Below are positions 1 to 48,685 of a stretch of 48,685 bases of DNA, one piece after another; within the stretch, counting starts at the first letter, position 1, and each line of letters begins with the position of its first letter. A program made the translations under genes and the position numbers. Under the pieces are notes generated by a model. The model was not told the DNA's origin, ran no database searches, and worked only from the letters and a program-made list of their open reading frames with translations. Location: contig NZ_FOTL01000012.1 in assembly GCF_900114585.1 (NCBI RefSeq), positions 1 through 48,685 of the forward strand, in the 5' to 3' direction. Origin of the DNA: Methanobrevibacter olleyae. GTDB taxonomy: Archaea > Methanobacteriota > Methanobacteria > Methanobacteriales > Methanobacteriaceae.

Positions 1-339
1 AAAGAAAATATGAAAATGAAAAAATTAAATCAAATATTCAACTACAAATTAGAGATATTTAACCCAAAAAAGAACACAGAAAAGATTAAAAAACTATTAA
101 AAAGACTAAAAAACGAATTTTTAGAAAAAATAAACAATTGGGAAAAATATAAACCAATAAGGGGTAAAATAGAAGACTTCTTCAAATTATGCAAAGATGG
201 ACTCAACATGAGAGACATACACAAATATACACATGATTCAGTAAAAAGAACCGTATATTTAAATGTATTTTTAGCAGGGCTCATCACATTACAAGGCTAC
301 ACTACAAAAACAGCCCTACAAAAGCTTGCAGAAATGTAA
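1..339 (+). CDS. Transposase, C-terminal part (runs off the left edge)
   Basis: The frame is open to the left edge, so this is probably the end of a longer transposase; the first Met is at 10. The C-terminal half has the look of a DDE (IS4/IS5-type, DDE_Tnp_1) transposase tail: a basic Lys-rich stretch, then KIEDFFKLCKDG, a His-rich MRDIHKYTHDS segment and a hydrophobic LNVFLAGLITLQGY end. The catalytic Asp residues and the Glu would lie outside the window, so activity cannot be judged. It is one of the few plus-strand genes here. No terminal inverted repeat is obvious after the stop. Family assignment is by resemblance only. Confidence 0.6.
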   Translation, partial: KENMKMKKLNQIFNYKLEIFNPKKNTEKIKKLLKRLKNEFLEKINNWEKYKPIRGKIEDFFKLCKDGLNMRDIHKYTHDSVKRTVYLNVFLAGLITLQGYTTKTALQKLAEM

Positions 340-438
340 AAAATCTAGGACCCTAAATATTTTATAAAACCTGTTAAAAATAGAAAAATAAATGTTATAT
401 AGAAATATTATATATAATATTTAAAGACTTTAAAAAGT

Positions 439-454
439 AATTCTAATTAGAATT
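439..454. repeat. 16-bp perfect palindrome
   Basis: AATTCTAATTAGAATT reads the same on both strands. It lies in the gap between the transposase remnant and the 3' end of guaB. It could be an operator-like site or a chance AT-rich palindrome. Apart from this and the guaB hairpin, nothing else is visible in 340-552. Confidence 0.35.
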
Positions 455-533
455 GTAAAAAAAGATAAAAATTATACTTCTAAATAAGAAGAAATAAAAT
501 AAATTAGCTTAAAAACAAAATTAATAAATGAAA

Positions 534-560
534 TAGACTAATTAATAAATAATTAGTCTA
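534..560 (-). terminator. Hairpin over the guaB stop codon
   Basis: An 11-bp perfect inverted repeat (TAGACTAATTA at 534-544 against 550-560) with a 5-nt loop includes the last codons and stop of guaB. On the transcribed strand it is followed by T-rich sequence, as in a transcription terminator. Confidence 0.5.
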
Positions 561-2046
561 AAGTTGGATAATTTGGACTTTCATTAGTAATTAAAAAGTC
601 ATGTGGGTGAGATTCTTTAATACCGCTTGCAGTAATTCTAACGAAATTTGCAACTTCTTTCATTGTTTGAATATTTTTAGCACCACAGTAACCCATAGAA
701 GATTTTAATCCACCAACTAATTGGAAAATAACCTCATTTACAGTTCCTTTATATGGAACTACACCTTCTACACCTTCAGGTACCAATTTTGAATGTTTCA
801 TTTGAGAACCTTTTTCTAACTCTTGGAAGTATCTGTCAGCTCCACCACCAGATCCACCAGTCATAGCTCCCATAGAACCCATTCCACGGTATTGTTTGAA
901 TTTTCTACCATTCATAGTTACTACATCACCAGGAGCTTCTAAAGTTCCTGCAAGCAAATTACCAAGCATCACTACATCTGCACCAGCACCAATAGCTTTT
1001 GCAATATCTCCAGAGTATCTTAAACCACCATCAGCAATAACCGGAATACCTGCTTCACTTGCAACATCAGCAACATCAGCAATAGCAGTTAATTGTGGAA
1101 CACCAATACCTGCAACAATACGGGTAGTACAAATAGAACCGGGACCGATACCTACTTTAAGTCCATCTGCCCCATGAGAAATTAAATCTTCTGCAGCTTC
1201 ATATGTAGCAATGTTACCCATACATAAATCTGCATCAATGTTATCTTTAATAGTTTCTGCAAATCTAACTACATTCATATTGTGAGCATGAGCACAGTCA
1301 ATAGAAATAATATCAGCACCTGCTTGGTCTAAAGCCATAGCTCTATCAAGGTCAAAAGGGCCACATGCAGCAGCTACTAAATATTTGCCATTTTTATCAA
1401 GTGCAGCATTAGGGTGTTGATCTTGGTTTAAAATATCTTTAATAGTAAGAATACCTACTAAAGAACCATCTTCACTAATAACAGGTAATCTTTCCACCTT
1501 ATTTTCATAAGCAATATCTAAAGCTTCTTCTGAGCTAATGTTCTCTTTAATAGTAACAACTTCAGAAGTCATTATTTCTTTAACTAATCTTTTAGACTCA
1601 GATTTTAAAAATGGCCTTACATCCCTTTTAGAAATAATTCCTACAATTTTATCATTTTCCATTACAGGAAGACCGCTAACAGATTCGTTCTCCATAATGT
1701 CTTGAACAGTTTCAATAGAAGATTCCGGACTAATGGTTACTACATCACGAACAGTGATATCCTCTGCACTTTTAACTTTTTTAACTTCTTTAACTTGAGA
1801 TTCTTGATTAATATTACGATGAATTACACCGATACCTCCCTCTTGAGCAAGTGCAATAGCTAAATCTGCCTCAGTTACAGTGTCCATTGCAGCACTCATA
1901 ATAGGAATATTTAATTTAATATCTTTAGTTAAACTAACCTTAGTATCTACATCTTTTGCTTCAATCCAAGAAGCATTAGGAACTAATAAAAAATCATCAT
2001 AAGTATAACCAGGTTTTGCATTATAAATTTTATCAGAAAATTGCAA
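553..2046 (-). CDS. guaB: Inosine-5'-monophosphate dehydrogenase
   Basis: Oxidises IMP to XMP with NAD+, the committed step of GMP synthesis in the cytoplasm. The 497-residue length is normal for the family. The N-terminal [10 protein letters not shown] motif is followed by the barrel, which is interrupted at about residues 95-205 by two CBS domains. The active-site loop GPGSICTTR carries the catalytic Cys306, then the phosphate-binding [12 protein letters not shown] segment and the [10 protein letters not shown] flap follow. The start is TTG at 2046: AGGAGGT lies 7 nt upstream and no ATG is closer. It is monocistronic in appearance, about 180 bp downstream of mfnB on the same strand, and ends in a hairpin. 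Function is confident. Confidence 0.97.
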
Positions 2047-2100
2047 TATTTTTACCTCCTTAAAAATTGTAAAAAAATAAACAACAAATATAATTAAAAA

Positions 2101-2200
2101 TATTTAAAAAAATCATATTAATTTAAATGAATTAGAATAATTTAATTAAATATTTAAAAAAATCATATTAATTTAAATGAATTAGAATAATTTAATTAAA
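2101..2200. repeat. 50-bp tandem duplication 3' of mfnB
   Basis: Two essentially identical 50-bp units (2101-2150 and 2151-2200) lie between mfnB and guaB, that is 3' of mfnB and 5' of guaB. This is one of a series of such repeats in the window. Confidence 0.85.
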
Positions 2201-2230
2201 TAAAATGATTAAATCAAAGATCATATAAAT

Positions 2231-2950
2231 TTAGTTTTCAAAAGATTGTACGAGCTCTTTTAATTCAGCTACAGCATTATGATCAATGTGACCAGTATTT
2301 CTGTCTCCACCTACACAAGCAGCTCCTCTAACACCTACAACATCACAGCCAATATCATATAATGGTTTTAATTGATCTTTTTTAACAGAGCCTGCCAAAG
2401 CTACTTTTAATCCATAACTGTGAGCTTCTTCAGTGAATTTTTTACAATCATCAATGCTTAAGTAATCAAATAAAGTGTGTCCATCCTTTACAGCAGTATC
2501 TAACATAGCAATATCTGCACCAGAGTCTTTTGCTACTTTTGGAATATCCCAAGGACTCACTGCTCCAACCCTATGAGCATCAGCATAACCAGAAGCAACA
2601 ACAGTAGCATTAGGATTATTATCCTTTACAGTTTTCACTACATTTTTCATTACTTCTAATCCTTCTTCATAGTTACTAGGACCATATAATCCTACTTTAA
2701 TATAGTCTGCACCAGAAACCAATGCACCAATAGCAGCTAAAGAAACAGTTCCTGGTTTGTATGGAACATCTCCTAAAGTTGCACTTACAAGCATATCATC
2801 AGGAGTAATTTCCCTAATATCTTTAATTACCCAAGGGAAATTAGCTCCAAGGGAACCTTCTTTAGGATTTTTAACATCTACTATGTCTGCTCCACCTTCA
2901 ATAGATTCTAAAGCTTCATCATGATTTATAGGACTAATTAATAAAAGCAA
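2231..2950 (-). CDS. mfnB: (5-formylfuran-3-yl)methyl phosphate synthase, methanofuran biosynthesis
   Basis: Condenses two glyceraldehyde-3-phosphate molecules to the furan precursor of methanofuran, the C1 carrier of the first step of methanogenesis. The protein is 239 aa, the usual size, and is a TIM-barrel of the former DUF556 family. The residues reported as catalytic in the family fall at the expected positions: Lys27 in DVKNPKEG, Lys85 in YIKVGL, and Asp151 and Lys155 in LDTAVKDG. The start is TTG at 2950 with GGAGG 7 nt upstream; the protein begins MLLLISP as its homologues do. A TATA-like box lies about 50 bp upstream. It is a single gene with a long AT-rich region in front. Confidence 0.95.
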
Positions 2951-3000
2951 ATATATTCCTCCAAAAACTATATCATTATTTATTTTTTCTAACTTAATAA

Positions 3001-3011
3001 TTTTATAAATT
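3001..3011 (-). promoter_or_regulatory. TATA-like box for mfnB
   Basis: On the minus strand this reads AATTTATAAAA, an archaeal TATA-box-like sequence about 50 nt upstream of the mfnB start. Confidence 0.4.
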
Positions 3012-3490
3012 TAATTATGATTTTAATATTTTTAATAATAATTCTAAAGAATAATTCTAAAATTTAATAAATTAATTTAAATTAAAATTTATTAAAATTT
3101 GGCTTAAATCTTGAAATTTTATTAAAAAATTTAATAAATTATAATTTAAAATTTTTATAAAATATTTTTCATTAATAAACTTTCAGATACAAAAAATATT
3201 ATAAATATTATAAAAGATAATATTCTATAAAACATTTTAAATTATTTATAATTATATAAATAATATTATAAAAAGCTTTACATTTTTATTATAAGTTCTA
3301 TGATTTCTTAAGAAAATATAGAGTAATAATAACTAATAAATAAAAAAATAAAAAATAAAAATAAGTAAAAAAGCTAAAAAAATTAAATAAACAAAGTAAA
3401 AACAAAATAGAAATGAATTTTATAGAAATTAAAATAAAAAGGAAATAAATAAAAGAAAAAGTCAAATAATTAAAAAAATGAAACTAAAAA
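3012..3490. other. AT-rich intergenic stretch
   Basis: About 480 bp of almost pure A/T between the 5' side of mfnB and the 3' end of the LUD-domain gene. I see no gene, no RNA-like GC-rich block and no convincing repeat. Confidence 0.5.
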
Positions 3491-4717
3491 CTAATAAGGA
3501 GACCCTTTATCTTTAATATTGTCTCTTATTTTCTTATGTGGCTCTCTTGAAAGGCCCTCTTTTTGAGCTGTATTTCTTAAGCTTTCTATAATTTCATAGG
3601 TAGGAGTAAGAACTGGACAATTTTCAGTACACATTCCACATAAAGTACACATATATAAACCTGAACCGACACTGACTTTATTATCCTTAAGGTATTTGCT
3701 CATAGCAACACCACGACCACCTAAATAGCTAGAGTAACCAAATTCATTACCTACAATATTATAAACAGGACAACTTACAATACAATTACCACAGCCAATA
3801 CACCAAAGACATTCATCAATAGCTTCTTTTCTGCCGTTATCTAGTAAAATAACTGCTACTTTTTCTGCTCCATACATATTTTTAAGAAGTTTTTTCTCAA
3901 TATCAGCAGTTTTAGAAGGACCTGCTACAATATTCATATAAGAAGTTAAAGGTTTTCCAGTTGCATAAGCAGTTTCTAATTTAGCAATAGAAACAGAATC
4001 CTCTAAAGATGGTACTAGTTTATCAAGTCCTGCAACAATGATATGGAGTTTTTTATTTTGAACTATACTAATATTTCCTTCATTATGGAGCATTAAAATT
4101 GCACCATCTTCAGCAGCTATTGAATTGGAACCACTGATACCTATATAAGACTTTTCAAGAAGTTTTAAAACATCCTCTCTAACGGCTTCCATGATTTCTC
4201 TTGGAACTGAATTTAAATCTAAATCCATAGACTCATTGACAATATTTGCAATATCTTGAAGAGTTAAATGAGAAGCCGGCCCTGTTGGATGAACTGGATT
4301 GTTATCTTCTTTTTTTAATTGTAAAATACGGTCCCCTAAATCTGTTTCTACAATATTCATACCATGTTTTTCTAAAAACTCTGATACATTTATCTCACGT
4401 AATGTATTAGATTTAGATTTAGCAATGAAAACCTCGTTTTTATCAATATTGCTTGATTCAATTTCTTCATTAATCAAATCTAATAATATCTCTCTTGCTT
4501 CCATTTCATCATTTGCATAAAAACAATCAATGCCATTATCTTTAAAGCTTTCTTTTGCAATAGCAATTAATTCATTATTATTTTCTATTGCATCTTTTCT
4601 AATATCTATCACTCTTTTTTGAAGAGCCTGTATTTTAGGAGACTCAGAAAGAGGTTCAATCTTTTTCTTTAGATTATTGAATACTTTTCTCATTGATTCA
4701 ATTTCTTCTTCTTTCAT
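3491..4717 (-). CDS. LUD-domain protein with two [4Fe-4S] clusters (LutB/LldF-like)
   Basis: A 408-residue predicted cytoplasmic electron-transfer protein. Residues about 70-290 form a LUD domain as in lactate-utilisation LutB/LutC. Then come two ferredoxin-type cluster motifs: C306-x2-C-x2-C-x3-C316-Pro (with an extra Cys303) and C357-x2-C-x2-C-x3-C367-Pro. The start overlaps the stop of the upstream CCG-domain gene by 4 bp (ATGA), with a GGAGAT ribosome site inside that gene, so the two are translationally coupled. In bacteria LutA (CCG) and LutB work together on L-lactate oxidation. In methanogens the pair is widespread but the substrate is not known to me, so I give no gene symbol. Confidence 0.85.
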   Translation of the reverse strand: MKEEEIESMRKVFNNLKKKIEPLSESPKIQALQKRVIDIRKDAIENNNELIAIAKESFKDNGIDCFYANDEMEAREILLDLINEEIESSNIDKNEVFIAKSKSNTLREINVSEFLEKHGMNIVETDLGDRILQLKKEDNNPVHPTGPASHLTLQDIANIVNESMDLDLNSVPREIMEAVREDVLKLLEKSYIGISGSNSIAAEDGAILMLHNEGNISIVQNKKLHIIVAGLDKLVPSLEDSVSIAKLETAYATGKPLTSYMNIVAGPSKTADIEKKLLKNMYGAEKVAVILLDNGRKEAIDECLWCIGCGNCIVSCPVYNIVGNEFGYSSYLGGRGVAMSKYLKDNKVSVGSGLYMCTLCGMCTENCPVLTPTYEIIESLRNTAQKEGLSREPHKKIRDNIKDKGSPY

Positions 4718-5460
4718 TGTCTTTCATCTCCATTATCAGCATCTTTTTCTAAATCAATATCTCTAGAATCATCATTTAAATTGATATGTTCTAGGGCAAA
4801 TTCTGATAAATCTAAAACTTCTAAATTATCTGAATTCTGACTTAAATTCAATTTACAAAAAGGACATGCACTAATCAATAAGCTTGCACCAGTCTCCTCT
4901 GCCTCTTTAATTCTTAATTTAGCTATTGAATTAGATAAATCCCCATAAGCAGATTTTACACCACCACCAGAGCCACAACATCTAGATTTTTCCCTTATAT
5001 TTTCCATTTCAACCAGATTAGAAATAGATTTAATAACCTTGCGCGGAGCTTCATATTCTCCTGCATGTCTAGCTAAATGACATGGGTCATGATAACTAAC
5101 CTTTAAATCATTATTAAATTGAAGCTTGATTTTATTTTCTTTTATTAATTCTTTTAATAATTGAGAAATATGAATGACATCTAAATCAGCATCTAAATAT
5201 TTCTTATAATCTTCTTTTAATGTTTTATAACATCCAGCACAAGAAGTAAGAATAGTTTTTCCTTTAAAGCCAGTTAAATTCTTATTCATTTGCTGAGTCG
5301 CATCTTCTAAAAAACCAGTTCTAAGTAGTACAGACCCGCAGCACTTTTCATCATCTAAAGTTTCATAATCTATATTTGCTAGTTTTAATAATTTTTCAGT
5401 AGCATCACTAATTGAATTTAATTTTTCACGTGCTGTACAACCTTTAAAATATAATAACAT
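4714..5460 (-). CDS. CCG-domain iron-sulfur protein (HdrB/LutA-like)
   Basis: A 248-residue protein with two cysteine-rich CCG domains. The first has FKGCTA, then KCCGS (residue ~39), then TSCAGC; the second has HDPCH, RCCGSGGG and SACPFC. This pattern binds the non-cubane [4Fe-4S] cluster in HdrB and occurs in LutA/GlpC-type oxidoreductases. It is the first gene of a two-gene operon with the LUD ferredoxin. The start is ATG with AAGGT 8 nt upstream. An acidic, Asp-rich tail follows residue 225. It could be a thiol/disulfide or hydroxyacid oxidoreductase subunit; the substrate cannot be told from sequence. Confidence 0.85.
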   Translation of the reverse strand: MLLYFKGCTAREKLNSISDATEKLLKLANIDYETLDDEKCCGSVLLRTGFLEDATQQMNKNLTGFKGKTILTSCAGCYKTLKEDYKKYLDADLDVIHISQLLKELIKENKIKLQFNNDLKVSYHDPCHLARHAGEYEAPRKVIKSISNLVEMENIREKSRCCGSGGGVKSAYGDLSNSIAKLRIKEAEETGASLLISACPFCKLNLSQNSDNLEVLDLSEFALEHINLNDDSRDIDLEKDADNGDERQ

Positions 5461-5668
5461 AATTTTACCTTATTTAATAATTAAAAATTCCTCTATTTTT
5501 AAGTAATTAAACTTATATATAAATAATATTTTTTACATTTAAAGATAGTAGCTGAAATAAGATTAAATCTAAAAAATATTAGTTAATCTAAATAAATTAA
5601 AATACTAAAAATTAATTAAATTGAATAAAATAGAATAAAATAATAAGATAATGAATAAAATAAAAAAA

Positions 5669-5775
5669 TTCATTTAAATAGTATAGCTATTCATTTTTTT
5701 AGCTAAAAATTCATTTAAATAATATAATTATTCATTCTTTAACTAAAAATTCATTTAAATAGTATAGCTATTCCT
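5669..5775. repeat. ~40-bp tandem triplication overlapping the DUF2304 gene stop
   Basis: Three imperfect copies of an about 40-bp unit containing TTCATTTAAATA (unit marks at 5671, 5712, 5752). The copy at the gene end contains the stop codon of the DUF2304 gene, so the last codons and 3' UTR were duplicated outward. The rest of 5461-5668 is A/T-rich without a gene. Confidence 0.8.
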
Positions 5776-6148
5776 TTTTTTCTTTTAATTCAGATTCAAT
5801 ATCTTCTAATTTAATTTCATCATGAATAGCTAAAGCTCTAACCAAGTCAGTCATATTCTGATTTATCTCATCAATTTTTACATATAATCTAAACAGAACA
5901 TAAACAGTAAATGCAAATCCAACAACAAGCAATAAATCTAACCCTCTACCAAAACCAAAGAATCCCGCAAGGGGATCACTAAGTTTAGGAGCAAAAGCAA
6001 AGAAATTTATTATTAAGCAAATAACAACCCATAATCCAAATGTAGCAGGAGTGATTTTCTTAACACGCAACCTATTATACATAAAGATTATAGCTATTAT
6101 AGTTATAATAATTAATAAAATTTGATATATACGAAATGGACCTATAAT
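5768..6148 (-). CDS. DUF2304 membrane protein, possible ATT start
   Basis: A small integral membrane protein with the DUF2304 layout: helix, short basic loop (RLRVKK), PATFGLWVVICLI helix, a loop, a third helix, then a charged coiled tail. The first ATG is at 6082, but starting there removes the expected first membrane helix. The same frame stays open to a TAA at 6166 and encodes a hydrophobic segment with no ATG, GTG or TTG. The best candidate initiator is ATT at 6148, with a weak GGAAG 7 nt upstream, giving 126 aa beginning (M)IGPFRIYQ. A single-base loss near 6150 is the alternative, because an ATG-started overlapping frame would join with one base inserted. DUF2304 genes usually sit beside GT2 genes, as here. 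Confidence 0.7.
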   Translation of the reverse strand: MIGPFRIYQILLIIITIIAIIFMYNRLRVKKITPATFGLWVVICLIINFFAFAPKLSDPLAGFFGFGRGLDLLLVVGFAFTVYVLFRLYVKIDEINQNMTDLVRALAIHDEIKLEDIESELKEKKE

Positions 6149-6176
6149 AATAACACTTCCATTTTAATCATAATTT

Positions 6177-6269
6177 AAATAAATCAATCACAAAAAACAA
6201 TACCACTAAATCCTAAATAAATCAATCACAAAAAAGCAATACCACTAAATCCTAAATAAATCAATCACC
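6177..6269. repeat. ~39-bp tandem triplication over the GT2 gene end
   Basis: AATCAATCAC marks recur at 6182, 6220 and 6259. The copy nearest the gene contains its last codons (VIDLFRI) and stop, so coding sequence was copied into the 3' UTR. Each unit carries a T-run on the transcript strand. Confidence 0.85.
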
Positions 6270-6952
6270 ATTTTAACTAAAATTTTTAAACCAACAATAG
6301 CATCCGTACCTTTATTTTGAGTTTCTGGAGTATAAATTGTAGTAATAGTTACTTCAGCTAATCTAAGATTTTTATCACTAATTTCTTTAATGAATTCAGA
6401 TGAAACACCATATCCTCTTGAGACAATATTTATTAAATCTGTAGCATTAGCAGTGAAAGCTCTCAATCCAGATTGGGAATCTTTGACTTTCCTACCATAA
6501 AATATCAATGTTAAAGCATTCATAATAATATTAGCAAAGCTTTTACTAATTGGCATATCCTCAAAAGGTCTTGCACCAATTACAACATCAGCCTTTCCCT
6601 CTTTTAAAGGTTTACAAACTTTTGGAATATCTTCAATTCCATGTTGTCCATCAGCATCAAATGTTACAATGTATTTAGCACCCTTATTAAGTGCAACAAC
6701 CATTCCTGTTTTTAATGCAGCTCCTAAACCTCTATTAATTACATGAGAAACTACAAATATATTACTAGGATATTTCTTTTTTGATTCTATAGCTAAATTA
6801 AGAGTATTGTCTTTAGAGCCATCATTTACAAGAATCACTTTATATCCCTTTTGAGCAATTCCCTCTATAATTTGAGATACAGTTTTCTCTTCATTAAAAG
6901 CTGGAACAACTAAATAAACATCTTTTGTGATTTTAGAATCTAAGTTCTGCAT
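6245..6952 (-). CDS. Family 2 glycosyltransferase (dolichol-phosphate sugar synthase-like)
   Basis: A 235-residue GT-A fold enzyme without membrane helices. Visible motifs are VPAFNEEKTV near the N-terminus, LVNDGSKDNT, the metal-binding FDADGQHG (DxD-like) and DSQSGLRAF. This is the DPM/UDP-GlcNAc-type GT2 subfamily that moves a nucleotide sugar to a polyprenyl phosphate or to an envelope glycan. The DUF2304 gene just downstream is a common partner, suggesting a membrane-associated glycosyl transfer unit. The ATG start has no clear ribosome binding site, so the message may be leaderless or the site weak. The C-terminal codons are duplicated in the 3' repeat. Confidence 0.88.
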   Translation of the reverse strand: MQNLDSKITKDVYLVVPAFNEEKTVSQIIEGIAQKGYKVILVNDGSKDNTLNLAIESKKKYPSNIFVVSHVINRGLGAALKTGMVVALNKGAKYIVTFDADGQHGIEDIPKVCKPLKEGKADVVIGARPFEDMPISKSFANIIMNALTLIFYGRKVKDSQSGLRAFTANATDLINIVSRGYGVSSEFIKEISDKNLRLAEVTITTIYTPETQNKGTDAIVGLKILVKMVIDLFRI

Positions 6953-6971
6953 AGTATCGTTAAATTTAAAG

Positions 6972-7517
<546 letters not shown>

Positions 7518-7611
7518 TTAAATAATAATTATCTTAATAACAATTAATTCCAATAAAAATAATTAATAATAATTTCTTTTTATATTTTAATACAATATAA
7601 AATATGTTTTT

Positions 7612-7624
7612 AATTATATATAAA
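7612..7624 (-). promoter_or_regulatory. Possible TATA box for ribC
   Basis: Reads GTTTATATATAAT on the minus strand, the best TATA-like match in the gap before ribC, about 105 bp from the start. The rest of 7518-7787 is A/T-rich with no gene visible. Confidence 0.35.
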
Positions 7625-7787
7625 CTTCAAAGATAATCATTACTTTTTTTGATTATTATTCATAAAAATAATCATATTATATATTTAAACCATGCATTAT
7701 TAAAATTTATCATAAAAAGTAAAAAAATCAGTGCACCTACGAACAAAAATGGATAAAAGTGATACAAAAAATAGAAAGAAGTAATAA

Positions 7788-8448
7788 TTAAAAAGTAAAA
7801 TCCCATATAAATTTTACATCATGAAAAGAAAAATCAGCAAGCTTTGCACCATCATAACAATTTTTATCAAAAGTAATAAAATCCAAGTCATAAGAAGTTT
7901 TTAAATTATGATCATGAGCATCTAAAACTATTTCGTTATCTGGAGGATGAACACCATTCCTCCTTAACTTATTATTTAAGTTAAAATATTTATTAGTCCT
8001 TTTCTCAGTTAATTGGGAATAATTTTCCCAATCAGTTTTTCTTTTATAAGATACAATTCTTAAATCTCTCAAACAAAGGTTAATGGCTATTTCTAATGAG
8101 TCTAATGAAGGAAAACTTTCATCAACATATCTGTCCCAAAATGAAGACAAAGAACTTTTAATTTGTTTATAATCTTTTTTAATAGAAGTTCCTTGTTTAA
8201 TATATTTATTTAAATCATTAAATCTTAAATTTAGAACTTTTTCCTGCTTTAAATCTTTCAATAATTTCTTATAAAATCGGACTAAGACTTCTTTTTTTGA
8301 AATAAAAACTTTATCAAATTCTTCTTTAACAAGATTTGACCAAAAAATAGCACTATACTTTCTAAATGCATTAATAGAATTATTGTTAAAGGGATCTATA
8401 AGAAAAGTATATGCTATGGAAAACATTAGTATCAACAAAAGAATTCAT
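7788..8448 (-). pseudogene. PIN-domain nuclease interrupted by a frameshift
   Basis: A frame starting at ATG 8448, with AAAGGATGG upstream, gives MNSFVDTNVFHSIYF, a typical PIN-domain first strand (FVDTNVF, metal-binding Asp6). It hits a stop within 20 codons. The other frame, reached by skipping one T in the TTTT run at 8403-8406, continues smoothly as LIDPFNNNSINAFRK and stays open for about 200 codons to 7788. The C-terminal end, about EIVLDAHDHN then DLDFITFDKN, fits the second acidic pair of PIN domains. PIN proteins are usually RNases, often toxins. It is third in an apparent three-gene unit. It may be inactivated, a sequencing error, or rescued by +1 frameshifting. Confidence 0.7.
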
Positions 8449-8470
8449 CCAAACCATCCTTTCATTATTT

Positions 8471-9001
8471 TTATAAATCTAATAAAGAATTAGTTATTTC
8501 ACCTAATGTTCTTTCATCATAATACTCACTAGGTTTAGATATTTCAGTATAAAACTTTTGTTCATATTTAGATAAAAATAAACTGAATTCCTCTTGTTTT
8601 TCAACATAGTCTCTAGAATTACTTTTTTTAATTTGAATGATATCAATGAAATTAGTAATTAAATCAAGTATCATTTCTAAATGAGCATATAATGATTTAT
8701 CATCTAAAATATAAAATGACATATCTTTAATAGAAGAAAAAGTAAAATATTCATCTTCATAAAGTGGAGATTTAGCTAAAATATCTTCAATTGATTCAAA
8801 AGATTCTTTAATATCTAATACTAACTGTGTGGAACTTTTTTCCTCATTATGAACAATTTTTTCAACTTTAGAAGAAATGATTTCCTTTAATTCTTTTAAA
8901 GCATTGACAAAAGAATCATAAAATTTAGCCCCTTGAGAAATATAATCTGATTGTATAATAATAGACTTTCCAGGCATTATATTATTTGTCACATGTTCCA
9001 T
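8471..9001 (-). CDS. Uncharacterised 176-residue acidic helical protein
   Basis: No family recognised. The protein is charged and probably mostly helical, without membrane segment or signal peptide; it contains one run of hydrophobic heptads (residues about 95-130) that could mediate dimerisation. The start is ATG 9001, since TGAGGTG lies 7 nt upstream; an in-frame GTG at 9016 would sit within that site. It lies 20 bp after the 95-residue gene and 22 bp before the PIN gene, so the three are likely cotranscribed. A role as partner or inhibitor of the PIN nuclease is inference from position only. Confidence 0.6.
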   Translation of the reverse strand: MEHVTNNIMPGKSIIIQSDYISQGAKFYDSFVNALKELKEIISSKVEKIVHNEEKSSTQLVLDIKESFESIEDILAKSPLYEDEYFTFSSIKDMSFYILDDKSLYAHLEMILDLITNFIDIIQIKKSNSRDYVEKQEEFSLFLSKYEQKFYTEISKPSEYYDERTLGEITNSLLDL

Positions 9002-9021
9002 TATAAAGCACCTCACATTAT

Positions 9022-9309
9022 TTATTCATCAAGTACTTTTTTTATTTTTTCATAATTTTCAATTGAATTAACATCTACAATAGTATTATTAAGTAAAGTA
9101 TCTTCAATAGTGTTATTAGATAATGAAATCACATCTAAATTTACATCATCAGAAGGCTCTTCTAATTTATCTCTTATAGCTATTTGTATAGTAACTATAT
9201 CAATATCTCTATTATCAAATTCATCATTTAACTTTTTTAAGAATTCTTCTTTTATTAAGTCATTAAGATTTAATCCATGAACCTTAGATTGAAGTGTTTT
9301 CCATTCCAT
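9022..9309 (-). CDS. Uncharacterised 95-residue acidic protein
   Basis: No family recognised. It begins MEWKTLQSKVHGLNLNDLI, is Asp/Asn/Glu-rich (predicted strongly acidic) and has no membrane helix. The start is ATG 9309, with GGAGG about 7 nt upstream; an upstream frame extension to 9372 is hydrophobic and A/T-rich and looks like non-coding leader. It is the first gene of the unit leading to the PIN nuclease. Small acidic proteins in front of nucleases are often antitoxins, but nothing in the sequence proves this. Confidence 0.6.
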   Translation of the reverse strand: MEWKTLQSKVHGLNLNDLIKEEFLKKLNDEFDNRDIDIVTIQIAIRDKLEEPSDDVNLDVISLSNNTIEDTLLNNTIVDVNSIENYEKIKKVLDE

Positions 9310-9515
9310 ATCTATAACCTCCACTTCGAATATTAAAAAAAGAAAAAATTTTATAAAAATCTGTGTATTCAAACACGTTAATAATATATAGTAGTATATA
9401 TTATTATGATTTGAGTATATATAAAATTAATTATTTTTAATTCTGGCTATGAATTAAATAAAACTAATTTAAAATAAATAAACAAATAATCAGAAATCGA
9501 AAAAAATTTAAAGAA

Positions 9516-9765
9516 TTATTCACTAATAACTGTAATAGAATCTTCATTTTTAAATTGTTTCTCAAAAGTCAATTAATAAGCAATATTATCTTTAACCATT
9601 GTAGTAACTATACTAGAACCTGTAAAACTTAATTTCTACCATGTTTTTTAAAAATATCCATTCCTTCATCATTAGAATTAAGAATTTCATTTTCATTAAT
9701 AATTTTAAAATTATCAATTGAAATATAATAGAACTCTTGACTAATCTCTAGATTTTTACTTTTAA
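9516..9765 (-). pseudogene. Decayed VapC-like PIN-domain fragment
   Basis: Read with one frameshift near 9640 and one in-frame stop near 9570, the minus strand gives IDNFKIINENEILNSNDEGM... then KLSFTGSSIVTTMVKDNIAY, stop, LTFEKQFKNEDSITVIS. This is the C-terminal half of a VapC-type PIN domain, where the usual order is LSFTDASI... then LTFDKHF. The catalytic Asp of SFTD is Gly and the Asp of TFD is Glu, so the remnant is dead in several ways. No N-terminal half is present. It abuts the stop of the TPR gene, and no matching antitoxin gene was found. Confidence 0.65.
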
Positions 9766-10959
9766 TTAGATCTTATTCTGAATAGAATTAATTTTACCTA
9801 AAACTAAATTGTCTTTGGTTAGATCATATAAAATCCTATAAAAATATAGAGCTCCGCTATAATACTTTCTACTTTCTAAATCAAAAGCAATAATTTTTAA
9901 GGTATCTAGAATAAATGGATTTACACCTAATTGAATATTTTTAGATTCAATAATTTTCTCTGCTTCTTTTTCATCTATTTTAGTATTAATACCACGAGAT
10001 TTTAAATATTCCAATTCTCTAAATGCTTGTTTATTAAAATCAAAGTTTAAACTATAGTCATAGAAAACAGCAGCAATATCTAATTGGCCTTCTTCAACAT
10101 AAAAGAAGCCAAAATTTCTATAAGCTCTTGCTATATCTTCATTTTTATATGCAAACTTTAAAGCATCTACATTATATAAGAAAAATCTATTATAAGTACG
10201 TGTTTTAGATTTATAAATATCTACTAGGGATAAAATAGTTTTTGATGATACTGGATTAATTCTTAAAGCTTTCAGTAAATATTCTTCAGCTTTTGTAAAA
10301 TTATCATTTTCTAAAAGTAAACTACCATAAAGATAATACAAATCAAAAAGTGGTTCATTAAGAGGTATATAAGCTAATTCCTTTTCTAGGCCAATGTATT
10401 GATAAAATAAAATCTCTTCTAAAGGATTTAAGAAACTGTGAAACTCTTTTTCAACAATATGTTTTTCATTATCCTTATTTAATTTGTTAATTTTTACTTC
10501 TTTACGCCAATTAACTTTTTTATCCTTGATAGAAGATGTTCTATAAGATTTTGGGCTTCTAGAGAGTTTATTTTCCTCGTATCTCATATATTGAATTTCA
10601 GTAATAGGTCTATTTGATTTAAAATCACTTTCTTTATGGTTTTCTTTATTTTCATATTCATCCTTGAAATTTTCCATAAACTTATCTAACTTATTTAATG
10701 CAGTTTTTTTATCACGGTTTTCAATATATGGAATAAGTTCATCAAGAACTCTGGATATATTAGTTTTTTTAGAGTGAATATTCATTTCATCATGATCGAA
10801 GTCTAAAGATTGCCAAATTAATTTTGAAATCTCCTTAATTATCTTATAGGAAGATTCATGATTTTTATAGTGCTCTAGTTGAGATACTAAATAATCCCTA
10901 TCTAAATCAGGATTTCCACTTAAATTTCTCTTGATTTGGCTTATTATCTCATCTGTCAT
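9766..10959 (-). CDS. Tetratricopeptide-repeat protein
   Basis: A 397-residue soluble protein. Residues 1-160 are charged and helical without a recognised domain. Residues about 205-340 carry TPR-like helical pairs (LYYLYGSLLLENDNFTKAEEYLLKALRINP, split here for length: the core is LLENDNFTKAEEYLLKAL), then AYRNFGFFYVEEGQLDIAAVFYDYSL in similar form, and SGALYFYRILYDLT near the end. TPRs are protein-interaction scaffolds, and no enzymatic motif is visible. The start is ATG with only a weak GATGAT site. The gene is not clearly in an operon; the PIN remnant follows directly. Confidence 0.75.
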   Translation of the reverse strand: MTDEIISQIKRNLSGNPDLDRDYLVSQLEHYKNHESSYKIIKEISKLIWQSLDFDHDEMNIHSKKTNISRVLDELIPYIENRDKKTALNKLDKFMENFKDEYENKENHKESDFKSNRPITEIQYMRYEENKLSRSPKSYRTSSIKDKKVNWRKEVKINKLNKDNEKHIVEKEFHSFLNPLEEILFYQYIGLEKELAYIPLNEPLFDLYYLYGSLLLENDNFTKAEEYLLKALRINPVSSKTILSLVDIYKSKTRTYNRFFLYNVDALKFAYKNEDIARAYRNFGFFYVEEGQLDIAAVFYDYSLNFDFNKQAFRELEYLKSRGINTKIDEKEAEKIIESKNIQLGVNPFILDTLKIIAFDLESRKYYSGALYFYRILYDLTKDNLVLGKINSIQNKI

Positions 10960-11430
10960 TTAAATCATCAAATAGTTAATAAATTAGTCAATTAAAAAGA
11001 TTAAAAAATGATTAACCTAGATTTAACTAATAATTTTTATATCTTTATTTTTCTTATAATTCTCTATAAAAAGTCACTACTGCATCTAAATAGAATAACT
11101 TTGCTACTTCCATAATATCATCAGACATATATCACATTTTTTTTATTTTAGAGGAATAGAACTTTGATTATTTTTATAAATTTTAGTATCAGCAAAAATC
11201 ATAATACCAACTAAAATTAATTCAACTATTAAATATTATATTGATAGTCATATTAAAAAATAACTATTAATTAAATTCAAAATATAAAATTGAGAAAAAT
11301 ATTATAAAAATAATTTTTAATAGAGGATAATTATTTTAGAAAATAATATTTTTTTAATCATATAAATAGTTTATCTTAAATTTAAAAGCAATCAAATAAG
11401 AATAACAGAATACTAGAATGATATAATAAA
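10960..11430. other. Gene-poor gap with a 24-codon ORF
   Basis: About 470 bp. The only readable item is a minus-strand ORF at 11054-11128 (MSDDIMEVAKLFYLDAVV...), which lacks a ribosome binding site and looks like the leftover first exon-sized piece of a lost gene. A second open stretch near 11150-11230 (ELILVGIMIFADTKIY) may be another fragment. Neither is convincing as a functional gene. Confidence 0.3.
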
Positions 11431-11502
11431 AAATAAATAGAATAATAAAATTAAAAATAAATAGAATAATAAAATTAAAAATAAATAGAATAATAAAATT
11501 AA
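11431..11502. repeat. 24-bp tandem repeat, three copies, 3' of cbiO
   Basis: AAATAAATAGAATAATAAAATTAA-type units repeat three times just downstream of the cbiO stop. Confidence 0.8.
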
Positions 11503-11539
11503 AACTAAAAAAAGAATTTTATATTAAAAATAAATCCAA

Positions 11540-12376
11540 TTAGTCTTTATTAACCAAATCAAGAATCTTTGCCCGTGCCTCACCAATTGTTAAAGGATAA
11601 TAGTCACCGAAATCTAATCCATCTTTTTTATTTAAAATCTCTGCAAGGTGAGCTATTCTAGGTAGGCGTAAATCAGCAGATCTAATAAGTTCTACATCGG
11701 AAAAGACCTCATTAGGTAATCCATTAGCAATAATCTCACCATCACTAATTAAAAAAATTTTATTTGAATAAACAGGAACTAAATCTACATCATGAGTTGA
11801 AATAACAATAGTCATTCCTTCTTTATTTAAATCATGCAATAATTTAAGTATATGAGAAGCACCCTTAGGATCAAGGCCAGATGTAGGTTCATCTAGAATC
11901 ATAAGCTCTGGTTTCATAGCTAAAATACCTGCAATAGCTACTCTTTTCTTTTGTCCACCACTTAAATGGTGAGGGGATTTCTTTTCAAAGCCAAACATCC
12001 CTACTTTTTCAAGAGAATCTTTTACCCTTTGTTCTACTTCCCTTATTGGTAGGCCTAAATTCATTGGGCCAAAAGCCACATCTTCCTCTACAGTTGGGGC
12101 AAATAATTGATTATCTGGGTTTTGAAATACAATTCCTATTTTTTGGCGAGCTTTTAGAAGACTTTTTTTATCATATTCTAACTTTTCCCCATCAATAAAA
12201 ATCTCACCAGACTTCGCTTGATGAATACCATTAAAATGTAAAAATAGTGTTGATTTTCCTGCACCATTTCTTCCTAAAAGAGCAACCATCTCCCCTTTTT
12301 CTACTTTAAAATTAATATTATTTAGTGCTCTTGTTCCATCTGGATATTCATAAACTATATTTATTGCCTTTAAAAT
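11540..12376 (-). CDS. cbiO: Cobalt/nickel ECF-type ABC transporter ATPase CbiO, ATT start
   Basis: ATP-binding subunit of an energy-coupling-factor transporter, probably for cobalt or nickel by similarity (CbiO). It shows Walker A GRNGAGKST, Q-loop FQNPDNQLF, signature LSGGQKKRVAIAG, Walker B LMILDEPTSGLDP and the H-loop STHDVD. The homologous start is one residue before LKAINIVYEYPDGT. That codon is ATT at 12376, with GGAGG exactly 7 nt upstream and a TATA box 44 nt upstream, so the longer frame reaching to 12544 is promoter sequence and not protein. The resulting 278 aa is a normal length. No CbiM, CbiN or CbiQ is adjacent, so it is an orphan ATPase within the window. Confidence 0.88.
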   Translation of the reverse strand: MLKAINIVYEYPDGTRALNNINFKVEKGEMVALLGRNGAGKSTLFLHFNGIHQAKSGEIFIDGEKLEYDKKSLLKARQKIGIVFQNPDNQLFAPTVEEDVAFGPMNLGLPIREVEQRVKDSLEKVGMFGFEKKSPHHLSGGQKKRVAIAGILAMKPELMILDEPTSGLDPKGASHILKLLHDLNKEGMTIVISTHDVDLVPVYSNKIFLISDGEIIANGLPNEVFSDVELIRSADLRLPRIAHLAEILNKKDGLDFGDYYPLTIGEARAKILDLVNKD

Positions 12377-12419
12377 AGTAATTCCTCCAACTAAATAATA
12401 ATTATTATATCTATGAAAG

Positions 12420-12428
12420 TATATAAAT
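12420..12428 (-). promoter_or_regulatory. TATA box of cbiO
   Basis: Reads TTTATATA on the minus strand within AAAATTTATATAC. Transcription would start around 12395, giving a leader of about 20 nt with the GGAGG site. This supports the ATT start and rules out a protein start at 12544. Confidence 0.55.
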
Positions 12429-12621
12429 TTTAAAAAAAGTAATAAAAAACCATTTAAAAACTTAAAAAAAGTAATACTTTTAAAATAAAAAAAGTTAAAA
12501 TTTATAATCAATTCTAAATAAAAAAAAAAAAGAAAAACAATCAATAATAATTTAGAATAATTTAAAAAAAAATAATAAAATAATTTATGTATTTCACATA
12601 AACTATTATTTTAAAAATAAG

Positions 12622-13716
12622 CTATTTTTTAGTTCTAAATTGAACAAATACTAATAATATTAAGCTAATAATTAAAATTAACAATGGATTTCCAGCTACA
12701 ACACCAGAAATTCCTTTTTGGTTATTATTTTTTATAGAGGAATTTTTATTATTAAAATCATATTCTGTATTAGTATCTTCATTTAAATAATCATCTTCAT
12801 CATCATCCTCTAAAGAATCAACTGAATCATCATCTAAAGAATCAGTTGAATTATACTCTAAATTAGTACTATCCTCAGTTTTGTCTTCTAAATTAGTATC
12901 AGTAGAATTATTTGAAGTATCATTCGAAGTATCATTAGTAGAATTATTCAAAGTATCATTCGAAGTACCATTAGTAGAATTATTCAAAGTATCATTTGAA
13001 GTACCATTAGTAGAATTTTCTATTTCTTTAATACTTACTTTATATCCAAAATAATTTTGAATTAAATCAGATGAAGAAATTAAAGTTTCAAAATCAAAGA
13101 CCATTTCATGAGTATCATTTATCTTTTTAATAGTTCCATGATCTGAAACTCTTAAACCTCCATTATAGTCATTTATTACATTTTTAACCAATTCATCACT
13201 ACTATTTTTATAATACCTATCAGTAAATGTCCAAACAGCTTCGCTAGCTATTTCTTTGTCAATGCTTACTGCATCATAATAATTATAAAATAATATTTTT
13301 AAATATTCTCCAACTGAAGAATTATCTAAATGATTCCTAATTACAGAGGTATCCTTAACTGAAAAAGATTCTCCAGCTTCAGCACCATGTAATGTCATAT
13401 CAATACAATATCCATTATATCCATCAGAGAAACTAATATTACGTATTCCGCCATTATCAGTAGTAACTGTGCTAGAATTTTCATTTAATGAATTATCCTG
13501 ATCTTTATTATCACTAAGTATATTAGATTTAAAATTATTTTTAGCTTCTAAAGAATTCATATTAACTGAATCTGCACTAACTTCCCCAATATTCTCATTA
13601 TAAATATCTACAGTATCTAAATTAAAGTTATCATCATTAATATCACTAGCAGAAACTGCAACAGTAAAAGTTAAACATATAATTAATAATATAAAAGTTG
13701 TATATTTTAAATTCAT
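12622..13716 (-). CDS. Membrane-anchored surface protein with a degenerate thioester-like (TQXA) domain
   Basis: A 364-residue secreted protein: signal peptide 1-23 (hydrophobic FILLIICLTFTVAVSA), C-terminal membrane anchor about 343-360 followed by RTKK. Residues about 95-215 resemble the thioester domain of Gram-positive adhesins: GYCIDMT with Cys104, then IASEAVWTFTD where those proteins have TQxAIW. The Gln partner position is Ser158, so the classical Cys-Gln bond is not expected. Residues 230-310 are an Asn/Ser/Thr/Asp stalk with repeats of NSTNGTSNDTLN, likely heavily glycosylated. The start has AGAGAGGTT upstream. The domain call is by pattern only. Confidence 0.6.
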   Translation of the reverse strand: MNLKYTTFILLIICLTFTVAVSASDINDDNFNLDTVDIYNENIGEVSADSVNMNSLEAKNNFKSNILSDNKDQDNSLNENSSTVTTDNGGIRNISFSDGYNGYCIDMTLHGAEAGESFSVKDTSVIRNHLDNSSVGEYLKILFYNYYDAVSIDKEIASEAVWTFTDRYYKNSSDELVKNVINDYNGGLRVSDHGTIKKINDTHEMVFDFETLISSSDLIQNYFGYKVSIKEIENSTNGTSNDTLNNSTNGTSNDTLNNSTNDTSNDTSNNSTDTNLEDKTEDSTNLEYNSTDSLDDDSVDSLEDDDEDDYLNEDTNTEYDFNNKNSSIKNNNQKGISGVVAGNPLLILIISLILLVFVQFRTKK

Positions 13717-13770
13717 AATAAACCTCTCTAACCATTTAATTTATAAAAAAATATACATTAGGTAAACGTA

Positions 13771-13838
13771 TATTTTATGTAAATATATATTTTATATAAA
13801 TATATATTTTATGCAAATATATATTTTATATAAATATA
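13771..13838. repeat. 17-bp tandem repeat of TATA-like sequence
   Basis: TATTTTAT(G/A)(T/C)AAATATA recurs four times with a 17-bp period (13771, 13788, 13805, 13822). It lies about 60-120 bp in front of the surface protein gene and 3' of cbiZ. Confidence 0.75.
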
Positions 13839-13983
13839 TGTTATTATATAAATATATATCTTATTAAATTGTAAATTTAGTTTTTAAATAAGTTAATAAA
13901 GTAAGTAAAATAATAATTAATTAAAAAAATAAAAATACAGGAATAATATGTTTTAAAAATTAGAAAATAAAATGATAAAAGAT

Positions 13984-15144
13984 TTACTCTTTTAATTGAG
14001 TCTTAATCACATACTTTAAAAGTAATTTCATAGAATACCAGTCTTTTCTATTAAATTGATTATTTAATATAGACTTAGAAACTCTATAAACTGTTTTTTT
14101 ACTTAATAAACCAACTCTATATTGATCTAAAAGATGGATAATTAAAGAAACATTTGCTACAAGTTCTGGATTTTTAGAAACTTTTACTAAAGATAAAATA
14201 AATTCTTTTTTCTCTTCTTCATTATCAATTCTTATATAATCTGTTAAATAATTGTTATAAAAATCATCTAATTGTAATTTAAATCTATCTAATCTAACTA
14301 GAGCATTTAATTGATAAGATGGAGTTAACCATTGTACTTTTGCTAAAGATTCTTTTATAGATTCAATAACAACTTTGGCAATAAGTTCACCTATTTTAGC
14401 ATGCTTACTAACATTTTCAATTGTATTTTCACTGTCTAAATTAGAAAATATAGCAATTCCATCAGTTCCTGTACCGGTAGCCACTTCTAGAGAATAATTA
14501 CTTGAAGCCATCAAATCCCTAAGTGCAACTGTTTTAGCTTCTATTGCAATCATTTCAGCTAAAAGTAGTGAACTTTCATCTAATTTAGAATTAATTAAAA
14601 CAATAATATTTATAGTTCCAAGTTTAATAGGGTTTTTATCCTCTAAATCATCTTTCTTATCATCATAATTATTTTCAGAACTAAGTTCACCAATATCCAA
14701 ATCATATTGTCCATTTATTTCATAATAAGAAGCTAAATCACCTGCAGAAACTGCATTTACTCTAACACCAGCAGTTGTAATAGCCACAACTTCAATATCC
14801 CGATACCTTTGGCAAGCTATTGCAAAATTTTCAATTTTTGCAGAGGTAATAAGCCCGCTTAACTTATTAGTTCGTAAATCAAGATTTTTATAAAAATCAC
14901 AAGACAAATCTTTTAAGAAGTCTAAAATGCCACTATCTTCATATTTATCAATATTCTCTTGAGATAATTGATGATTAAACACAGCAGCTAAATCTTCATT
15001 GTATCCTCCATTTAACCAAGAACTTACTATACCATTCTTTTTTGAAGCAAATTTAACAAGTAGGGTGTTAGAATTCTTTAATACTTCATCACCATCACTT
15101 GTTTTTTGTAATAATTTAAAATCTTTGTTTTGATTAAATGTCAT
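13984..15144 (-). CDS. cbiZ: Adenosylcobinamide amidohydrolase
   Basis: Hydrolyses adenosyl-pseudocobalamin or adenosylcobinamide to adenosylcobyric acid, letting the cell rebuild salvaged corrinoids into its own B12 form. Family motifs are clear: TTAGVRVNAVSAGD at about 123-136, a TINIIVLINSKLDESSLLLAEM stretch (given in part), EAKTVALRDL and ATGTGTDGIAIF. It is longer than a minimal CbiZ (386 aa); the last 110 residues are helical with no domain recognised. The start is ATG with GAGG 7 nt upstream. It lies downstream of the ECF transporter and near CbiO, which suits corrinoid uptake and salvage. Confidence 0.92.
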   Translation of the reverse strand: MTFNQNKDFKLLQKTSDGDEVLKNSNTLLVKFASKKNGIVSSWLNGGYNEDLAAVFNHQLSQENIDKYEDSGILDFLKDLSCDFYKNLDLRTNKLSGLITSAKIENFAIACQRYRDIEVVAITTAGVRVNAVSAGDLASYYEINGQYDLDIGELSSENNYDDKKDDLEDKNPIKLGTINIIVLINSKLDESSLLLAEMIAIEAKTVALRDLMASSNYSLEVATGTGTDGIAIFSNLDSENTIENVSKHAKIGELIAKVVIESIKESLAKVQWLTPSYQLNALVRLDRFKLQLDDFYNNYLTDYIRIDNEEEKKEFILSLVKVSKNPELVANVSLIIHLLDQYRVGLLSKKTVYRVSKSILNNQFNRKDWYSMKLLLKYVIKTQLKE

Positions 15145-15180
15145 ATAAGTTCCTCAAAATAGAATAAAATAAAATTTTTA

Positions 15181-15260
15181 ATTTAATTTCTTTCTAATAA
15201 TACTTTATAAAAAATAAAAAATTTAATTTCTTTCTAATAATATTTTATAAAAAATAAAAA
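15181..15260. repeat. 40-bp tandem duplication
   Basis: Two 40-bp units starting at 15181 and 15221 lie in the gap between the HEPN remnant and cbiZ, 3' of the former. Confidence 0.8.
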
Positions 15261-15323
15261 ATAATAATTTAACATCTATAATTATTTATTTTAAATCTTT
15301 AAAAAATAAAAAAATAAGTAAAT

Positions 15324-15629
15324 TTATAAAAGTCTTTCAGTCTCTTTTATAAACTTTTCAGCTTGAATAATCCTTTCATGAGCAATTTCTTTAGAAATCG
15401 TATCAATAGCATCATAATCAGCATTCTTTACATATTCCCTACCAAAAATACTAATTAAAGACTTATGAGAACTTATATCATAGCCATCTTTAACTAATAA
15501 TGCTAGCTGATAAGAACATTACATAATAAGACCTACCTAATGAATCACCATATTGACCAATTTCATACAATACCTTATGGAAACTAATTTACTTTTTGCT
15601 TTATTAATAAATGCTTTACTTTCATCCAA
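15324..15629 (-). pseudogene. HEPN-domain toxin, broken by frameshifts
   Basis: Reading across frames on the minus strand gives DESKAFINKAKSKL, then KVLYEIGQYGDSLGRSYYVMFLSA, then LLVKDGYDISSHKSLISIFGREYV... and a helical tail ending at TAA 15324. GxxxxSYYxMF-x-A followed by a His-Lys segment is the pattern of a HEPN (PF05168) protein. At least two indels separate the pieces (near 15575 and 15520), so no intact product exists. Its presumed TTG start overlaps the MNT gene stop, the usual arrangement of MNT/HEPN toxin-antitoxin pairs, in which HEPN is the RNase toxin. Confidence 0.75.
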
Positions 15630-15927
15630 TTACTACACCATCCTCTAAAACATTAGTTAAGAAATTAAAGTCCTTTGTTTCATTAAACTGTTTTTCAGAT
15701 AAAACATATGGGGAAATAAGCTCTTGTTTATCTAAAACAACTTTAAAAACCTCATCAGTAATTAGAGAATCAATTTGTTCCCACTCATTAGAAATAATCA
15801 AAATATCAATATCAGACTCTTCACTATCTTCCCCACGAGCTACAGAACCAAATAATATAATCTTTATAATTTTATCTGATTTAATAGCCTCTGCAAACTC
15901 ACGAGCAATTTCAACACGATTATTCAT
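15622..15927 (-). CDS. MNT-type nucleotidyltransferase (antitoxin)
   Basis: A 101-residue minimal nucleotidyltransferase of the MntA family. The active-site signature GSVARGEDSEESDIDIL at about 27-43 has the Gly-Ser and both Asp residues of the DxD pair. In MNT/HEPN systems this enzyme modifies and silences the HEPN RNase toxin. Here the toxin gene directly downstream is frameshifted, leaving an orphan antitoxin whose gene still looks intact. The start is ATG with GGTGG upstream. It sits between the ECF transporter and cbiZ, which it may simply have invaded. Confidence 0.88.
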   Translation of the reverse strand: MNNRVEIAREFAEAIKSDKIIKIILFGSVARGEDSEESDIDILIISNEWEQIDSLITDEVFKVVLDKQELISPYVLSEKQFNETKDFNFLTNVLEDGVVIG

Positions 15928-16064
15928 TATATAACCACCAAAAGATTATTTCATATAATAGATAATATAAATTTTATAAATTATAAATATTATCATATTG
16001 TAACTCTGAAAAAACACAAATATGATTTAAAGTAAAGAAAAAAATAATTTGATAAAAAATAAAA

Positions 16065-16241
16065 AACTTAATTAATCCTTTTTAAATCTAATTAACTTTA
16101 AAAAAGAAAACTTAATTAATCCTTTTTAAATCTAATTAACTTTAAAAAAGAAAACTTAATTAATCCTTTTTAAATCAAATTAACTTTAAAAAAGAAAACT
16201 TAATTAATCCTTTTTAAATAGAATTAACTTTAAAAAAGAAT
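16065..16241. repeat. 44-bp tandem repeat, four copies
   Basis: Units begin at 16065, 16109, 16153 and 16197, near-identical, each with TTTTAAAGTTAATT and a T-run on the minus strand. They lie 3' of the ECF S-component gene. The remaining gap 15928-16064 shows nothing more. Confidence 0.9.
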
Positions 16242-16288
16242 AATGATTAAAAATCAGTTAATTTTCAATCATTATCAGTTTATTCCAT

Positions 16289-16369
16289 TTAAAGGTCTTT
16301 ATAAACCTTAGCTAATCCCCATCCTTCACCAGAAGAAGTACTAAGATCATGTGTTATTAAGAAAGAACC
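16289..16369 (-). other. Open tail in frame after the S-component stop
   Basis: Directly after the TAA of the S-component gene the same frame runs on for 26 codons as GSFLITHDLSTSSGEGWG followed by LAKVYKDL and a TAA. The composition (Gly, Trp, His, Asp) is unlike the A/T-rich non-coding DNA around it and looks like former protein. It could be a nonsense-separated C-terminus of the S component or the tail of a lost neighbour. Family not recognised. Confidence 0.5.
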
Positions 16370-17074
16370 TTAGTCAGAAAGGCTAATACTTTCACTTTCA
16401 GATGAATTACCAGATAAATATTTTACCTTTGCCCTAGTAAACATCTTTTTAAACCAGTCATACAATACTACTAAAAGTACTGCATTTGTTACACCATGAG
16501 TTAAATCATAGCTAAAACCATTGATATATAATGCAATTATTGGACTTATTTCTAAAGCTGTTCCAGAATAGAAGATTGCAGAAACATCTGTAATCCATCC
16601 ATATAATAATCCCCATAGCAATCCAAATACAATCCTGAAAGCTACATTATCAAATTTAGAAGCAAATAAACCTGCAGTTGCCCCCATAAGTCCCCATGCA
16701 AGCATCTGGAAGAGGACCCAATATCCCATTCCCATAAATAAACCTGATACTAATGCAGTTAAAGCACCTACTAAAAAGCCTTCTTCCTTAGAAAAAACAG
16801 CACCAACCATTATTATAATAAATGATGCCATATTTACAGCAGGAATTGACATAAGAATAAGACGCCCTACAACAGCAACAGCTGTTAAAACAGCGATCAA
16901 TACAATTGATTCAACTGTTGGCTTTTTTTGCTCATACATTTTAAATACTGCATAAATAAGTCCAGCAAGTAATAATATTAAGAAAATAACCATTGTAATT
17001 GTAAATATGGGGCCATTTACAAGTTCACTAGTACTTGCTGAGGCATTTGTTAACATTTCATCCATTGCACTCAT
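16370..17074 (-). CDS. ECF transporter S component (substrate-binding membrane protein)
   Basis: A 234-residue membrane protein with a first helix (about 25-45), a basic loop and then a block of about five helices typical of ECF S components, including IPAVNMASFIIIMVGAVF and NGFSYDLTHGVTNAVLLVVLYDW. S components bind a vitamin and dock on the EcfT/EcfA module. It is the last gene of a T, AA', S operon 73 bp after the ATPase gene. The substrate cannot be read directly; proximity to cbiZ makes a corrinoid plausible. I choose ATG 17074 for the start, with GTGTGTGAT just upstream. The Ser-rich tail ends abruptly at TAA and may be truncated. Confidence 0.82.
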   Translation of the reverse strand: MSAMDEMLTNASASTSELVNGPIFTITMVIFLILLLAGLIYAVFKMYEQKKPTVESIVLIAVLTAVAVVGRLILMSIPAVNMASFIIIMVGAVFSKEEGFLVGALTALVSGLFMGMGYWVLFQMLAWGLMGATAGLFASKFDNVAFRIVFGLLWGLLYGWITDVSAIFYSGTALEISPIIALYINGFSYDLTHGVTNAVLLVVLYDWFKKMFTRAKVKYLSGNSSESESISLSD

Positions 17075-17147
17075 TATCACACACTCTAAATAAATAACAT
17101 CTACAAAATATAATCTTTCTTATAAACATTTATAATCTTAAAAATAT

Positions 17148-19019
17148 CTATTTTAAATCCCATTTGGATTTTACATCATTAAAAGTAACTATTTCAGGAA
17201 TATATTCCTTAACCATCCTATTTGTAAAGGTAGTATAGAAGTTATTCTCTGCAAATATGACCTTAGGATCATCATCTATTTGAATATCCCTATCAAATAA
17301 CATCAAACAACGTTTACAATTATTAGCAACAAAATCTAAATCATGACTTGACATCAATATAGTTAATCCATTATCCCTTAAAGAATTTAAAATATCTGCA
17401 AGAGCCTTACTAGAGATTGGATCTAGACCTTTTGTAGGTTCATCTAATATTAGAACATCTGCATTTTGAAGTATTGCCTTAACGATCACTATCTTTTCTT
17501 GTTCTCCACCACTACAATCATAGGGATGCTTATTAATTAAATCAGAAATATCAAAGAATTCTATTAAATCTTTAAATTTAAACTTAGTATTATCAAATTC
17601 TAAACTATTTAAAATATCCGATTCAATAAATTCTTCATTAGAGAGTTTTAATAGTTTTTCATATTCCTCTTTATTAAAATTAATATTATTATTCCTATTA
17701 TCATTGCCTTTTTTATCATTTAATTTATTAAATAAATTAGATTCTATAATAGATTCTAGAAACTCCTCTTTTACATTATCTTTAGAAAAGTGAATCATAG
17801 GATTTTGATGAACATAAGCTAGTTTAATGCCTTTTTTGTACTTTAGCTTACCTTTAATTGGTTTTAACATCCCTACTAACAATTGTAAAAAGGTTGATTT
17901 ACCTACCCCATTTCCACCAATTAAACTTACAAATTCACCTTTATTTAAATCAAAGTCTAGATTTTTTAATATAAGGTGGTCTCTTTCATAAGCAAAGTAT
18001 ATTCCTTTCATTTTTACTAATACATCTTTATTCCTATTTAATGAAAGTTTATCTATAATAGCTATTTTTTCTTGAGAATGATATCTTTTACTGGATTGAG
18101 CTATATGATTAGAAACTAAATTATTAGAATAATCATCATCACCACTTATTTTAATTAAATCATCATGAATTGTATTAAGGCATCCCCTACCTTCACGAAT
18201 ACTTAAAGGAGTATTCAATTTAGATAAACTTGGATACTTTACTGATAATGAGTTATAAATTTTAGTAACAGTAGGAAGATAATTTTCAAATATATCATCA
18301 TCAACTACATCATCACAAATATCATGTGAATTACCATTAAATTCTATTCTGCCATTTTTTAAAAAAACTGCTTTATCTATGAATGGGAAGATACTGTCTG
18401 CTTTATGTTCACTCATAATAACAGTTATAGAAAATTCTTCATTTAACCTTCTAACTATTGATAAAAATTCATAAGAGGCAATCGGATCAAGTTGTGACAT
18501 TGGCTCATCAAGTAGAAGAACTTTAGGCCTTAAAACTAAAAGAGAACAAAGATTTACCAATTGTTTTTGTCCACCAGATAATTCATTTACATTTTTATGT
18601 AAAATTCCATTAATACCAAAGAAAGCTACTATTTCACTAATTCTATTTCTTATCTCTTCTGTTGGAAGAGCAATATTTTCTAATGGAAAAGCAATCTCCT
18701 GAATTACAGTATCTGTTACTATTTGACTATCTGGGTTTTGAAATAGATATCCAATATCACATCCAGAGGAGATATCATCTAAATCTTGTATTTTAACTCC
18801 ATTAAACTTAATTTCACCAGTTCTTACACCAGCAGGCATCAATTCTTTCTTAAGATTAGTTAGTAAAGTTGTTTTTCCACAAGCTGATGGCCCACATAAT
18901 AAAACAAAATCTCCATAGTTAATTTCAAGATTGATATTGTTTAAAGCTTTTGTTTGTGATTCAGACCCATCAGAATTAAGATATGAAAAGCTAAAATTAT
19001 TAAATTCAATTAATGCCAT
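17148..19019 (-). CDS. ECF transporter double ATPase (EcfA-EcfA' fusion)
   Basis: A single 623-residue chain with two ABC cassettes that power an ECF vitamin transporter. Cassette 1: Walker A GPSACGKT (43-50), Q-loop FQNPDSQ, signature LSGGQKQLV (147-155), Walker B VLLLDEP. Cassette 2: Walker A GGNGVGKST (368-376), Q-loop HQNP, signature CSGGEQEKI, Walker B VLILDEPTKGLDP and H-loop SSHDLD. A linker of about 100 residues joins them. Cassette 2 has an extra Asn/Asp/Lys-rich insertion after the Q-loop (about 425-490). The start has GGGAGA upstream. It lies between the T gene (52 bp) and the S gene, in one operon. Confidence 0.93.
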   Translation of the reverse strand: MALIEFNNFSFSYLNSDGSESQTKALNNINLEINYGDFVLLCGPSACGKTTLLTNLKKELMPAGVRTGEIKFNGVKIQDLDDISSGCDIGYLFQNPDSQIVTDTVIQEIAFPLENIALPTEEIRNRISEIVAFFGINGILHKNVNELSGGQKQLVNLCSLLVLRPKVLLLDEPMSQLDPIASYEFLSIVRRLNEEFSITVIMSEHKADSIFPFIDKAVFLKNGRIEFNGNSHDICDDVVDDDIFENYLPTVTKIYNSLSVKYPSLSKLNTPLSIREGRGCLNTIHDDLIKISGDDDYSNNLVSNHIAQSSKRYHSQEKIAIIDKLSLNRNKDVLVKMKGIYFAYERDHLILKNLDFDLNKGEFVSLIGGNGVGKSTFLQLLVGMLKPIKGKLKYKKGIKLAYVHQNPMIHFSKDNVKEEFLESIIESNLFNKLNDKKGNDNRNNNINFNKEEYEKLLKLSNEEFIESDILNSLEFDNTKFKFKDLIEFFDISDLINKHPYDCSGGEQEKIVIVKAILQNADVLILDEPTKGLDPISSKALADILNSLRDNGLTILMSSHDLDFVANNCKRCLMLFDRDIQIDDDPKVIFAENNFYTTFTNRMVKEYIPEIVTFNDVKSKWDLK

Positions 19020-19071
19020 GAGCTCTCTCCCATTAAATGATAATTTTTAAATGAAATTAATTTGATTGATA

Positions 19072-20085
19072 TTAGAAATTAATGCCATATAAGATACGTT
19101 CCTTAATTTCTAGATAAATTAAAGGTAATAAAAATACTACAAATGATAAATAATAAATATTGAATGGTAAATTACTAAATGAAAAGTCAATAGATGGATA
19201 AATATTAATCATTCCCACTCCTTGAATTAATCCAACTATTATAATTGATACAGTAACTATAATTATTAATAAAAATAGATAATCTGCATTTGAAAACCTA
19301 TATGATAAATAGCTAGTTCTTTCAGTTACATTATAAGCTCTTGCTTTCATAGATTTAGCTGTAAACATAGATTCTTCTAAAGACCATGAAACAGTTATTC
19401 CCATTATCCTACCAAGTGTTTTTGCTTCTTTAATAATGGATGAAATTCTTTTATTTGATTTAAGTTTATTAATTAATTTAGAATTATAGTTAGTATTAAA
19501 ATTAGAGTTAAATTTATCTAAATCTATTTTTTCTAAATCATTGCCTTTTTCATCATTTTCACCTAATTCATAATCATCACCATCAAATTCAATTCCATTA
19601 TTTTTTAAACTATTTAACTTTTGAACTTCAATAGCTCTTGAATTGATTAATGGAATAAATCTTAAAGCCATAAGAATTATCATAGAAATAATTGGTAACT
19701 TTTTAGAAAAGATATAAAGCATTTCTTGGTAAGAAACTGATCTATTGTAAGATGCAAAGACTAAAATAACAATAAATAATGCTAAAGACATTAAAATACC
19801 ATAAGCAATAGCTTCATAAGTTAGAAAAAAATTAGACCCTAAATATATTTTATGAAATCCTGTTCTATTCAGTAAAGGATTCAATATTATTATTAAAATA
19901 CTTAGGGGAATAAAAAATTTCATCATATTTTTTAACTCAGAACTTATTCCTTGAAGACTAATTAAAATAATCATTAAAACTAAAAAAGTCAATACAAAGT
20001 AAGGGTCACTGAAAATAAACGCAAAGAGAACCATAATAAAATAATAAATCAAATAAACTCCTGGATGAATAGATGTAAGTTCCAT
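19072..20085 (-). CDS. ECF transporter T component (EcfT)
   Basis: The transmembrane coupling subunit of the ECF transporter, 337 aa. About four helices lie before residue 155, then comes a cytoplasmic domain ending in the conserved coupling motif SMKARAYN, followed by two or more C-terminal helices. The region about 160-215 is an acidic and Asn-rich insertion (GDDYELGENDEKGNDLEK) not usual for EcfT. I take ATG 20085 as start, since AGGGGA lies 7 nt upstream; an in-frame TTG at 20106 has no ribosome site. It is the first gene of the T, AA', S operon. Confidence 0.85.
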   Translation of the reverse strand: MELTSIHPGVYLIYYFIMVLFAFIFSDPYFVLTFLVLMIILISLQGISSELKNMMKFFIPLSILIIILNPLLNRTGFHKIYLGSNFFLTYEAIAYGILMSLALFIVILVFASYNRSVSYQEMLYIFSKKLPIISMIILMALRFIPLINSRAIEVQKLNSLKNNGIEFDGDDYELGENDEKGNDLEKIDLDKFNSNFNTNYNSKLINKLKSNKRISSIIKEAKTLGRIMGITVSWSLEESMFTAKSMKARAYNVTERTSYLSYRFSNADYLFLLIIIVTVSIIIVGLIQGVGMINIYPSIDFSFSNLPFNIYYLSFVVFLLPLIYLEIKERILYGINF

Positions 20086-20106
20086 AAATAGTTCCCCTAA
20101 TTTCAA

Positions 20107-20577
20107 TGCTAAGCCATTTAAGTGATATCTAATTTCAGTCTGAATTAATTATAATTTCAAAACTTTATTAATCTAACAGTTTCTTTAAAATTAAATATTT
20201 TTTAAATAAATTCATTTAATAAACAATTTAATATTTAATTTGTAATCTATATAAAGCTTTCTTTAAAAAAAATAAAATAAATTTGATTCATAGAAAAAAT
20301 CAGCAATAAAACTAAAAAATAACTATAAAAATAGAGAAAAAATCAATAAAAACACTATGCTTTAGGATTAAATTAAAAGAAAATATCAATCATCCCATAA
20401 TCTAGCAAAATCGAATAAAAAAAACATTACCTTTAAATAGATCTTTATCCTAAAACATAGTCTTCAACACAATTTATAAACCTATAAAATATATTTTATA
20501 AAATATAAATTATAATTGATACTAATATTTTCTTAAAACTTAATTATAAAATTTAGCATAACAAAGAAAATAAAAAA
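20107..20577. other. AT-rich gap upstream of the ECF operon
   Basis: About 470 bp between the ECF operon's promoter side and the 3' end of the large adhesin gene. Only A/T-rich sequence is seen, with no ORF or RNA-like block. Confidence 0.5.
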
Positions 20578-20643
20578 GATAACCAGTTTAAAAAAGTAAA
20601 AAATAAAAAAGATAACCAGTTTAAAAAAGTAAAAAATAAAAAA
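20578..20643. repeat. 33-bp tandem duplication 3' of the adhesin
   Basis: GATAACCAGTTTAAAAAAG begins two 33-bp copies at 20578 and 20611, downstream of the 1300-residue adhesin gene. Confidence 0.8.
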
Positions 20644-20658
20644 AGAAAAAAATTTTGG

Positions 20659-20693
20659 TCCAGGTTTTTGAGCCGAAGGCTCAAAAAGCTGGG
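20659..20693 (-). terminator. GC-containing hairpin 3' of the adhesin gene
   Basis: TTTTTGAGCC (20665-20674) pairs perfectly with GGCTCAAAAA (20678-20687) around a GAA loop, extended outward by CAG/CTG (20661-20663 and 89-91) past one mismatch. It begins 3 bp after the gene stop. This is the strongest hairpin in the window and looks like an intrinsic terminator or 3'-end processing site. Confidence 0.7.
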
Positions 20694-23600
20694 TTATAAA
20701 TCCCTTTTAGAACGTTTAACAAGTTCTGAAGCACAAGCAAATATAAGCAATAATATTATAATAAGTACAGGAGCATTCATTCCACCTAAAGATAATGAAC
20801 GAACTGCAGCTGCTGGGTTTTCATCTAGATTTAGATTATAAGCAGTAGCTGATTCAGTTACTGGAGCAGATGATGAGGTACCTACAGTGTTTCCATCTAA
20901 AATAGTGGAATTAGAATAAACACTATTAGCCTTTAAATCAGAATGTTGACCAGAGCCATTATCCTTAGTAGCATTCCCATTTGTATTAGCTGAAGATGAA
21001 GGATCAGCTGATGGAAAACCATCAGAATGAGATCCACTTCCAGAGCTTGAGCCTCCAGAATCAGTTCCAGTTCCTCTACTAGATTCACCATTACTTGGAT
21101 CTCTCACATCATTTTTATAAAATATGTTATCTTTACCACCAATATCATCATATAATTGATTATTTGGAGTGATAACATCTGGATGACTTGTAGGTTCATA
21201 GTCAAGTAAATCTAATAAATTATAAACAGTACCATTTTTCCTAACTATCATAGGAGAATTTGGACTATCATACATTATATCTTTTTCAGTAAATACTATT
21301 TTAGAATTTGGATGTTTTAATTTCCATATTCTATTTATCTCTTTTATAATAGGAGAAATTAAAGGTTTTAAAGAAGGAAGGCTATTATTTATAACTTTAT
21401 TACCTTTAGAATTATACAATGCTATGCCTCTAACAACTAATGATTTATCACCATAATCAAAATAATTATCATAAATCTCACAATTATCAGAATCATAAGC
21501 TTCTAATAAATAATTAACTCTTGCATTGCAAAATATATTATTTTTATAAAACTTAGTATAATCAGCACCTTCTAAAATACCACCATAGGATACATTTCTA
21601 GCTATACACTTAATGTTATTTCTTGCTATTGTTGTATTAATAGAGTTATAACCTGCTATAATACCTGCAGAATAATAAGTTCCATTTACAACTATATTAT
21701 TATCAGTGAAACTATTATTAGCAGATATCTGATCTCTTTTACCAGTTTCAGCACCTAAAACTCCTAAACCATAAAGGTAAGGGTCTTTAGCTCTAATATT
21801 AACATTATTATGATGAACTTTATTATTGTTACTTCCATAATACAAATCGATACCAACAATAGAATTTGTAGATTCTTTAGAAGAATAATTATTAACACCA
21901 GAAGTGGCATTTATATTATTATACCCAATATCGTTAGAAGATGAATAGAATAAAATAATACCATAAGTTTTATAGACTTCTGGAATAACTATACCTTCTG
22001 CATAGTTATCATCAACACTGATAGAGCTATCTACCTTAATAGTTGAATCATAAAGATGAGCCTTTTTAGTACCATTAACAAAAACATTATTGTTTTTTAA
22101 TGTATTTTTATTAGAATCATAAAGTATGATTCCAAAAGTTAATGTATTAGCTTTAACTTTAATTGTGTTATTTAAAATATTACAGTTAGAAGATTCGGAT
22201 ATATAGATTCCATATCCATTATCAAAACTATTTAATTGAATTTTATTATTTATAATACTTACATATTTTACATTATCCAATAAAATAGCAAACCTATGGT
22301 TATCATCTGCATTATTAGGATTTGAATTAGTTATAGTAAATCCATCTACATAAACATTATCAGATTCAATTTTAATAACAGAATCTAATAACTTTGCAGA
22401 ATCAGACTTTAAATAAACTGGATGATTTAAAATAATTCTTTTATTGTTAAAATTACCTCTAAACACTAACTCATAGTCACTATAATCTGATTTTAGATAG
22501 GAATTTTCATCAAAGCAGGTATAGAAATTTCCCTCTGTAACAATGAATCGATTTCTTATAATATTGATTTTAGATGAAATTTCACAGGGATTATAATTAT
22601 CATTTCCTGCAAAACCTATATTCATTTCATAATTGCCGATATTTAGATTTAATCGTAATCTTGCCCTACCTTCTGAATCAGTAGTACTTATGTAATCTTT
22701 ATTCAATATATTAAAAATTACCCTTTCACCACCAATTGGATTTCCAATCCTATCTTTTAAGTAAACAAGAAAATCATTACCCTTAATAACATAACTACTT
22801 ACAATGCTAATTCTTGTATTGATTTTATCATCACTATATGTACCACTACCATTAGTTTCACTACCATTAGTACTTGTACCATTAGTAGTATTAGTAGTAC
22901 CGTTAGTATCATTAGTTGTATCGTTTCTTTCTATCTCTGAAGGATCTGTCATATTTACAATTAGACCATTAATGGTATTGTTATAAATAGCATTATGAGA
23001 TGGCATAATTGGATTTCTATTAGTATATTTTAATAGTGCAATAGCATCAGAGCCTCCAGATATATTAATTATATTATCACAAACTAATGAATAACTAACA
23101 TTACCTCTTAGTACAATAGCACTTTTATCAGTAGATATGTAGTTATTCTTAATAGTTATGTTTTCTGCAAGACGAGAGGTGAAAATCATTACTCCAGATG
23201 AATTTAATCCAATTAAAGTGTTATTTTCAATAATAACATTAGATTTTGTAGTGTTAATACAGTTTGCAGATTCACTATAAATTGTATTATCTATTATTTC
23301 TAAATTTACACCAGTGTTTAAAATTGAATCAGAACCAATGGATTTTAATGTATTGTTAACTATTGAATTATTTTTACCAGTATTTTTAATAGCTACAACA
23401 TTTCCATCATCATTCCAAGTATGAACATCTGTATATTCAGTAGAGATATTATTATTTGAAATTCTAATATTTTCTCCGCTAGTGAAAATAGCTGCAGGTC
23501 CACCAATGTTTGATATTGTATTATTGTATATCAAAGTATTTGAAGCATCAACAATTATTGCATAAAATGCATTTTCTATTGTATTATTTGCTATAACTCC

Positions 23601-24596
23601 ACCAGGCCCACTTGCAGATTGCATTAAATAAATTGCATAGCAATAAGAATTATAAGTACCATTTCTACTTTTAAGGTAATTATTTGCTATAATGTTTCCA
23701 CTACAAACTTCATCATCTATTGTCATGAAATCTCCATTACCATATGCAGATTGATAAATCATATTTGCCATTTCAGACTCAATGTAATTATCTCTTATTT
23801 CATTATATGATGAAGCTGTCATTGGAATAGTTGAGCTTTTGCCAGATAATATTCTGTTGTTGATAATTTTATTATAGCTTGCATTTGACATCATAACAGC
23901 AAAACATTTATAAAGACTGACATTAATGAGAGAGTTTGTAATTATGTTATTTGATGAGTTTATAATGCTTATACCAGATAAATAATATTTTGAACCAGTT
24001 ACCTTTTCTTTTGTATTAATAATACGAAGATTATTTAATACAGAACCAGAGCTTCCATCTATAAGACGTATTAAACAATTAGATAACATATCCTCATTAT
24101 CAGATACTATATTTAATCGTTTATTAATAGTAAAAACCTTATCAGAAATACTTTTGATTTTTATGGTATCCCCATCTTTAAGAGTACCTGATCTTATTAA
24201 TCCATCCTTTGATGAATCAAAGTAAGCTGAATAGCTTGAACTGTCAATTATGATTGGTTCTGAAGAGGAAACTATATTCTCTTCTAAGTTGGAAACTAAT
24301 GAACCTCTAAGTTTATTAGAATCCTTAGTCTTTGAATCACTAATTTCATCATCTGGATTATTTGAATAAGTGTTACCGTTTTCAAAATCATTTAAATTGT
24401 TTAAATCATCTGAATCACTAATCTCATCACTACAGTCATCATTACTGTTTAAATTATCAGAATCTGATATGCTAATTGAATTATCAAATACACCATCTGA
24501 TGAGTTAGTAAAGCCATCAATATTATCACTTGCACTAACTACACTTAAAGATAAAAATAATATCAATGCTAAAGCAATAAAGGAAGGCAATTTCAT
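20694..24596 (-). CDS. Adhesin-like surface protein with two beta-helix regions
   Basis: A 1300-residue secreted, membrane-anchored protein. Signal peptide 1-22 (LIL FLSLSVVSA), then an acidic Ser/Asp/Asn segment. Residues about 130-560 and 690-1080 are parallel beta-helix repeats (NosD/PbH1 type; recurring NxIxNNxI rungs such as IIENNTLIG and YNKIINNRIL). Between them, about 590-670, lies an Ig-like (Big_3-type) domain with the DSEGRARLRL turn. A Gly/Ser/Asn stalk (about 1160-1260) leads to a TM helix APVLIIILLLIFACA and a basic tail. Adhesin-like proteins of this kind are expanded in Methanobrevibacter. GGAGGTGA lies upstream but 13 nt from ATG. Confidence 0.85.
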   Translation of the reverse strand: MKLPSFIALALILFLSLSVVSASDNIDGFTNSSDGVFDNSISISDSDNLNSNDDCSDEISDSDDLNNLNDFENGNTYSNNPDDEISDSKTKDSNKLRGSLVSNLEENIVSSSEPIIIDSSSYSAYFDSSKDGLIRSGTLKDGDTIKIKSISDKVFTINKRLNIVSDNEDMLSNCLIRLIDGSSGSVLNNLRIINTKEKVTGSKYYLSGISIINSSNNIITNSLINVSLYKCFAVMMSNASYNKIINNRILSGKSSTIPMTASSYNEIRDNYIESEMANMIYQSAYGNGDFMTIDDEVCSGNIIANNYLKSRNGTYNSYCYAIYLMQSASGPGGVIANNTIENAFYAIIVDASNTLIYNNTISNIGGPAAIFTSGENIRISNNNISTEYTDVHTWNDDGNVVAIKNTGKNNSIVNNTLKSIGSDSILNTGVNLEIIDNTIYSESANCINTTKSNVIIENNTLIGLNSSGVMIFTSRLAENITIKNNYISTDKSAIVLRGNVSYSLVCDNIINISGGSDAIALLKYTNRNPIMPSHNAIYNNTINGLIVNMTDPSEIERNDTTNDTNGTTNTTNGTSTNGSETNGSGTYSDDKINTRISIVSSYVIKGNDFLVYLKDRIGNPIGGERVIFNILNKDYISTTDSEGRARLRLNLNIGNYEMNIGFAGNDNYNPCEISSKINIIRNRFIVTEGNFYTCFDENSYLKSDYSDYELVFRGNFNNKRIILNHPVYLKSDSAKLLDSVIKIESDNVYVDGFTITNSNPNNADDNHRFAILLDNVKYVSIINNKIQLNSFDNGYGIYISESSNCNILNNTIKVKANTLTFGIILYDSNKNTLKNNNVFVNGTKKAHLYDSTIKVDSSISVDDNYAEGIVIPEVYKTYGIILFYSSSNDIGYNNINATSGVNNYSSKESTNSIVGIDLYYGSNNNKVHHNNVNIRAKDPYLYGLGVLGAETGKRDQISANNSFTDNNIVVNGTYYSAGIIAGYNSINTTIARNNIKCIARNVSYGGILEGADYTKFYKNNIFCNARVNYLLEAYDSDNCEIYDNYFDYGDKSLVVRGIALYNSKGNKVINNSLPSLKPLISPIIKEINRIWKLKHPNSKIVFTEKDIMYDSPNSPMIVRKNGTVYNLLDLLDYEPTSHPDVITPNNQLYDDIGGKDNIFYKNDVRDPSNGESSRGTGTDSGGSSSGSGSHSDGFPSADPSSSANTNGNATKDNGSGQHSDLKANSVYSNSTILDGNTVGTSSSAPVTESATAYNLNLDENPAAAVRSLSLGGMNAPVLIIILLLIFACASELVKRSKRDL

Positions 24597-24649
24597 TTTA
24601 TCCGTAATTTCACCTCCATTTAAATTTCTATAATTTAATCTTTATTGAA

Positions 24650-24665
24650 TATATTATATATAATT
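24650..24665 (-). promoter_or_regulatory. TATA-like region of the 1300-residue adhesin
   Basis: Reads AATTATATATAATATA on the minus strand, about 60 bp upstream of the start codon, a good archaeal TATA box. The gap 24666-24747 shows nothing else. Confidence 0.4.
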
Positions 24666-24747
24666 ATCCAAATAAATTGAAAAAATATAAAATAGAATTA
24701 AATTCTAATTGATAAAAATATAAAATAAGATTTAAAAAAAATAGAAA

Positions 24748-25157
24748 AAAATAAAAAATAAAGAAAAAAGAAAAAAATAGTTAATATTTAGACATAAAAT
24801 CTAAAACTGCATCAGATAATACGTCTAAATTAGATAAATACTCTTCATACCATCTATTTCTAAGTTTAGAAACAATATAAGCTACTGCACCAGATCCAAT
24901 ACCTACAACAGTTGTATCAAATGCAACTATCAAAGATTGGGATAATGTATTTACATCCCCTGAACCAAGTGCTGCAAGACCAGTACCTAATGAAATTAAA
25001 GTACCCATCAAACCAAGAGTTGGTCCAATACGAGTGATGATATCAGTAATTTCAAGAGATTTATCTGTTAAATTTTCCTCATTTTCAATTAATTTACAGG
25101 CAAAAGCTTCTCTTGAGTTAAGAGATAAATTCTCAGTACTTGCTATTTTAACCAAAA
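24748..25157. repeat. Direct repeat copy A (about 410 bp)
   Basis: Matches 29685-30098 with roughly eight substitutions by eye (about 98% identity), covering the 3' flank and the last 124 codons of the ExbB-like gene. Both copies have the same orientation. Confidence 0.9.
24781..25157 (-). pseudogene. Truncated second copy of the ExbB/TolQ-like gene
   Basis: Encodes only the last 124 residues of the 215-residue protein at 29718-30365, from [12 protein letters not shown] to the end. The N-terminal membrane helix is missing. The sole possible start is a TTG that is an internal Leu codon in the full copy, without a ribosome site. It differs from the intact protein by few residues, including Arg to Cys in EAFACKL and Pro to Ser in LISLGTGL. 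It is therefore a recent partial duplicate, probably non-functional. Confidence 0.8.
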
Positions 25158-25164
25158 GATTTAA

Positions 25165-25434
25165 TTAAAATATATTAAAAATTAAATTAAGATACTCACC
25201 TAAATAAATTATAAATAGGCCAATAATTGCTTTAGCCAGATTCTTTAAATTGCTGGGTTTATTGAATTTATAATATAAGTAAATTGTTAGAACAATTAAA
25301 CATATGCTTAATAATATAGTAATTTGAAGCATATGAATAGGAATACCCATTTGAAAATATATAATTAAAGGAGGTATTAAAAAAACCATTAAAGCTAAAG
25401 TAGATAAAATGTTTTCAATATTAGATACATTCAT
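25165..25434 (-). CDS. Small three-helix membrane protein of unknown function
   Basis: 89 residues beginning MNVSNIENILSTLALM, with three hydrophobic segments (about 10-30, 36-54, 65-85) and a short basic loop KFNKPSNLKN. No family recognised. The start is ATG 25434 with GTGTGATT upstream; an earlier in-frame ATG at 25446 lacks a site. It ends 8 bp before the junction with the truncated ExbB copy, so the pair could look like a chimeric locus. It may be the end of another lost operon gene. Confidence 0.5.
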   Translation of the reverse strand: MNVSNIENILSTLALMVFLIPPLIIYFQMGIPIHMLQITILLSICLIVLTIYLYYKFNKPSNLKNLAKAIIGLFIIYLGEYLNLIFNIF

Positions 25435-25697
25435 AAAATCACACATTCATATTTATATTAAAATATTAGAATTCTAATCCAAAAAGGCATTATAGATTTT
25501 TTAATCAATGCAAAAATAAATTAAAAAATCCAGTTTAGTTTTTATAATATTGTAATTAATTTTTAAAAATATTCACATTAAAATTAAATATAAATTTTTT
25601 CTTAAAATTTAAAAATTATTATAATCATAAAATAATATTAAATATGTCAATTCCACTTTAAATACACATATCTTACTAGAATCTTAAGTATCCAAGA

Positions 25698-28600
25698 CTA
25701 AAAATAATTATAAGTTTCTTCAACAGTCATGTTTCTCTTACCTTTTTCACCATCAATATAAATAGCAGAAGACCTATCAAGTTCAGTAGTTCCTTGTTTA
25801 TATTTTACTTCAATATAATCATAATGAGTAGGTGACTTAGGAATAACAATCACTCTACCCTCCCAAAATGCAACATCATGTAATCCAATATAATTCCACT
25901 TATCATCAGATAAAAATTTATTTCTAAAACATATAATCATCTTACCCTCAGAGGTTAAAATAGTCCCTATAGAAATAAGAATACCACCTCCAAGAGTAGC
26001 AGGAATACTTGAAAAACCTATGGCTAAACTTCCTAAAGATAGTCCTATTTCAGTTATCCCTGGCGAATGATAACAAGTAAAATTCCATAAATCAGATAAA
26101 ATTGTTTTAATAGTACCAAAATGTATGGATTTAGAACATAATTCAGACCCAAGAATACTTTGAAGTTTATAAATCAAATTATTTGTTAAATTATCATGAA
26201 AACAAAAAGTATCATCATTAGAAAGAACACCTTTATATTCAAAATCATTTTCAATAATATATTCACGAACAATTCCACTATCTGAATCAAAAGATAAAGA
26301 AATATTTTCTAATTCTGGAACAGTTATAACAACATGGTTATTTTTTTGATCAAAAACAAAACCATAACCATCCAAAATAGCATCAATAACATTTGCACCA
26401 GATTTGTTTATAGATGCTCCAGATAATCTTAAAGACATAGTTTCCAATTCAGATAAATAACTTGAACAATAAAAATTAAAAAATTTTATATTGTCCTCTT
26501 TTCCAATAACATCCATACCCATACTTGCATCTGGACAATGAATAAAAACTCTGCCTATCTGAGATATTCCTGAAAATAAAGTTAAAAAAGTACTACGATT
26601 CCAAGTAACATTAAATAATTCACTTCCCTCATTAGCTAGAGAGTCACTAAACCAAATAGTAGACAGAGCAGATAAAAAAGTACCATAAGCTGCTTTATTA
26701 CCTCCAACTGTAAAAGAACTATTTTTAGATAACCAATAATCAATATCACCATAATCAATAGGTTTATTTACTATAGCAAAACTATGAATTAAATCAAACC
26801 CACTATCAGACTCAAAACCATAATTTAGTTCTTCATTCTTTTTAATTGTACTATTATTACATGAGAATACTGTTCTAATAATTTCATTACTCCATGAACT
26901 AGAAATGAAATCCCCTGAAAAAATTATACTCATAGTTTCAATACCATTTAATAAAAAAGAAACTTTCTTATAAAAATATTCCCCTCCGTAGTTATAAACA
27001 ACACTAAACTGATTAACATTTAAATCAGCATTATCATAGTAAGTAAAATGAATATAATCCTCAGAATCAACATATAAAAGAATACCTGAACAATTAGGAT
27101 TAAAATTATAAATATCTCCATAATTGCCATTAAATCGAGTTTCTGATTGATAACCTAAATATCCTAATGGAATAAAGAAATAAGATCCATAATGACAGAA
27201 TTCTTGTGGCGTTTCAGCTCCAGATTCATAAAAATAACTACTATTTAGTGTATTAATCATAATTTGTCTATAAAAAGGCCACGAATTACTTAAACTAAAT
27301 TCATAATAAAAATTAGGTTTTAAAGACTTTACAACAAAATTACTACAATGTAGTGAACTATTGAAATTATTTAAAGAAGAGTAATATAAAATACTCCAAT
27401 TACCTTCAGTTAAATTAATATTAACAGAAGATATACCATTATACCAAATTGATCCATTATCAAAACTATAATAAATTATAGCATTATTTGAACTAGTTGA
27501 TAAATTAATTAATAAATTTTCACAATGATAAATCCCATCATTTCTATTAGAAAATACATTAGGAGAATTTACAATAATATTAACAGTTGTATTAAATCCA
27601 TTATAAAAATCATCCCCTTTAAAATCAATTGTTGTAGAATAAAAACCTGGAGAACAATTAATTGGTAAAAACACATTTCCAAAATTATCAGTAGTGGCAC
27701 TATAAGAATTATTACCAATGAAAAAAGTAATACTTCTATTAACCAAACTCTTATGTTTGATATCTTCCAAGCGAGCATATAACAAATTATTATCACCATA
27801 ATTCTTTACTAAATTATTAGCAATAATATTAGTATCAACTTTGCTTATCTTAATCTGAGTCCTTTCAGTAGAATTTAAATAAATATTATCCCCTAAAAAC
27901 TTTACAGAACAATAATAATCACCAGGTTTTAATATAGGTAATGAAAAAGTAGCAATTCCCTCATAATTAGTTGTTAAATTATAATTAACATTATTAATTT
28001 CTAAAATTACAACTTTATCACTAATACTATCCCCATATCTGTCCTTTAATAAAACAACCAATTTATTATCATAATCTATCACAGAATCTAATACAACAAG
28101 ATTAGTATCCAGTTTATTAACAGTAACAGTTACTGTTTTACTTGAAGAAGTATTTATCCTATCACCAGCAAACTTAACTAGACAAGAATAAGAGCCTGGA
28201 TTTAACTTAGGCAAAGATAAACTAGCCTTACCACTCGAATCAGTAGTACGAGAATAAGTAACCCCATTTATTAGAAAACTAATTGATTTTCCCTTAATAG
28301 ATTTACTACTACTATTTTGCAAAGTAGCAACTAAGTTAACGGAATCATTATAATAACAAACTAAATTATTTGCAAGTAATTTAGTATTCCACTTTTTAAC
28401 AGTGATAGTTACTGTTTTACTTGATGCTGCATAAGTAGAAGTTCCTGCAAACTTAACAAGACAAGAATAAGTGCCAGGATACAAAGTAATACCCTTAGTA
28501 ACACCCAAAACTACTTTTCCATTAGAATCAGAAGTACGATTATAAATTTTACCATTAACTTTAAAAGTAATTTTCAATCCTTTTATAGGCTTATTAGAGC

Positions 28601-29072
28601 TAGTTTTTATATAAGCAACTAACTTGCTGCCATCATAATAATTCATATTCAAATTAGAAGCAACAACCTTTGTTTTAGTCTTAGTAGATTTAGTAGTAAC
28701 AGAACTTCTATCATTAACAAGAGAAGGACTATTCACAAACTGAGTATCAATACCAAAACTATTAACAGAACTATTTGAATCAACATTAGAAATTAAACAT
28801 TCCCCATCATTGAGATTGTTATTTGCCTCAACCTTATTTTTTGAATAAAATTTTTCATTAGACTCTTGATTAACAAGCCTAATATTTTCATTGTTATCAA
28901 TTTCTAAAGAATTAGAACTTCCAGTAGATGGCAAATTAGAATTTAAATATCCACTAATATGCTTATTTTCAGCACCATCAATCGCAAAAACAGAATTTAA
29001 ACAACATAAACATAAAAACAAAACTAAAACTAAAACTAAAATTTTATTTATAAAATTATTACTAATCTTCAT
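25698..29072 (-). CDS. Adhesin-like protein with Ig-like repeats and a large conserved C-terminal region
   Basis: A 1124-residue secreted protein. The signal peptide is about 1-30 (ILVLVLVLFLCLCCLNSVFA). Residues about 110-475 hold four Ig-like (Big_3-type) repeats with the same turn (SNGKVVL, SSGKASL, YEGIATF, NFGNVFL) and YSCLVKFAG strands. Residues about 480-560 resemble a chitobiase C-terminal/FN3-like module (YYSFDNGSIWY). From about 590 a long unrecognised region includes GGNKAAYGTFLSALSTIWF and MGMDVIGKEDNIKFFNF, and a hydrophobic glycine-rich segment near 1010-1040. The tail is not a simple TM anchor. The start is ATG 29072. It lies downstream of the ExbB-like operon on the same strand. 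Confidence 0.78.
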   Translation of the reverse strand: MKISNNFINKILVLVLVLFLCLCCLNSVFAIDGAENKHISGYLNSNLPSTGSSNSLEIDNNENIRLVNQESNEKFYSKNKVEANNNLNDGECLISNVDSNSSVNSFGIDTQFVNSPSLVNDRSSVTTKSTKTKTKVVASNLNMNYYDGSKLVAYIKTSSNKPIKGLKITFKVNGKIYNRTSDSNGKVVLGVTKGITLYPGTYSCLVKFAGTSTYAASSKTVTITVKKWNTKLLANNLVCYYNDSVNLVATLQNSSSKSIKGKSISFLINGVTYSRTTDSSGKASLSLPKLNPGSYSCLVKFAGDRINTSSSKTVTVTVNKLDTNLVVLDSVIDYDNKLVVLLKDRYGDSISDKVVILEINNVNYNLTTNYEGIATFSLPILKPGDYYCSVKFLGDNIYLNSTERTQIKISKVDTNIIANNLVKNYGDNNLLYARLEDIKHKSLVNRSITFFIGNNSYSATTDNFGNVFLPINCSPGFYSTTIDFKGDDFYNGFNTTVNIIVNSPNVFSNRNDGIYHCENLLINLSTSSNNAIIYYSFDNGSIWYNGISSVNINLTEGNWSILYYSSLNNFNSSLHCSNFVVKSLKPNFYYEFSLSNSWPFYRQIMINTLNSSYFYESGAETPQEFCHYGSYFFIPLGYLGYQSETRFNGNYGDIYNFNPNCSGILLYVDSEDYIHFTYYDNADLNVNQFSVVYNYGGEYFYKKVSFLLNGIETMSIIFSGDFISSSWSNEIIRTVFSCNNSTIKKNEELNYGFESDSGFDLIHSFAIVNKPIDYGDIDYWLSKNSSFTVGGNKAAYGTFLSALSTIWFSDSLANEGSELFNVTWNRSTFLTLFSGISQIGRVFIHCPDASMGMDVIGKEDNIKFFNFYCSSYLSELETMSLRLSGASINKSGANVIDAILDGYGFVFDQKNNHVVITVPELENISLSFDSDSGIVREYIIENDFEYKGVLSNDDTFCFHDNLTNNLIYKLQSILGSELCSKSIHFGTIKTILSDLWNFTCYHSPGITEIGLSLGSLAIGFSSIPATLGGGILISIGTILTSEGKMIICFRNKFLSDDKWNYIGLHDVAFWEGRVIVIPKSPTHYDYIEVKYKQGTTELDRSSAIYIDGEKGKRNMTVEETYNYF

Positions 29073-29081
29073 ATAAACCAC

Positions 29082-29596
29082 AAAAAGAAACTAATATAAT
29101 TTTAGTATGGAAAACATATTAAATTAAAAGACAATCTTAAAACCATTATTTAGAATATGATAAAATTTTAATAAATTTTCAAAAGACTAAAATTTTTGAT
29201 GAATAAAATATTAACATAACATATATAGAATTCTCTATAATTAATATTATAAAAACATTACTATTGAACAAAAAAATATTATTATCATTAAAATTAATTA
29301 AAAAATGAACTATTTTTATTTATTTTACTATTTTCTAAAAAATATTTTTTTTAAAAAAAATATATAAAAATATTTTAATAATTCTTAAACAATATTTAAT
29401 ATTTTCCTATTTTTTTAATAAATTAAAATACAATTTTATTAAATAACTTTTAAAAAAAATAGTATACCATAAAAACACATATTTAATTTAAATAAATTAT
29501 AATATATTAAGTTATAATTTAAAAGAAGAATGATTAATTCAAAAATAAAAATAAACCAATTAGACAAATTTAAAAAAAAGGACTGTAAAATTTTTA
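29082..29596. other. Long AT-rich gap 5' of the 1124-residue adhesin
   Basis: About 515 bp with very low GC, 5' of the adhesin and 3' of the ExbB-like gene. No ORF with coding character is seen; poly-A/T runs dominate. Confidence 0.5.
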
Positions 29597-29672
29597 TAGG
29601 CTTAAATTTATTTTTAATTATTTTATTTATAAATAAATGAGTAAATTTTTATTTTTAAGCCTAAACCTTTTT
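29597..29672 (-). terminator. Inverted repeat 3' of the ExbB-like gene
   Basis: TAGGCTTAAA (29597-29606) pairs with TTTAAGCCTA (29663-29672), with an additional flanking GTAAAA/TTTTAC pair further out. The interior is A/T-rich and could fold further. It is placed just after the copy-B repeat and the end of the ExbB-like gene, so a 3'-end hairpin is likely. Confidence 0.45.
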
Positions 29673-29684
29673 ACAAGCTCAAAA

Positions 29685-30098
29685 AAAATAAAAAATAAAG
29701 AAAAAAGAAAAAAATAGTTAATATTTAGACATAAAATCTAAAACAGCATCAGATAATACGTCTAAATTAGATAAATACTCTTCATACCATCTATTTCTAA
29801 GTTTAGAAACAATATAAGCCACTGCACCAGATCCAATACCTACAACAGTTGTATCAAATGCAACAATCAAAGATTGGGATAATGTATTTACATCCCCTGA
29901 ACCAAGTGCTGCAAGACCAGTACCTAATGGAATTAAAGTACCCATCAAGCCCAGAGTTGGTCCAATACGAGTGATGATATCAGTAATTTCAAGAGATTTA
30001 TCTGTTAAATTTTCCTCATTTTCAATTAATTTACGGGCAAAAGCTTCTCTTGAATTAAGAGATAAATTCTCAGTACTTGCTATTTTAACCAAAAGAGT
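29685..30098. repeat. Direct repeat copy B (about 410 bp)
   Basis: The intact partner of 24748-25157; homology ends inside the gene at the codons TLLVKIAS. The two copies bracket the adhesin and the 89-residue gene, with a spacing of about 4.94 kb. Confidence 0.9.
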
Positions 30099-30365
30099 CC
30101 TTTGAGTTTGTGGAAGTGGGGAGTTATTAATTTTAGATTTTAAGGAATCAAGAGAGTCTGAATTATTAATATCTAAAATTAAATTAGAAACATCAGCAAC
30201 AGAAACCTTTGCTCTTGAGGTATATTCATAAATAAGCCCTCCTAATGAGACCACCACAACAACTACAAAAATTAATAATATAATAACTACTGGTATTAAA
30301 AGACTTTGTGAAATTAAATTAAGTCCAGTGGTTAAAAAATCACCACCAGGAATTGTCATTACCAT
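29718..30365 (-). CDS. MotA/TolQ/ExbB-type proton channel protein
   Basis: A 215-residue membrane protein. The first helix is at about 20-45 (LLIPVVIILLIFVVVVVVSLG, 20 residues shown at most elsewhere), then a cytoplasmic helical segment and two helices with the family motif [22 protein letters not shown], in which the Thr/Pro pattern lines the ion path, and [17 protein letters not shown]. ExbB-type channels couple proton flow to mechanical work on a partner. It is third in the order DUF2149, multi-TM protein, ExbB. I choose ATG 30365 for the start, 5 nt after GGTGA. Its 3' part is duplicated at 24781. Confidence 0.9.
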   Translation of the reverse strand: MVMTIPGGDFLTTGLNLISQSLLIPVVIILLIFVVVVVVSLGGLIYEYTSRAKVSVADVSNLILDINNSDSLDSLKSKINNSPLPQTQRTLLVKIASTENLSLNSREAFARKLIENEENLTDKSLEITDIITRIGPTLGLMGTLIPLGTGLAALGSGDVNTLSQSLIVAFDTTVVGIGSGAVAYIVSKLRNRWYEEYLSNLDVLSDAVLDFMSKY

Positions 30366-30477
30366 CATAATCACCTATAAACATAAAATATAACCAAATA
30401 ATAAATAATATTTAATTTTAATTTTAATTTTAAAGAGTTAAAATCAAAACTTAAATTTCTAAATAAAATGAAATAAA

Positions 30478-31209
30478 CTATTCAAGCCTATTATTTCTTT
30501 TTTTAAATAATACTCCAATACCAAGGAAAATAACTAGTAAAACTAAAAAAGCTATCCCTGAGCTAATTGGCATTAAACTTAATTCTGTAGATGGATTTTT
30601 AACTACCTCAGAAATTGTTGGAATTAAAAATCCAAATACAATAAATAAAAATCCAAAGATTAGCATCATACTTCCATAAATAATTGGATAGTGAGCTATA
30701 CGATAATCTTCAATGAAATCTGAGAATGTATAAGTTACAATACTTATAAATATTAATAATACTGCTATAACAATAGCTAAATGAATTGTTGTGATAGTTA
30801 AGCTTAAATTAGCTGAATCAAATATAAAACTTGGAGCTAAAGCTGCAGAAGATAATATAAATAACCCATAAGATACTGGTATAAAATCTAAATATAATAA
30901 TCCCTTTAAGATGCTATCATATTGTTTTTCTCTTTCCCAATGATAAATAGTAAATATTCCTAAAATTAATGAAATAAATGCCATCACCATATAGAAATAA
31001 AAATTGTTAACTGTTAAACTAATTAGAGCATTATAAAATGGACTTAAAACAATAATTATTAAAGCAATGATTAGAGAAAAAACAGCCGTTATTACAGCAT
31101 GCTTCACTAAATCATATTTAAAAAATTTAGATAATAGTCCAGTTCCAATTCCAACTAGTAAAACTGCAGCTAGAATAATTATACCAAACAAACTAACTAA
31201 TAAATTCAT
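30478..31209 (-). CDS. Seven-helix membrane protein (DUF2162-like), ExbB operon
   Basis: A 243-residue integral membrane protein with about seven hydrophobic helices separated by short loops, and a tail KKRNNRLE. It resembles the DUF2162 family of predicted membrane transporters found beside DUF2149 and ExbB genes in methanogens; that family name is a recollection, not a search result. No catalytic motif is seen. The start is ATG with GTGAT 5 nt upstream. It lies between DUF2149 (78 bp) and the ExbB-like gene (112 bp), all on one strand, and is likely cotranscribed. Confidence 0.68.
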   Translation of the reverse strand: MNLLVSLFGIIILAAVLLVGIGTGLLSKFFKYDLVKHAVITAVFSLIIALIIIVLSPFYNALISLTVNNFYFYMVMAFISLILGIFTIYHWEREKQYDSILKGLLYLDFIPVSYGLFILSSAALAPSFIFDSANLSLTITTIHLAIVIAVLLIFISIVTYTFSDFIEDYRIAHYPIIYGSMMLIFGFLFIVFGFLIPTISEVVKNPSTELSLMPISSGIAFLVLLVIFLGIGVLFKKRNNRLE

Positions 31210-31287
31210 TATATCACAATATTTACAAAAGATTTATTTTAAAAAAAGAAATATTCGAAAAACTAATGAATAAAAAGATAAATAATA

Positions 31288-31620
31288 TCATCCTTCTACC
31301 ATAATCAGATTACCTGTTTTCGAATCTTTATAAACTTTTCCTTGTTCTACATAACCTTCTCCAGAGCTATTTGAAGTATCTGGAGTTTCATTTAATTGTT
31401 CACCCTGTGTAACATTAGTGATTTCACTAATAGACTCAATAGCTGCTTGCCTATCTTCAGGAGACATGTCACTAAAAATAACACTTTGTAAATTCCAGCC
31501 GATAACTGCAAAAATTAGAAATCCAAGAGCAAGAACTAACATAGCATCAACAAGATTTGTTGTTCCAGCCATAGGATCTTCTTCCTGACGTGAACGGCTT
31601 CTAGATTTCTTTCTAACCAT
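31288..31620 (-). CDS. DUF2149 protein (ExbD/TolR-like partner)
   Basis: 110 residues with a basic N-terminus (RKKSRSRSRQ), one membrane helix (about 23-45, VDAMLVLALGFLIFAVIGW) and an outside acidic domain ending KVYKDSKTGNLIMVEG. This single-helix design with an Asp (LVDAML) at the helix start parallels ExbD/TolR/MotB, which form the stator with ExbB-type channels. DUF2149 is the archaeal family I recall for it. It is the first gene of the operon, with GAAGGTT upstream of ATG. Confidence 0.8.
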   Translation of the reverse strand: MVRKKSRSRSRQEEDPMAGTTNLVDAMLVLALGFLIFAVIGWNLQSVIFSDMSPEDRQAAIESISEITNVTQGEQLNETPDTSNSSGEGYVEQGKVYKDSKTGNLIMVEG

Positions 31621-31811
31621 ATAAAACCTTCTTATAATAATTAAGAATAAATATAAAAAATTAATAATCGATAAATAAATTTCAAATAAATTTCTTATAT
31701 TATATAATATTTACAAATAGATTAATAAATTTATCTAAACTAATTGAAAAAATATAAAGTGAGATTTATAAAATAATTCTAATAAAAATCTAAAAAATAG
31801 CTATAATAAGT

Positions 31812-32942
31812 TTATTTATCATCTAATATATAATCTAAAATAACTTTAGATGAATTTGGTTTAAAATCACCAAACTGTAATTTGAAAAAATCCTCTAATT
31901 TTTCTAAATTAAAATCTTCTTCTTTTATTATCTCAATTAATTCTTCAGTAGTAAAAACTATCTTACCTGGAACTTTTTCTTTGTAGTCAAAGTAAAAACC
32001 ACGTTCTTTATTAAGATAATCATCTAAATCATAAGCAAACAGTACAATTGGTTTTTTTAAAATAGTATAATCAACCATAATAGAAGAATAATCTGTAATT
32101 AAAATATTAGACAATAATAAAAGTTTTTGTTCATCTTTAAACTCTGTAAAATTAATTATATCATATTTATTTGATAAATCATCTAAATCAATTCTATGTT
32201 CCTCATCACAATATTTTAGATAGTTAGGATGTAATCTTATAGCTAAAAGATATTCATCACCTAATTCATTAATGAATTTTTCTATATTAAAATAATCAAA
32301 AACAGCATTGTTTTTAGTATCTTCTCTAAAAGTAGGAGCATAAAGAACTAATTTTTTGCCCTTTAGTTGAGGATAGTCTTTTTCAAAGGATTCCCTTAAT
32401 TCCTTTAAATAGTTACTGTCTAAATGTTGCTTAGTATAAAAATCATTACGAGGTATACCAAAAGGAAGAACTTTTGATTTATCTAGAAAAAAATTATGTG
32501 CATAAATATCAATTACATTTTCACTACTAACAGATACTAAATCTATTTTATTTGAAAACATTTCCATAACTTTCTTTTCTTCATGATTTAAAAGATCATA
32601 ACCAAATTTCTTAAATATACCTGTACCATGCCATAATTGCACCCATTTCATCCCATCAACATCCATAAAAGCAAGTGGGAAGAAATTATCAACTAAAAAG
32701 ACATACTTTGATGATGCAAAATCATAAATATTTTTTAAAGACAAAGAATCTTTTAAAATGAAATTATATTCATAATCTTTTCCATCCTTTGTTTTTCTAA
32801 TATCTAATTCTCTTGCAATATATTCTAAATTACTTTCAAATGAGTGGTTTTTATTTGTTAAAAGACTTATTTTATTATTCTTTTGAGGAAATTTCCTAAA
32901 TAAGTTAAAAATCATAGCATAAATCTTATGTTTAGTATACAC
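31812..32942 (-). CDS. CDP-glycerol glycerophosphotransferase family protein (TagF/TagB-like)
   Basis: A 376-residue GT-B enzyme of the family that adds glycerol- or ribitol-phosphate units in teichoic-acid-like polymers. Visible are the acceptor/donor motif VQLWHGTGIFKKFGYD (~88-103), FGIPRNDF, VLYAPTFRED, and the conserved TDYSSIMVDYTILKKPIVLF block. A short hydrophobic N-terminus may attach it to the membrane. It starts at GTG 32942 with GGAG 9 nt upstream. In a methanogen it probably modifies an envelope polysaccharide; the product is not known. It is divergently oriented to pyrF. Confidence 0.87.
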   Translation of the reverse strand: MYTKHKIYAMIFNLFRKFPQKNNKISLLTNKNHSFESNLEYIARELDIRKTKDGKDYEYNFILKDSLSLKNIYDFASSKYVFLVDNFFPLAFMDVDGMKWVQLWHGTGIFKKFGYDLLNHEEKKVMEMFSNKIDLVSVSSENVIDIYAHNFFLDKSKVLPFGIPRNDFYTKQHLDSNYLKELRESFEKDYPQLKGKKLVLYAPTFREDTKNNAVFDYFNIEKFINELGDEYLLAIRLHPNYLKYCDEEHRIDLDDLSNKYDIINFTEFKDEQKLLLLSNILITDYSSIMVDYTILKKPIVLFAYDLDDYLNKERGFYFDYKEKVPGKIVFTTEELIEIIKEEDFNLEKLEDFFKLQFGDFKPNSSKVILDYILDDK

Positions 32943-33057
32943 TTTTAAAAGCTCCTTTGAAAATAATTAGTAATTTAATAAAAATAAAAATTTAAAATTT
33001 TATATAAATATTCTATTTAACTAATTTAATATACTTTTAGATAAAATCATAATTTTA

Positions 33058-33197
33058 GTTGGTAAAATAAATAGAATTGTAATAAATTAAATACAAATTA
33101 ATTTAGCCAATAAGATAAATACAATTATAATAAATTAAATACAAATTAATTTAGCCAATAAGATAAATACAATTATAATAAATTAAATACAAATTAA
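33058..33197. repeat. 48-bp tandem repeat, three copies, in a divergent promoter region
   Basis: TTAGCCAATAAGATAAATAC-type units with 48-bp period (marks at 33106 and 33154 and a diverged first copy). They lie between the two divergent starts of the TagF-like gene and pyrF, unlike the other repeats, which lie 3' of genes. Confidence 0.85.
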
Positions 33198-33235
33198 CAA
33201 TAGAATAAAAAATTTGAAAATAATTAAGTGATAAT

Positions 33236-33883
33236 ATGAATGTAAAAAATAATATCATACTTGCAATGGATTTAATGGATTTAAAAGAAGCTGAAATAGT
33301 CTGTAAATCAATCAATGAATATATTGATACAATTAAAATAGGATATCCATTAACTCTTGCAGAAGGATTATCAACTATTGGTTTTTTTAAAGACAACTTT
33401 GATTATAAAGTTATTTGTGATTATAAAGTAGCAGATATTCCAGCAACTAATGAGAAAATAGCTAATCAAACCTTTGATGCTGGTGCAGATGCAATTATTT
33501 GTCATGGATTTGTAGGTCCAGATAGTGTAGATGCTTGTAAAATCTCTGCTGAAGAACACGATAAAGATGTATTTTTATTAACTGAAATGTCTCACCCTGG
33601 AGCAGTTAAATTCTTACAAAAAGATGCCGACGATATTGCAAAAATGGGTGTAGAAATGGGAATTACTAATTATGTAGCACCATCTACAAGATTAGATAGA
33701 CTATCAGAAATTAGGGATATTGTTGGAAAAGAATCATTTATAATCTCTCCAGGAGTGGGAACTCAAGGAGGAGACCCTAAAGAAACTTTAAAATACTCTA
33801 ATGCTTTAATAATAGGAAGATCTATCTACAATGCAGAAGACCCTAAAGGAGCAACTAAGGATATTATTGATTCAATTCAATAA
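33236..33883 (+). CDS. pyrF: Orotidine 5'-phosphate decarboxylase
   Basis: Decarboxylates OMP to UMP, the last step of pyrimidine synthesis. A 215-residue single-domain barrel, normal length for archaea. Visible are LAMDLMDLKEA at the N-terminus, the catalytic DYKVADIP tetrad (Asp62, Lys64, Asp67) and the phosphate-binding PGVGTQGGDP plus IGRSIYNAEDP near the end. The start is ATG with GTGAT 3 nt before. It is followed 104 bp on by a membrane protein gene. Confidence 0.95.
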   Translation: MNVKNNIILAMDLMDLKEAEIVCKSINEYIDTIKIGYPLTLAEGLSTIGFFKDNFDYKVICDYKVADIPATNEKIANQTFDAGADAIICHGFVGPDSVDACKISAEEHDKDVFLLTEMSHPGAVKFLQKDADDIAKMGVEMGITNYVAPSTRLDRLSEIRDIVGKESFIISPGVGTQGGDPKETLKYSNALIIGRSIYNAEDPKGATKDIIDSIQ

Positions 33884-33930
33884 AGATAATATATTTAAAA
33901 TAAACATAAAATATAATATCTTAAAATATT

Positions 33931-33970
33931 AATAAACCATTAATTAAATCTTAAAACATTAATAAACCAT
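33931..33970. repeat. 30-bp tandem duplication 3' of pyrF
   Basis: AATAAACCATTA(A/G)TTAAA appears at 33931 and 33961, just before the next gene's ribosome site. Confidence 0.7.
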
Positions 33971-33987
33971 TAGTTAAAGGTGTAAAA

Positions 33988-34527
33988 TTGTTTAATATTA
34001 GTTTAGCTCTTTCTTATTTTTTATCTGGATTTTTTATGAAACTTTCAGATGATGAATATGATGAAAAATCAAATAAAATACTAGCTATAATTATTGGTAT
34101 AGTCTGTGGATTATTTACAGCTTATGCATCTTCAGTTGATTTAGATGCTAGCTGCATATTTATAGCTATTTTAATTGCTAATATTTTAGCTTTAAAAGTA
34201 GATGGAATACATCACATTTCCACAATGGCTTCATTCCTAATCACATTCATATTACTTGGATTTCAATCTTTTACATTTTCATCAATTATTACAATAGTTA
34301 TCTGTATGATTGGAGCTATAATCGATGAAATAGGAAATGATAATGATAAAATTTATAAAAAAAGTAAAGTCCTTGAGTATTTCTTTGATTATAGATTTGC
34401 ATTAAAAGTGGTGATTTTATTACTTGTTTTTATTGGTTTATTAAATATCCTGAGCTTTGTTTATTTCTTATGTTTTGAAATAGCTTATGAAATAGCTAGA
34501 ATCTTATTTGAAAAGTATATTCTATAA
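33988..34527 (+). CDS. Uncharacterised multi-helix membrane protein
   Basis: 179 residues with four or five hydrophobic helices and a conserved-looking cytoplasmic loop KLSDDEYDEKSNKI. Residues GIHHISTMASFL and IIDEIGNDNDKIYKKSKVLEYFFDYRFALK suggest a membrane-embedded enzyme or transporter, but no family was recognised. The start is TTG 33988: AAAGGTG is 5 nt upstream and no ATG is closer. It is downstream of pyrF and may be cotranscribed. Confidence 0.65.
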   Translation: MFNISLALSYFLSGFFMKLSDDEYDEKSNKILAIIIGIVCGLFTAYASSVDLDASCIFIAILIANILALKVDGIHHISTMASFLITFILLGFQSFTFSSIITIVICMIGAIIDEIGNDNDKIYKKSKVLEYFFDYRFALKVVILLLVFIGLLNILSFVYFLCFEIAYEIARILFEKYIL

Positions 34528-34596
34528 AAAAAAATTAACTAAAAAAAGATAATAAGCTAGGTAAAAATATAAAAAATAGATTAAATGATGTGAAGC

Positions 34597-35535
34597 TTAA
34601 TCATCTATCCTATTAAGTGCATCTGCTAATATTAAAGGGAAAATAATAGTTACATCACCAATAACAGTTTCTAAGTTAGAGCCCTGTTTTGCCTTAGACC
34701 ATGATTTTGCTTCTTGAAGTGGAGCTCCACTTAAACTACCAGTTTCAGGTCTGTCCATAGTTATTTGAATACCTGCATCTATTCCACCTTTTAAAAGATT
34801 AGAAGCAAGAGTATAATGCTTAGGAAGACCTCCACCTAACATGATAGCCCCTATCTTTTCAGACTCAAAAACAAGATCTGATAAGTAATGCATATCTCCA
34901 ACTGCATCTACTATAAGCTTATTGTCTTGTGTAAACATCCATAATTGAAGGCCAAACATGCTATCAATTAAACCAGGAGCAAATATAAAAACATCATTTT
35001 CTGCCGCAAGTTTTAAAATAGAGTTTTCATCATCGATTAAAAGCCCTACTTCTTTTAAAAGCCTCTGAATAGAAATAATTCCATTATCCCCATTATTATC
35101 TAACTTATTACTGATTGTCTTAAATATCTTAATTATTTCACTTTCAAATACTTCAAAATCATCAGATCTGGTATAAACATCAGCTATTCTCCCAATACCT
35201 GCATCATTAAGTTCTTCATCATTATCTCCAAGGTCACGATAATGTTTGCCACCAAAAGCCTCTAATAAATCATGTGTAATATTAGCTCCACTAGTAATTA
35301 AAACTTTAATTCTCTTTTCTCTTATTAAACCTGCTACAATATTACGAAGACCACCTGGAACCATAGGACCAGCTAAACTCATAAATATATCCATATCTTC
35401 GTCATTAATCATATTAACCAGTAAATTAGAAGCCCTTGCAACTCTTCCAGCACCTAATACACCTGAATTATCAAACTGTTCTATTAATTCACTAACAGAC
35501 ATATCTTTTTTTATATTCAATTGATTTACTTTCAT
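34597..35535 (-). CDS. dys: Deoxyhypusine synthase
   Basis: Transfers the aminobutyl group of spermidine to a lysine of initiation factor aIF5A, the first step of hypusine formation. The 312-residue NAD-dependent enzyme shows SLAGPMVPGGLR, TSGANITHDL, GGKHYRDLGD, the NAD-site GGGLPKH and the catalytic lysine in EAKSWSKAKQG (Lys281 counted from the chosen start). That start is ATG 35535, as the preceding in-frame TTG at 35550 lacks a ribosome site. It sits alone between convergent and same-strand genes. Confidence 0.93.
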   Translation of the reverse strand: MKVNQLNIKKDMSVSELIEQFDNSGVLGAGRVARASNLLVNMINDEDMDIFMSLAGPMVPGGLRNIVAGLIREKRIKVLITSGANITHDLLEAFGGKHYRDLGDNDEELNDAGIGRIADVYTRSDDFEVFESEIIKIFKTISNKLDNNGDNGIISIQRLLKEVGLLIDDENSILKLAAENDVFIFAPGLIDSMFGLQLWMFTQDNKLIVDAVGDMHYLSDLVFESEKIGAIMLGGGLPKHYTLASNLLKGGIDAGIQITMDRPETGSLSGAPLQEAKSWSKAKQGSNLETVIGDVTIIFPLILADALNRIDD

Positions 35536-35685
35536 ACAATCCAAACTCAAAAAATAGTTCTTAAATAAAATAATATTAAATAAAATTTAATTTTTTAATA
35601 GAATATAATACTTTAAAATAAATAAAGTTTAATAAAAAATAAATTTTTAAAAAAAATAAAAAAATAGAAGAAATAAAAAAATAAA

Positions 35686-35795
35686 ATCTAAATTCAATAT
35701 TCCAAATAATTAAACAGAAAAATCTAAATTCAATATTCCAAATAATTAAATAGAAAATCTAAATTCAATATTCCAAATAATTAAACAGAAAAATT
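35686..35795. repeat. ~36-bp tandem triplication over the CBS gene end
   Basis: CTAAATTCAATATTCCAAATAA recurs at 35688, 35724 and 35759. The last unit reaches the stop of the wHTH/CBS gene. On the transcript each unit ends in a T-run. Confidence 0.85.
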
Positions 35796-36717
35796 AAATT
35801 CCCTCTTCTAACTCATTATCATTTAATAATGGGAAATTCTTTAAATTAGTAATTGTTTCAATTAAATCCGTACGAGTAACTACACCAATTGGAGTATAAT
35901 CATCATCTACCACAATTAATCTACTTATACCAAACTTATACATCTTATAAACAGCAGTAGCTATCTTTGTATCTTTATCAATGAAGAATAACCGTTTAGA
36001 CATTATATCTCTAACATCTTCATTTTCTTTGCCTTCAGCTAATGCTTTTACAATATCAATTAATGAAACCATCCCAATGGCTACATCTTCAGTAATAACA
36101 GGAGCTCCATCAATACTATTTTTTGAAAGTAAACAAGCAGCATCTTTAATAGAATCGCCAGGCTTTAAATAAATTAAATCCAAAGTAGCTATATCATAAA
36201 CAGAATTTTTAGGAATACTTCTAATTGTACTAATATCTAAAAGCAAGATATTATCCATATCATCTCTACCTACAATCTCACCAATAATCCCAAGATTATT
36301 AACTGGAGTAGGACCTACACGAATAATATCTCCTAAGTGTAAATCTTTAATACTTCCTAAAACTTTTATTACTGCTTCACATTCACCAGGGTGTGGCACA
36401 CTTGTAAATTCAATCTTAGCTACTGAAACATCCTCTATTTTCCGATTATCTTTATAAACAGGAACTTTAGCGTCACTATCTGTAAATGATATATTTAAAG
36501 TGTGGTATGCTTCAATAGTGGGTTTATAACCTCCACGAGGTCCTGGCACTCCTTTTACTAAACTTAAGCTCCTAAGAGATTGCATCTGATTTCTGATAGT
36601 ACCTGGATTCCTATTCATCACCTCAGCGATGTCTTCTCCTTTAATAGATTTACCATCCGAATTTTGATACAAGTTAATTAAGGTCTGTAAAATTTCCTTT
36701 TGAACAGAAGTTAACAT
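35794..36717 (-). CDS. Winged-helix regulator with paired CBS domains
   Basis: A 307-residue protein. Residues 1-75 form a winged-helix DNA-binding domain (EDIAEVMNRNPGTIRNQM, then GPRGGYKP in the wing). Residues about 75-165 form a small beta-rich domain (GECEAVIKVLG... IIGEIVGR). Two CBS domains occupy about 185-300 (DAACLLSKNSIDGAPVI and AVYKMYKFGISRLIVVDD), which in general sense adenine nucleotides. It is a predicted transcription factor of the type found in methanogens; the target is unknown. The start is ATG with GGTG 8 nt upstream. The neighbours do not reveal a regulon. Confidence 0.85.
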   Translation of the reverse strand: MLTSVQKEILQTLINLYQNSDGKSIKGEDIAEVMNRNPGTIRNQMQSLRSLSLVKGVPGPRGGYKPTIEAYHTLNISFTDSDAKVPVYKDNRKIEDVSVAKIEFTSVPHPGECEAVIKVLGSIKDLHLGDIIRVGPTPVNNLGIIGEIVGRDDMDNILLLDISTIRSIPKNSVYDIATLDLIYLKPGDSIKDAACLLSKNSIDGAPVITEDVAIGMVSLIDIVKALAEGKENEDVRDIMSKRLFFIDKDTKIATAVYKMYKFGISRLIVVDDDYTPIGVVTRTDLIETITNLKNFPLLNDNELEEGI

Positions 36718-37248
36718 TTAAGACACCAAAAAAATAAAAATTCAAGTATTTTATTAATAAAATGCTTAACCTAATCAATTTATTAACTCAATCAATTTAT
36801 CAGTCAGTTTTATAAAATATCACTATAAATTAATCAAAATTAAAAAATATCATTACAAATTAATCAAAATTAAAAAAATATCGTTATAAATTAAAATAAA
36901 TTATAAGGATTTATCATAAAATTTATATTATTACTACTTCTTTTATAGATTATAATATAAAAAGATATTGATTTAAGTACAAAAAAGTACAAAATATAAT
37001 AAAAAAATTATCATGAAATTGATTATCCATTATTTTTAAAAATTAATTAAAAATTATCATGAAATTGATTATCCATTATTTTTAAAAATTAATTATTTAT
37101 TATTTTTAAATTTTTCAAAATGAACTAAAAAAAGATAAAATAAACTAAACAAGTAAAAAAATTAGCTAAAAAAAGATAAAATAAACTAAACAAGTAAAAA
37201 AATTATCTAAAAAAAGATAAAATAAAAAAATAAAAGGAAAATATGAAA
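36718..37248. repeat. Repeat-rich gap 3' of hisG
   Basis: About 530 bp holding several tandem units: ATTAATCAAAATTAAAAAATATC (36830-36895, two to three copies), ATTATCATGAAATTGATTATCC (37008 and 37052, two copies) and a 42-bp AAAAAAAGATAAAATAAACTA unit (37125-37215, three copies). All lie 3' of hisG and 5' of the CBS gene. No gene is seen. Confidence 0.8.
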
Positions 37249-38235
37249 TTAAATCACATATTGTTTTACATCACTTCTAATAATGGAAGATGCACCTAAT
37301 TCTTTAATTCCATCTAACATTTCAGGGAAATGATTCTTATGAATTAAAACATTTATCTGTGAAAAGCTTGAACCTTGATTTACAGTAGGTTCTGCACTGC
37401 AAAACTTATTTTCAACTAAATATTTTGAAACCTCATCAACATATTCATTTGCAATATTAAATTTAACATCAAAGTATTTCCTTGCAGTTACAGCACCTAA
37501 TAACTGTTCATAAATCATTCTTGCTTTTTCCATCTTTTCTCCAGTGCAAGAAACACCAGCATATAAACCTGCTGATGAATGTAAAATAGTTTCAAGCTCT
37601 TTAAGTCCTGCTTTTCTTAGGCTACTGCCAGTTTGAGTATTATCTACAATTAAATCTGCACCTTTTGCAATATAAACTTCAGTAGCTCCGTCAGAATTAA
37701 TTACTTGAACTTTTTCATTATCTCCATCTCTTAATCCTCTCACTTGTACAAATGGAACTGCATCTCCATAAATTTCTTGATATGCATCATTTTCCATAAT
37801 ATGTTTTCTAGTTAAGTTTGGATACTCTGTAAAACATAAAATTGGAGTTTTTCTATCTTTATTTGCTCTAAAAAAATCAGATAAATTGTCATATGGAGAT
37901 TCTTTAGGAACAGCAACGATTAAACGAGTTTCACCATAATTTAAATCTCCAATTTTTACTATATCATTATCACTTAAAACAGATTCTTCTTTAACCCAAT
38001 CTTCTCCAACAATGGAAATATCTACCATACCCCTATTTAATTCTACAGGAGTACTTTGAGGACGAGTTAGGTAAGCTTTTATCTCATCATCATTAAGAAT
38101 ATTAATTTCATATGATTCATTTCCAGGTTCATATCCCCTAACTTCATAACCTGCATCAACAAATAGTTGATAAGTATTTCCCCTATTTACATTATTTAAA
38201 CTTCCCTTAGGTAAGCCAATTGTTATTTCTACCAT
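37249..38235 (-). CDS. hisG: ATP phosphoribosyltransferase (HisG, probable)
   Basis: First step of histidine synthesis, forming phosphoribosyl-ATP. 328 residues, the long form, with a C-terminal ACT-like regulatory part (about 255-328, starting [10 protein letters not shown]). N-terminal [34 protein letters not shown] and the diagnostic [18 protein letters not shown] phosphate-site segment are visible. It is somewhat divergent. The start is ATG 38235 with GGTAG 5 nt upstream; the frame extends to 38256 but without a site. It is not clustered with other his genes here. Confidence 0.88.
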
Positions 38236-38274
38236 AATATCTACCAAAATAATCAAAAAATGTTAAAAATTTAA

Positions 38275-38360
38275 GTTAAATAAATTTTCTAATATATTTA
38301 AATTAAATGAATTTTCTAATATATTTAAATTAAATGAATTTTCTAATATAATATTTAAAA
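38275..38360. repeat. ~30-bp tandem triplication 3' of the dUTPase gene
   Basis: AAATTTTCTAATATATTTAA units occur three times with about 30-bp period, between the dUTPase-family gene's stop and the hisG start. Confidence 0.8.
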
Positions 38361-38416
38361 ATTAAATATATAAAACTATTCTTTATACATTAAAATATCT
38401 ACAAATGCTAAGCTAT

Positions 38417-38872
38417 TTATTCTTCTTCTTGATAGCTACCATTATACTCTCCAGAACCTTCTACTGGAAATACAACTGCTTGAGCTATCCTATCACCAGA
38501 CTTAATCTTATAATCAAATTCACCATGATTATAAATCATAAACATTAAAGTTCCATAAAAACCAGGATCACCAACTGCTGTTTGAACAGAAATAAATGAT
38601 CTAAGTAAAGTAGAACGTGGCAAATACAGCATCATATAACCTTTAGGAATTTTCACTTTTCGTTTTATAGAAGCTAAATAAGCAGTATGAGGCTTTAAAG
38701 TATAAATAGGGCCTTCTAAAGCTTCAATTTCTGGAAGATTTTTATCATTATCAATTAAAGAACCTTCTGATTTTTGTATAAACACTTCATCAAGTTCTAA
38801 ATCAATACCAGAAGGTTGTACTAAATCTTCAAAGTCTGAAAAAAGTTTTTTAAGTTCAATTTCACCAAGCAT
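38417..38872 (-). CDS. dUTPase / dCTP deaminase family protein
   Basis: A 151-residue trimeric-type nucleotide hydrolase that keeps dUTP low. Motifs: QPSGIDLELDEVF (motif 1), PRSTLLRSFISVQTAVGDPGF (substrate and water site), YGTLMFMIYNHG and RIAQAVVFPVEGSGEYNGSYQ at the end. The latter closing motif and the Asp in GDPGF fit both dUTPase and dCTP deaminase, and the short length favours a dUTPase. I therefore give no symbol. The start is ATG with GTGAT upstream. It lies between capA-like and hisG on one strand, but with gaps too large to call an operon. Confidence 0.8.
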   Translation of the reverse strand: MLGEIELKKLFSDFEDLVQPSGIDLELDEVFIQKSEGSLIDNDKNLPEIEALEGPIYTLKPHTAYLASIKRKVKIPKGYMMLYLPRSTLLRSFISVQTAVGDPGFYGTLMFMIYNHGEFDYKIKSGDRIAQAVVFPVEGSGEYNGSYQEEE

Positions 38873-38916
38873 AATATCACAAAATTGTTTTTAAATAAAT
38901 TTTTTAACTATTATTA

Positions 38917-40014
38917 CTAACTAGTTTCATTAGTTACATTGCCTAAACTAAATGTTAAAACGCCCTGTCCTTTTTCATTAACTGTTAATTCATCACATTG
39001 TGGGTTTAATTCATTTATTAAAGCTTTACCAGATCGAGCATCCATAAAGTGAGGTAAATAATTAGATATATAAGTAGGATATAAAGTTACAGTACAATTA
39101 TCTTCAACTAGATCCAAATTCAAGAAATAAGACCTATGAGTAGCCGGATTTGATTGATCAAATATAAAATTACCTAAATTATAGAAAATAGGTTTTCCAT
39201 TATAGATCTCTACTCCCTGAGTTACATGAGTATGGGAACCAATTACAATATCTGCACCATCATCGATTAATTCATGAGATATTTTTATTTGATTTTCATT
39301 TGGACTTCTGCTATACTCATTACCATAATGCAAGTAGGCAATTACAATACTTGAACCATTATCACGAGCTTCTTGAACTTGCTTTTGTGCAAGTTCATAA
39401 TTGTATGCAGAGTATCCTGATGAATTAGTTCCTGCTGGATCCATTACTCCCTTATATTCTCTAAAGTTATCTGCATCCATATAATTTAATATAGTAACCC
39501 TTCTATCTCCAGATTCTATAGTTACTGGTTTTGTTGCCTTTGAAACATTATTTCCTGCTCCAATTACATAGATATCTGCATCTTTTAAGTTTTTAATACT
39601 TTCATTTAAACCTATCTGGCCATAATCTAAAGCATGATTATTAGCTTGGGATGCTACAACGATACTATTTGCATTAGCTAATAAATAGGTGTATTTAGGA
39701 TTTGCTTTTAAAGGTACATCTCCTTTTACTGCATAAGAAGATGTAGTTACAGGGTTTTCAAAGTTTACAAGTAAAATATCTGCAGTTTTAGTTACATTTT
39801 CAACATATCTAAATGGACTTTTACCAGAATCTAAAACAGCAGGCATTTTACGGCCAAACATAATATCTCCAGTTACAGCAATAGAAACATTATCATGCCC
39901 TAAATCATAATCTGAGCTATCATCTAAACTCACAAGAATTGTTCCATAAATTGAAATAGCTAAAAGAATAAGTGTAATTCCAATTAAAATTTGAAAAAAC
40001 CTTTTTTTCCTCAT
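38917..40014 (-). CDS. CapA-type metallophosphatase-fold envelope protein
   Basis: A 365-residue single-pass membrane protein: basic start, helix about 8-28, then an extracellular metallophosphatase-fold PGA_cap domain. Motifs: AVTGDIMFGRK, ANNHALDYG (the His), YLHYGNEYS and VIGSHTHVTQG then FYNLGNFIFDQ. CapA is needed for poly-gamma-glutamate capsule export in bacilli; in this organism an envelope role is likely but the polymer is unknown. The ATG at 40014 is preferred over the adjacent ATG 40017, being spaced properly from GTGAT. Confidence 0.85.
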   Translation of the reverse strand: MRKKRFFQILIGITLILLAISIYGTILVSLDDSSDYDLGHDNVSIAVTGDIMFGRKMPAVLDSGKSPFRYVENVTKTADILLVNFENPVTTSSYAVKGDVPLKANPKYTYLLANANSIVVASQANNHALDYGQIGLNESIKNLKDADIYVIGAGNNVSKATKPVTIESGDRRVTILNYMDADNFREYKGVMDPAGTNSSGYSAYNYELAQKQVQEARDNGSSIVIAYLHYGNEYSRSPNENQIKISHELIDDGADIVIGSHTHVTQGVEIYNGKPIFYNLGNFIFDQSNPATHRSYFLNLDLVEDNCTVTLYPTYISNYLPHFMDARSGKALINELNPQCDELTVNEKGQGVLTFSLGNVTNETS

Positions 40015-40405
40015 CATATCACTAAGAAAATAATGTTTATAATTAGTTTTTAATATGTAATTTTTATTAAATAAAGATTTTTATATATTTTTAACAAACT
40101 TTCTTAGACTTTGTTGAAATCCTTTATCACTTGAAATTATAATAGTTTCAAAAAATTTTAAATCTTTAATAAATTATTAAAAAAGAGTTTTTTATAAATG
40201 ATAATTATAAATTTTTATTAATCTAACGATATTCATAATTATTATAATAAATATGTAATCATGATTAATATAGATATATTTTTTTATTCTGTATCGTTAA
40301 TTATTTATAGGTGATTGTATAGACTTATTATTAATTACCTATACATATTTATCTTTTTAATTTCATTTAATTAAATAAATCAGTAAAAAATGGAGGATAT
40401 TAAAA
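40015..40405. other. Divergent promoter region with an inverted repeat
   Basis: About 390 bp between two divergent genes. It contains an inverted repeat TATAGGT (40306-40312) and ACCTATA (40337-40343), about 60-100 bp upstream of the adhesin start, possibly an operator or a 5' leader hairpin. The rest is A/T-rich with no gene. Confidence 0.4.
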
Positions 40406-42583
40406 ATGATTAACAATTTAAATAAAGTTGTAATAGTATTTTTACTTTTAATATTTTTATCTATTTCGGTTGTATCAGCACAAGAGAATACAAGCTCTGA
40501 AATAGGTTTAAATGAAAATGCTACAATTTTAGAAGTTGAAGAAAAAAATGATAATGCCAAAGTTGAAATAAATGATGATAGTGCAATAGCTTCAGAATCT
40601 GAAGAAGAGGAAATCAATGCTGTAATGAATGAGGATAACTTAAAAGGTTCAGGATCAACATTCACAGATTTACAAAAATTAATCAAAAAGACAGATGTTA
40701 ATGGTACATTAATTCTAGATAAAGATTATACTTATTCCGATGGTGATTCAGAGATAGTTATCGATAAATCTATAACTATTGATGGTAAAAACCATGTAAT
40801 TGATGGAAAATTAGCAACAAGAATACTCAATATAACTGGTGATTATGTCACATTAAAAAATATGAAATTCATAAACGCCAATAACACTCAGGATAATTAT
40901 GGTGGTGCTATATATTGGAATGGGGACTATGGTAACATAATCAGTTGTTCTTTCGTTAATAACCATGCAAGGCACTATGGCGGTGCTGTTTCTTGGAGTG
41001 GTACTAATGGTTTTTTAAGTAGATGTTCTTTTGTTAATAACCATGCTTATGATGGTGGTGCTGTTTCTTGGAGTGGTACTAATGGCCATTTAAGTGCTTG
41101 TTCTTTTGTCAATAACCATGCAACATCTGGTGGCGCTGTTTATTGGAACTGTAAAAATGCTTATTTAAGTGCTTCTTCTTTTGTCAATAACCATGCAACA
41201 TCTGGTGGCGCTGTTTATTGGAACTGTAATAATAATGGCGTTTTAAGTGCTTGTTCTTTTGTTAATAACCATGCAAGGCACTATGGCGGTGCTGTTTCTT
41301 GGAATGGTGCTAATAATATTTTAAGTGGTTCTTCTTTTGTTAATAATACAGCTAATCAATTTGGTGGTGCTGTTTATTGGAATGGTAATAATAGTTTTTT
41401 AACTTATTGTTCTTTTCTTAATAACCATGCTAATGAGGATGGTGGTGCTATTATATGTTGGTGGTATTCTAGTGGTTATTTAAGTACTTGTTCTTTTATT
41501 AATAACACTGCTAAGTATCGAGCTAATGCTATCTATTTGTGTGAAAACAATACTAATATATCTGAATGTTCTTTTAGTATTTATCGCCCTAAAAATACAG
41601 CAGTTGTCAAAGCTAATAATCTAATTTACTACAATAATAATAGTTATCAGGTTGATTACTATGATGAAAATGGTAATAAAATTCAAAGTGGTTGGATAAA
41701 CAATAATATTACTTTTTCTAATCTAGACAACGGAAAACACAATATTAAAATGATTTATAATAAAGATGGTAGCAATTTTATTAACTATTTGATTATAAAT
41801 GGTGATTCTTACCTAAGTGCCAGTAATGTTTCTATGTTTTATAATGATGGTACTAAATACACTATAAAACTAGCAGACTACAACAGAAACCCTTTAGCAA
41901 ACCAAAATATCCAAATAACTATTGGAAGTGCAAAATACACTATAAAAACAGATAGCAGAGGATATGCAACATTAACTCTCAAACAGAAAGCTGGAAAATA
42001 TACTATTATTGCTAGTTTTAATGGTAATGATGATTATGGTCCAGATAATATTGTAAGTACTTTAAGAATTTTAGATTCTCCTATAACAAAGAATAAAAAC
42101 CTTAAAATGTACTTTAGGGGTGGAACATTTAAAGTGCAAATAATAAATGCCAATGGTAAGCATGTTGGTGCTGGAAAGCTAGTTAAATTTACAATAGATG
42201 GAAAAACATACACCCGAAAAACAAACAAGAATGGTTATGCAAGCTTAAAAATAACACTAAAGCCAAAAACTTACACAATAACTATACAATATGGTAATTT
42301 TATAAAAACAAATAAAATAACAGTTAAACCTGTATTAACTGCTAAGAATATTGTAAAGAAGAAAGGAAAAACAATAAAATTCTATGCGAAGCTAGTAAAC
42401 ACTAAAGGAAAACCACTATCTAAAAAGAGAATAATATTCAAATTAAAAGGAAAAACCTACAAAATCAAAACCAATAAAAAAGGAATAGCAACACTAAAAA
42501 TCAAAAACCTAAAGAAAGGTAAATACATGATTTACACACAATACAGTAAATCAAAAATAAAAAACACAATAAAAATTAAATAA
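40406..42583 (+). CDS. Adhesin-like protein with polymorphic (GGAVxW) beta-helix repeats
   Basis: A 725-residue secreted protein, the only plus-strand adhesin. Signal peptide about 1-25 (FLLLIFLSISVVSA), an acidic linker, then residues about 160-385 with eight to nine units of the Chlam_PMP-like type (FVNNHA... GGAVSWSGTN). At about 470-560 there is an Ig-like repeat with the turn DSRGYATL, then two more Ig-like repeats to the end. The C-terminal 130 residues are very Lys-rich and have no TM helix, so attachment may be electrostatic to the wall. GGAGG lies 8 nt before ATG. Function as adhesin is inferred from architecture. Confidence 0.83.
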   Translation: MINNLNKVVIVFLLLIFLSISVVSAQENTSSEIGLNENATILEVEEKNDNAKVEINDDSAIASESEEEEINAVMNEDNLKGSGSTFTDLQKLIKKTDVNGTLILDKDYTYSDGDSEIVIDKSITIDGKNHVIDGKLATRILNITGDYVTLKNMKFINANNTQDNYGGAIYWNGDYGNIISCSFVNNHARHYGGAVSWSGTNGFLSRCSFVNNHAYDGGAVSWSGTNGHLSACSFVNNHATSGGAVYWNCKNAYLSASSFVNNHATSGGAVYWNCNNNGVLSACSFVNNHARHYGGAVSWNGANNILSGSSFVNNTANQFGGAVYWNGNNSFLTYCSFLNNHANEDGGAIICWWYSSGYLSTCSFINNTAKYRANAIYLCENNTNISECSFSIYRPKNTAVVKANNLIYYNNNSYQVDYYDENGNKIQSGWINNNITFSNLDNGKHNIKMIYNKDGSNFINYLIINGDSYLSASNVSMFYNDGTKYTIKLADYNRNPLANQNIQITIGSAKYTIKTDSRGYATLTLKQKAGKYTIIASFNGNDDYGPDNIVSTLRILDSPITKNKNLKMYFRGGTFKVQIINANGKHVGAGKLVKFTIDGKTYTRKTNKNGYASLKITLKPKTYTITIQYGNFIKTNKITVKPVLTAKNIVKKKGKTIKFYAKLVNTKGKPLSKKRIIFKLKGKTYKIKTNKKGIATLKIKNLKKGKYMIYTQYSKSKIKNTIKIK

Positions 42584-42593
42584 AATTAAATAA

Positions 42594-42629
42594 AAAAAAG
42601 ATAAGGCGATAAAAGCATTATCTTTTTTC
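42594..42629 (+). terminator. Terminator hairpin after the adhesin
   Basis: AAAAAAGATAA (42594-42604) pairs with TTATCTTTTTT (42618-42628) around GGCGATAAAAGCA, followed by a T-rich tract. It begins 10 bp after the adhesin stop. Confidence 0.6.
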
Positions 42630-42664
42630 CTTATTTTTTTAAGTAAAATTTTTATACAAAAAAT

Positions 42665-42814
42665 ATGAATATTGTTACTTTTAGAATGATTTCTAGATTT
42701 ACTAGTAATTATGCAGATAAATATTATGGAGTTATTCGCAAAAAAGAGAAAAACTTAGAGAAAATAAAATATTTAATCGAAGTTGACATTTACAAACCAA
42801 TATCAATTAATTAG
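42665..42814 (+). CDS. Possible 49-residue ORF, function unknown
   Basis: MNIVTFRMISRFTSNYADKYYG... through KPISIN; charged, with no ribosome site, no family. It may be a gene remnant or a non-coding frame. It lies between the adhesin terminator and the tautomerase gene. Confidence 0.25.
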   Translation: MNIVTFRMISRFTSNYADKYYGVIRKKEKNLEKIKYLIEVDIYKPISIN

Positions 42815-42878
42815 AAAATAAGATTTCAAAAAAGCTTAAAAAAGATAAATTGAAAAATATAATTAAGGAGTGATTAGA

Positions 42879-43067
42879 ATGCCTGTTGTAACAATTCTTG
42901 GAAACCCAAATATAAGTGTAGAGGATAAAAGAGAAATGGTAAAAAAAGTTAGTGAAACTGTAGCACATGCTTACAATTTACCTATTGAAACAATAACTGT
43001 TTTAGTAGATGCTCTTCCAGCAGATAGTATTGGAGTTGGTGGAGAATTATTAATTGATAGAAAATAA
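42879..43067 (+). CDS. 4-oxalocrotonate tautomerase family enzyme
   Basis: A 62-residue tautomerase. The family uses the N-terminal proline (Pro1 after Met removal) as the base, and here the protein starts MPVVTILGNPNIS, so the start must be ATG 42879; AAGGAGTGA lies 5 nt upstream. An in-frame GTG at 42870 would bury the proline. Residues ETVAHAYNLP and DSIGVGGELL fit the DmpI-type family. The methanogen substrate is not known. It is a single gene. Confidence 0.85.
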   Translation: MPVVTILGNPNISVEDKREMVKKVSETVAHAYNLPIETITVLVDALPADSIGVGGELLIDRK

Positions 43068-43170
43068 TTAAAATATTCTATCATTTCATTTTCTTTTTTT
43101 AAAAAATAGTTTAATATAAAAAAGTAATTTAGAAGAGAAATAATTAGATTAAATCAAATTTTCCAAAAAC

Positions 43171-43305
43171 TTATTTTCCAAACTTAAACATTCATTTAAT
43201 AAATTTAAAAATTTCTTATTTTCCAAACTTAAACATTCATTTAATAAATTTAAAAATTTCTTATTTTCCAAACTTAAACATTCATTTAATAAATTTAAAT
43301 ATAAT
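43171..43305. repeat. 45-bp tandem repeat, three copies
   Basis: TTATTTTCCAAACTTAAACA begins units at 43171, 43216 and 43261. They lie in a convergent 3' region between the tautomerase and the 43313 remnant. Confidence 0.9.
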
Positions 43306-43312
43306 CAAGATA

Positions 43313-43583
43313 CTATTTGAATTGCTTGTATATACATACACTTATACTAAAACCAATAATTTCATGATACTTTTCATTAAATTGATTTTCCAATTCATTA
43401 TTTGAATACTTAGCAATAGAATAATCAATTTTATCATGAATTATTTTAATAATATCATTTGATTCTAGAAACCCTTCTGAAGAGACTTTTTTAACCAATA
43501 AAAATTCAAACTACAATTTTTAAAAATTGACTATCACCATCTCTTTGAGTTCTAGAAATTGGAGAATATTTAAGATTAGACAT
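43313..43583 (-). pseudogene. Frameshifted small gene downstream of the HEPN-AP2 gene
   Basis: ATG 43583 opens MSNLKYSPISRTQRDGDS... and stops after 25 codons; a second frame goes on FEFLLVKKVSSEGFLESNDI... to 43313. Together they give an about 88-residue protein with one indel near 43510. The N-terminal part (KYSPISRTQRD) resembles residues 213-225 of the neighbouring HEPN-AP2 protein (KYKLSRRTQD), so it may be a degenerate partial duplicate. No domain recognised. Confidence 0.45.
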
Positions 43584-43601
43584 CCTATTCAGGCTAAATT
43601 A

Positions 43602-45371
43602 CTAAAATCTATTTTTAATATATTCTTCCCTTTTTTCATGAGCCTCTTTTTCAGAGGAAAATAGACCTAAATGTTTACCATCTACTTCAGCACTCCACAT
43701 AAATAAACCTTCTTCATATAAAACTCCTTCATATTTAGAAGATTTTTTCTTATTTATTGTAGTTTCATCCCTTTTAGACTTTTTAGAATTAGTTTTAGAA
43801 ACCCTATTTCCTCCACTGACTTTAACTTTCTTATTATTCTTAGAAGAAGAAAGCTTATTTCCATCCTGAACACTAATTTTATTTTTATTTTCATTTTTAA
43901 ATTCATTTCCATAATTTAATTTATTATTTTTAGAAATAGAATCATTTGATGGATTTAATTTATTATTTTTAGAAATAGAATCATTTGAGGGATTTAATTT
44001 ATTGTTTTTAGAAATAAAATCATTTGATGGATTTAGTTTAATACTATTCTTTTTAGATTTTTTATAAATTTCATCTTTAATACTAGATTTTGAATTAATA
44101 GATTTAACCTGTTTAGATTTATTTTCTTTTGCTTTAGCTCTTAATTTATCCAGTTCATCAAGAGTTATTGTTTTAAAGCCACCATTTACTTTAACATCAA
44201 CTAATCCATTAGCTTTTAAATAGTCTTTTCTTGCTTTAATAGCTTCATTTTCACTTCCATGAAAGGAAATTATTTGACCTTTAACATTCATAGACCATAA
44301 TTTTTGTATTTTACTAAAGGAAATGCCTCTTGCTTTAGAATAAACACCATTAACCTTTTTAGGCATAGGAACAGAGTTAATATAAACTTCTCTTGCTTCA
44401 TAAGCCTCCTTAGATGATTGGTAATAACCTAATTCTTTCCCACCATGTTCTGCTTTCCACATAAAAAGATTATCATCATAAGAAATACCTAAACATTTTG
44501 AATAAGGAACTCCGGGGTTTCTAATTTTAATTTCCTGATTATTGATTCTGTAAACTGAATCATCATCCCTTTCTTTCACCACTTCAGGAATATATAATTC
44601 ATTTAGAATCTGAATGATTTCATTGTTAGGGCTGGATTGCCTTAATCTTTTAAAGTCATCCCCATCATTAATAGCTGATTTAAGCCTAATTAAAAAGTCT
44701 GCATCCTGAGTTCTTCTACTGAGTTTATATTTAGGCCTTATAAAGTCTTTATCACCTGAATAGTTTATATAAAACCATACGCAAATATTAAAAATTAGTC
44801 TATGAGCTTCACTTGCTGCTTGTATCTCTCCACTAATATCATTAGAATTATCTTTAGAAAGTAAGGGATTTGATTTATTTTCTTTATTTTCACTTTTGGA
44901 ATCATCATTTAAATTAATTAAATCATTTGAACTAGAATTGTCATAACCATTAGATGAACTATAACCTTTTATTTCATTAAATCCAGTTTTATAATCCCTC
45001 AAACCAAGATTTTGCATATATTGTCTATTTGGCTGGGAATTAATTCTTTTAATTCCTCCAGCACCATCACTGTTTAAAGTATTGTGATAAACATCATTTC
45101 TTAATCTGCGCAGTTTAGAGAAATCATTTTTTATATTATTCGGTAAAATATTTGCATTATTTAGCTTTTCAATTCTTTTAAATTGATTGTTTTCATCATC
45201 CTTGATTCCTTCAAAAGTAAATATTGATTTAGTAATCTTTTCAGCTATTCTACCTGCAATAAGAATAGCTTCCACTCCATCTCCTTCAATGAGATTTTTA
45301 TCCATCCTTGCACAGTCAAGATAAATATCTCTAAATCGATTTTCCAAGAAACTAAAGCAAAATTCACCCAT
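43602..45371 (-). CDS. HEPN-like (DUF4145) protein fused to three AP2-like domains
   Basis: A 589-residue soluble protein of unusual architecture. Residues about 25-205 resemble DUF4145 (AILIAGRIAEKITK... then LRRLRNDVYHNTLN and, after an Asn/Ser-rich insertion at 115-180, AASEAHRLIFNICVWF). The RNDVYH at 91-96 matches the R-x4-H motif of HEPN RNases. Residues about 291-331, 344-389 and 546-588 are AP2-like modules (KCLGISYDDNLFMWKAEHGGK; KARGISFSKIQKLWSM; KYEGVLYEEGLFMWSAEVDGK, each followed by LGYF/LGLF and an EA-x-ARE helix). A repeat linker, NKLNPSNDSISKN, lies at about 445-490. AP2 modules bind DNA; the combination suggests a nucleic-acid-targeting nuclease, possibly defensive. Start at ATG 45371. 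Confidence 0.6.
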   Translation of the reverse strand: MGEFCFSFLENRFRDIYLDCARMDKNLIEGDGVEAILIAGRIAEKITKSIFTFEGIKDDENNQFKRIEKLNNANILPNNIKNDFSKLRRLRNDVYHNTLNSDGAGGIKRINSQPNRQYMQNLGLRDYKTGFNEIKGYSSSNGYDNSSSNDLINLNDDSKSENKENKSNPLLSKDNSNDISGEIQAASEAHRLIFNICVWFYINYSGDKDFIRPKYKLSRRTQDADFLIRLKSAINDGDDFKRLRQSSPNNEIIQILNELYIPEVVKERDDDSVYRINNQEIKIRNPGVPYSKCLGISYDDNLFMWKAEHGGKELGYYQSSKEAYEAREVYINSVPMPKKVNGVYSKARGISFSKIQKLWSMNVKGQIISFHGSENEAIKARKDYLKANGLVDVKVNGGFKTITLDELDKLRAKAKENKSKQVKSINSKSSIKDEIYKKSKKNSIKLNPSNDFISKNNKLNPSNDSISKNNKLNPSNDSISKNNKLNYGNEFKNENKNKISVQDGNKLSSSKNNKKVKVSGGNRVSKTNSKKSKRDETTINKKKSSKYEGVLYEEGLFMWSAEVDGKHLGLFSSEKEAHEKREEYIKNRF

Positions 45372-45463
45372 ATAACCAACTCTTTAAAAAAAGATATGGA
45401 AAATATTAATTTATAATATTTTTTATCTTTAAATAATTCTTATCTTAAATATCCCTTTAATGA

Positions 45464-47077
45464 TTAATATCCTAAAATGTCTTTTAGCACATCTGAAGCT
45501 GGATCCATACCTTGTGCCCCAATTAATAATACCAAATCATCTTTATCTACTTTTTCCATAATAAACCCTAATGCATCATATAATTTTTCAAAGTGTATAT
45601 ATTTTATATTTTCATTATCTAAATTAGATAAAAATATTTCTTTTTCAAAGTCTTCAACAAAATTTAAATGATCTACTAAATCTACACTTGAAGATAATAT
45701 TAAATTAATTTTTCTATCATTTTCATTATTTAATTCATTTATAACCTCAGTTAAAGCCTTAGAATTAAAACCATTTAATGTTTCACCACGAGAGCCTCTG
45801 ATTGCACAAGCAACATAAAGTTCTTTTTTATTTAATTCATTTGCAAGTTTAGATGCAGCTTTAACTGTTGCTTTAATGCCATCAGGATTATGTGCAAAAT
45901 CATCGATTACAATAGGTTCCTCATAAAGACATGTAAATCTCCTTTTTAAAGGCATATAAGATTTAACACCTTTAACAATATCTTCTATTGGAATATCTAA
46001 AGATATACACGCTGAAATAGCTGATAAGATATTACGAATAAAATGATTTCCAGTAAATGGAAGCTCTTCATATTTTAAAATAGTCTTTCCACCATAGATA
46101 ATGGCCTTTTCTTCACTATCAAAATAAATCTTCTTATCATTTTTAACTTCAAAGCCTTCAATAGCTACTTTATCCATTGAAGTAAAGTAAGTATCAACAC
46201 CAGGATTAGCAAAATCTTTCATAGCAAAAACATTTTCATCATCAAAATTAAGAACCACTCCTCCCTTATTTGTGGCTTTAACAACCCCGGATATTTCTTC
46301 AAAAACTTCTTCAATTGAGTTTACAAGTCCAATATGATCCATTGCAACATTTGTAACAACTCCAATATCCGGATTAATTGCAGAAGACATGATTAAAGCA
46401 TGATTTTTCATTAAGTCAGTTCCCCAACCTTGTACTTCAGAAACTTCAATAACTAAATAATCAAATATTTTTTTATTTGGAATATCACAAATAAAGTTAA
46501 ATAATCTTGGATTTACTCCTTGATTTTCTAAAACTTCCTCAGAAATTAATTTAGCAACCATTGGATCAATTAGAGTATTAAATTCAGATTTTGCATCTGT
46601 ATTTGTAAACACATTATATCCGGCATTTGATAAAATATGATAAATTAAATGAGAGCTTGTTGATTTGCCATTTGTTCCACTAATAACAACTCTTTTAGAA
46701 TCTGGAACTAAATTATCAATCGTCCATCTTAGGGCAAATGCATTAGCAAATTCAATCCTTTCTACAACAATAACTGGAAAATGAAGTTTTTCTGCCATTT
46801 CTAATGCATCTTCTTTAGGATTTAAAGTGATTAAACAAGCTACATTTTTATCATTTGCTATTTCAACACCTTTTCCATTAATCCAATGTCTTATTACAAT
46901 ATCCCCTTCTTGAGCTTCATTTAAAGTTTCAAATATTCCTGTAAACCCAGTAGAAGGTTTATAATCATTAGATCCATAGATTACCCCTCCAATTGAATCT
47001 GCAAGTTGATTAATAGAAAAGGTATTTAAAGAAGATACAGAATCTGCTAATTCATTTAAAAAATATGGTTTTGACAT
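45464..47077 (-). CDS. Mur ligase family enzyme (pseudomurein synthesis)
   Basis: An ATP-dependent amide ligase of 537 residues with the three-domain Mur layout. N-terminal domain about 1-125; central ATPase about 130-370 with the P-loop VVISGTNGKSTSSH, a conserved Glu in EVSEVQGWG and SSAINPDIGVVTNVAMDHIG; C-terminal domain from about 380 with FTCLYEEPIVIDDFAHNPDGIKAT, as in MurC/MurE. In Methanobacteriales such enzymes build the peptide part of pseudomurein. It follows mraY-like 90 bp downstream on the same strand, supporting the same pathway. Which residue it adds is not readable. Confidence 0.85.
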   Translation of the reverse strand: MSKPYFLNELADSVSSLNTFSINQLADSIGGVIYGSNDYKPSTGFTGIFETLNEAQEGDIVIRHWINGKGVEIANDKNVACLITLNPKEDALEMAEKLHFPVIVVERIEFANAFALRWTIDNLVPDSKRVVISGTNGKSTSSHLIYHILSNAGYNVFTNTDAKSEFNTLIDPMVAKLISEEVLENQGVNPRLFNFICDIPNKKIFDYLVIEVSEVQGWGTDLMKNHALIMSSAINPDIGVVTNVAMDHIGLVNSIEEVFEEISGVVKATNKGGVVLNFDDENVFAMKDFANPGVDTYFTSMDKVAIEGFEVKNDKKIYFDSEEKAIIYGGKTILKYEELPFTGNHFIRNILSAISACISLDIPIEDIVKGVKSYMPLKRRFTCLYEEPIVIDDFAHNPDGIKATVKAASKLANELNKKELYVACAIRGSRGETLNGFNSKALTEVINELNNENDRKINLILSSSVDLVDHLNFVEDFEKEIFLSNLDNENIKYIHFEKLYDALGFIMEKVDKDDLVLLIGAQGMDPASDVLKDILGY

Positions 47078-47167
47078 TTTTATCCCCTAATCTCATTAAT
47101 TAAAAAATTAATTTAAGAATAAAATAAATTGTATAAAGTTAAATAAAAATAATTTTTGCTAATTAAA

Positions 47168-48241
47168 TTAAGCAAATATAAAGTATTTAGTAGCTAAACC
47201 AATTAGACATACAACTACAGTTAACAACCAATAGCTTAAAACAATTTTAACTTCAGATATTCCTTTATAATTTAAGGTATGATGTAAAGGTTCTACAGCT
47301 AAAGTAATTATATGAACCCTGTGCATTAAACTTATAATAGTTGATACAATTGGTACAGCTAAAGCAAGTACAGCAAAGTAAGGCATATCAGTTAAGAATG
47401 CCGCTGCTGCATAACCTGTTCCTAAAACAAATGAACCAGTATCCCCCATAAATATTGAAGCAGGATATCTATTAAACACTAAAAACCCAAGACAAATTGC
47501 GGTTAAAAGTCCGAAGGGATAAAGTGCTGTAGGATTTCCAAATATATAGCCATAAATACAACAAGCAAATGATGCAATAGCTATTATACCTGCAGCTAAA
47601 CCATCCATACCGTCAATAAGGTTTACTGCATTAATTGCACCTAAAACACCAATGATTATAACAGGATATGCTAAAAGACCTAAAGTAAATCCTCCACAAC
47701 TAGCTACAACACCTGTTAAAGCTAAGAATAAGCCCGGCAATAATTGTACAATGATTTTTACTCCTTCACCAGGTTCATATTTAATTGGAATTTCAGCAAC
47801 AATTTCTAATTTGGCCTCTTCCACTAAGCTAGTTAGTTCTTGTTTAGCTTTATCAGTAGTTATTCTTGCTTCTTCACCAACTCCCAAATTCAGCAAACCT
47901 ATAGGAACAGCAGAATCACTAATATTTTTAACTACTTTTTGATATTCTTTTACTCTAAGACCTAGTAAATCATCAAGTAATCCCATTACTCCACCAGTAA
48001 GCATGATAAATGAAATGATTAAAATATCTGTGTTTTTATAATATAATGAAAGAATAAGTAAAATAGTAAATAAGAAAGCTATACCTCCCATTGTAGGAGT
48101 ACCTGCTTTATGTCTATGTTCACTTACAATAGGATTATCAGATAAATCTGCATCCTTTAAAGCTTTCCTTACAAACCAAGTAAATATAACAGTTCCAAAG
48201 AAAGTTATAAAAAACATTATTATAATATTCGTTAAATCCAT
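47168..48241 (-). CDS. MraY-like phosphoglycosyl transferase (pseudomurein)
   Basis: A membrane enzyme of about 357 residues and ten helices that transfers a sugar-peptide phosphate to undecaprenyl phosphate. Signature residues are the HRHKAGTPTMGG motif, DDLLGLR after helix 3, NLIDGMDGLAAG, the catalytic PASIFMGDTGSFVLG and the PLHHTLNYKG His cluster. An insertion of about 60 residues, about 105-160, lies in a loop (KAKQELTSLVEEAKLEI). It is the first gene of a pair with the Mur ligase. The start is ATG 48241 just after GTGATGA; earlier in-frame ATG and GTG overlap that site. Confidence 0.87.
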   Translation of the reverse strand: MDLTNIIIMFFITFFGTVIFTWFVRKALKDADLSDNPIVSEHRHKAGTPTMGGIAFLFTILLILSLYYKNTDILIISFIMLTGGVMGLLDDLLGLRVKEYQKVVKNISDSAVPIGLLNLGVGEEARITTDKAKQELTSLVEEAKLEIVAEIPIKYEPGEGVKIIVQLLPGLFLALTGVVASCGGFTLGLLAYPVIIIGVLGAINAVNLIDGMDGLAAGIIAIASFACCIYGYIFGNPTALYPFGLLTAICLGFLVFNRYPASIFMGDTGSFVLGTGYAAAAFLTDMPYFAVLALAVPIVSTIISLMHRVHIITLAVEPLHHTLNYKGISEVKIVLSYWLLTVVVCLIGLATKYFIFA

Positions 48242-48397
48242 ATTCATCACACTTAATTCTTAAAAAAATCTTTTAATTATACAAAATAGGTAAACAATAA
48301 AAAAATTAAATAATCTACCAAATTGTATTATAATATAATATAATATTTTATAGTTATCCTTATATTTAAATTTTTATTTATATATAAAAGGGCTCTT

Positions 48398-48685
48398 TCA
48401 AAAACTTTGTTGATGAACTTGATTAAGTTTTCGATTTTCATTCCAAATCAAATCTCTGCGATAAATTCTCTTTAAAACACCACGAATAGTCTTAAAAGTT
48501 CTTTTTCTTGATTTAGGCATAGTTTTTTGAAAAGCATTTTCAAGCTTATTAGTTGTTCTCTCAATTTTCTTATCTTTTAAATGATAAATAAAGCTTTTAT
48601 ACCTAGAAACAATAAATTTTCTTATAATTTCATAAATAACATTATGAAATTCATTTTTACGATAAATTAAACCTTGTAATTCTTT
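48398..48685 (-). CDS. Transposase C-terminal part (runs off the right edge)
   Basis: 96 codons open to the window edge, ending at TGA 48398. The end reads IERTTNKLENAFQKTMPKS and RTFKTIRGVLKRIYRRDL; the R-T-T-N-x-x-E motif is typical of the tail of DDE/MULE-type transposases. The bases just downstream, GGGCTCTTTCAAAAACTTTG (48390-48409), look like an IS terminal inverted repeat, so this edge is likely a true insertion end. It is a different family from the left-edge transposase. Confidence 0.65.
   Translation of the reverse strand, partial: KELQGLIYRKNEFHNVIYEIIRKFIVSRYKSFIYHLKDKKIERTTNKLENAFQKTMPKSRKRTFKTIRGVLKRIYRRDLIWNENRKLNQVHQQSF

Follow-up and report, generated by a model that had tools for sequence, protein, structure and literature searches.

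ExbB-type channels are known for powering processes at the outer membrane, and to our knowledge the Methanobacteriales have no outer membrane. In Bacteroidota, HmuU and HmuV are proposed to work with the outer-membrane receptor HmuR, according to the part of a recent study drawn on here (EMBO J 2025, PMC12583661), which also calls the function of archaeal CobN paralogues unclear. For M. ruminantium M1, 14 adhesin-like proteins with a C-terminal transmembrane (TM) helix are reported in the section used of the genome article (PMC2812497). Here we compare with these systems an ExbB locus of Methanobrevibacter olleyae; "the window" refers to the whole analyzed stretch of 48,685 nucleotides.

The DUF2149-DUF2162-ExbB module

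The initial annotation described an ExbB-type channel in an operon with a single-helix DUF2149 protein and a seven-helix, DUF2162-like protein, and Pfam identifies all three genes (PF01618, PF09919 and PF09930) on the minus strand, the seven-helix product being the 7-TM DUF2162 protein (Table 1). They are separated by only 78-103 bp. In the ExbB tree, the window protein and its 12 orthologues form a single group (97*). Residues N22, D25, M27 and V29 of DUF2149 are invariant in 20/20 aligned sequences, and D25, located in the TM helix, is also invariant across 29 aligned. It is possible that DUF2149 is an ExbD-like stator; hhalign against the genome's own ExbD gave a probability of 1.1% (E 0.048, 26 columns), and no ExbD was among the PDB matches of DUF2149. 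The predicted DUF2149 model consists of the TM helix, a second helix and a C-terminal hairpin, with a pLDDT of 61.6 that is too weak for use. The fold search with the DUF2162 model (pLDDT 79.8) returned no clear match (Foldseek best E 0.27), its best VIA-align result being half-MFS-like with Z 7.7 over 150 residues, a level common for helical models. An Rfam search of the window gave no riboswitch or other RNA match.

Table 1 Features of the ExbB locus in the window, ordered along the minus strand
Feature	Position	Strand	Basis or remark
CDP-glycerol glycerophosphotransferase-like gene, flanking syntenic marker	31812..32942	-	PF04464 7e-63
DUF2149 protein (HmuV-like), 1 TM helix	31288..31620	-	PF09919 4.4e-19
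DUF2162, 7-TM predicted transporter, HmuT position	30478..31209	-	PF09930 2e-27
ExbB/TolQ/MotA-type channel (HmuU-like), MotA_ExbB	29718..30374	-	PF01618 1.5e-10, above cut-off
exbB 3' end plus T-tract, 415 bp, reference copy of duplication	29682..30096	-	407/415 identical to 24745-25159
Big_3_5/Big_1 adhesin with conserved C-terminal domain	25698..29081 (ATG at 29072)	-	Pfam; inside inserted stretch
93-aa ORF, three predicted TM segments	25165..25446	-	within inserted stretch
Second copy of exbB 3' end	24745..25159	-	truncated ORF 25155..24781, just past adhesin
Right-handed beta-helix surface protein, 1,300 aa, signal peptide and C-terminal TM	20694..24596	-	PF13229 9e-13
C-terminal anchor element of beta-helix protein: AYNL box, R-S, TM helix, basic tail	20697..20864	-	
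Membrane protein in EcfT position	19072..20106	-	position only; no Pfam match
Double ABC ATPase, EcfA-A' like	17148..19019	-	PF00005 6.7e-51, two stretches
ECF S component	16370..17080	-	PF07155 1.4e-11
CbiZ, adenosylcobinamide amidohydrolase (corrinoid salvage)	13984..15144	-	PF01955 9e-49

The adhesin downstream of exbB

The motif GGNKAAYGTFLSALSTIWF, quoted in the initial annotation, is present in the adhesin, and the C-terminal region described there as conserved indeed has relatives in 82/138 family genomes. The C-terminal domain sequence comprises 568 aa, and an NCBIfam search with it gave no match even at E 10. The adhesin is not part of the operon: the gap separating it from exbB is AT-rich and 636 bp long, with a T-tract immediately after the exbB stop, against the much closer spacing inside the operon. 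It sits in a 4.5-kb stretch bordered by a second copy of the exbB 3' end (415 bp, 98% identity). This truncated copy lacks residues 1-94, carries R114C as well as P149S, which alters a residue shared by all 27 aligned sequences, and to judge from its sequence is probably dead. The 4.5-kb stretch is absent from 8/12 orthologous loci, and no homologue of its 93-aa ORF was found in any other locus compared. The adhesin appears to have been inserted later between exbB and the beta-helix gene; together with the 93-aa ORF, it would lie outside the system. Both the truncated second exbB and the large surface protein (24596..20694) had been overlooked in the initial annotation.

It now appears very improbable that the neighbouring Big-domain adhesin draws power from the ExbB/DUF2149 module for its assembly, movement or export, as first suggested from their adjacency on the same strand. 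One other genome (locus L073) does have an adhesin-like, apparently broken ORF after exbB, but the co-occurrence survey that the initial annotation had put forward as a check went against the adhesin: its C-terminal domain occurs in 0/80 DUF2149 loci (scan of genome contigs), none of the 20 copies from closed genomes has DUF2149 within 12 kb, and the adhesin stands between exbB and the beta-helix gene in 0/8 orthologous loci showing both. On these three surveys it was rejected as the module's partner; moreover, it lies within the duplication-flanked stretch and no C-terminal anchor was found in it. The duplication and insertion could instead be an assembly chimera of two strains, given that the window is one whole contig of a single draft assembly of 49 contigs, that the two exbB copies differ at 8/415 bases and that the inserted stretch was not seen in relatives. 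We regard this as unlikely, since at its left edge the copy borders on unique sequence with no shared k-mer, and since one of its substitutions falls on an invariant residue, as in a decaying duplicate.

A beta-helix surface protein beside a probable cofactor importer

In 8/12 orthologous loci the gene directly after exbB encodes the beta-helix protein, and none of these 8 contains the adhesin. In the remaining 4/12 the beta-helix gene does not adjoin exbB, which counts against a role as the module's client; where it is absent from the ExbB locus, it retains ECF and CbiZ elsewhere in 3/4 genomes. The predicted ECF importer has an S component and two ABC domains; its T component, for which the orthologues have 6 predicted TM, is assigned from its place in the gene order. 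ECF genes come after the beta-helix gene in 8/9 loci where a further gene is visible, and CbiZ does so in 4/4 loci with room. Locus L074 has the client followed by another beta-helix gene instead of ECF, and in another genus (L110) ECF genes are found directly 3' of DUF2149. The gene-order table leaves out 2/63 genus loci (L084 and L086), whose DUF2149 ORF is broken or cut. The partner at the window locus is likely this membrane-anchored beta-helix surface protein beside a probable cofactor importer, not the adhesin.

Other DUF2149 loci and the C-terminal anchor

The window genome has four more DUF2149 loci, of which one (L007) follows a membrane-anchored CobN with the haem dechelatase HmuS as best PDB match (2e-90) and another adjoins CbiM; the neighbours of the paralogous loci include CobN, CbiM and FecBCD-like importers. 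A wall-bearing gut methanogen carries several copies of an ion-driven membrane module related to the haem-handling one of gut Bacteroides. Methanothermobacter has one DUF2149 locus, with the order CobN-DUF2162-ExbB-DUF2149, in the genomes surveyed. In closed genomes CobN lies within 12 kb of 13/31 DUF2149 loci (random mean 1.0), and on bacterial plasmids it stands beside DUF2149 in 10/11 records, once with a separate TonB-ExbB-ExbD set (Trichlorobacter). CobNs beside DUF2149 are membrane anchored, and a C-terminal TM was found in 0/5 control CobNs beside cob genes. ExbB clades track client class, with 15 changes vs. a shuffled mean of 66.5; this figure covers the 19 ExbB rows labelled "other", which a first count, of 8 changes, had excluded. 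The initial annotation had considered that the operon might belong to a known cobalt or nickel chelatase system. This is partly borne out by kinship to a CobN/HmuS-type, CbiM-linked metal-tetrapyrrole system; the window locus itself has no CobN, and hence not the combination of CobN and chelatase ATPase subunits that marks a CobN/CobST cobaltochelatase.

Anchored CobNs and beta-helix proteins have a common juxtamembrane box before the C-terminal helix, of the form K[AS]YE[VIL] in archaea and [VI]xGxx[ML] in bacteria. Alignment A3 used 37/38 rows, leaving out L174. In closed genomes the anchor is found within 12 kb of 19/31 DUF2149 loci, vs. 1.7 on average and at most 7 in 2,000 random draws, and not within this distance of the other 12. 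The bacterial box, picked after viewing the tails, is present in 6/9 of them vs. a shuffled mean of 0.1; the Aureibacter tail is without it, and in Cupriavidus the record with an anchored, box-bearing CobN gave no DUF2149 match. Of 8 anchor proteins compared with NCBIfam sorting models, allowing E up to 10, none matched confidently; the one weak match, to GG_III-CTERM, scored 9.1 against a cut-off of 22. Exclusivity of the anchor to module loci was rejected, as 32/87 anchor matches from closed genomes lie outside CobN and away from DUF2149.

Proposed function and alternatives

We propose, with a probability of roughly 0.5, that the locus encodes an HmuTUV-like ion-driven module that acts on surface proteins anchored by their C-terminus and, at this locus, probably serves to capture a cofactor, perhaps a corrinoid. 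ExbB would form a ring channel with DUF2149, through its intramembrane Asp, as central stator-like subunit, and ion flow would move this complex. A surface protein with one membrane pass, carrying the juxtamembrane box in its C-terminal anchor, may receive the force, which would bring about a conformational change or a release step in its outer domain; this client would be a CobN/HmuS-type protein in the ancestral form and the beta-helix protein at the window locus. Once freed at the membrane, the substrate, probably a corrinoid or some other metal-tetrapyrrole or metal complex, could enter through the downstream ECF transporter and then be remodelled by CbiZ, with DUF2162 serving as permease or accessory. 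The wider suggestion of an energised surface system, possibly for uptake through pseudomurein, is retained from the initial annotation, with the beta-helix protein taking the adhesin's place.

It is possible, although we would not favour it, that the YE[VIL] box and C-terminal helix are a generic anchor or sorting signal of Methanobacteriota surface proteins, and that ExbB-DUF2149 energises DUF2162 or CobN chemistry alone, the neighbours being co-located by function and not moved. The 32 anchors away from both CobN and the module fit this explanation, as do genomes G070 (8 anchors, 1 DUF2149) and G047 (12 anchors, 2 DUF2149); the frequency of anchors beside the module, far above the 1.7 expected, the box in bacterial CobNs beside DUF2149 and the lack of a C-terminal helix in CobNs beside cob genes do not. 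Several loci that lack DUF2162 and still have anchor-ExbB-DUF2149 also speak against it. A TonB-like energiser, with the archaeal copies as an adapted receptor-energising system with a wall partner, would follow the Bacteroidota HmuU/HmuV-HmuR model in the part of the EMBO J 2025 study cited above. We consider it quite doubtful, as there is no outer membrane in Methanobacteriales and Trichlorobacter has a full ExbB-ExbD-TonB set beside DUF2162-ExbB-DUF2149-CobN; neither HmuY nor HmuR was found among the window proteins scanned by Pfam, and no partner of TonB type was noticed at the archaeal loci.

If an ion-driven module does act on anchored surface proteins, the role of ExbB-type channels where there is no outer membrane may be the direct driving of outer proteins anchored in the membrane, which is testable, and the juxtamembrane box makes it testable through one motif. 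More broadly, and tentatively, a cross-domain class of ExbB-type motors might act directly on C-terminally anchored extracellular proteins via this short box, with a HmuS/CobN metal-tetrapyrrole (de)chelatase as ancestral client, and might have been multiplied in wall-bearing methanogens and re-fitted with beta-helix proteins for cofactor capture through pseudomurein. If so, HmuU and HmuV would power HmuS, not an outer-membrane receptor.

Comparison with known systems

The M. ruminantium M1 adhesin-like proteins are likewise large and secreted with a C-terminal helix, and form a set that could supply would-be clients, although the part of PMC2812497 used here reports no link to ExbB. With TonB-ExbB-ExbD, TolQRA and MotAB the module has in common a MotA_ExbB channel and a single-helix partner bearing an Asp close to the helix start; it differs in that the proposed client is anchored by its C-terminus, not its N-terminus. 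The DUF2149-ExbD comparison gave the 1.1% probability above. The DUF2162-ExbB-DUF2149-CobN locus of Trichlorobacter lovleyi pGLOV01 also has the three module genes in one run, together with an anchored CobN with a related box and a TM-GF tail, and adjoins cobamide and CbiMNQ genes; unlike the window, it has TonB receptors and a separate ExbB-ExbD-TonB set.

Kinship to Hmu-type systems is well supported. The Hmu haem system (HmuS-HmuT-HmuU-HmuV) shares the pair of ExbB family and DUF2149 proteins (Bacteroides HmuV also matches PF09919, 2e-34), a membrane protein of ~230 aa placed like HmuT and a client carrying a membrane helix at each terminus, and the L007 gene order CobN-(DUF2162)-ExbB-DUF2149 equals Bacteroidota hmuSTUV. 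The window differs in its order DUF2149-DUF2162-ExbB and in having the beta-helix protein where CobN stands. HmuT resembles DUF2162 in position and size; PF09930 matches that of Trichlorobacter (1.5e-63) and not those of the Bacteroidota tested (Bacteroides, Prevotella and Aureibacter). The comparison has implications for the archaeal CobN paralogues and for HmuU and HmuV, which the literature assigns to the TonB receptor.

The DUF2149 locus and the neighbouring adhesin

The genes for DUF2149, DUF2162 and ExbB lie side by side on one strand, as the initial annotation had described (31620..29718, minus). The adhesin proposed there as their energised partner does not belong to the operon, with intergenic gaps of 78 and 103 bp within the three-gene set vs. 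636 bp between exbB and the adhesin gene, and a T-tract immediately 3' of exbB.

Features of the window, with coordinates and strand where assigned
Feature	Coordinates	Strand
DUF2149	31620..31288	-
DUF2162	31209..30478	-
ExbB	30374..29718	-
Big_3_5/Big_1 adhesin	29081 or 29072..25698	-
Adhesin C-terminal domain	25698-27404	
Membrane ORF, 93 aa	25446..25165	-
Second exbB, truncated	25155..24781	-
exbB repeat, two copies	24745-25159 and 29682-30096	
Right-handed beta-helix protein, 1,300 aa	24596..20694	-
Secreted 364-aa protein beside CbiZ (within 11540-13716)	13716..12622	
ABC ATPase beside CbiZ (within 11540-13716)	12544..11540	
Adhesin-like ORF, 725 aa	40406-42583	
Divergent tandem repeats of that ORF, ~75 bp	40896-41514	

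DUF2149 is present in 18 of the 19 genomes of the genus, at 63 places altogether (all neighbourhoods fetched, 61 in the gene-order table). Twelve orthologues of the window locus were recognized in other genomes by a glycerophosphotransferase-like gene together with the order DUF2149-DUF2162-ExbB. In eight of them (L064, L067-L072 and L074) a gene for a beta-helix protein (1,272-1,308 aa, bearing a signal peptide and a helix at the C-terminus) comes next after exbB at 162-371 bp, with no adhesin, 93-aa ORF or second exbB in between, and the window adhesin is therefore best read from gene order as an insertion. The place of the beta-helix gene is taken by a channel-like ORF on the opposite strand in L063, L065 and L066, and in L073 a different, apparently frameshifted, adhesin-like ORF lies behind exbB. 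The site behind exbB may thus act as a landing place for genes of surface proteins.

The adhesin's C-terminal region is indeed conserved, being found in 82 of 138 family genomes. The expected co-occurrence with the operon did not emerge, since the domain is encoded in the ORFs of 0/80 DUF2149 loci and, in seven closed genomes, 0/20 copies of the domain lie within 12 kb of DUF2149. It often occurs as one ORF of ~970-1,000 aa per genome; the window copy has no match in Pfam or NCBIfam.

The two exbB copies in the window share 407 identical positions over 415 bp. Residues 1-94 are missing from the downstream copy, which also has the substitutions R114C and P149S, P149 being invariant among 27 aligned ExbBs. 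Because the exbBs of relatives are about 77-87% identical to either copy, the duplication is recent, unless the assembly is here a chimera of strains, as it may be.

Surface proteins associated with the module

Five DUF2149 loci occur in the window's genome. Apart from the window locus, they include L007, with CobN (signal peptide and C-terminal helix) and then DUF2162-ExbB-DUF2149; L008, with CbiM and a 169-aa membrane protein before the same three genes; L009, where these genes stand between an anchored beta-helix protein of 707 aa and fdhC and fdhA; and L006, with an anchored and a second beta-helix protein before ExbB-DUF2149 at the contig end. In other genera FecBCD-like importers, called from size, TM count and ABC match, also lie beside the module (L115, L118). 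Secreted proteins in the genus loci that reach 300 aa or more have a C-terminal helix in 38 of 68 cases within two genes of the module on the same strand vs. 5 of 44 elsewhere, relatives not being independent.

The ExbB tree (97 rows) groups by class of the putative client, the anchored surface protein, with 15 changes vs. a shuffled mean of 66.5, the labels being assigned in part by orthology. The window class, two other beta-helix classes and a SocA-linked class form one group each (support 97-100). The CobN-type rows are scattered (6 changes), with basal methanogen rows among them, which fits CobN being the older client.

Further arrangements were seen. A module class with an anchored beta-helix protein has a conserved place directly 5' of fdhC-fdhA (formate dehydrogenase) in L009, L077, L080, L083 and L173, and in another class (L033, L034, L043, L047 and L055) a SocA/Panacea-like gene of ~170 aa lies immediately 5' of DUF2162-ExbB-DUF2149. 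L031 and L155 have the module-adjacent CobN in two separate ORFs, possibly through a frameshift or sequencing error, and two DUF2149 copies ~3.5 kb apart in a single genome (G063:C29:45114 and 48569) represent a tandem module duplication. The window's genome, that of an archaeon without an outer membrane, also holds a separate canonical ExbB-ExbD pair (L010, 836-2094 on contig C2).

On the 3' side of the window beta-helix gene, a membrane protein occupies the EcfT position and is followed by a double ABC ATPase, an ECF S component (PF07155) and CbiZ. The ECF trio lies behind the beta-helix gene in 8 of 9 loci with a further gene visible (window, L064, L067, L070, L071, L088, L089 and L090; not L074), and CbiZ in 4 of 4 with room. 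Of the four genomes in which the ExbB locus is without the beta-helix gene, three supply L088-L090; in these three the gene is located elsewhere, with ECF and CbiZ still alongside. In L110, from another genus, the trio is immediately behind DUF2149. These neighbours point to a role in cofactor uptake, and CbiZ to corrinoids as the probable substrate. The secreted protein beside CbiZ in the window has a C-terminal helix and no relative among the fetched loci.

A shared anchor element

The last ~54 residues align across proteins with unrelated outer domains (CobN, beta-helix, PKD/PQQ), in the order of a juxtamembrane box K[AS]YE[VIL] (in the window AYNL), a spacer of 15-20 residues, helix, and GY with a charged tail. 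In a profile search of the genus, 43 of 66 strong matches were within 12 kb of DUF2149, and many others at contig ends. Sixteen one- or two-contig genomes gave 87 matches at E<=1e-5, of which 42 fall in CobN ORFs, 23 lie within 12 kb of DUF2149 (10 do both) and 32 do neither. An anchor lies within 12 kb of 19 of the 31 DUF2149 loci (random mean 1.66, maximum 7 in 2,000 draws), and CobN within 12 kb of 13 of the 31, across 13 of the 16 genomes (random mean 1.03). Judged from these positions, the element is strongly associated with the module yet not confined to its loci.

From family knowledge, ExbB would form a ring channel and DUF2149 an Asp-bearing stator; sequence comparison did not establish homology between DUF2149 and ExbD. 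Gene neighbourhood and the shared tail suggest that the module might pull or twist the anchored client via the box. Alternatively, box and helix may be a generic anchor, a reading that keeps weight because 32 anchors have no link to module or CobN, and that we regard as a real but minority possibility.

Bacterial loci and known systems

DUF2149 matches were found in 11 of 72,556 plasmid records, ten with CobN nearby; in the eleventh (Paracoccus) the match is weak, half-length and without a gene. Trichlorobacter lovleyi pGLOV01 has the order TonB receptor, DUF2162, ExbB, DUF2149, CobN, then separate ExbB, ExbD and TonB, surrounded by cobamide and CbiMNQ genes. Given this separate set, it is improbable that the receptor is energised there by the DUF2149-linked ExbB alone. 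On a Runella plasmid (L286, 1-12598), CobN-ExbB-DUF2149 and a NicO/DsbD-like protein lie amid hypF and hypCDE, which suggests a nickel role.

With a cut of 1.6, a C-terminal helix is called in 6 of 9 CobNs beside DUF2149 (the others scoring 1.60, rounded, 1.57 and 1.26) and in 0 of 5 beside cob genes. A box [VI]xGxx[ML], a motif picked post hoc, precedes the helix in 6 of the 9 (shuffled mean 0.10). In Cupriavidus a CobN is likewise anchored and bears the box, with no DUF2149 match in the same record. The best match of the L007 CobN among PDB structures is HmuS (2e-90).

The open-licence literature yielded no paper linking DUF2149/DUF2162/ExbB to archaeal CobN or beta-helix proteins. Archaeal CobN-like proteins are described as of unclear function in PMC12583661, and PMC13227078 gives HmuV (DUF2149) as lacking homology to a known family and states that Hmu homologues are absent from CobN operons. 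The order in Bacteroides and Prevotella runs hmuY, receptor, CobN, membrane protein, ExbB, DUF2149; as stated in PMC12583661, HmuV and HmuU (ExbB) work together with HmuR.

Follow-up and report, generated by a model that had tools for sequence, protein, structure and literature searches.

Does a gene that joins a HEPN domain to three AP2-like modules in a methanogen encode a DNA-sensing RNase effector, as an earlier note on this DNA had proposed, or does it belong to the ordinary equipment of the cell? HEPN domains of the DUF4145 type are almost automatically taken for toxins or for components of restriction systems, and the group of organisms that carries this gene includes major rumen methane producers. 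The gene occupies positions 43602-45371 on the minus strand of the window, i.e. the whole stretch of 48,685 nucleotides that was analysed, which lies on contig 12 of a Methanobrevibacter olleyae genome totalling 2.12 Mb. The ORF begins with ATG, is intact and encodes 589 aa; promoter and terminator scans gave scores at or below chance.

That the N-terminal domain is a HEPN domain of the DUF4145/HsdR-N-terminal type holds on the basis of its sequence, its predicted fold and an invariant set of E, R, N and H residues. The NCBIfam HsdR model PRK11448 matches aa 5-166 (E = 2e-13), as well as all 29 aligned homologous N-termini, while Pfam DUF4145 gives an E of 0.001 and 19.5 bits against a gathering score of 23.1, which the orthologue L059 passes with 25.8 bits. 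A PDB sequence search with this half of the protein returned no matches. In the AlphaFold model, helices 14-28, 32-54, 63-72, 78-100 and 176-204, all with pLDDT >90, form an all-helical HEPN fold, of which helices 1-3 (aa 1-100) are encoded at 45072..45371. Furthermore, the leading Foldseek matches in the PDB are HEPN proteins, with a best probability of 0.98 and a target TM-score of 0.54, at an E of only about 1.

The HEPN active site has been described as an Rx4-6H motif with a polar residue after the arginine, at the end of helix 3, assisted by an acidic Ex3[KR] motif in helix 2 (PMC3710099). All these elements are found here: R91-N92-D-V-Y-H96 (45084..45101) lies near the end of helix 78-100, ahead of the long loop that leads into the last helix, and E44 (45240..45242), with K48 at +4, lies within the predicted helix 32-54. 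When aa 1-205 are shuffled, 29% of the resulting sequences contain an R-x4-6-H string, and 7% contain one whose arginine is followed by a polar residue; the string being so cheap, the argument for HEPN is carried by conservation and position. E44, K48, R91, N92 and H96 are invariant in the 17 aligned orthologues, and the R91, N92 and H96 motif is also present in the truncated copy of genome G010. When 12 further homologues are added to give 29 domains, E44 and H96 remain invariant, and 27 of the domains retain R91. The reading of RNDVYH as a HEPN signature with R91 and H96 at its ends, made beforehand from the letters alone, is thus borne out by the homologues.

Although the HEPN fold that had been placed at aa 25-205 is recovered by both AlphaFold and Foldseek, the domain is interrupted. 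In the loop from helix 3 to helix 4, aa 101-175 (44847..45071) form a variable, low-complexity and probably disordered insert, which shows 53-56% identity versus 90-94% for the HEPN core, is missing from the paralogues and is modelled with pLDDT <50 (aa 108-174 appear disordered). The last HEPN helix follows at aa 176-205 (44757..44846) and is in turn followed by a conserved helical middle region, aa 206-265 (44577..44756), with predicted helices at 222-236, 238-246 and 251-259 and 88-92% identity to the orthologues L012, L014 and L017; family searches with this region gave no match.

The C-terminal half contains the three AP2-like modules that had been claimed for it, at aa 289-334 (44370..44507), 343-388 (44208..44345) and 541-588 (43608..43751), each predicted as a beta-beta-beta-alpha unit with pLDDT of about 85-95. 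Pfam AP2 does not match the protein, and a PDB sequence search with the modules gave weak AP2 matches only. A profile was also compared that had been built from 15 modules of seven zinc-ribbon relatives, the target and its orthologues being left out: it detects all three modules, at 25-31 bits each and 77.5 bits in total, the real protein scoring E 2e-24 while 4 of 500 shuffles reach E 0.1. Four of the zinc-ribbon relatives match Pfam AP2 at 4e-7 to 2e-6, under the curated cut-off. Modules 2 and 3 are separated by a Lys-rich disordered linker (aa 421-538, 43758..44111; net charge +11 to +24), in which the repeats noticed earlier correspond to a 39-bp tandem repeat of 3.3 copies at 43914-44040. 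In the orthologue L012 (G014:C25) a stop codon falls within module 3, so that the module may be missing there, unless this is a sequencing error.

AP2 domains usually bind DNA, and this speaks for the proposal that the modules detect foreign or damaged DNA, upon which the toxicity of the HEPN domain would be released and the cell shut down; the HsdR/DUF4145 type of that domain, and its sister fusions with DptF-like, BrxL-like and UvrD-nuclease modules, point the same way. The charges of the modules, however, fit such sensing poorly. Among the orthologues they are steady: module 1 is acidic and module 3 near neutral, and basic charge is found in module 2 and the linker; for the AP2 contact face the figures are net charges only, of -2 to -5 for module 1, +3 to +9 for module 2 and around zero (about -2 to +1) for module 3. 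This pattern does not specify DNA and casts doubt on the idea that all three modules read DNA, while module 2 and the linker are likely to contact nucleic acid. Moreover, the top structural matches of the module half (Foldseek E 0.09-0.5) are chains of the Toxoplasma mitoribosome, two of them named AP2IX-6, that is, proteins of a kind that binds rRNA. One published structure has Toxoplasma mitoribosomal AP2 proteins bound to rRNA; in the other, the rRNA is described as contacted mainly by extensions and not by the canonical AP2 face.

The distribution of the gene argues further against a defence effector. Full-length orthologues were found in 17 of the 19 genomes of the genus; in an eighteenth, 64% complete, the copy is cut by the contig end, and the nineteenth, 62% complete, holds a giant paralogue only. 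In a family-level search of 139 genomes the architecture occurred in none of the 120 other Methanobacteriaceae, four of which match the N-terminal part only. The whole gene evolves under strong purifying selection, with dN/dS around 0.1 (0.07-0.15 in most pairs, 0.42 in the deep pair L059/L060), and the HEPN core is at 0.02-0.07 in 10 of 12 pairs. The locus is mostly fixed as well: in the main clade the order, where the contig is long enough, is pMraY, Mur ligase, HEPN-AP2, zinc-ribbon, PGA_cap, dCTP deaminase and HisG, with additional ORFs intervening in some genomes, and the pseudomurein Mur ligase is the conserved upstream neighbour in this window too (45464..47077, minus strand). In two deeper genomes the gene adjoins PGA_cap, with the Mur ligase located on a different contig, while other genera keep the pMraY-Mur ligase pair without the HEPN-AP2 gene. 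A mobile-element origin of the gene was rejected in view of this synteny.

Searches of phages, plasmids and IMG/VR with the protein gave no relatives, direct PADLOC, PHROGs and Pfam scans made no AP2 or defence call, and no defence genes lie beside the gene. Anti-phage defence genes would be expected to be patchy, located in islands and matched by a known model; this one is core, mostly syntenic and free of any PADLOC match, and its behaviour is that of a stable core gene which evolves slowly within one methanogen group, not that of a mobile defence toxin.

The only conserved neighbour that might serve as an antitoxin leads to the same view. In most relatives a zinc-ribbon gene of about 206 aa, with Zn_Ribbon_1 in the intact copies, comes after the HEPN-AP2 gene. 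Here a remnant of it was located by tblastn with three orthologues at 43152-43589 (-): the ribbon cysteines are lost, a stop lies inside and the middle is missing, and the HEPN-AP2 gene is intact. Since the sole conserved neighbour has decayed in this genome, there is no obligate antitoxin, nor does an MNT antitoxin gene lie next to the HEPN-AP2 gene. A toxin-antitoxin pair with the downstream gene was considered and rejected, that gene being a pseudogene here. Taken with the acidic module 1, these findings leave the DNA-sensing effector of the earlier note distinctly unlikely. Between the zinc-ribbon remnant and PGA_cap sit a tautomerase gene and a gene for an adhesin-like protein that contains Chlam_PMP and Ig-like repeats (40406-42583, +); no adhesin-like gene was seen at that position in the relatives examined.

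The neighbourhood of pMraY/Mur ligase and PGA_cap genes also suggests a DNA-binding regulator or nucleoid factor, in which HEPN would be a non-catalytic dimeriser and the AP2 modules would occupy chromosomal sites, perhaps near the envelope genes. MtlR provides a precedent for a HEPN regulator, and the zinc-ribbon AP2 relatives look regulatory. Yet E44, R91, N92 and H96 are all invariant, and a pure dimeriser would not need them, so that this reading is unlikely.

Other proteins carry the same type of HEPN domain and allow a comparison of the site. R91 is kept in all orthologues and in all giant HEPN-AP2 paralogues, whereas in fusions with DptF-like, UvrD-like and BrxL-like modules it is often G, C or A; since the arginine is kept here and often replaced there, the HEPN site appears, as far as sequence comparison can tell, to be under selection in the HEPN-AP2 proteins. 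The giant paralogues, presumably of M. ruminantium M1 and its relatives, measure 1385-1562 aa; their AP2-like modules number about eight, some of them highly diverged, and their middle parts are long and acidic (L044 2389-7077, L045 2074-6231 and L046 751-3348, the last ending at the contig end). The domain also occurs on proteins that we take to be DptF-like, a label recognised from the sequence with no database match behind the name, and, in contig 18 of the M. olleyae genome itself, on a protein of 329 aa that has a probable membrane segment, an Ada-type zinc site and the motif RNAEVH (L048 4791-5780). An RtcB RNA ligase gene (2301-3758) lies close to the latter; HEPN enzymes leave 2',3'-cyclic ends, which makes this proximity curious.

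Further arrangements were observed in other contigs. In L112 (5811-9443) a HEPN-like domain that has lost the arginine (GNIAAHH) is fused to a DpnI_C winged helix together with a complete Lon-like ATPase of the BrxL type; in L111 (2272-6789), with RNDDRH kept, to a UvrD-type helicase with a PD-(D/E)XK nuclease match; and in L114 (750-4916), with the motif GNKSVH, to a UvrD-type helicase. In L116 (4423-7405) the neighbour of a HEPN protein (RNEDTH) consists of AP2-like repeats in tandem and has a DpnI_C helix-turn-helix; the two may represent the HEPN-AP2 pairing in split form.

Such recurrence on HsdR, DptF-like, BrxL-like and UvrD-nuclease proteins would fit an accessory subunit of a DNA-processing machine, the HsdR-type domain docking on a partner and the AP2 modules tethering it to DNA. 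A constant partner is lacking, however, as the one conserved neighbour is lost here and other genes flank this one in the deep branch, and we regard this arrangement as improbable. As numerous DUF4145 relatives belong to restriction, BREX-like or DptF-like proteins, a history in defence is nevertheless likely for this HEPN domain, judging from its relatives.

The explanation that we prefer, tentatively, is a clade-core HEPN endoribonuclease whose AP2 modules and basic linker hold a nucleic-acid substrate, probably RNA, in a role that is more likely housekeeping or regulatory. HEPN domains dimerise and cut RNA independently of metal, and the N-terminal domain would probably do likewise. The AP2-like modules, together with the basic linker, would probably hold the substrate; because the activity of the N-terminal domain would be directed at RNA and some AP2 domains do contact RNA, RNA may be somewhat likelier than DNA, a weak preference. 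From distribution, synteny and selection we infer a housekeeping or regulatory role, for example in RNA processing, as more likely than abortive defence; catalysis and RNA as substrate are likewise put forward by inference. The most specific version, in which an archaeal HEPN ribonuclease with a housekeeping role would recruit its RNA through the AP2 modules, is somewhat unlikely. If true, it would apparently be the first RNA-binding prokaryotic AP2 protein and would give DUF4145 HEPN domains a non-toxic core role; retention in nearly the whole genus, strong selection, an intact active site and AP2 modules would together make a clear case of domestication, and the protein could reveal whether AP2 modules of prokaryotes recognise RNA in addition to DNA.

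With both folds predicted, that of HEPN and the AP2-like sheet plus helix, the protein combines known folds in a new architecture. The fusion appears undescribed, as had been supposed: a literature search found no paper combining DUF4145 and AP2, and the list of DUF4145 partners in PMC3710099 does not include AP2. Since the contig scan used the full-length protein and thus reaches close relatives only, a similar fusion elsewhere, e.g. in bacteria, is possible.

Compared with known systems, the protein shares with the DUF4145-like HEPN domains (PF13643; HsdR N-terminus, PRK11448) its sequence, helical fold, Rx4H motif with polar residue and Ex3K in helix 2, but those domains are known to be joined to helicases, nucleases, TIR and similar domains, whereas this one is joined to AP2-like modules and has a long insert after helix 3. 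HepT of MntA-HepT (PDB 7bxo, 5yep) is the best structural match and has the same Rx4H site, although it is a small stand-alone toxin with an MNT antitoxin. The modules have the three strands and helix, the invariant Trp and the helix EA of AP2 (PF00847) and of the prokaryotic zinc-ribbon AP2 proteins (L054, L126, L127), yet Pfam does not detect them, the first of them is acidic, and an attached nuclease, HNH for example, is absent. The Toxoplasma mitoribosomal AP2 proteins (AP2IX-6 and others), which give the top structural matches to the module half, are eukaryotic ribosome components without HEPN and a precedent for RNA contact only. Finally, the giant paralogues have the same type of HEPN domain followed by AP2-like modules, but these are arranged in two groups, the middle is acidic, the motif is RNIATH and the HEPN domain is free of the insert.
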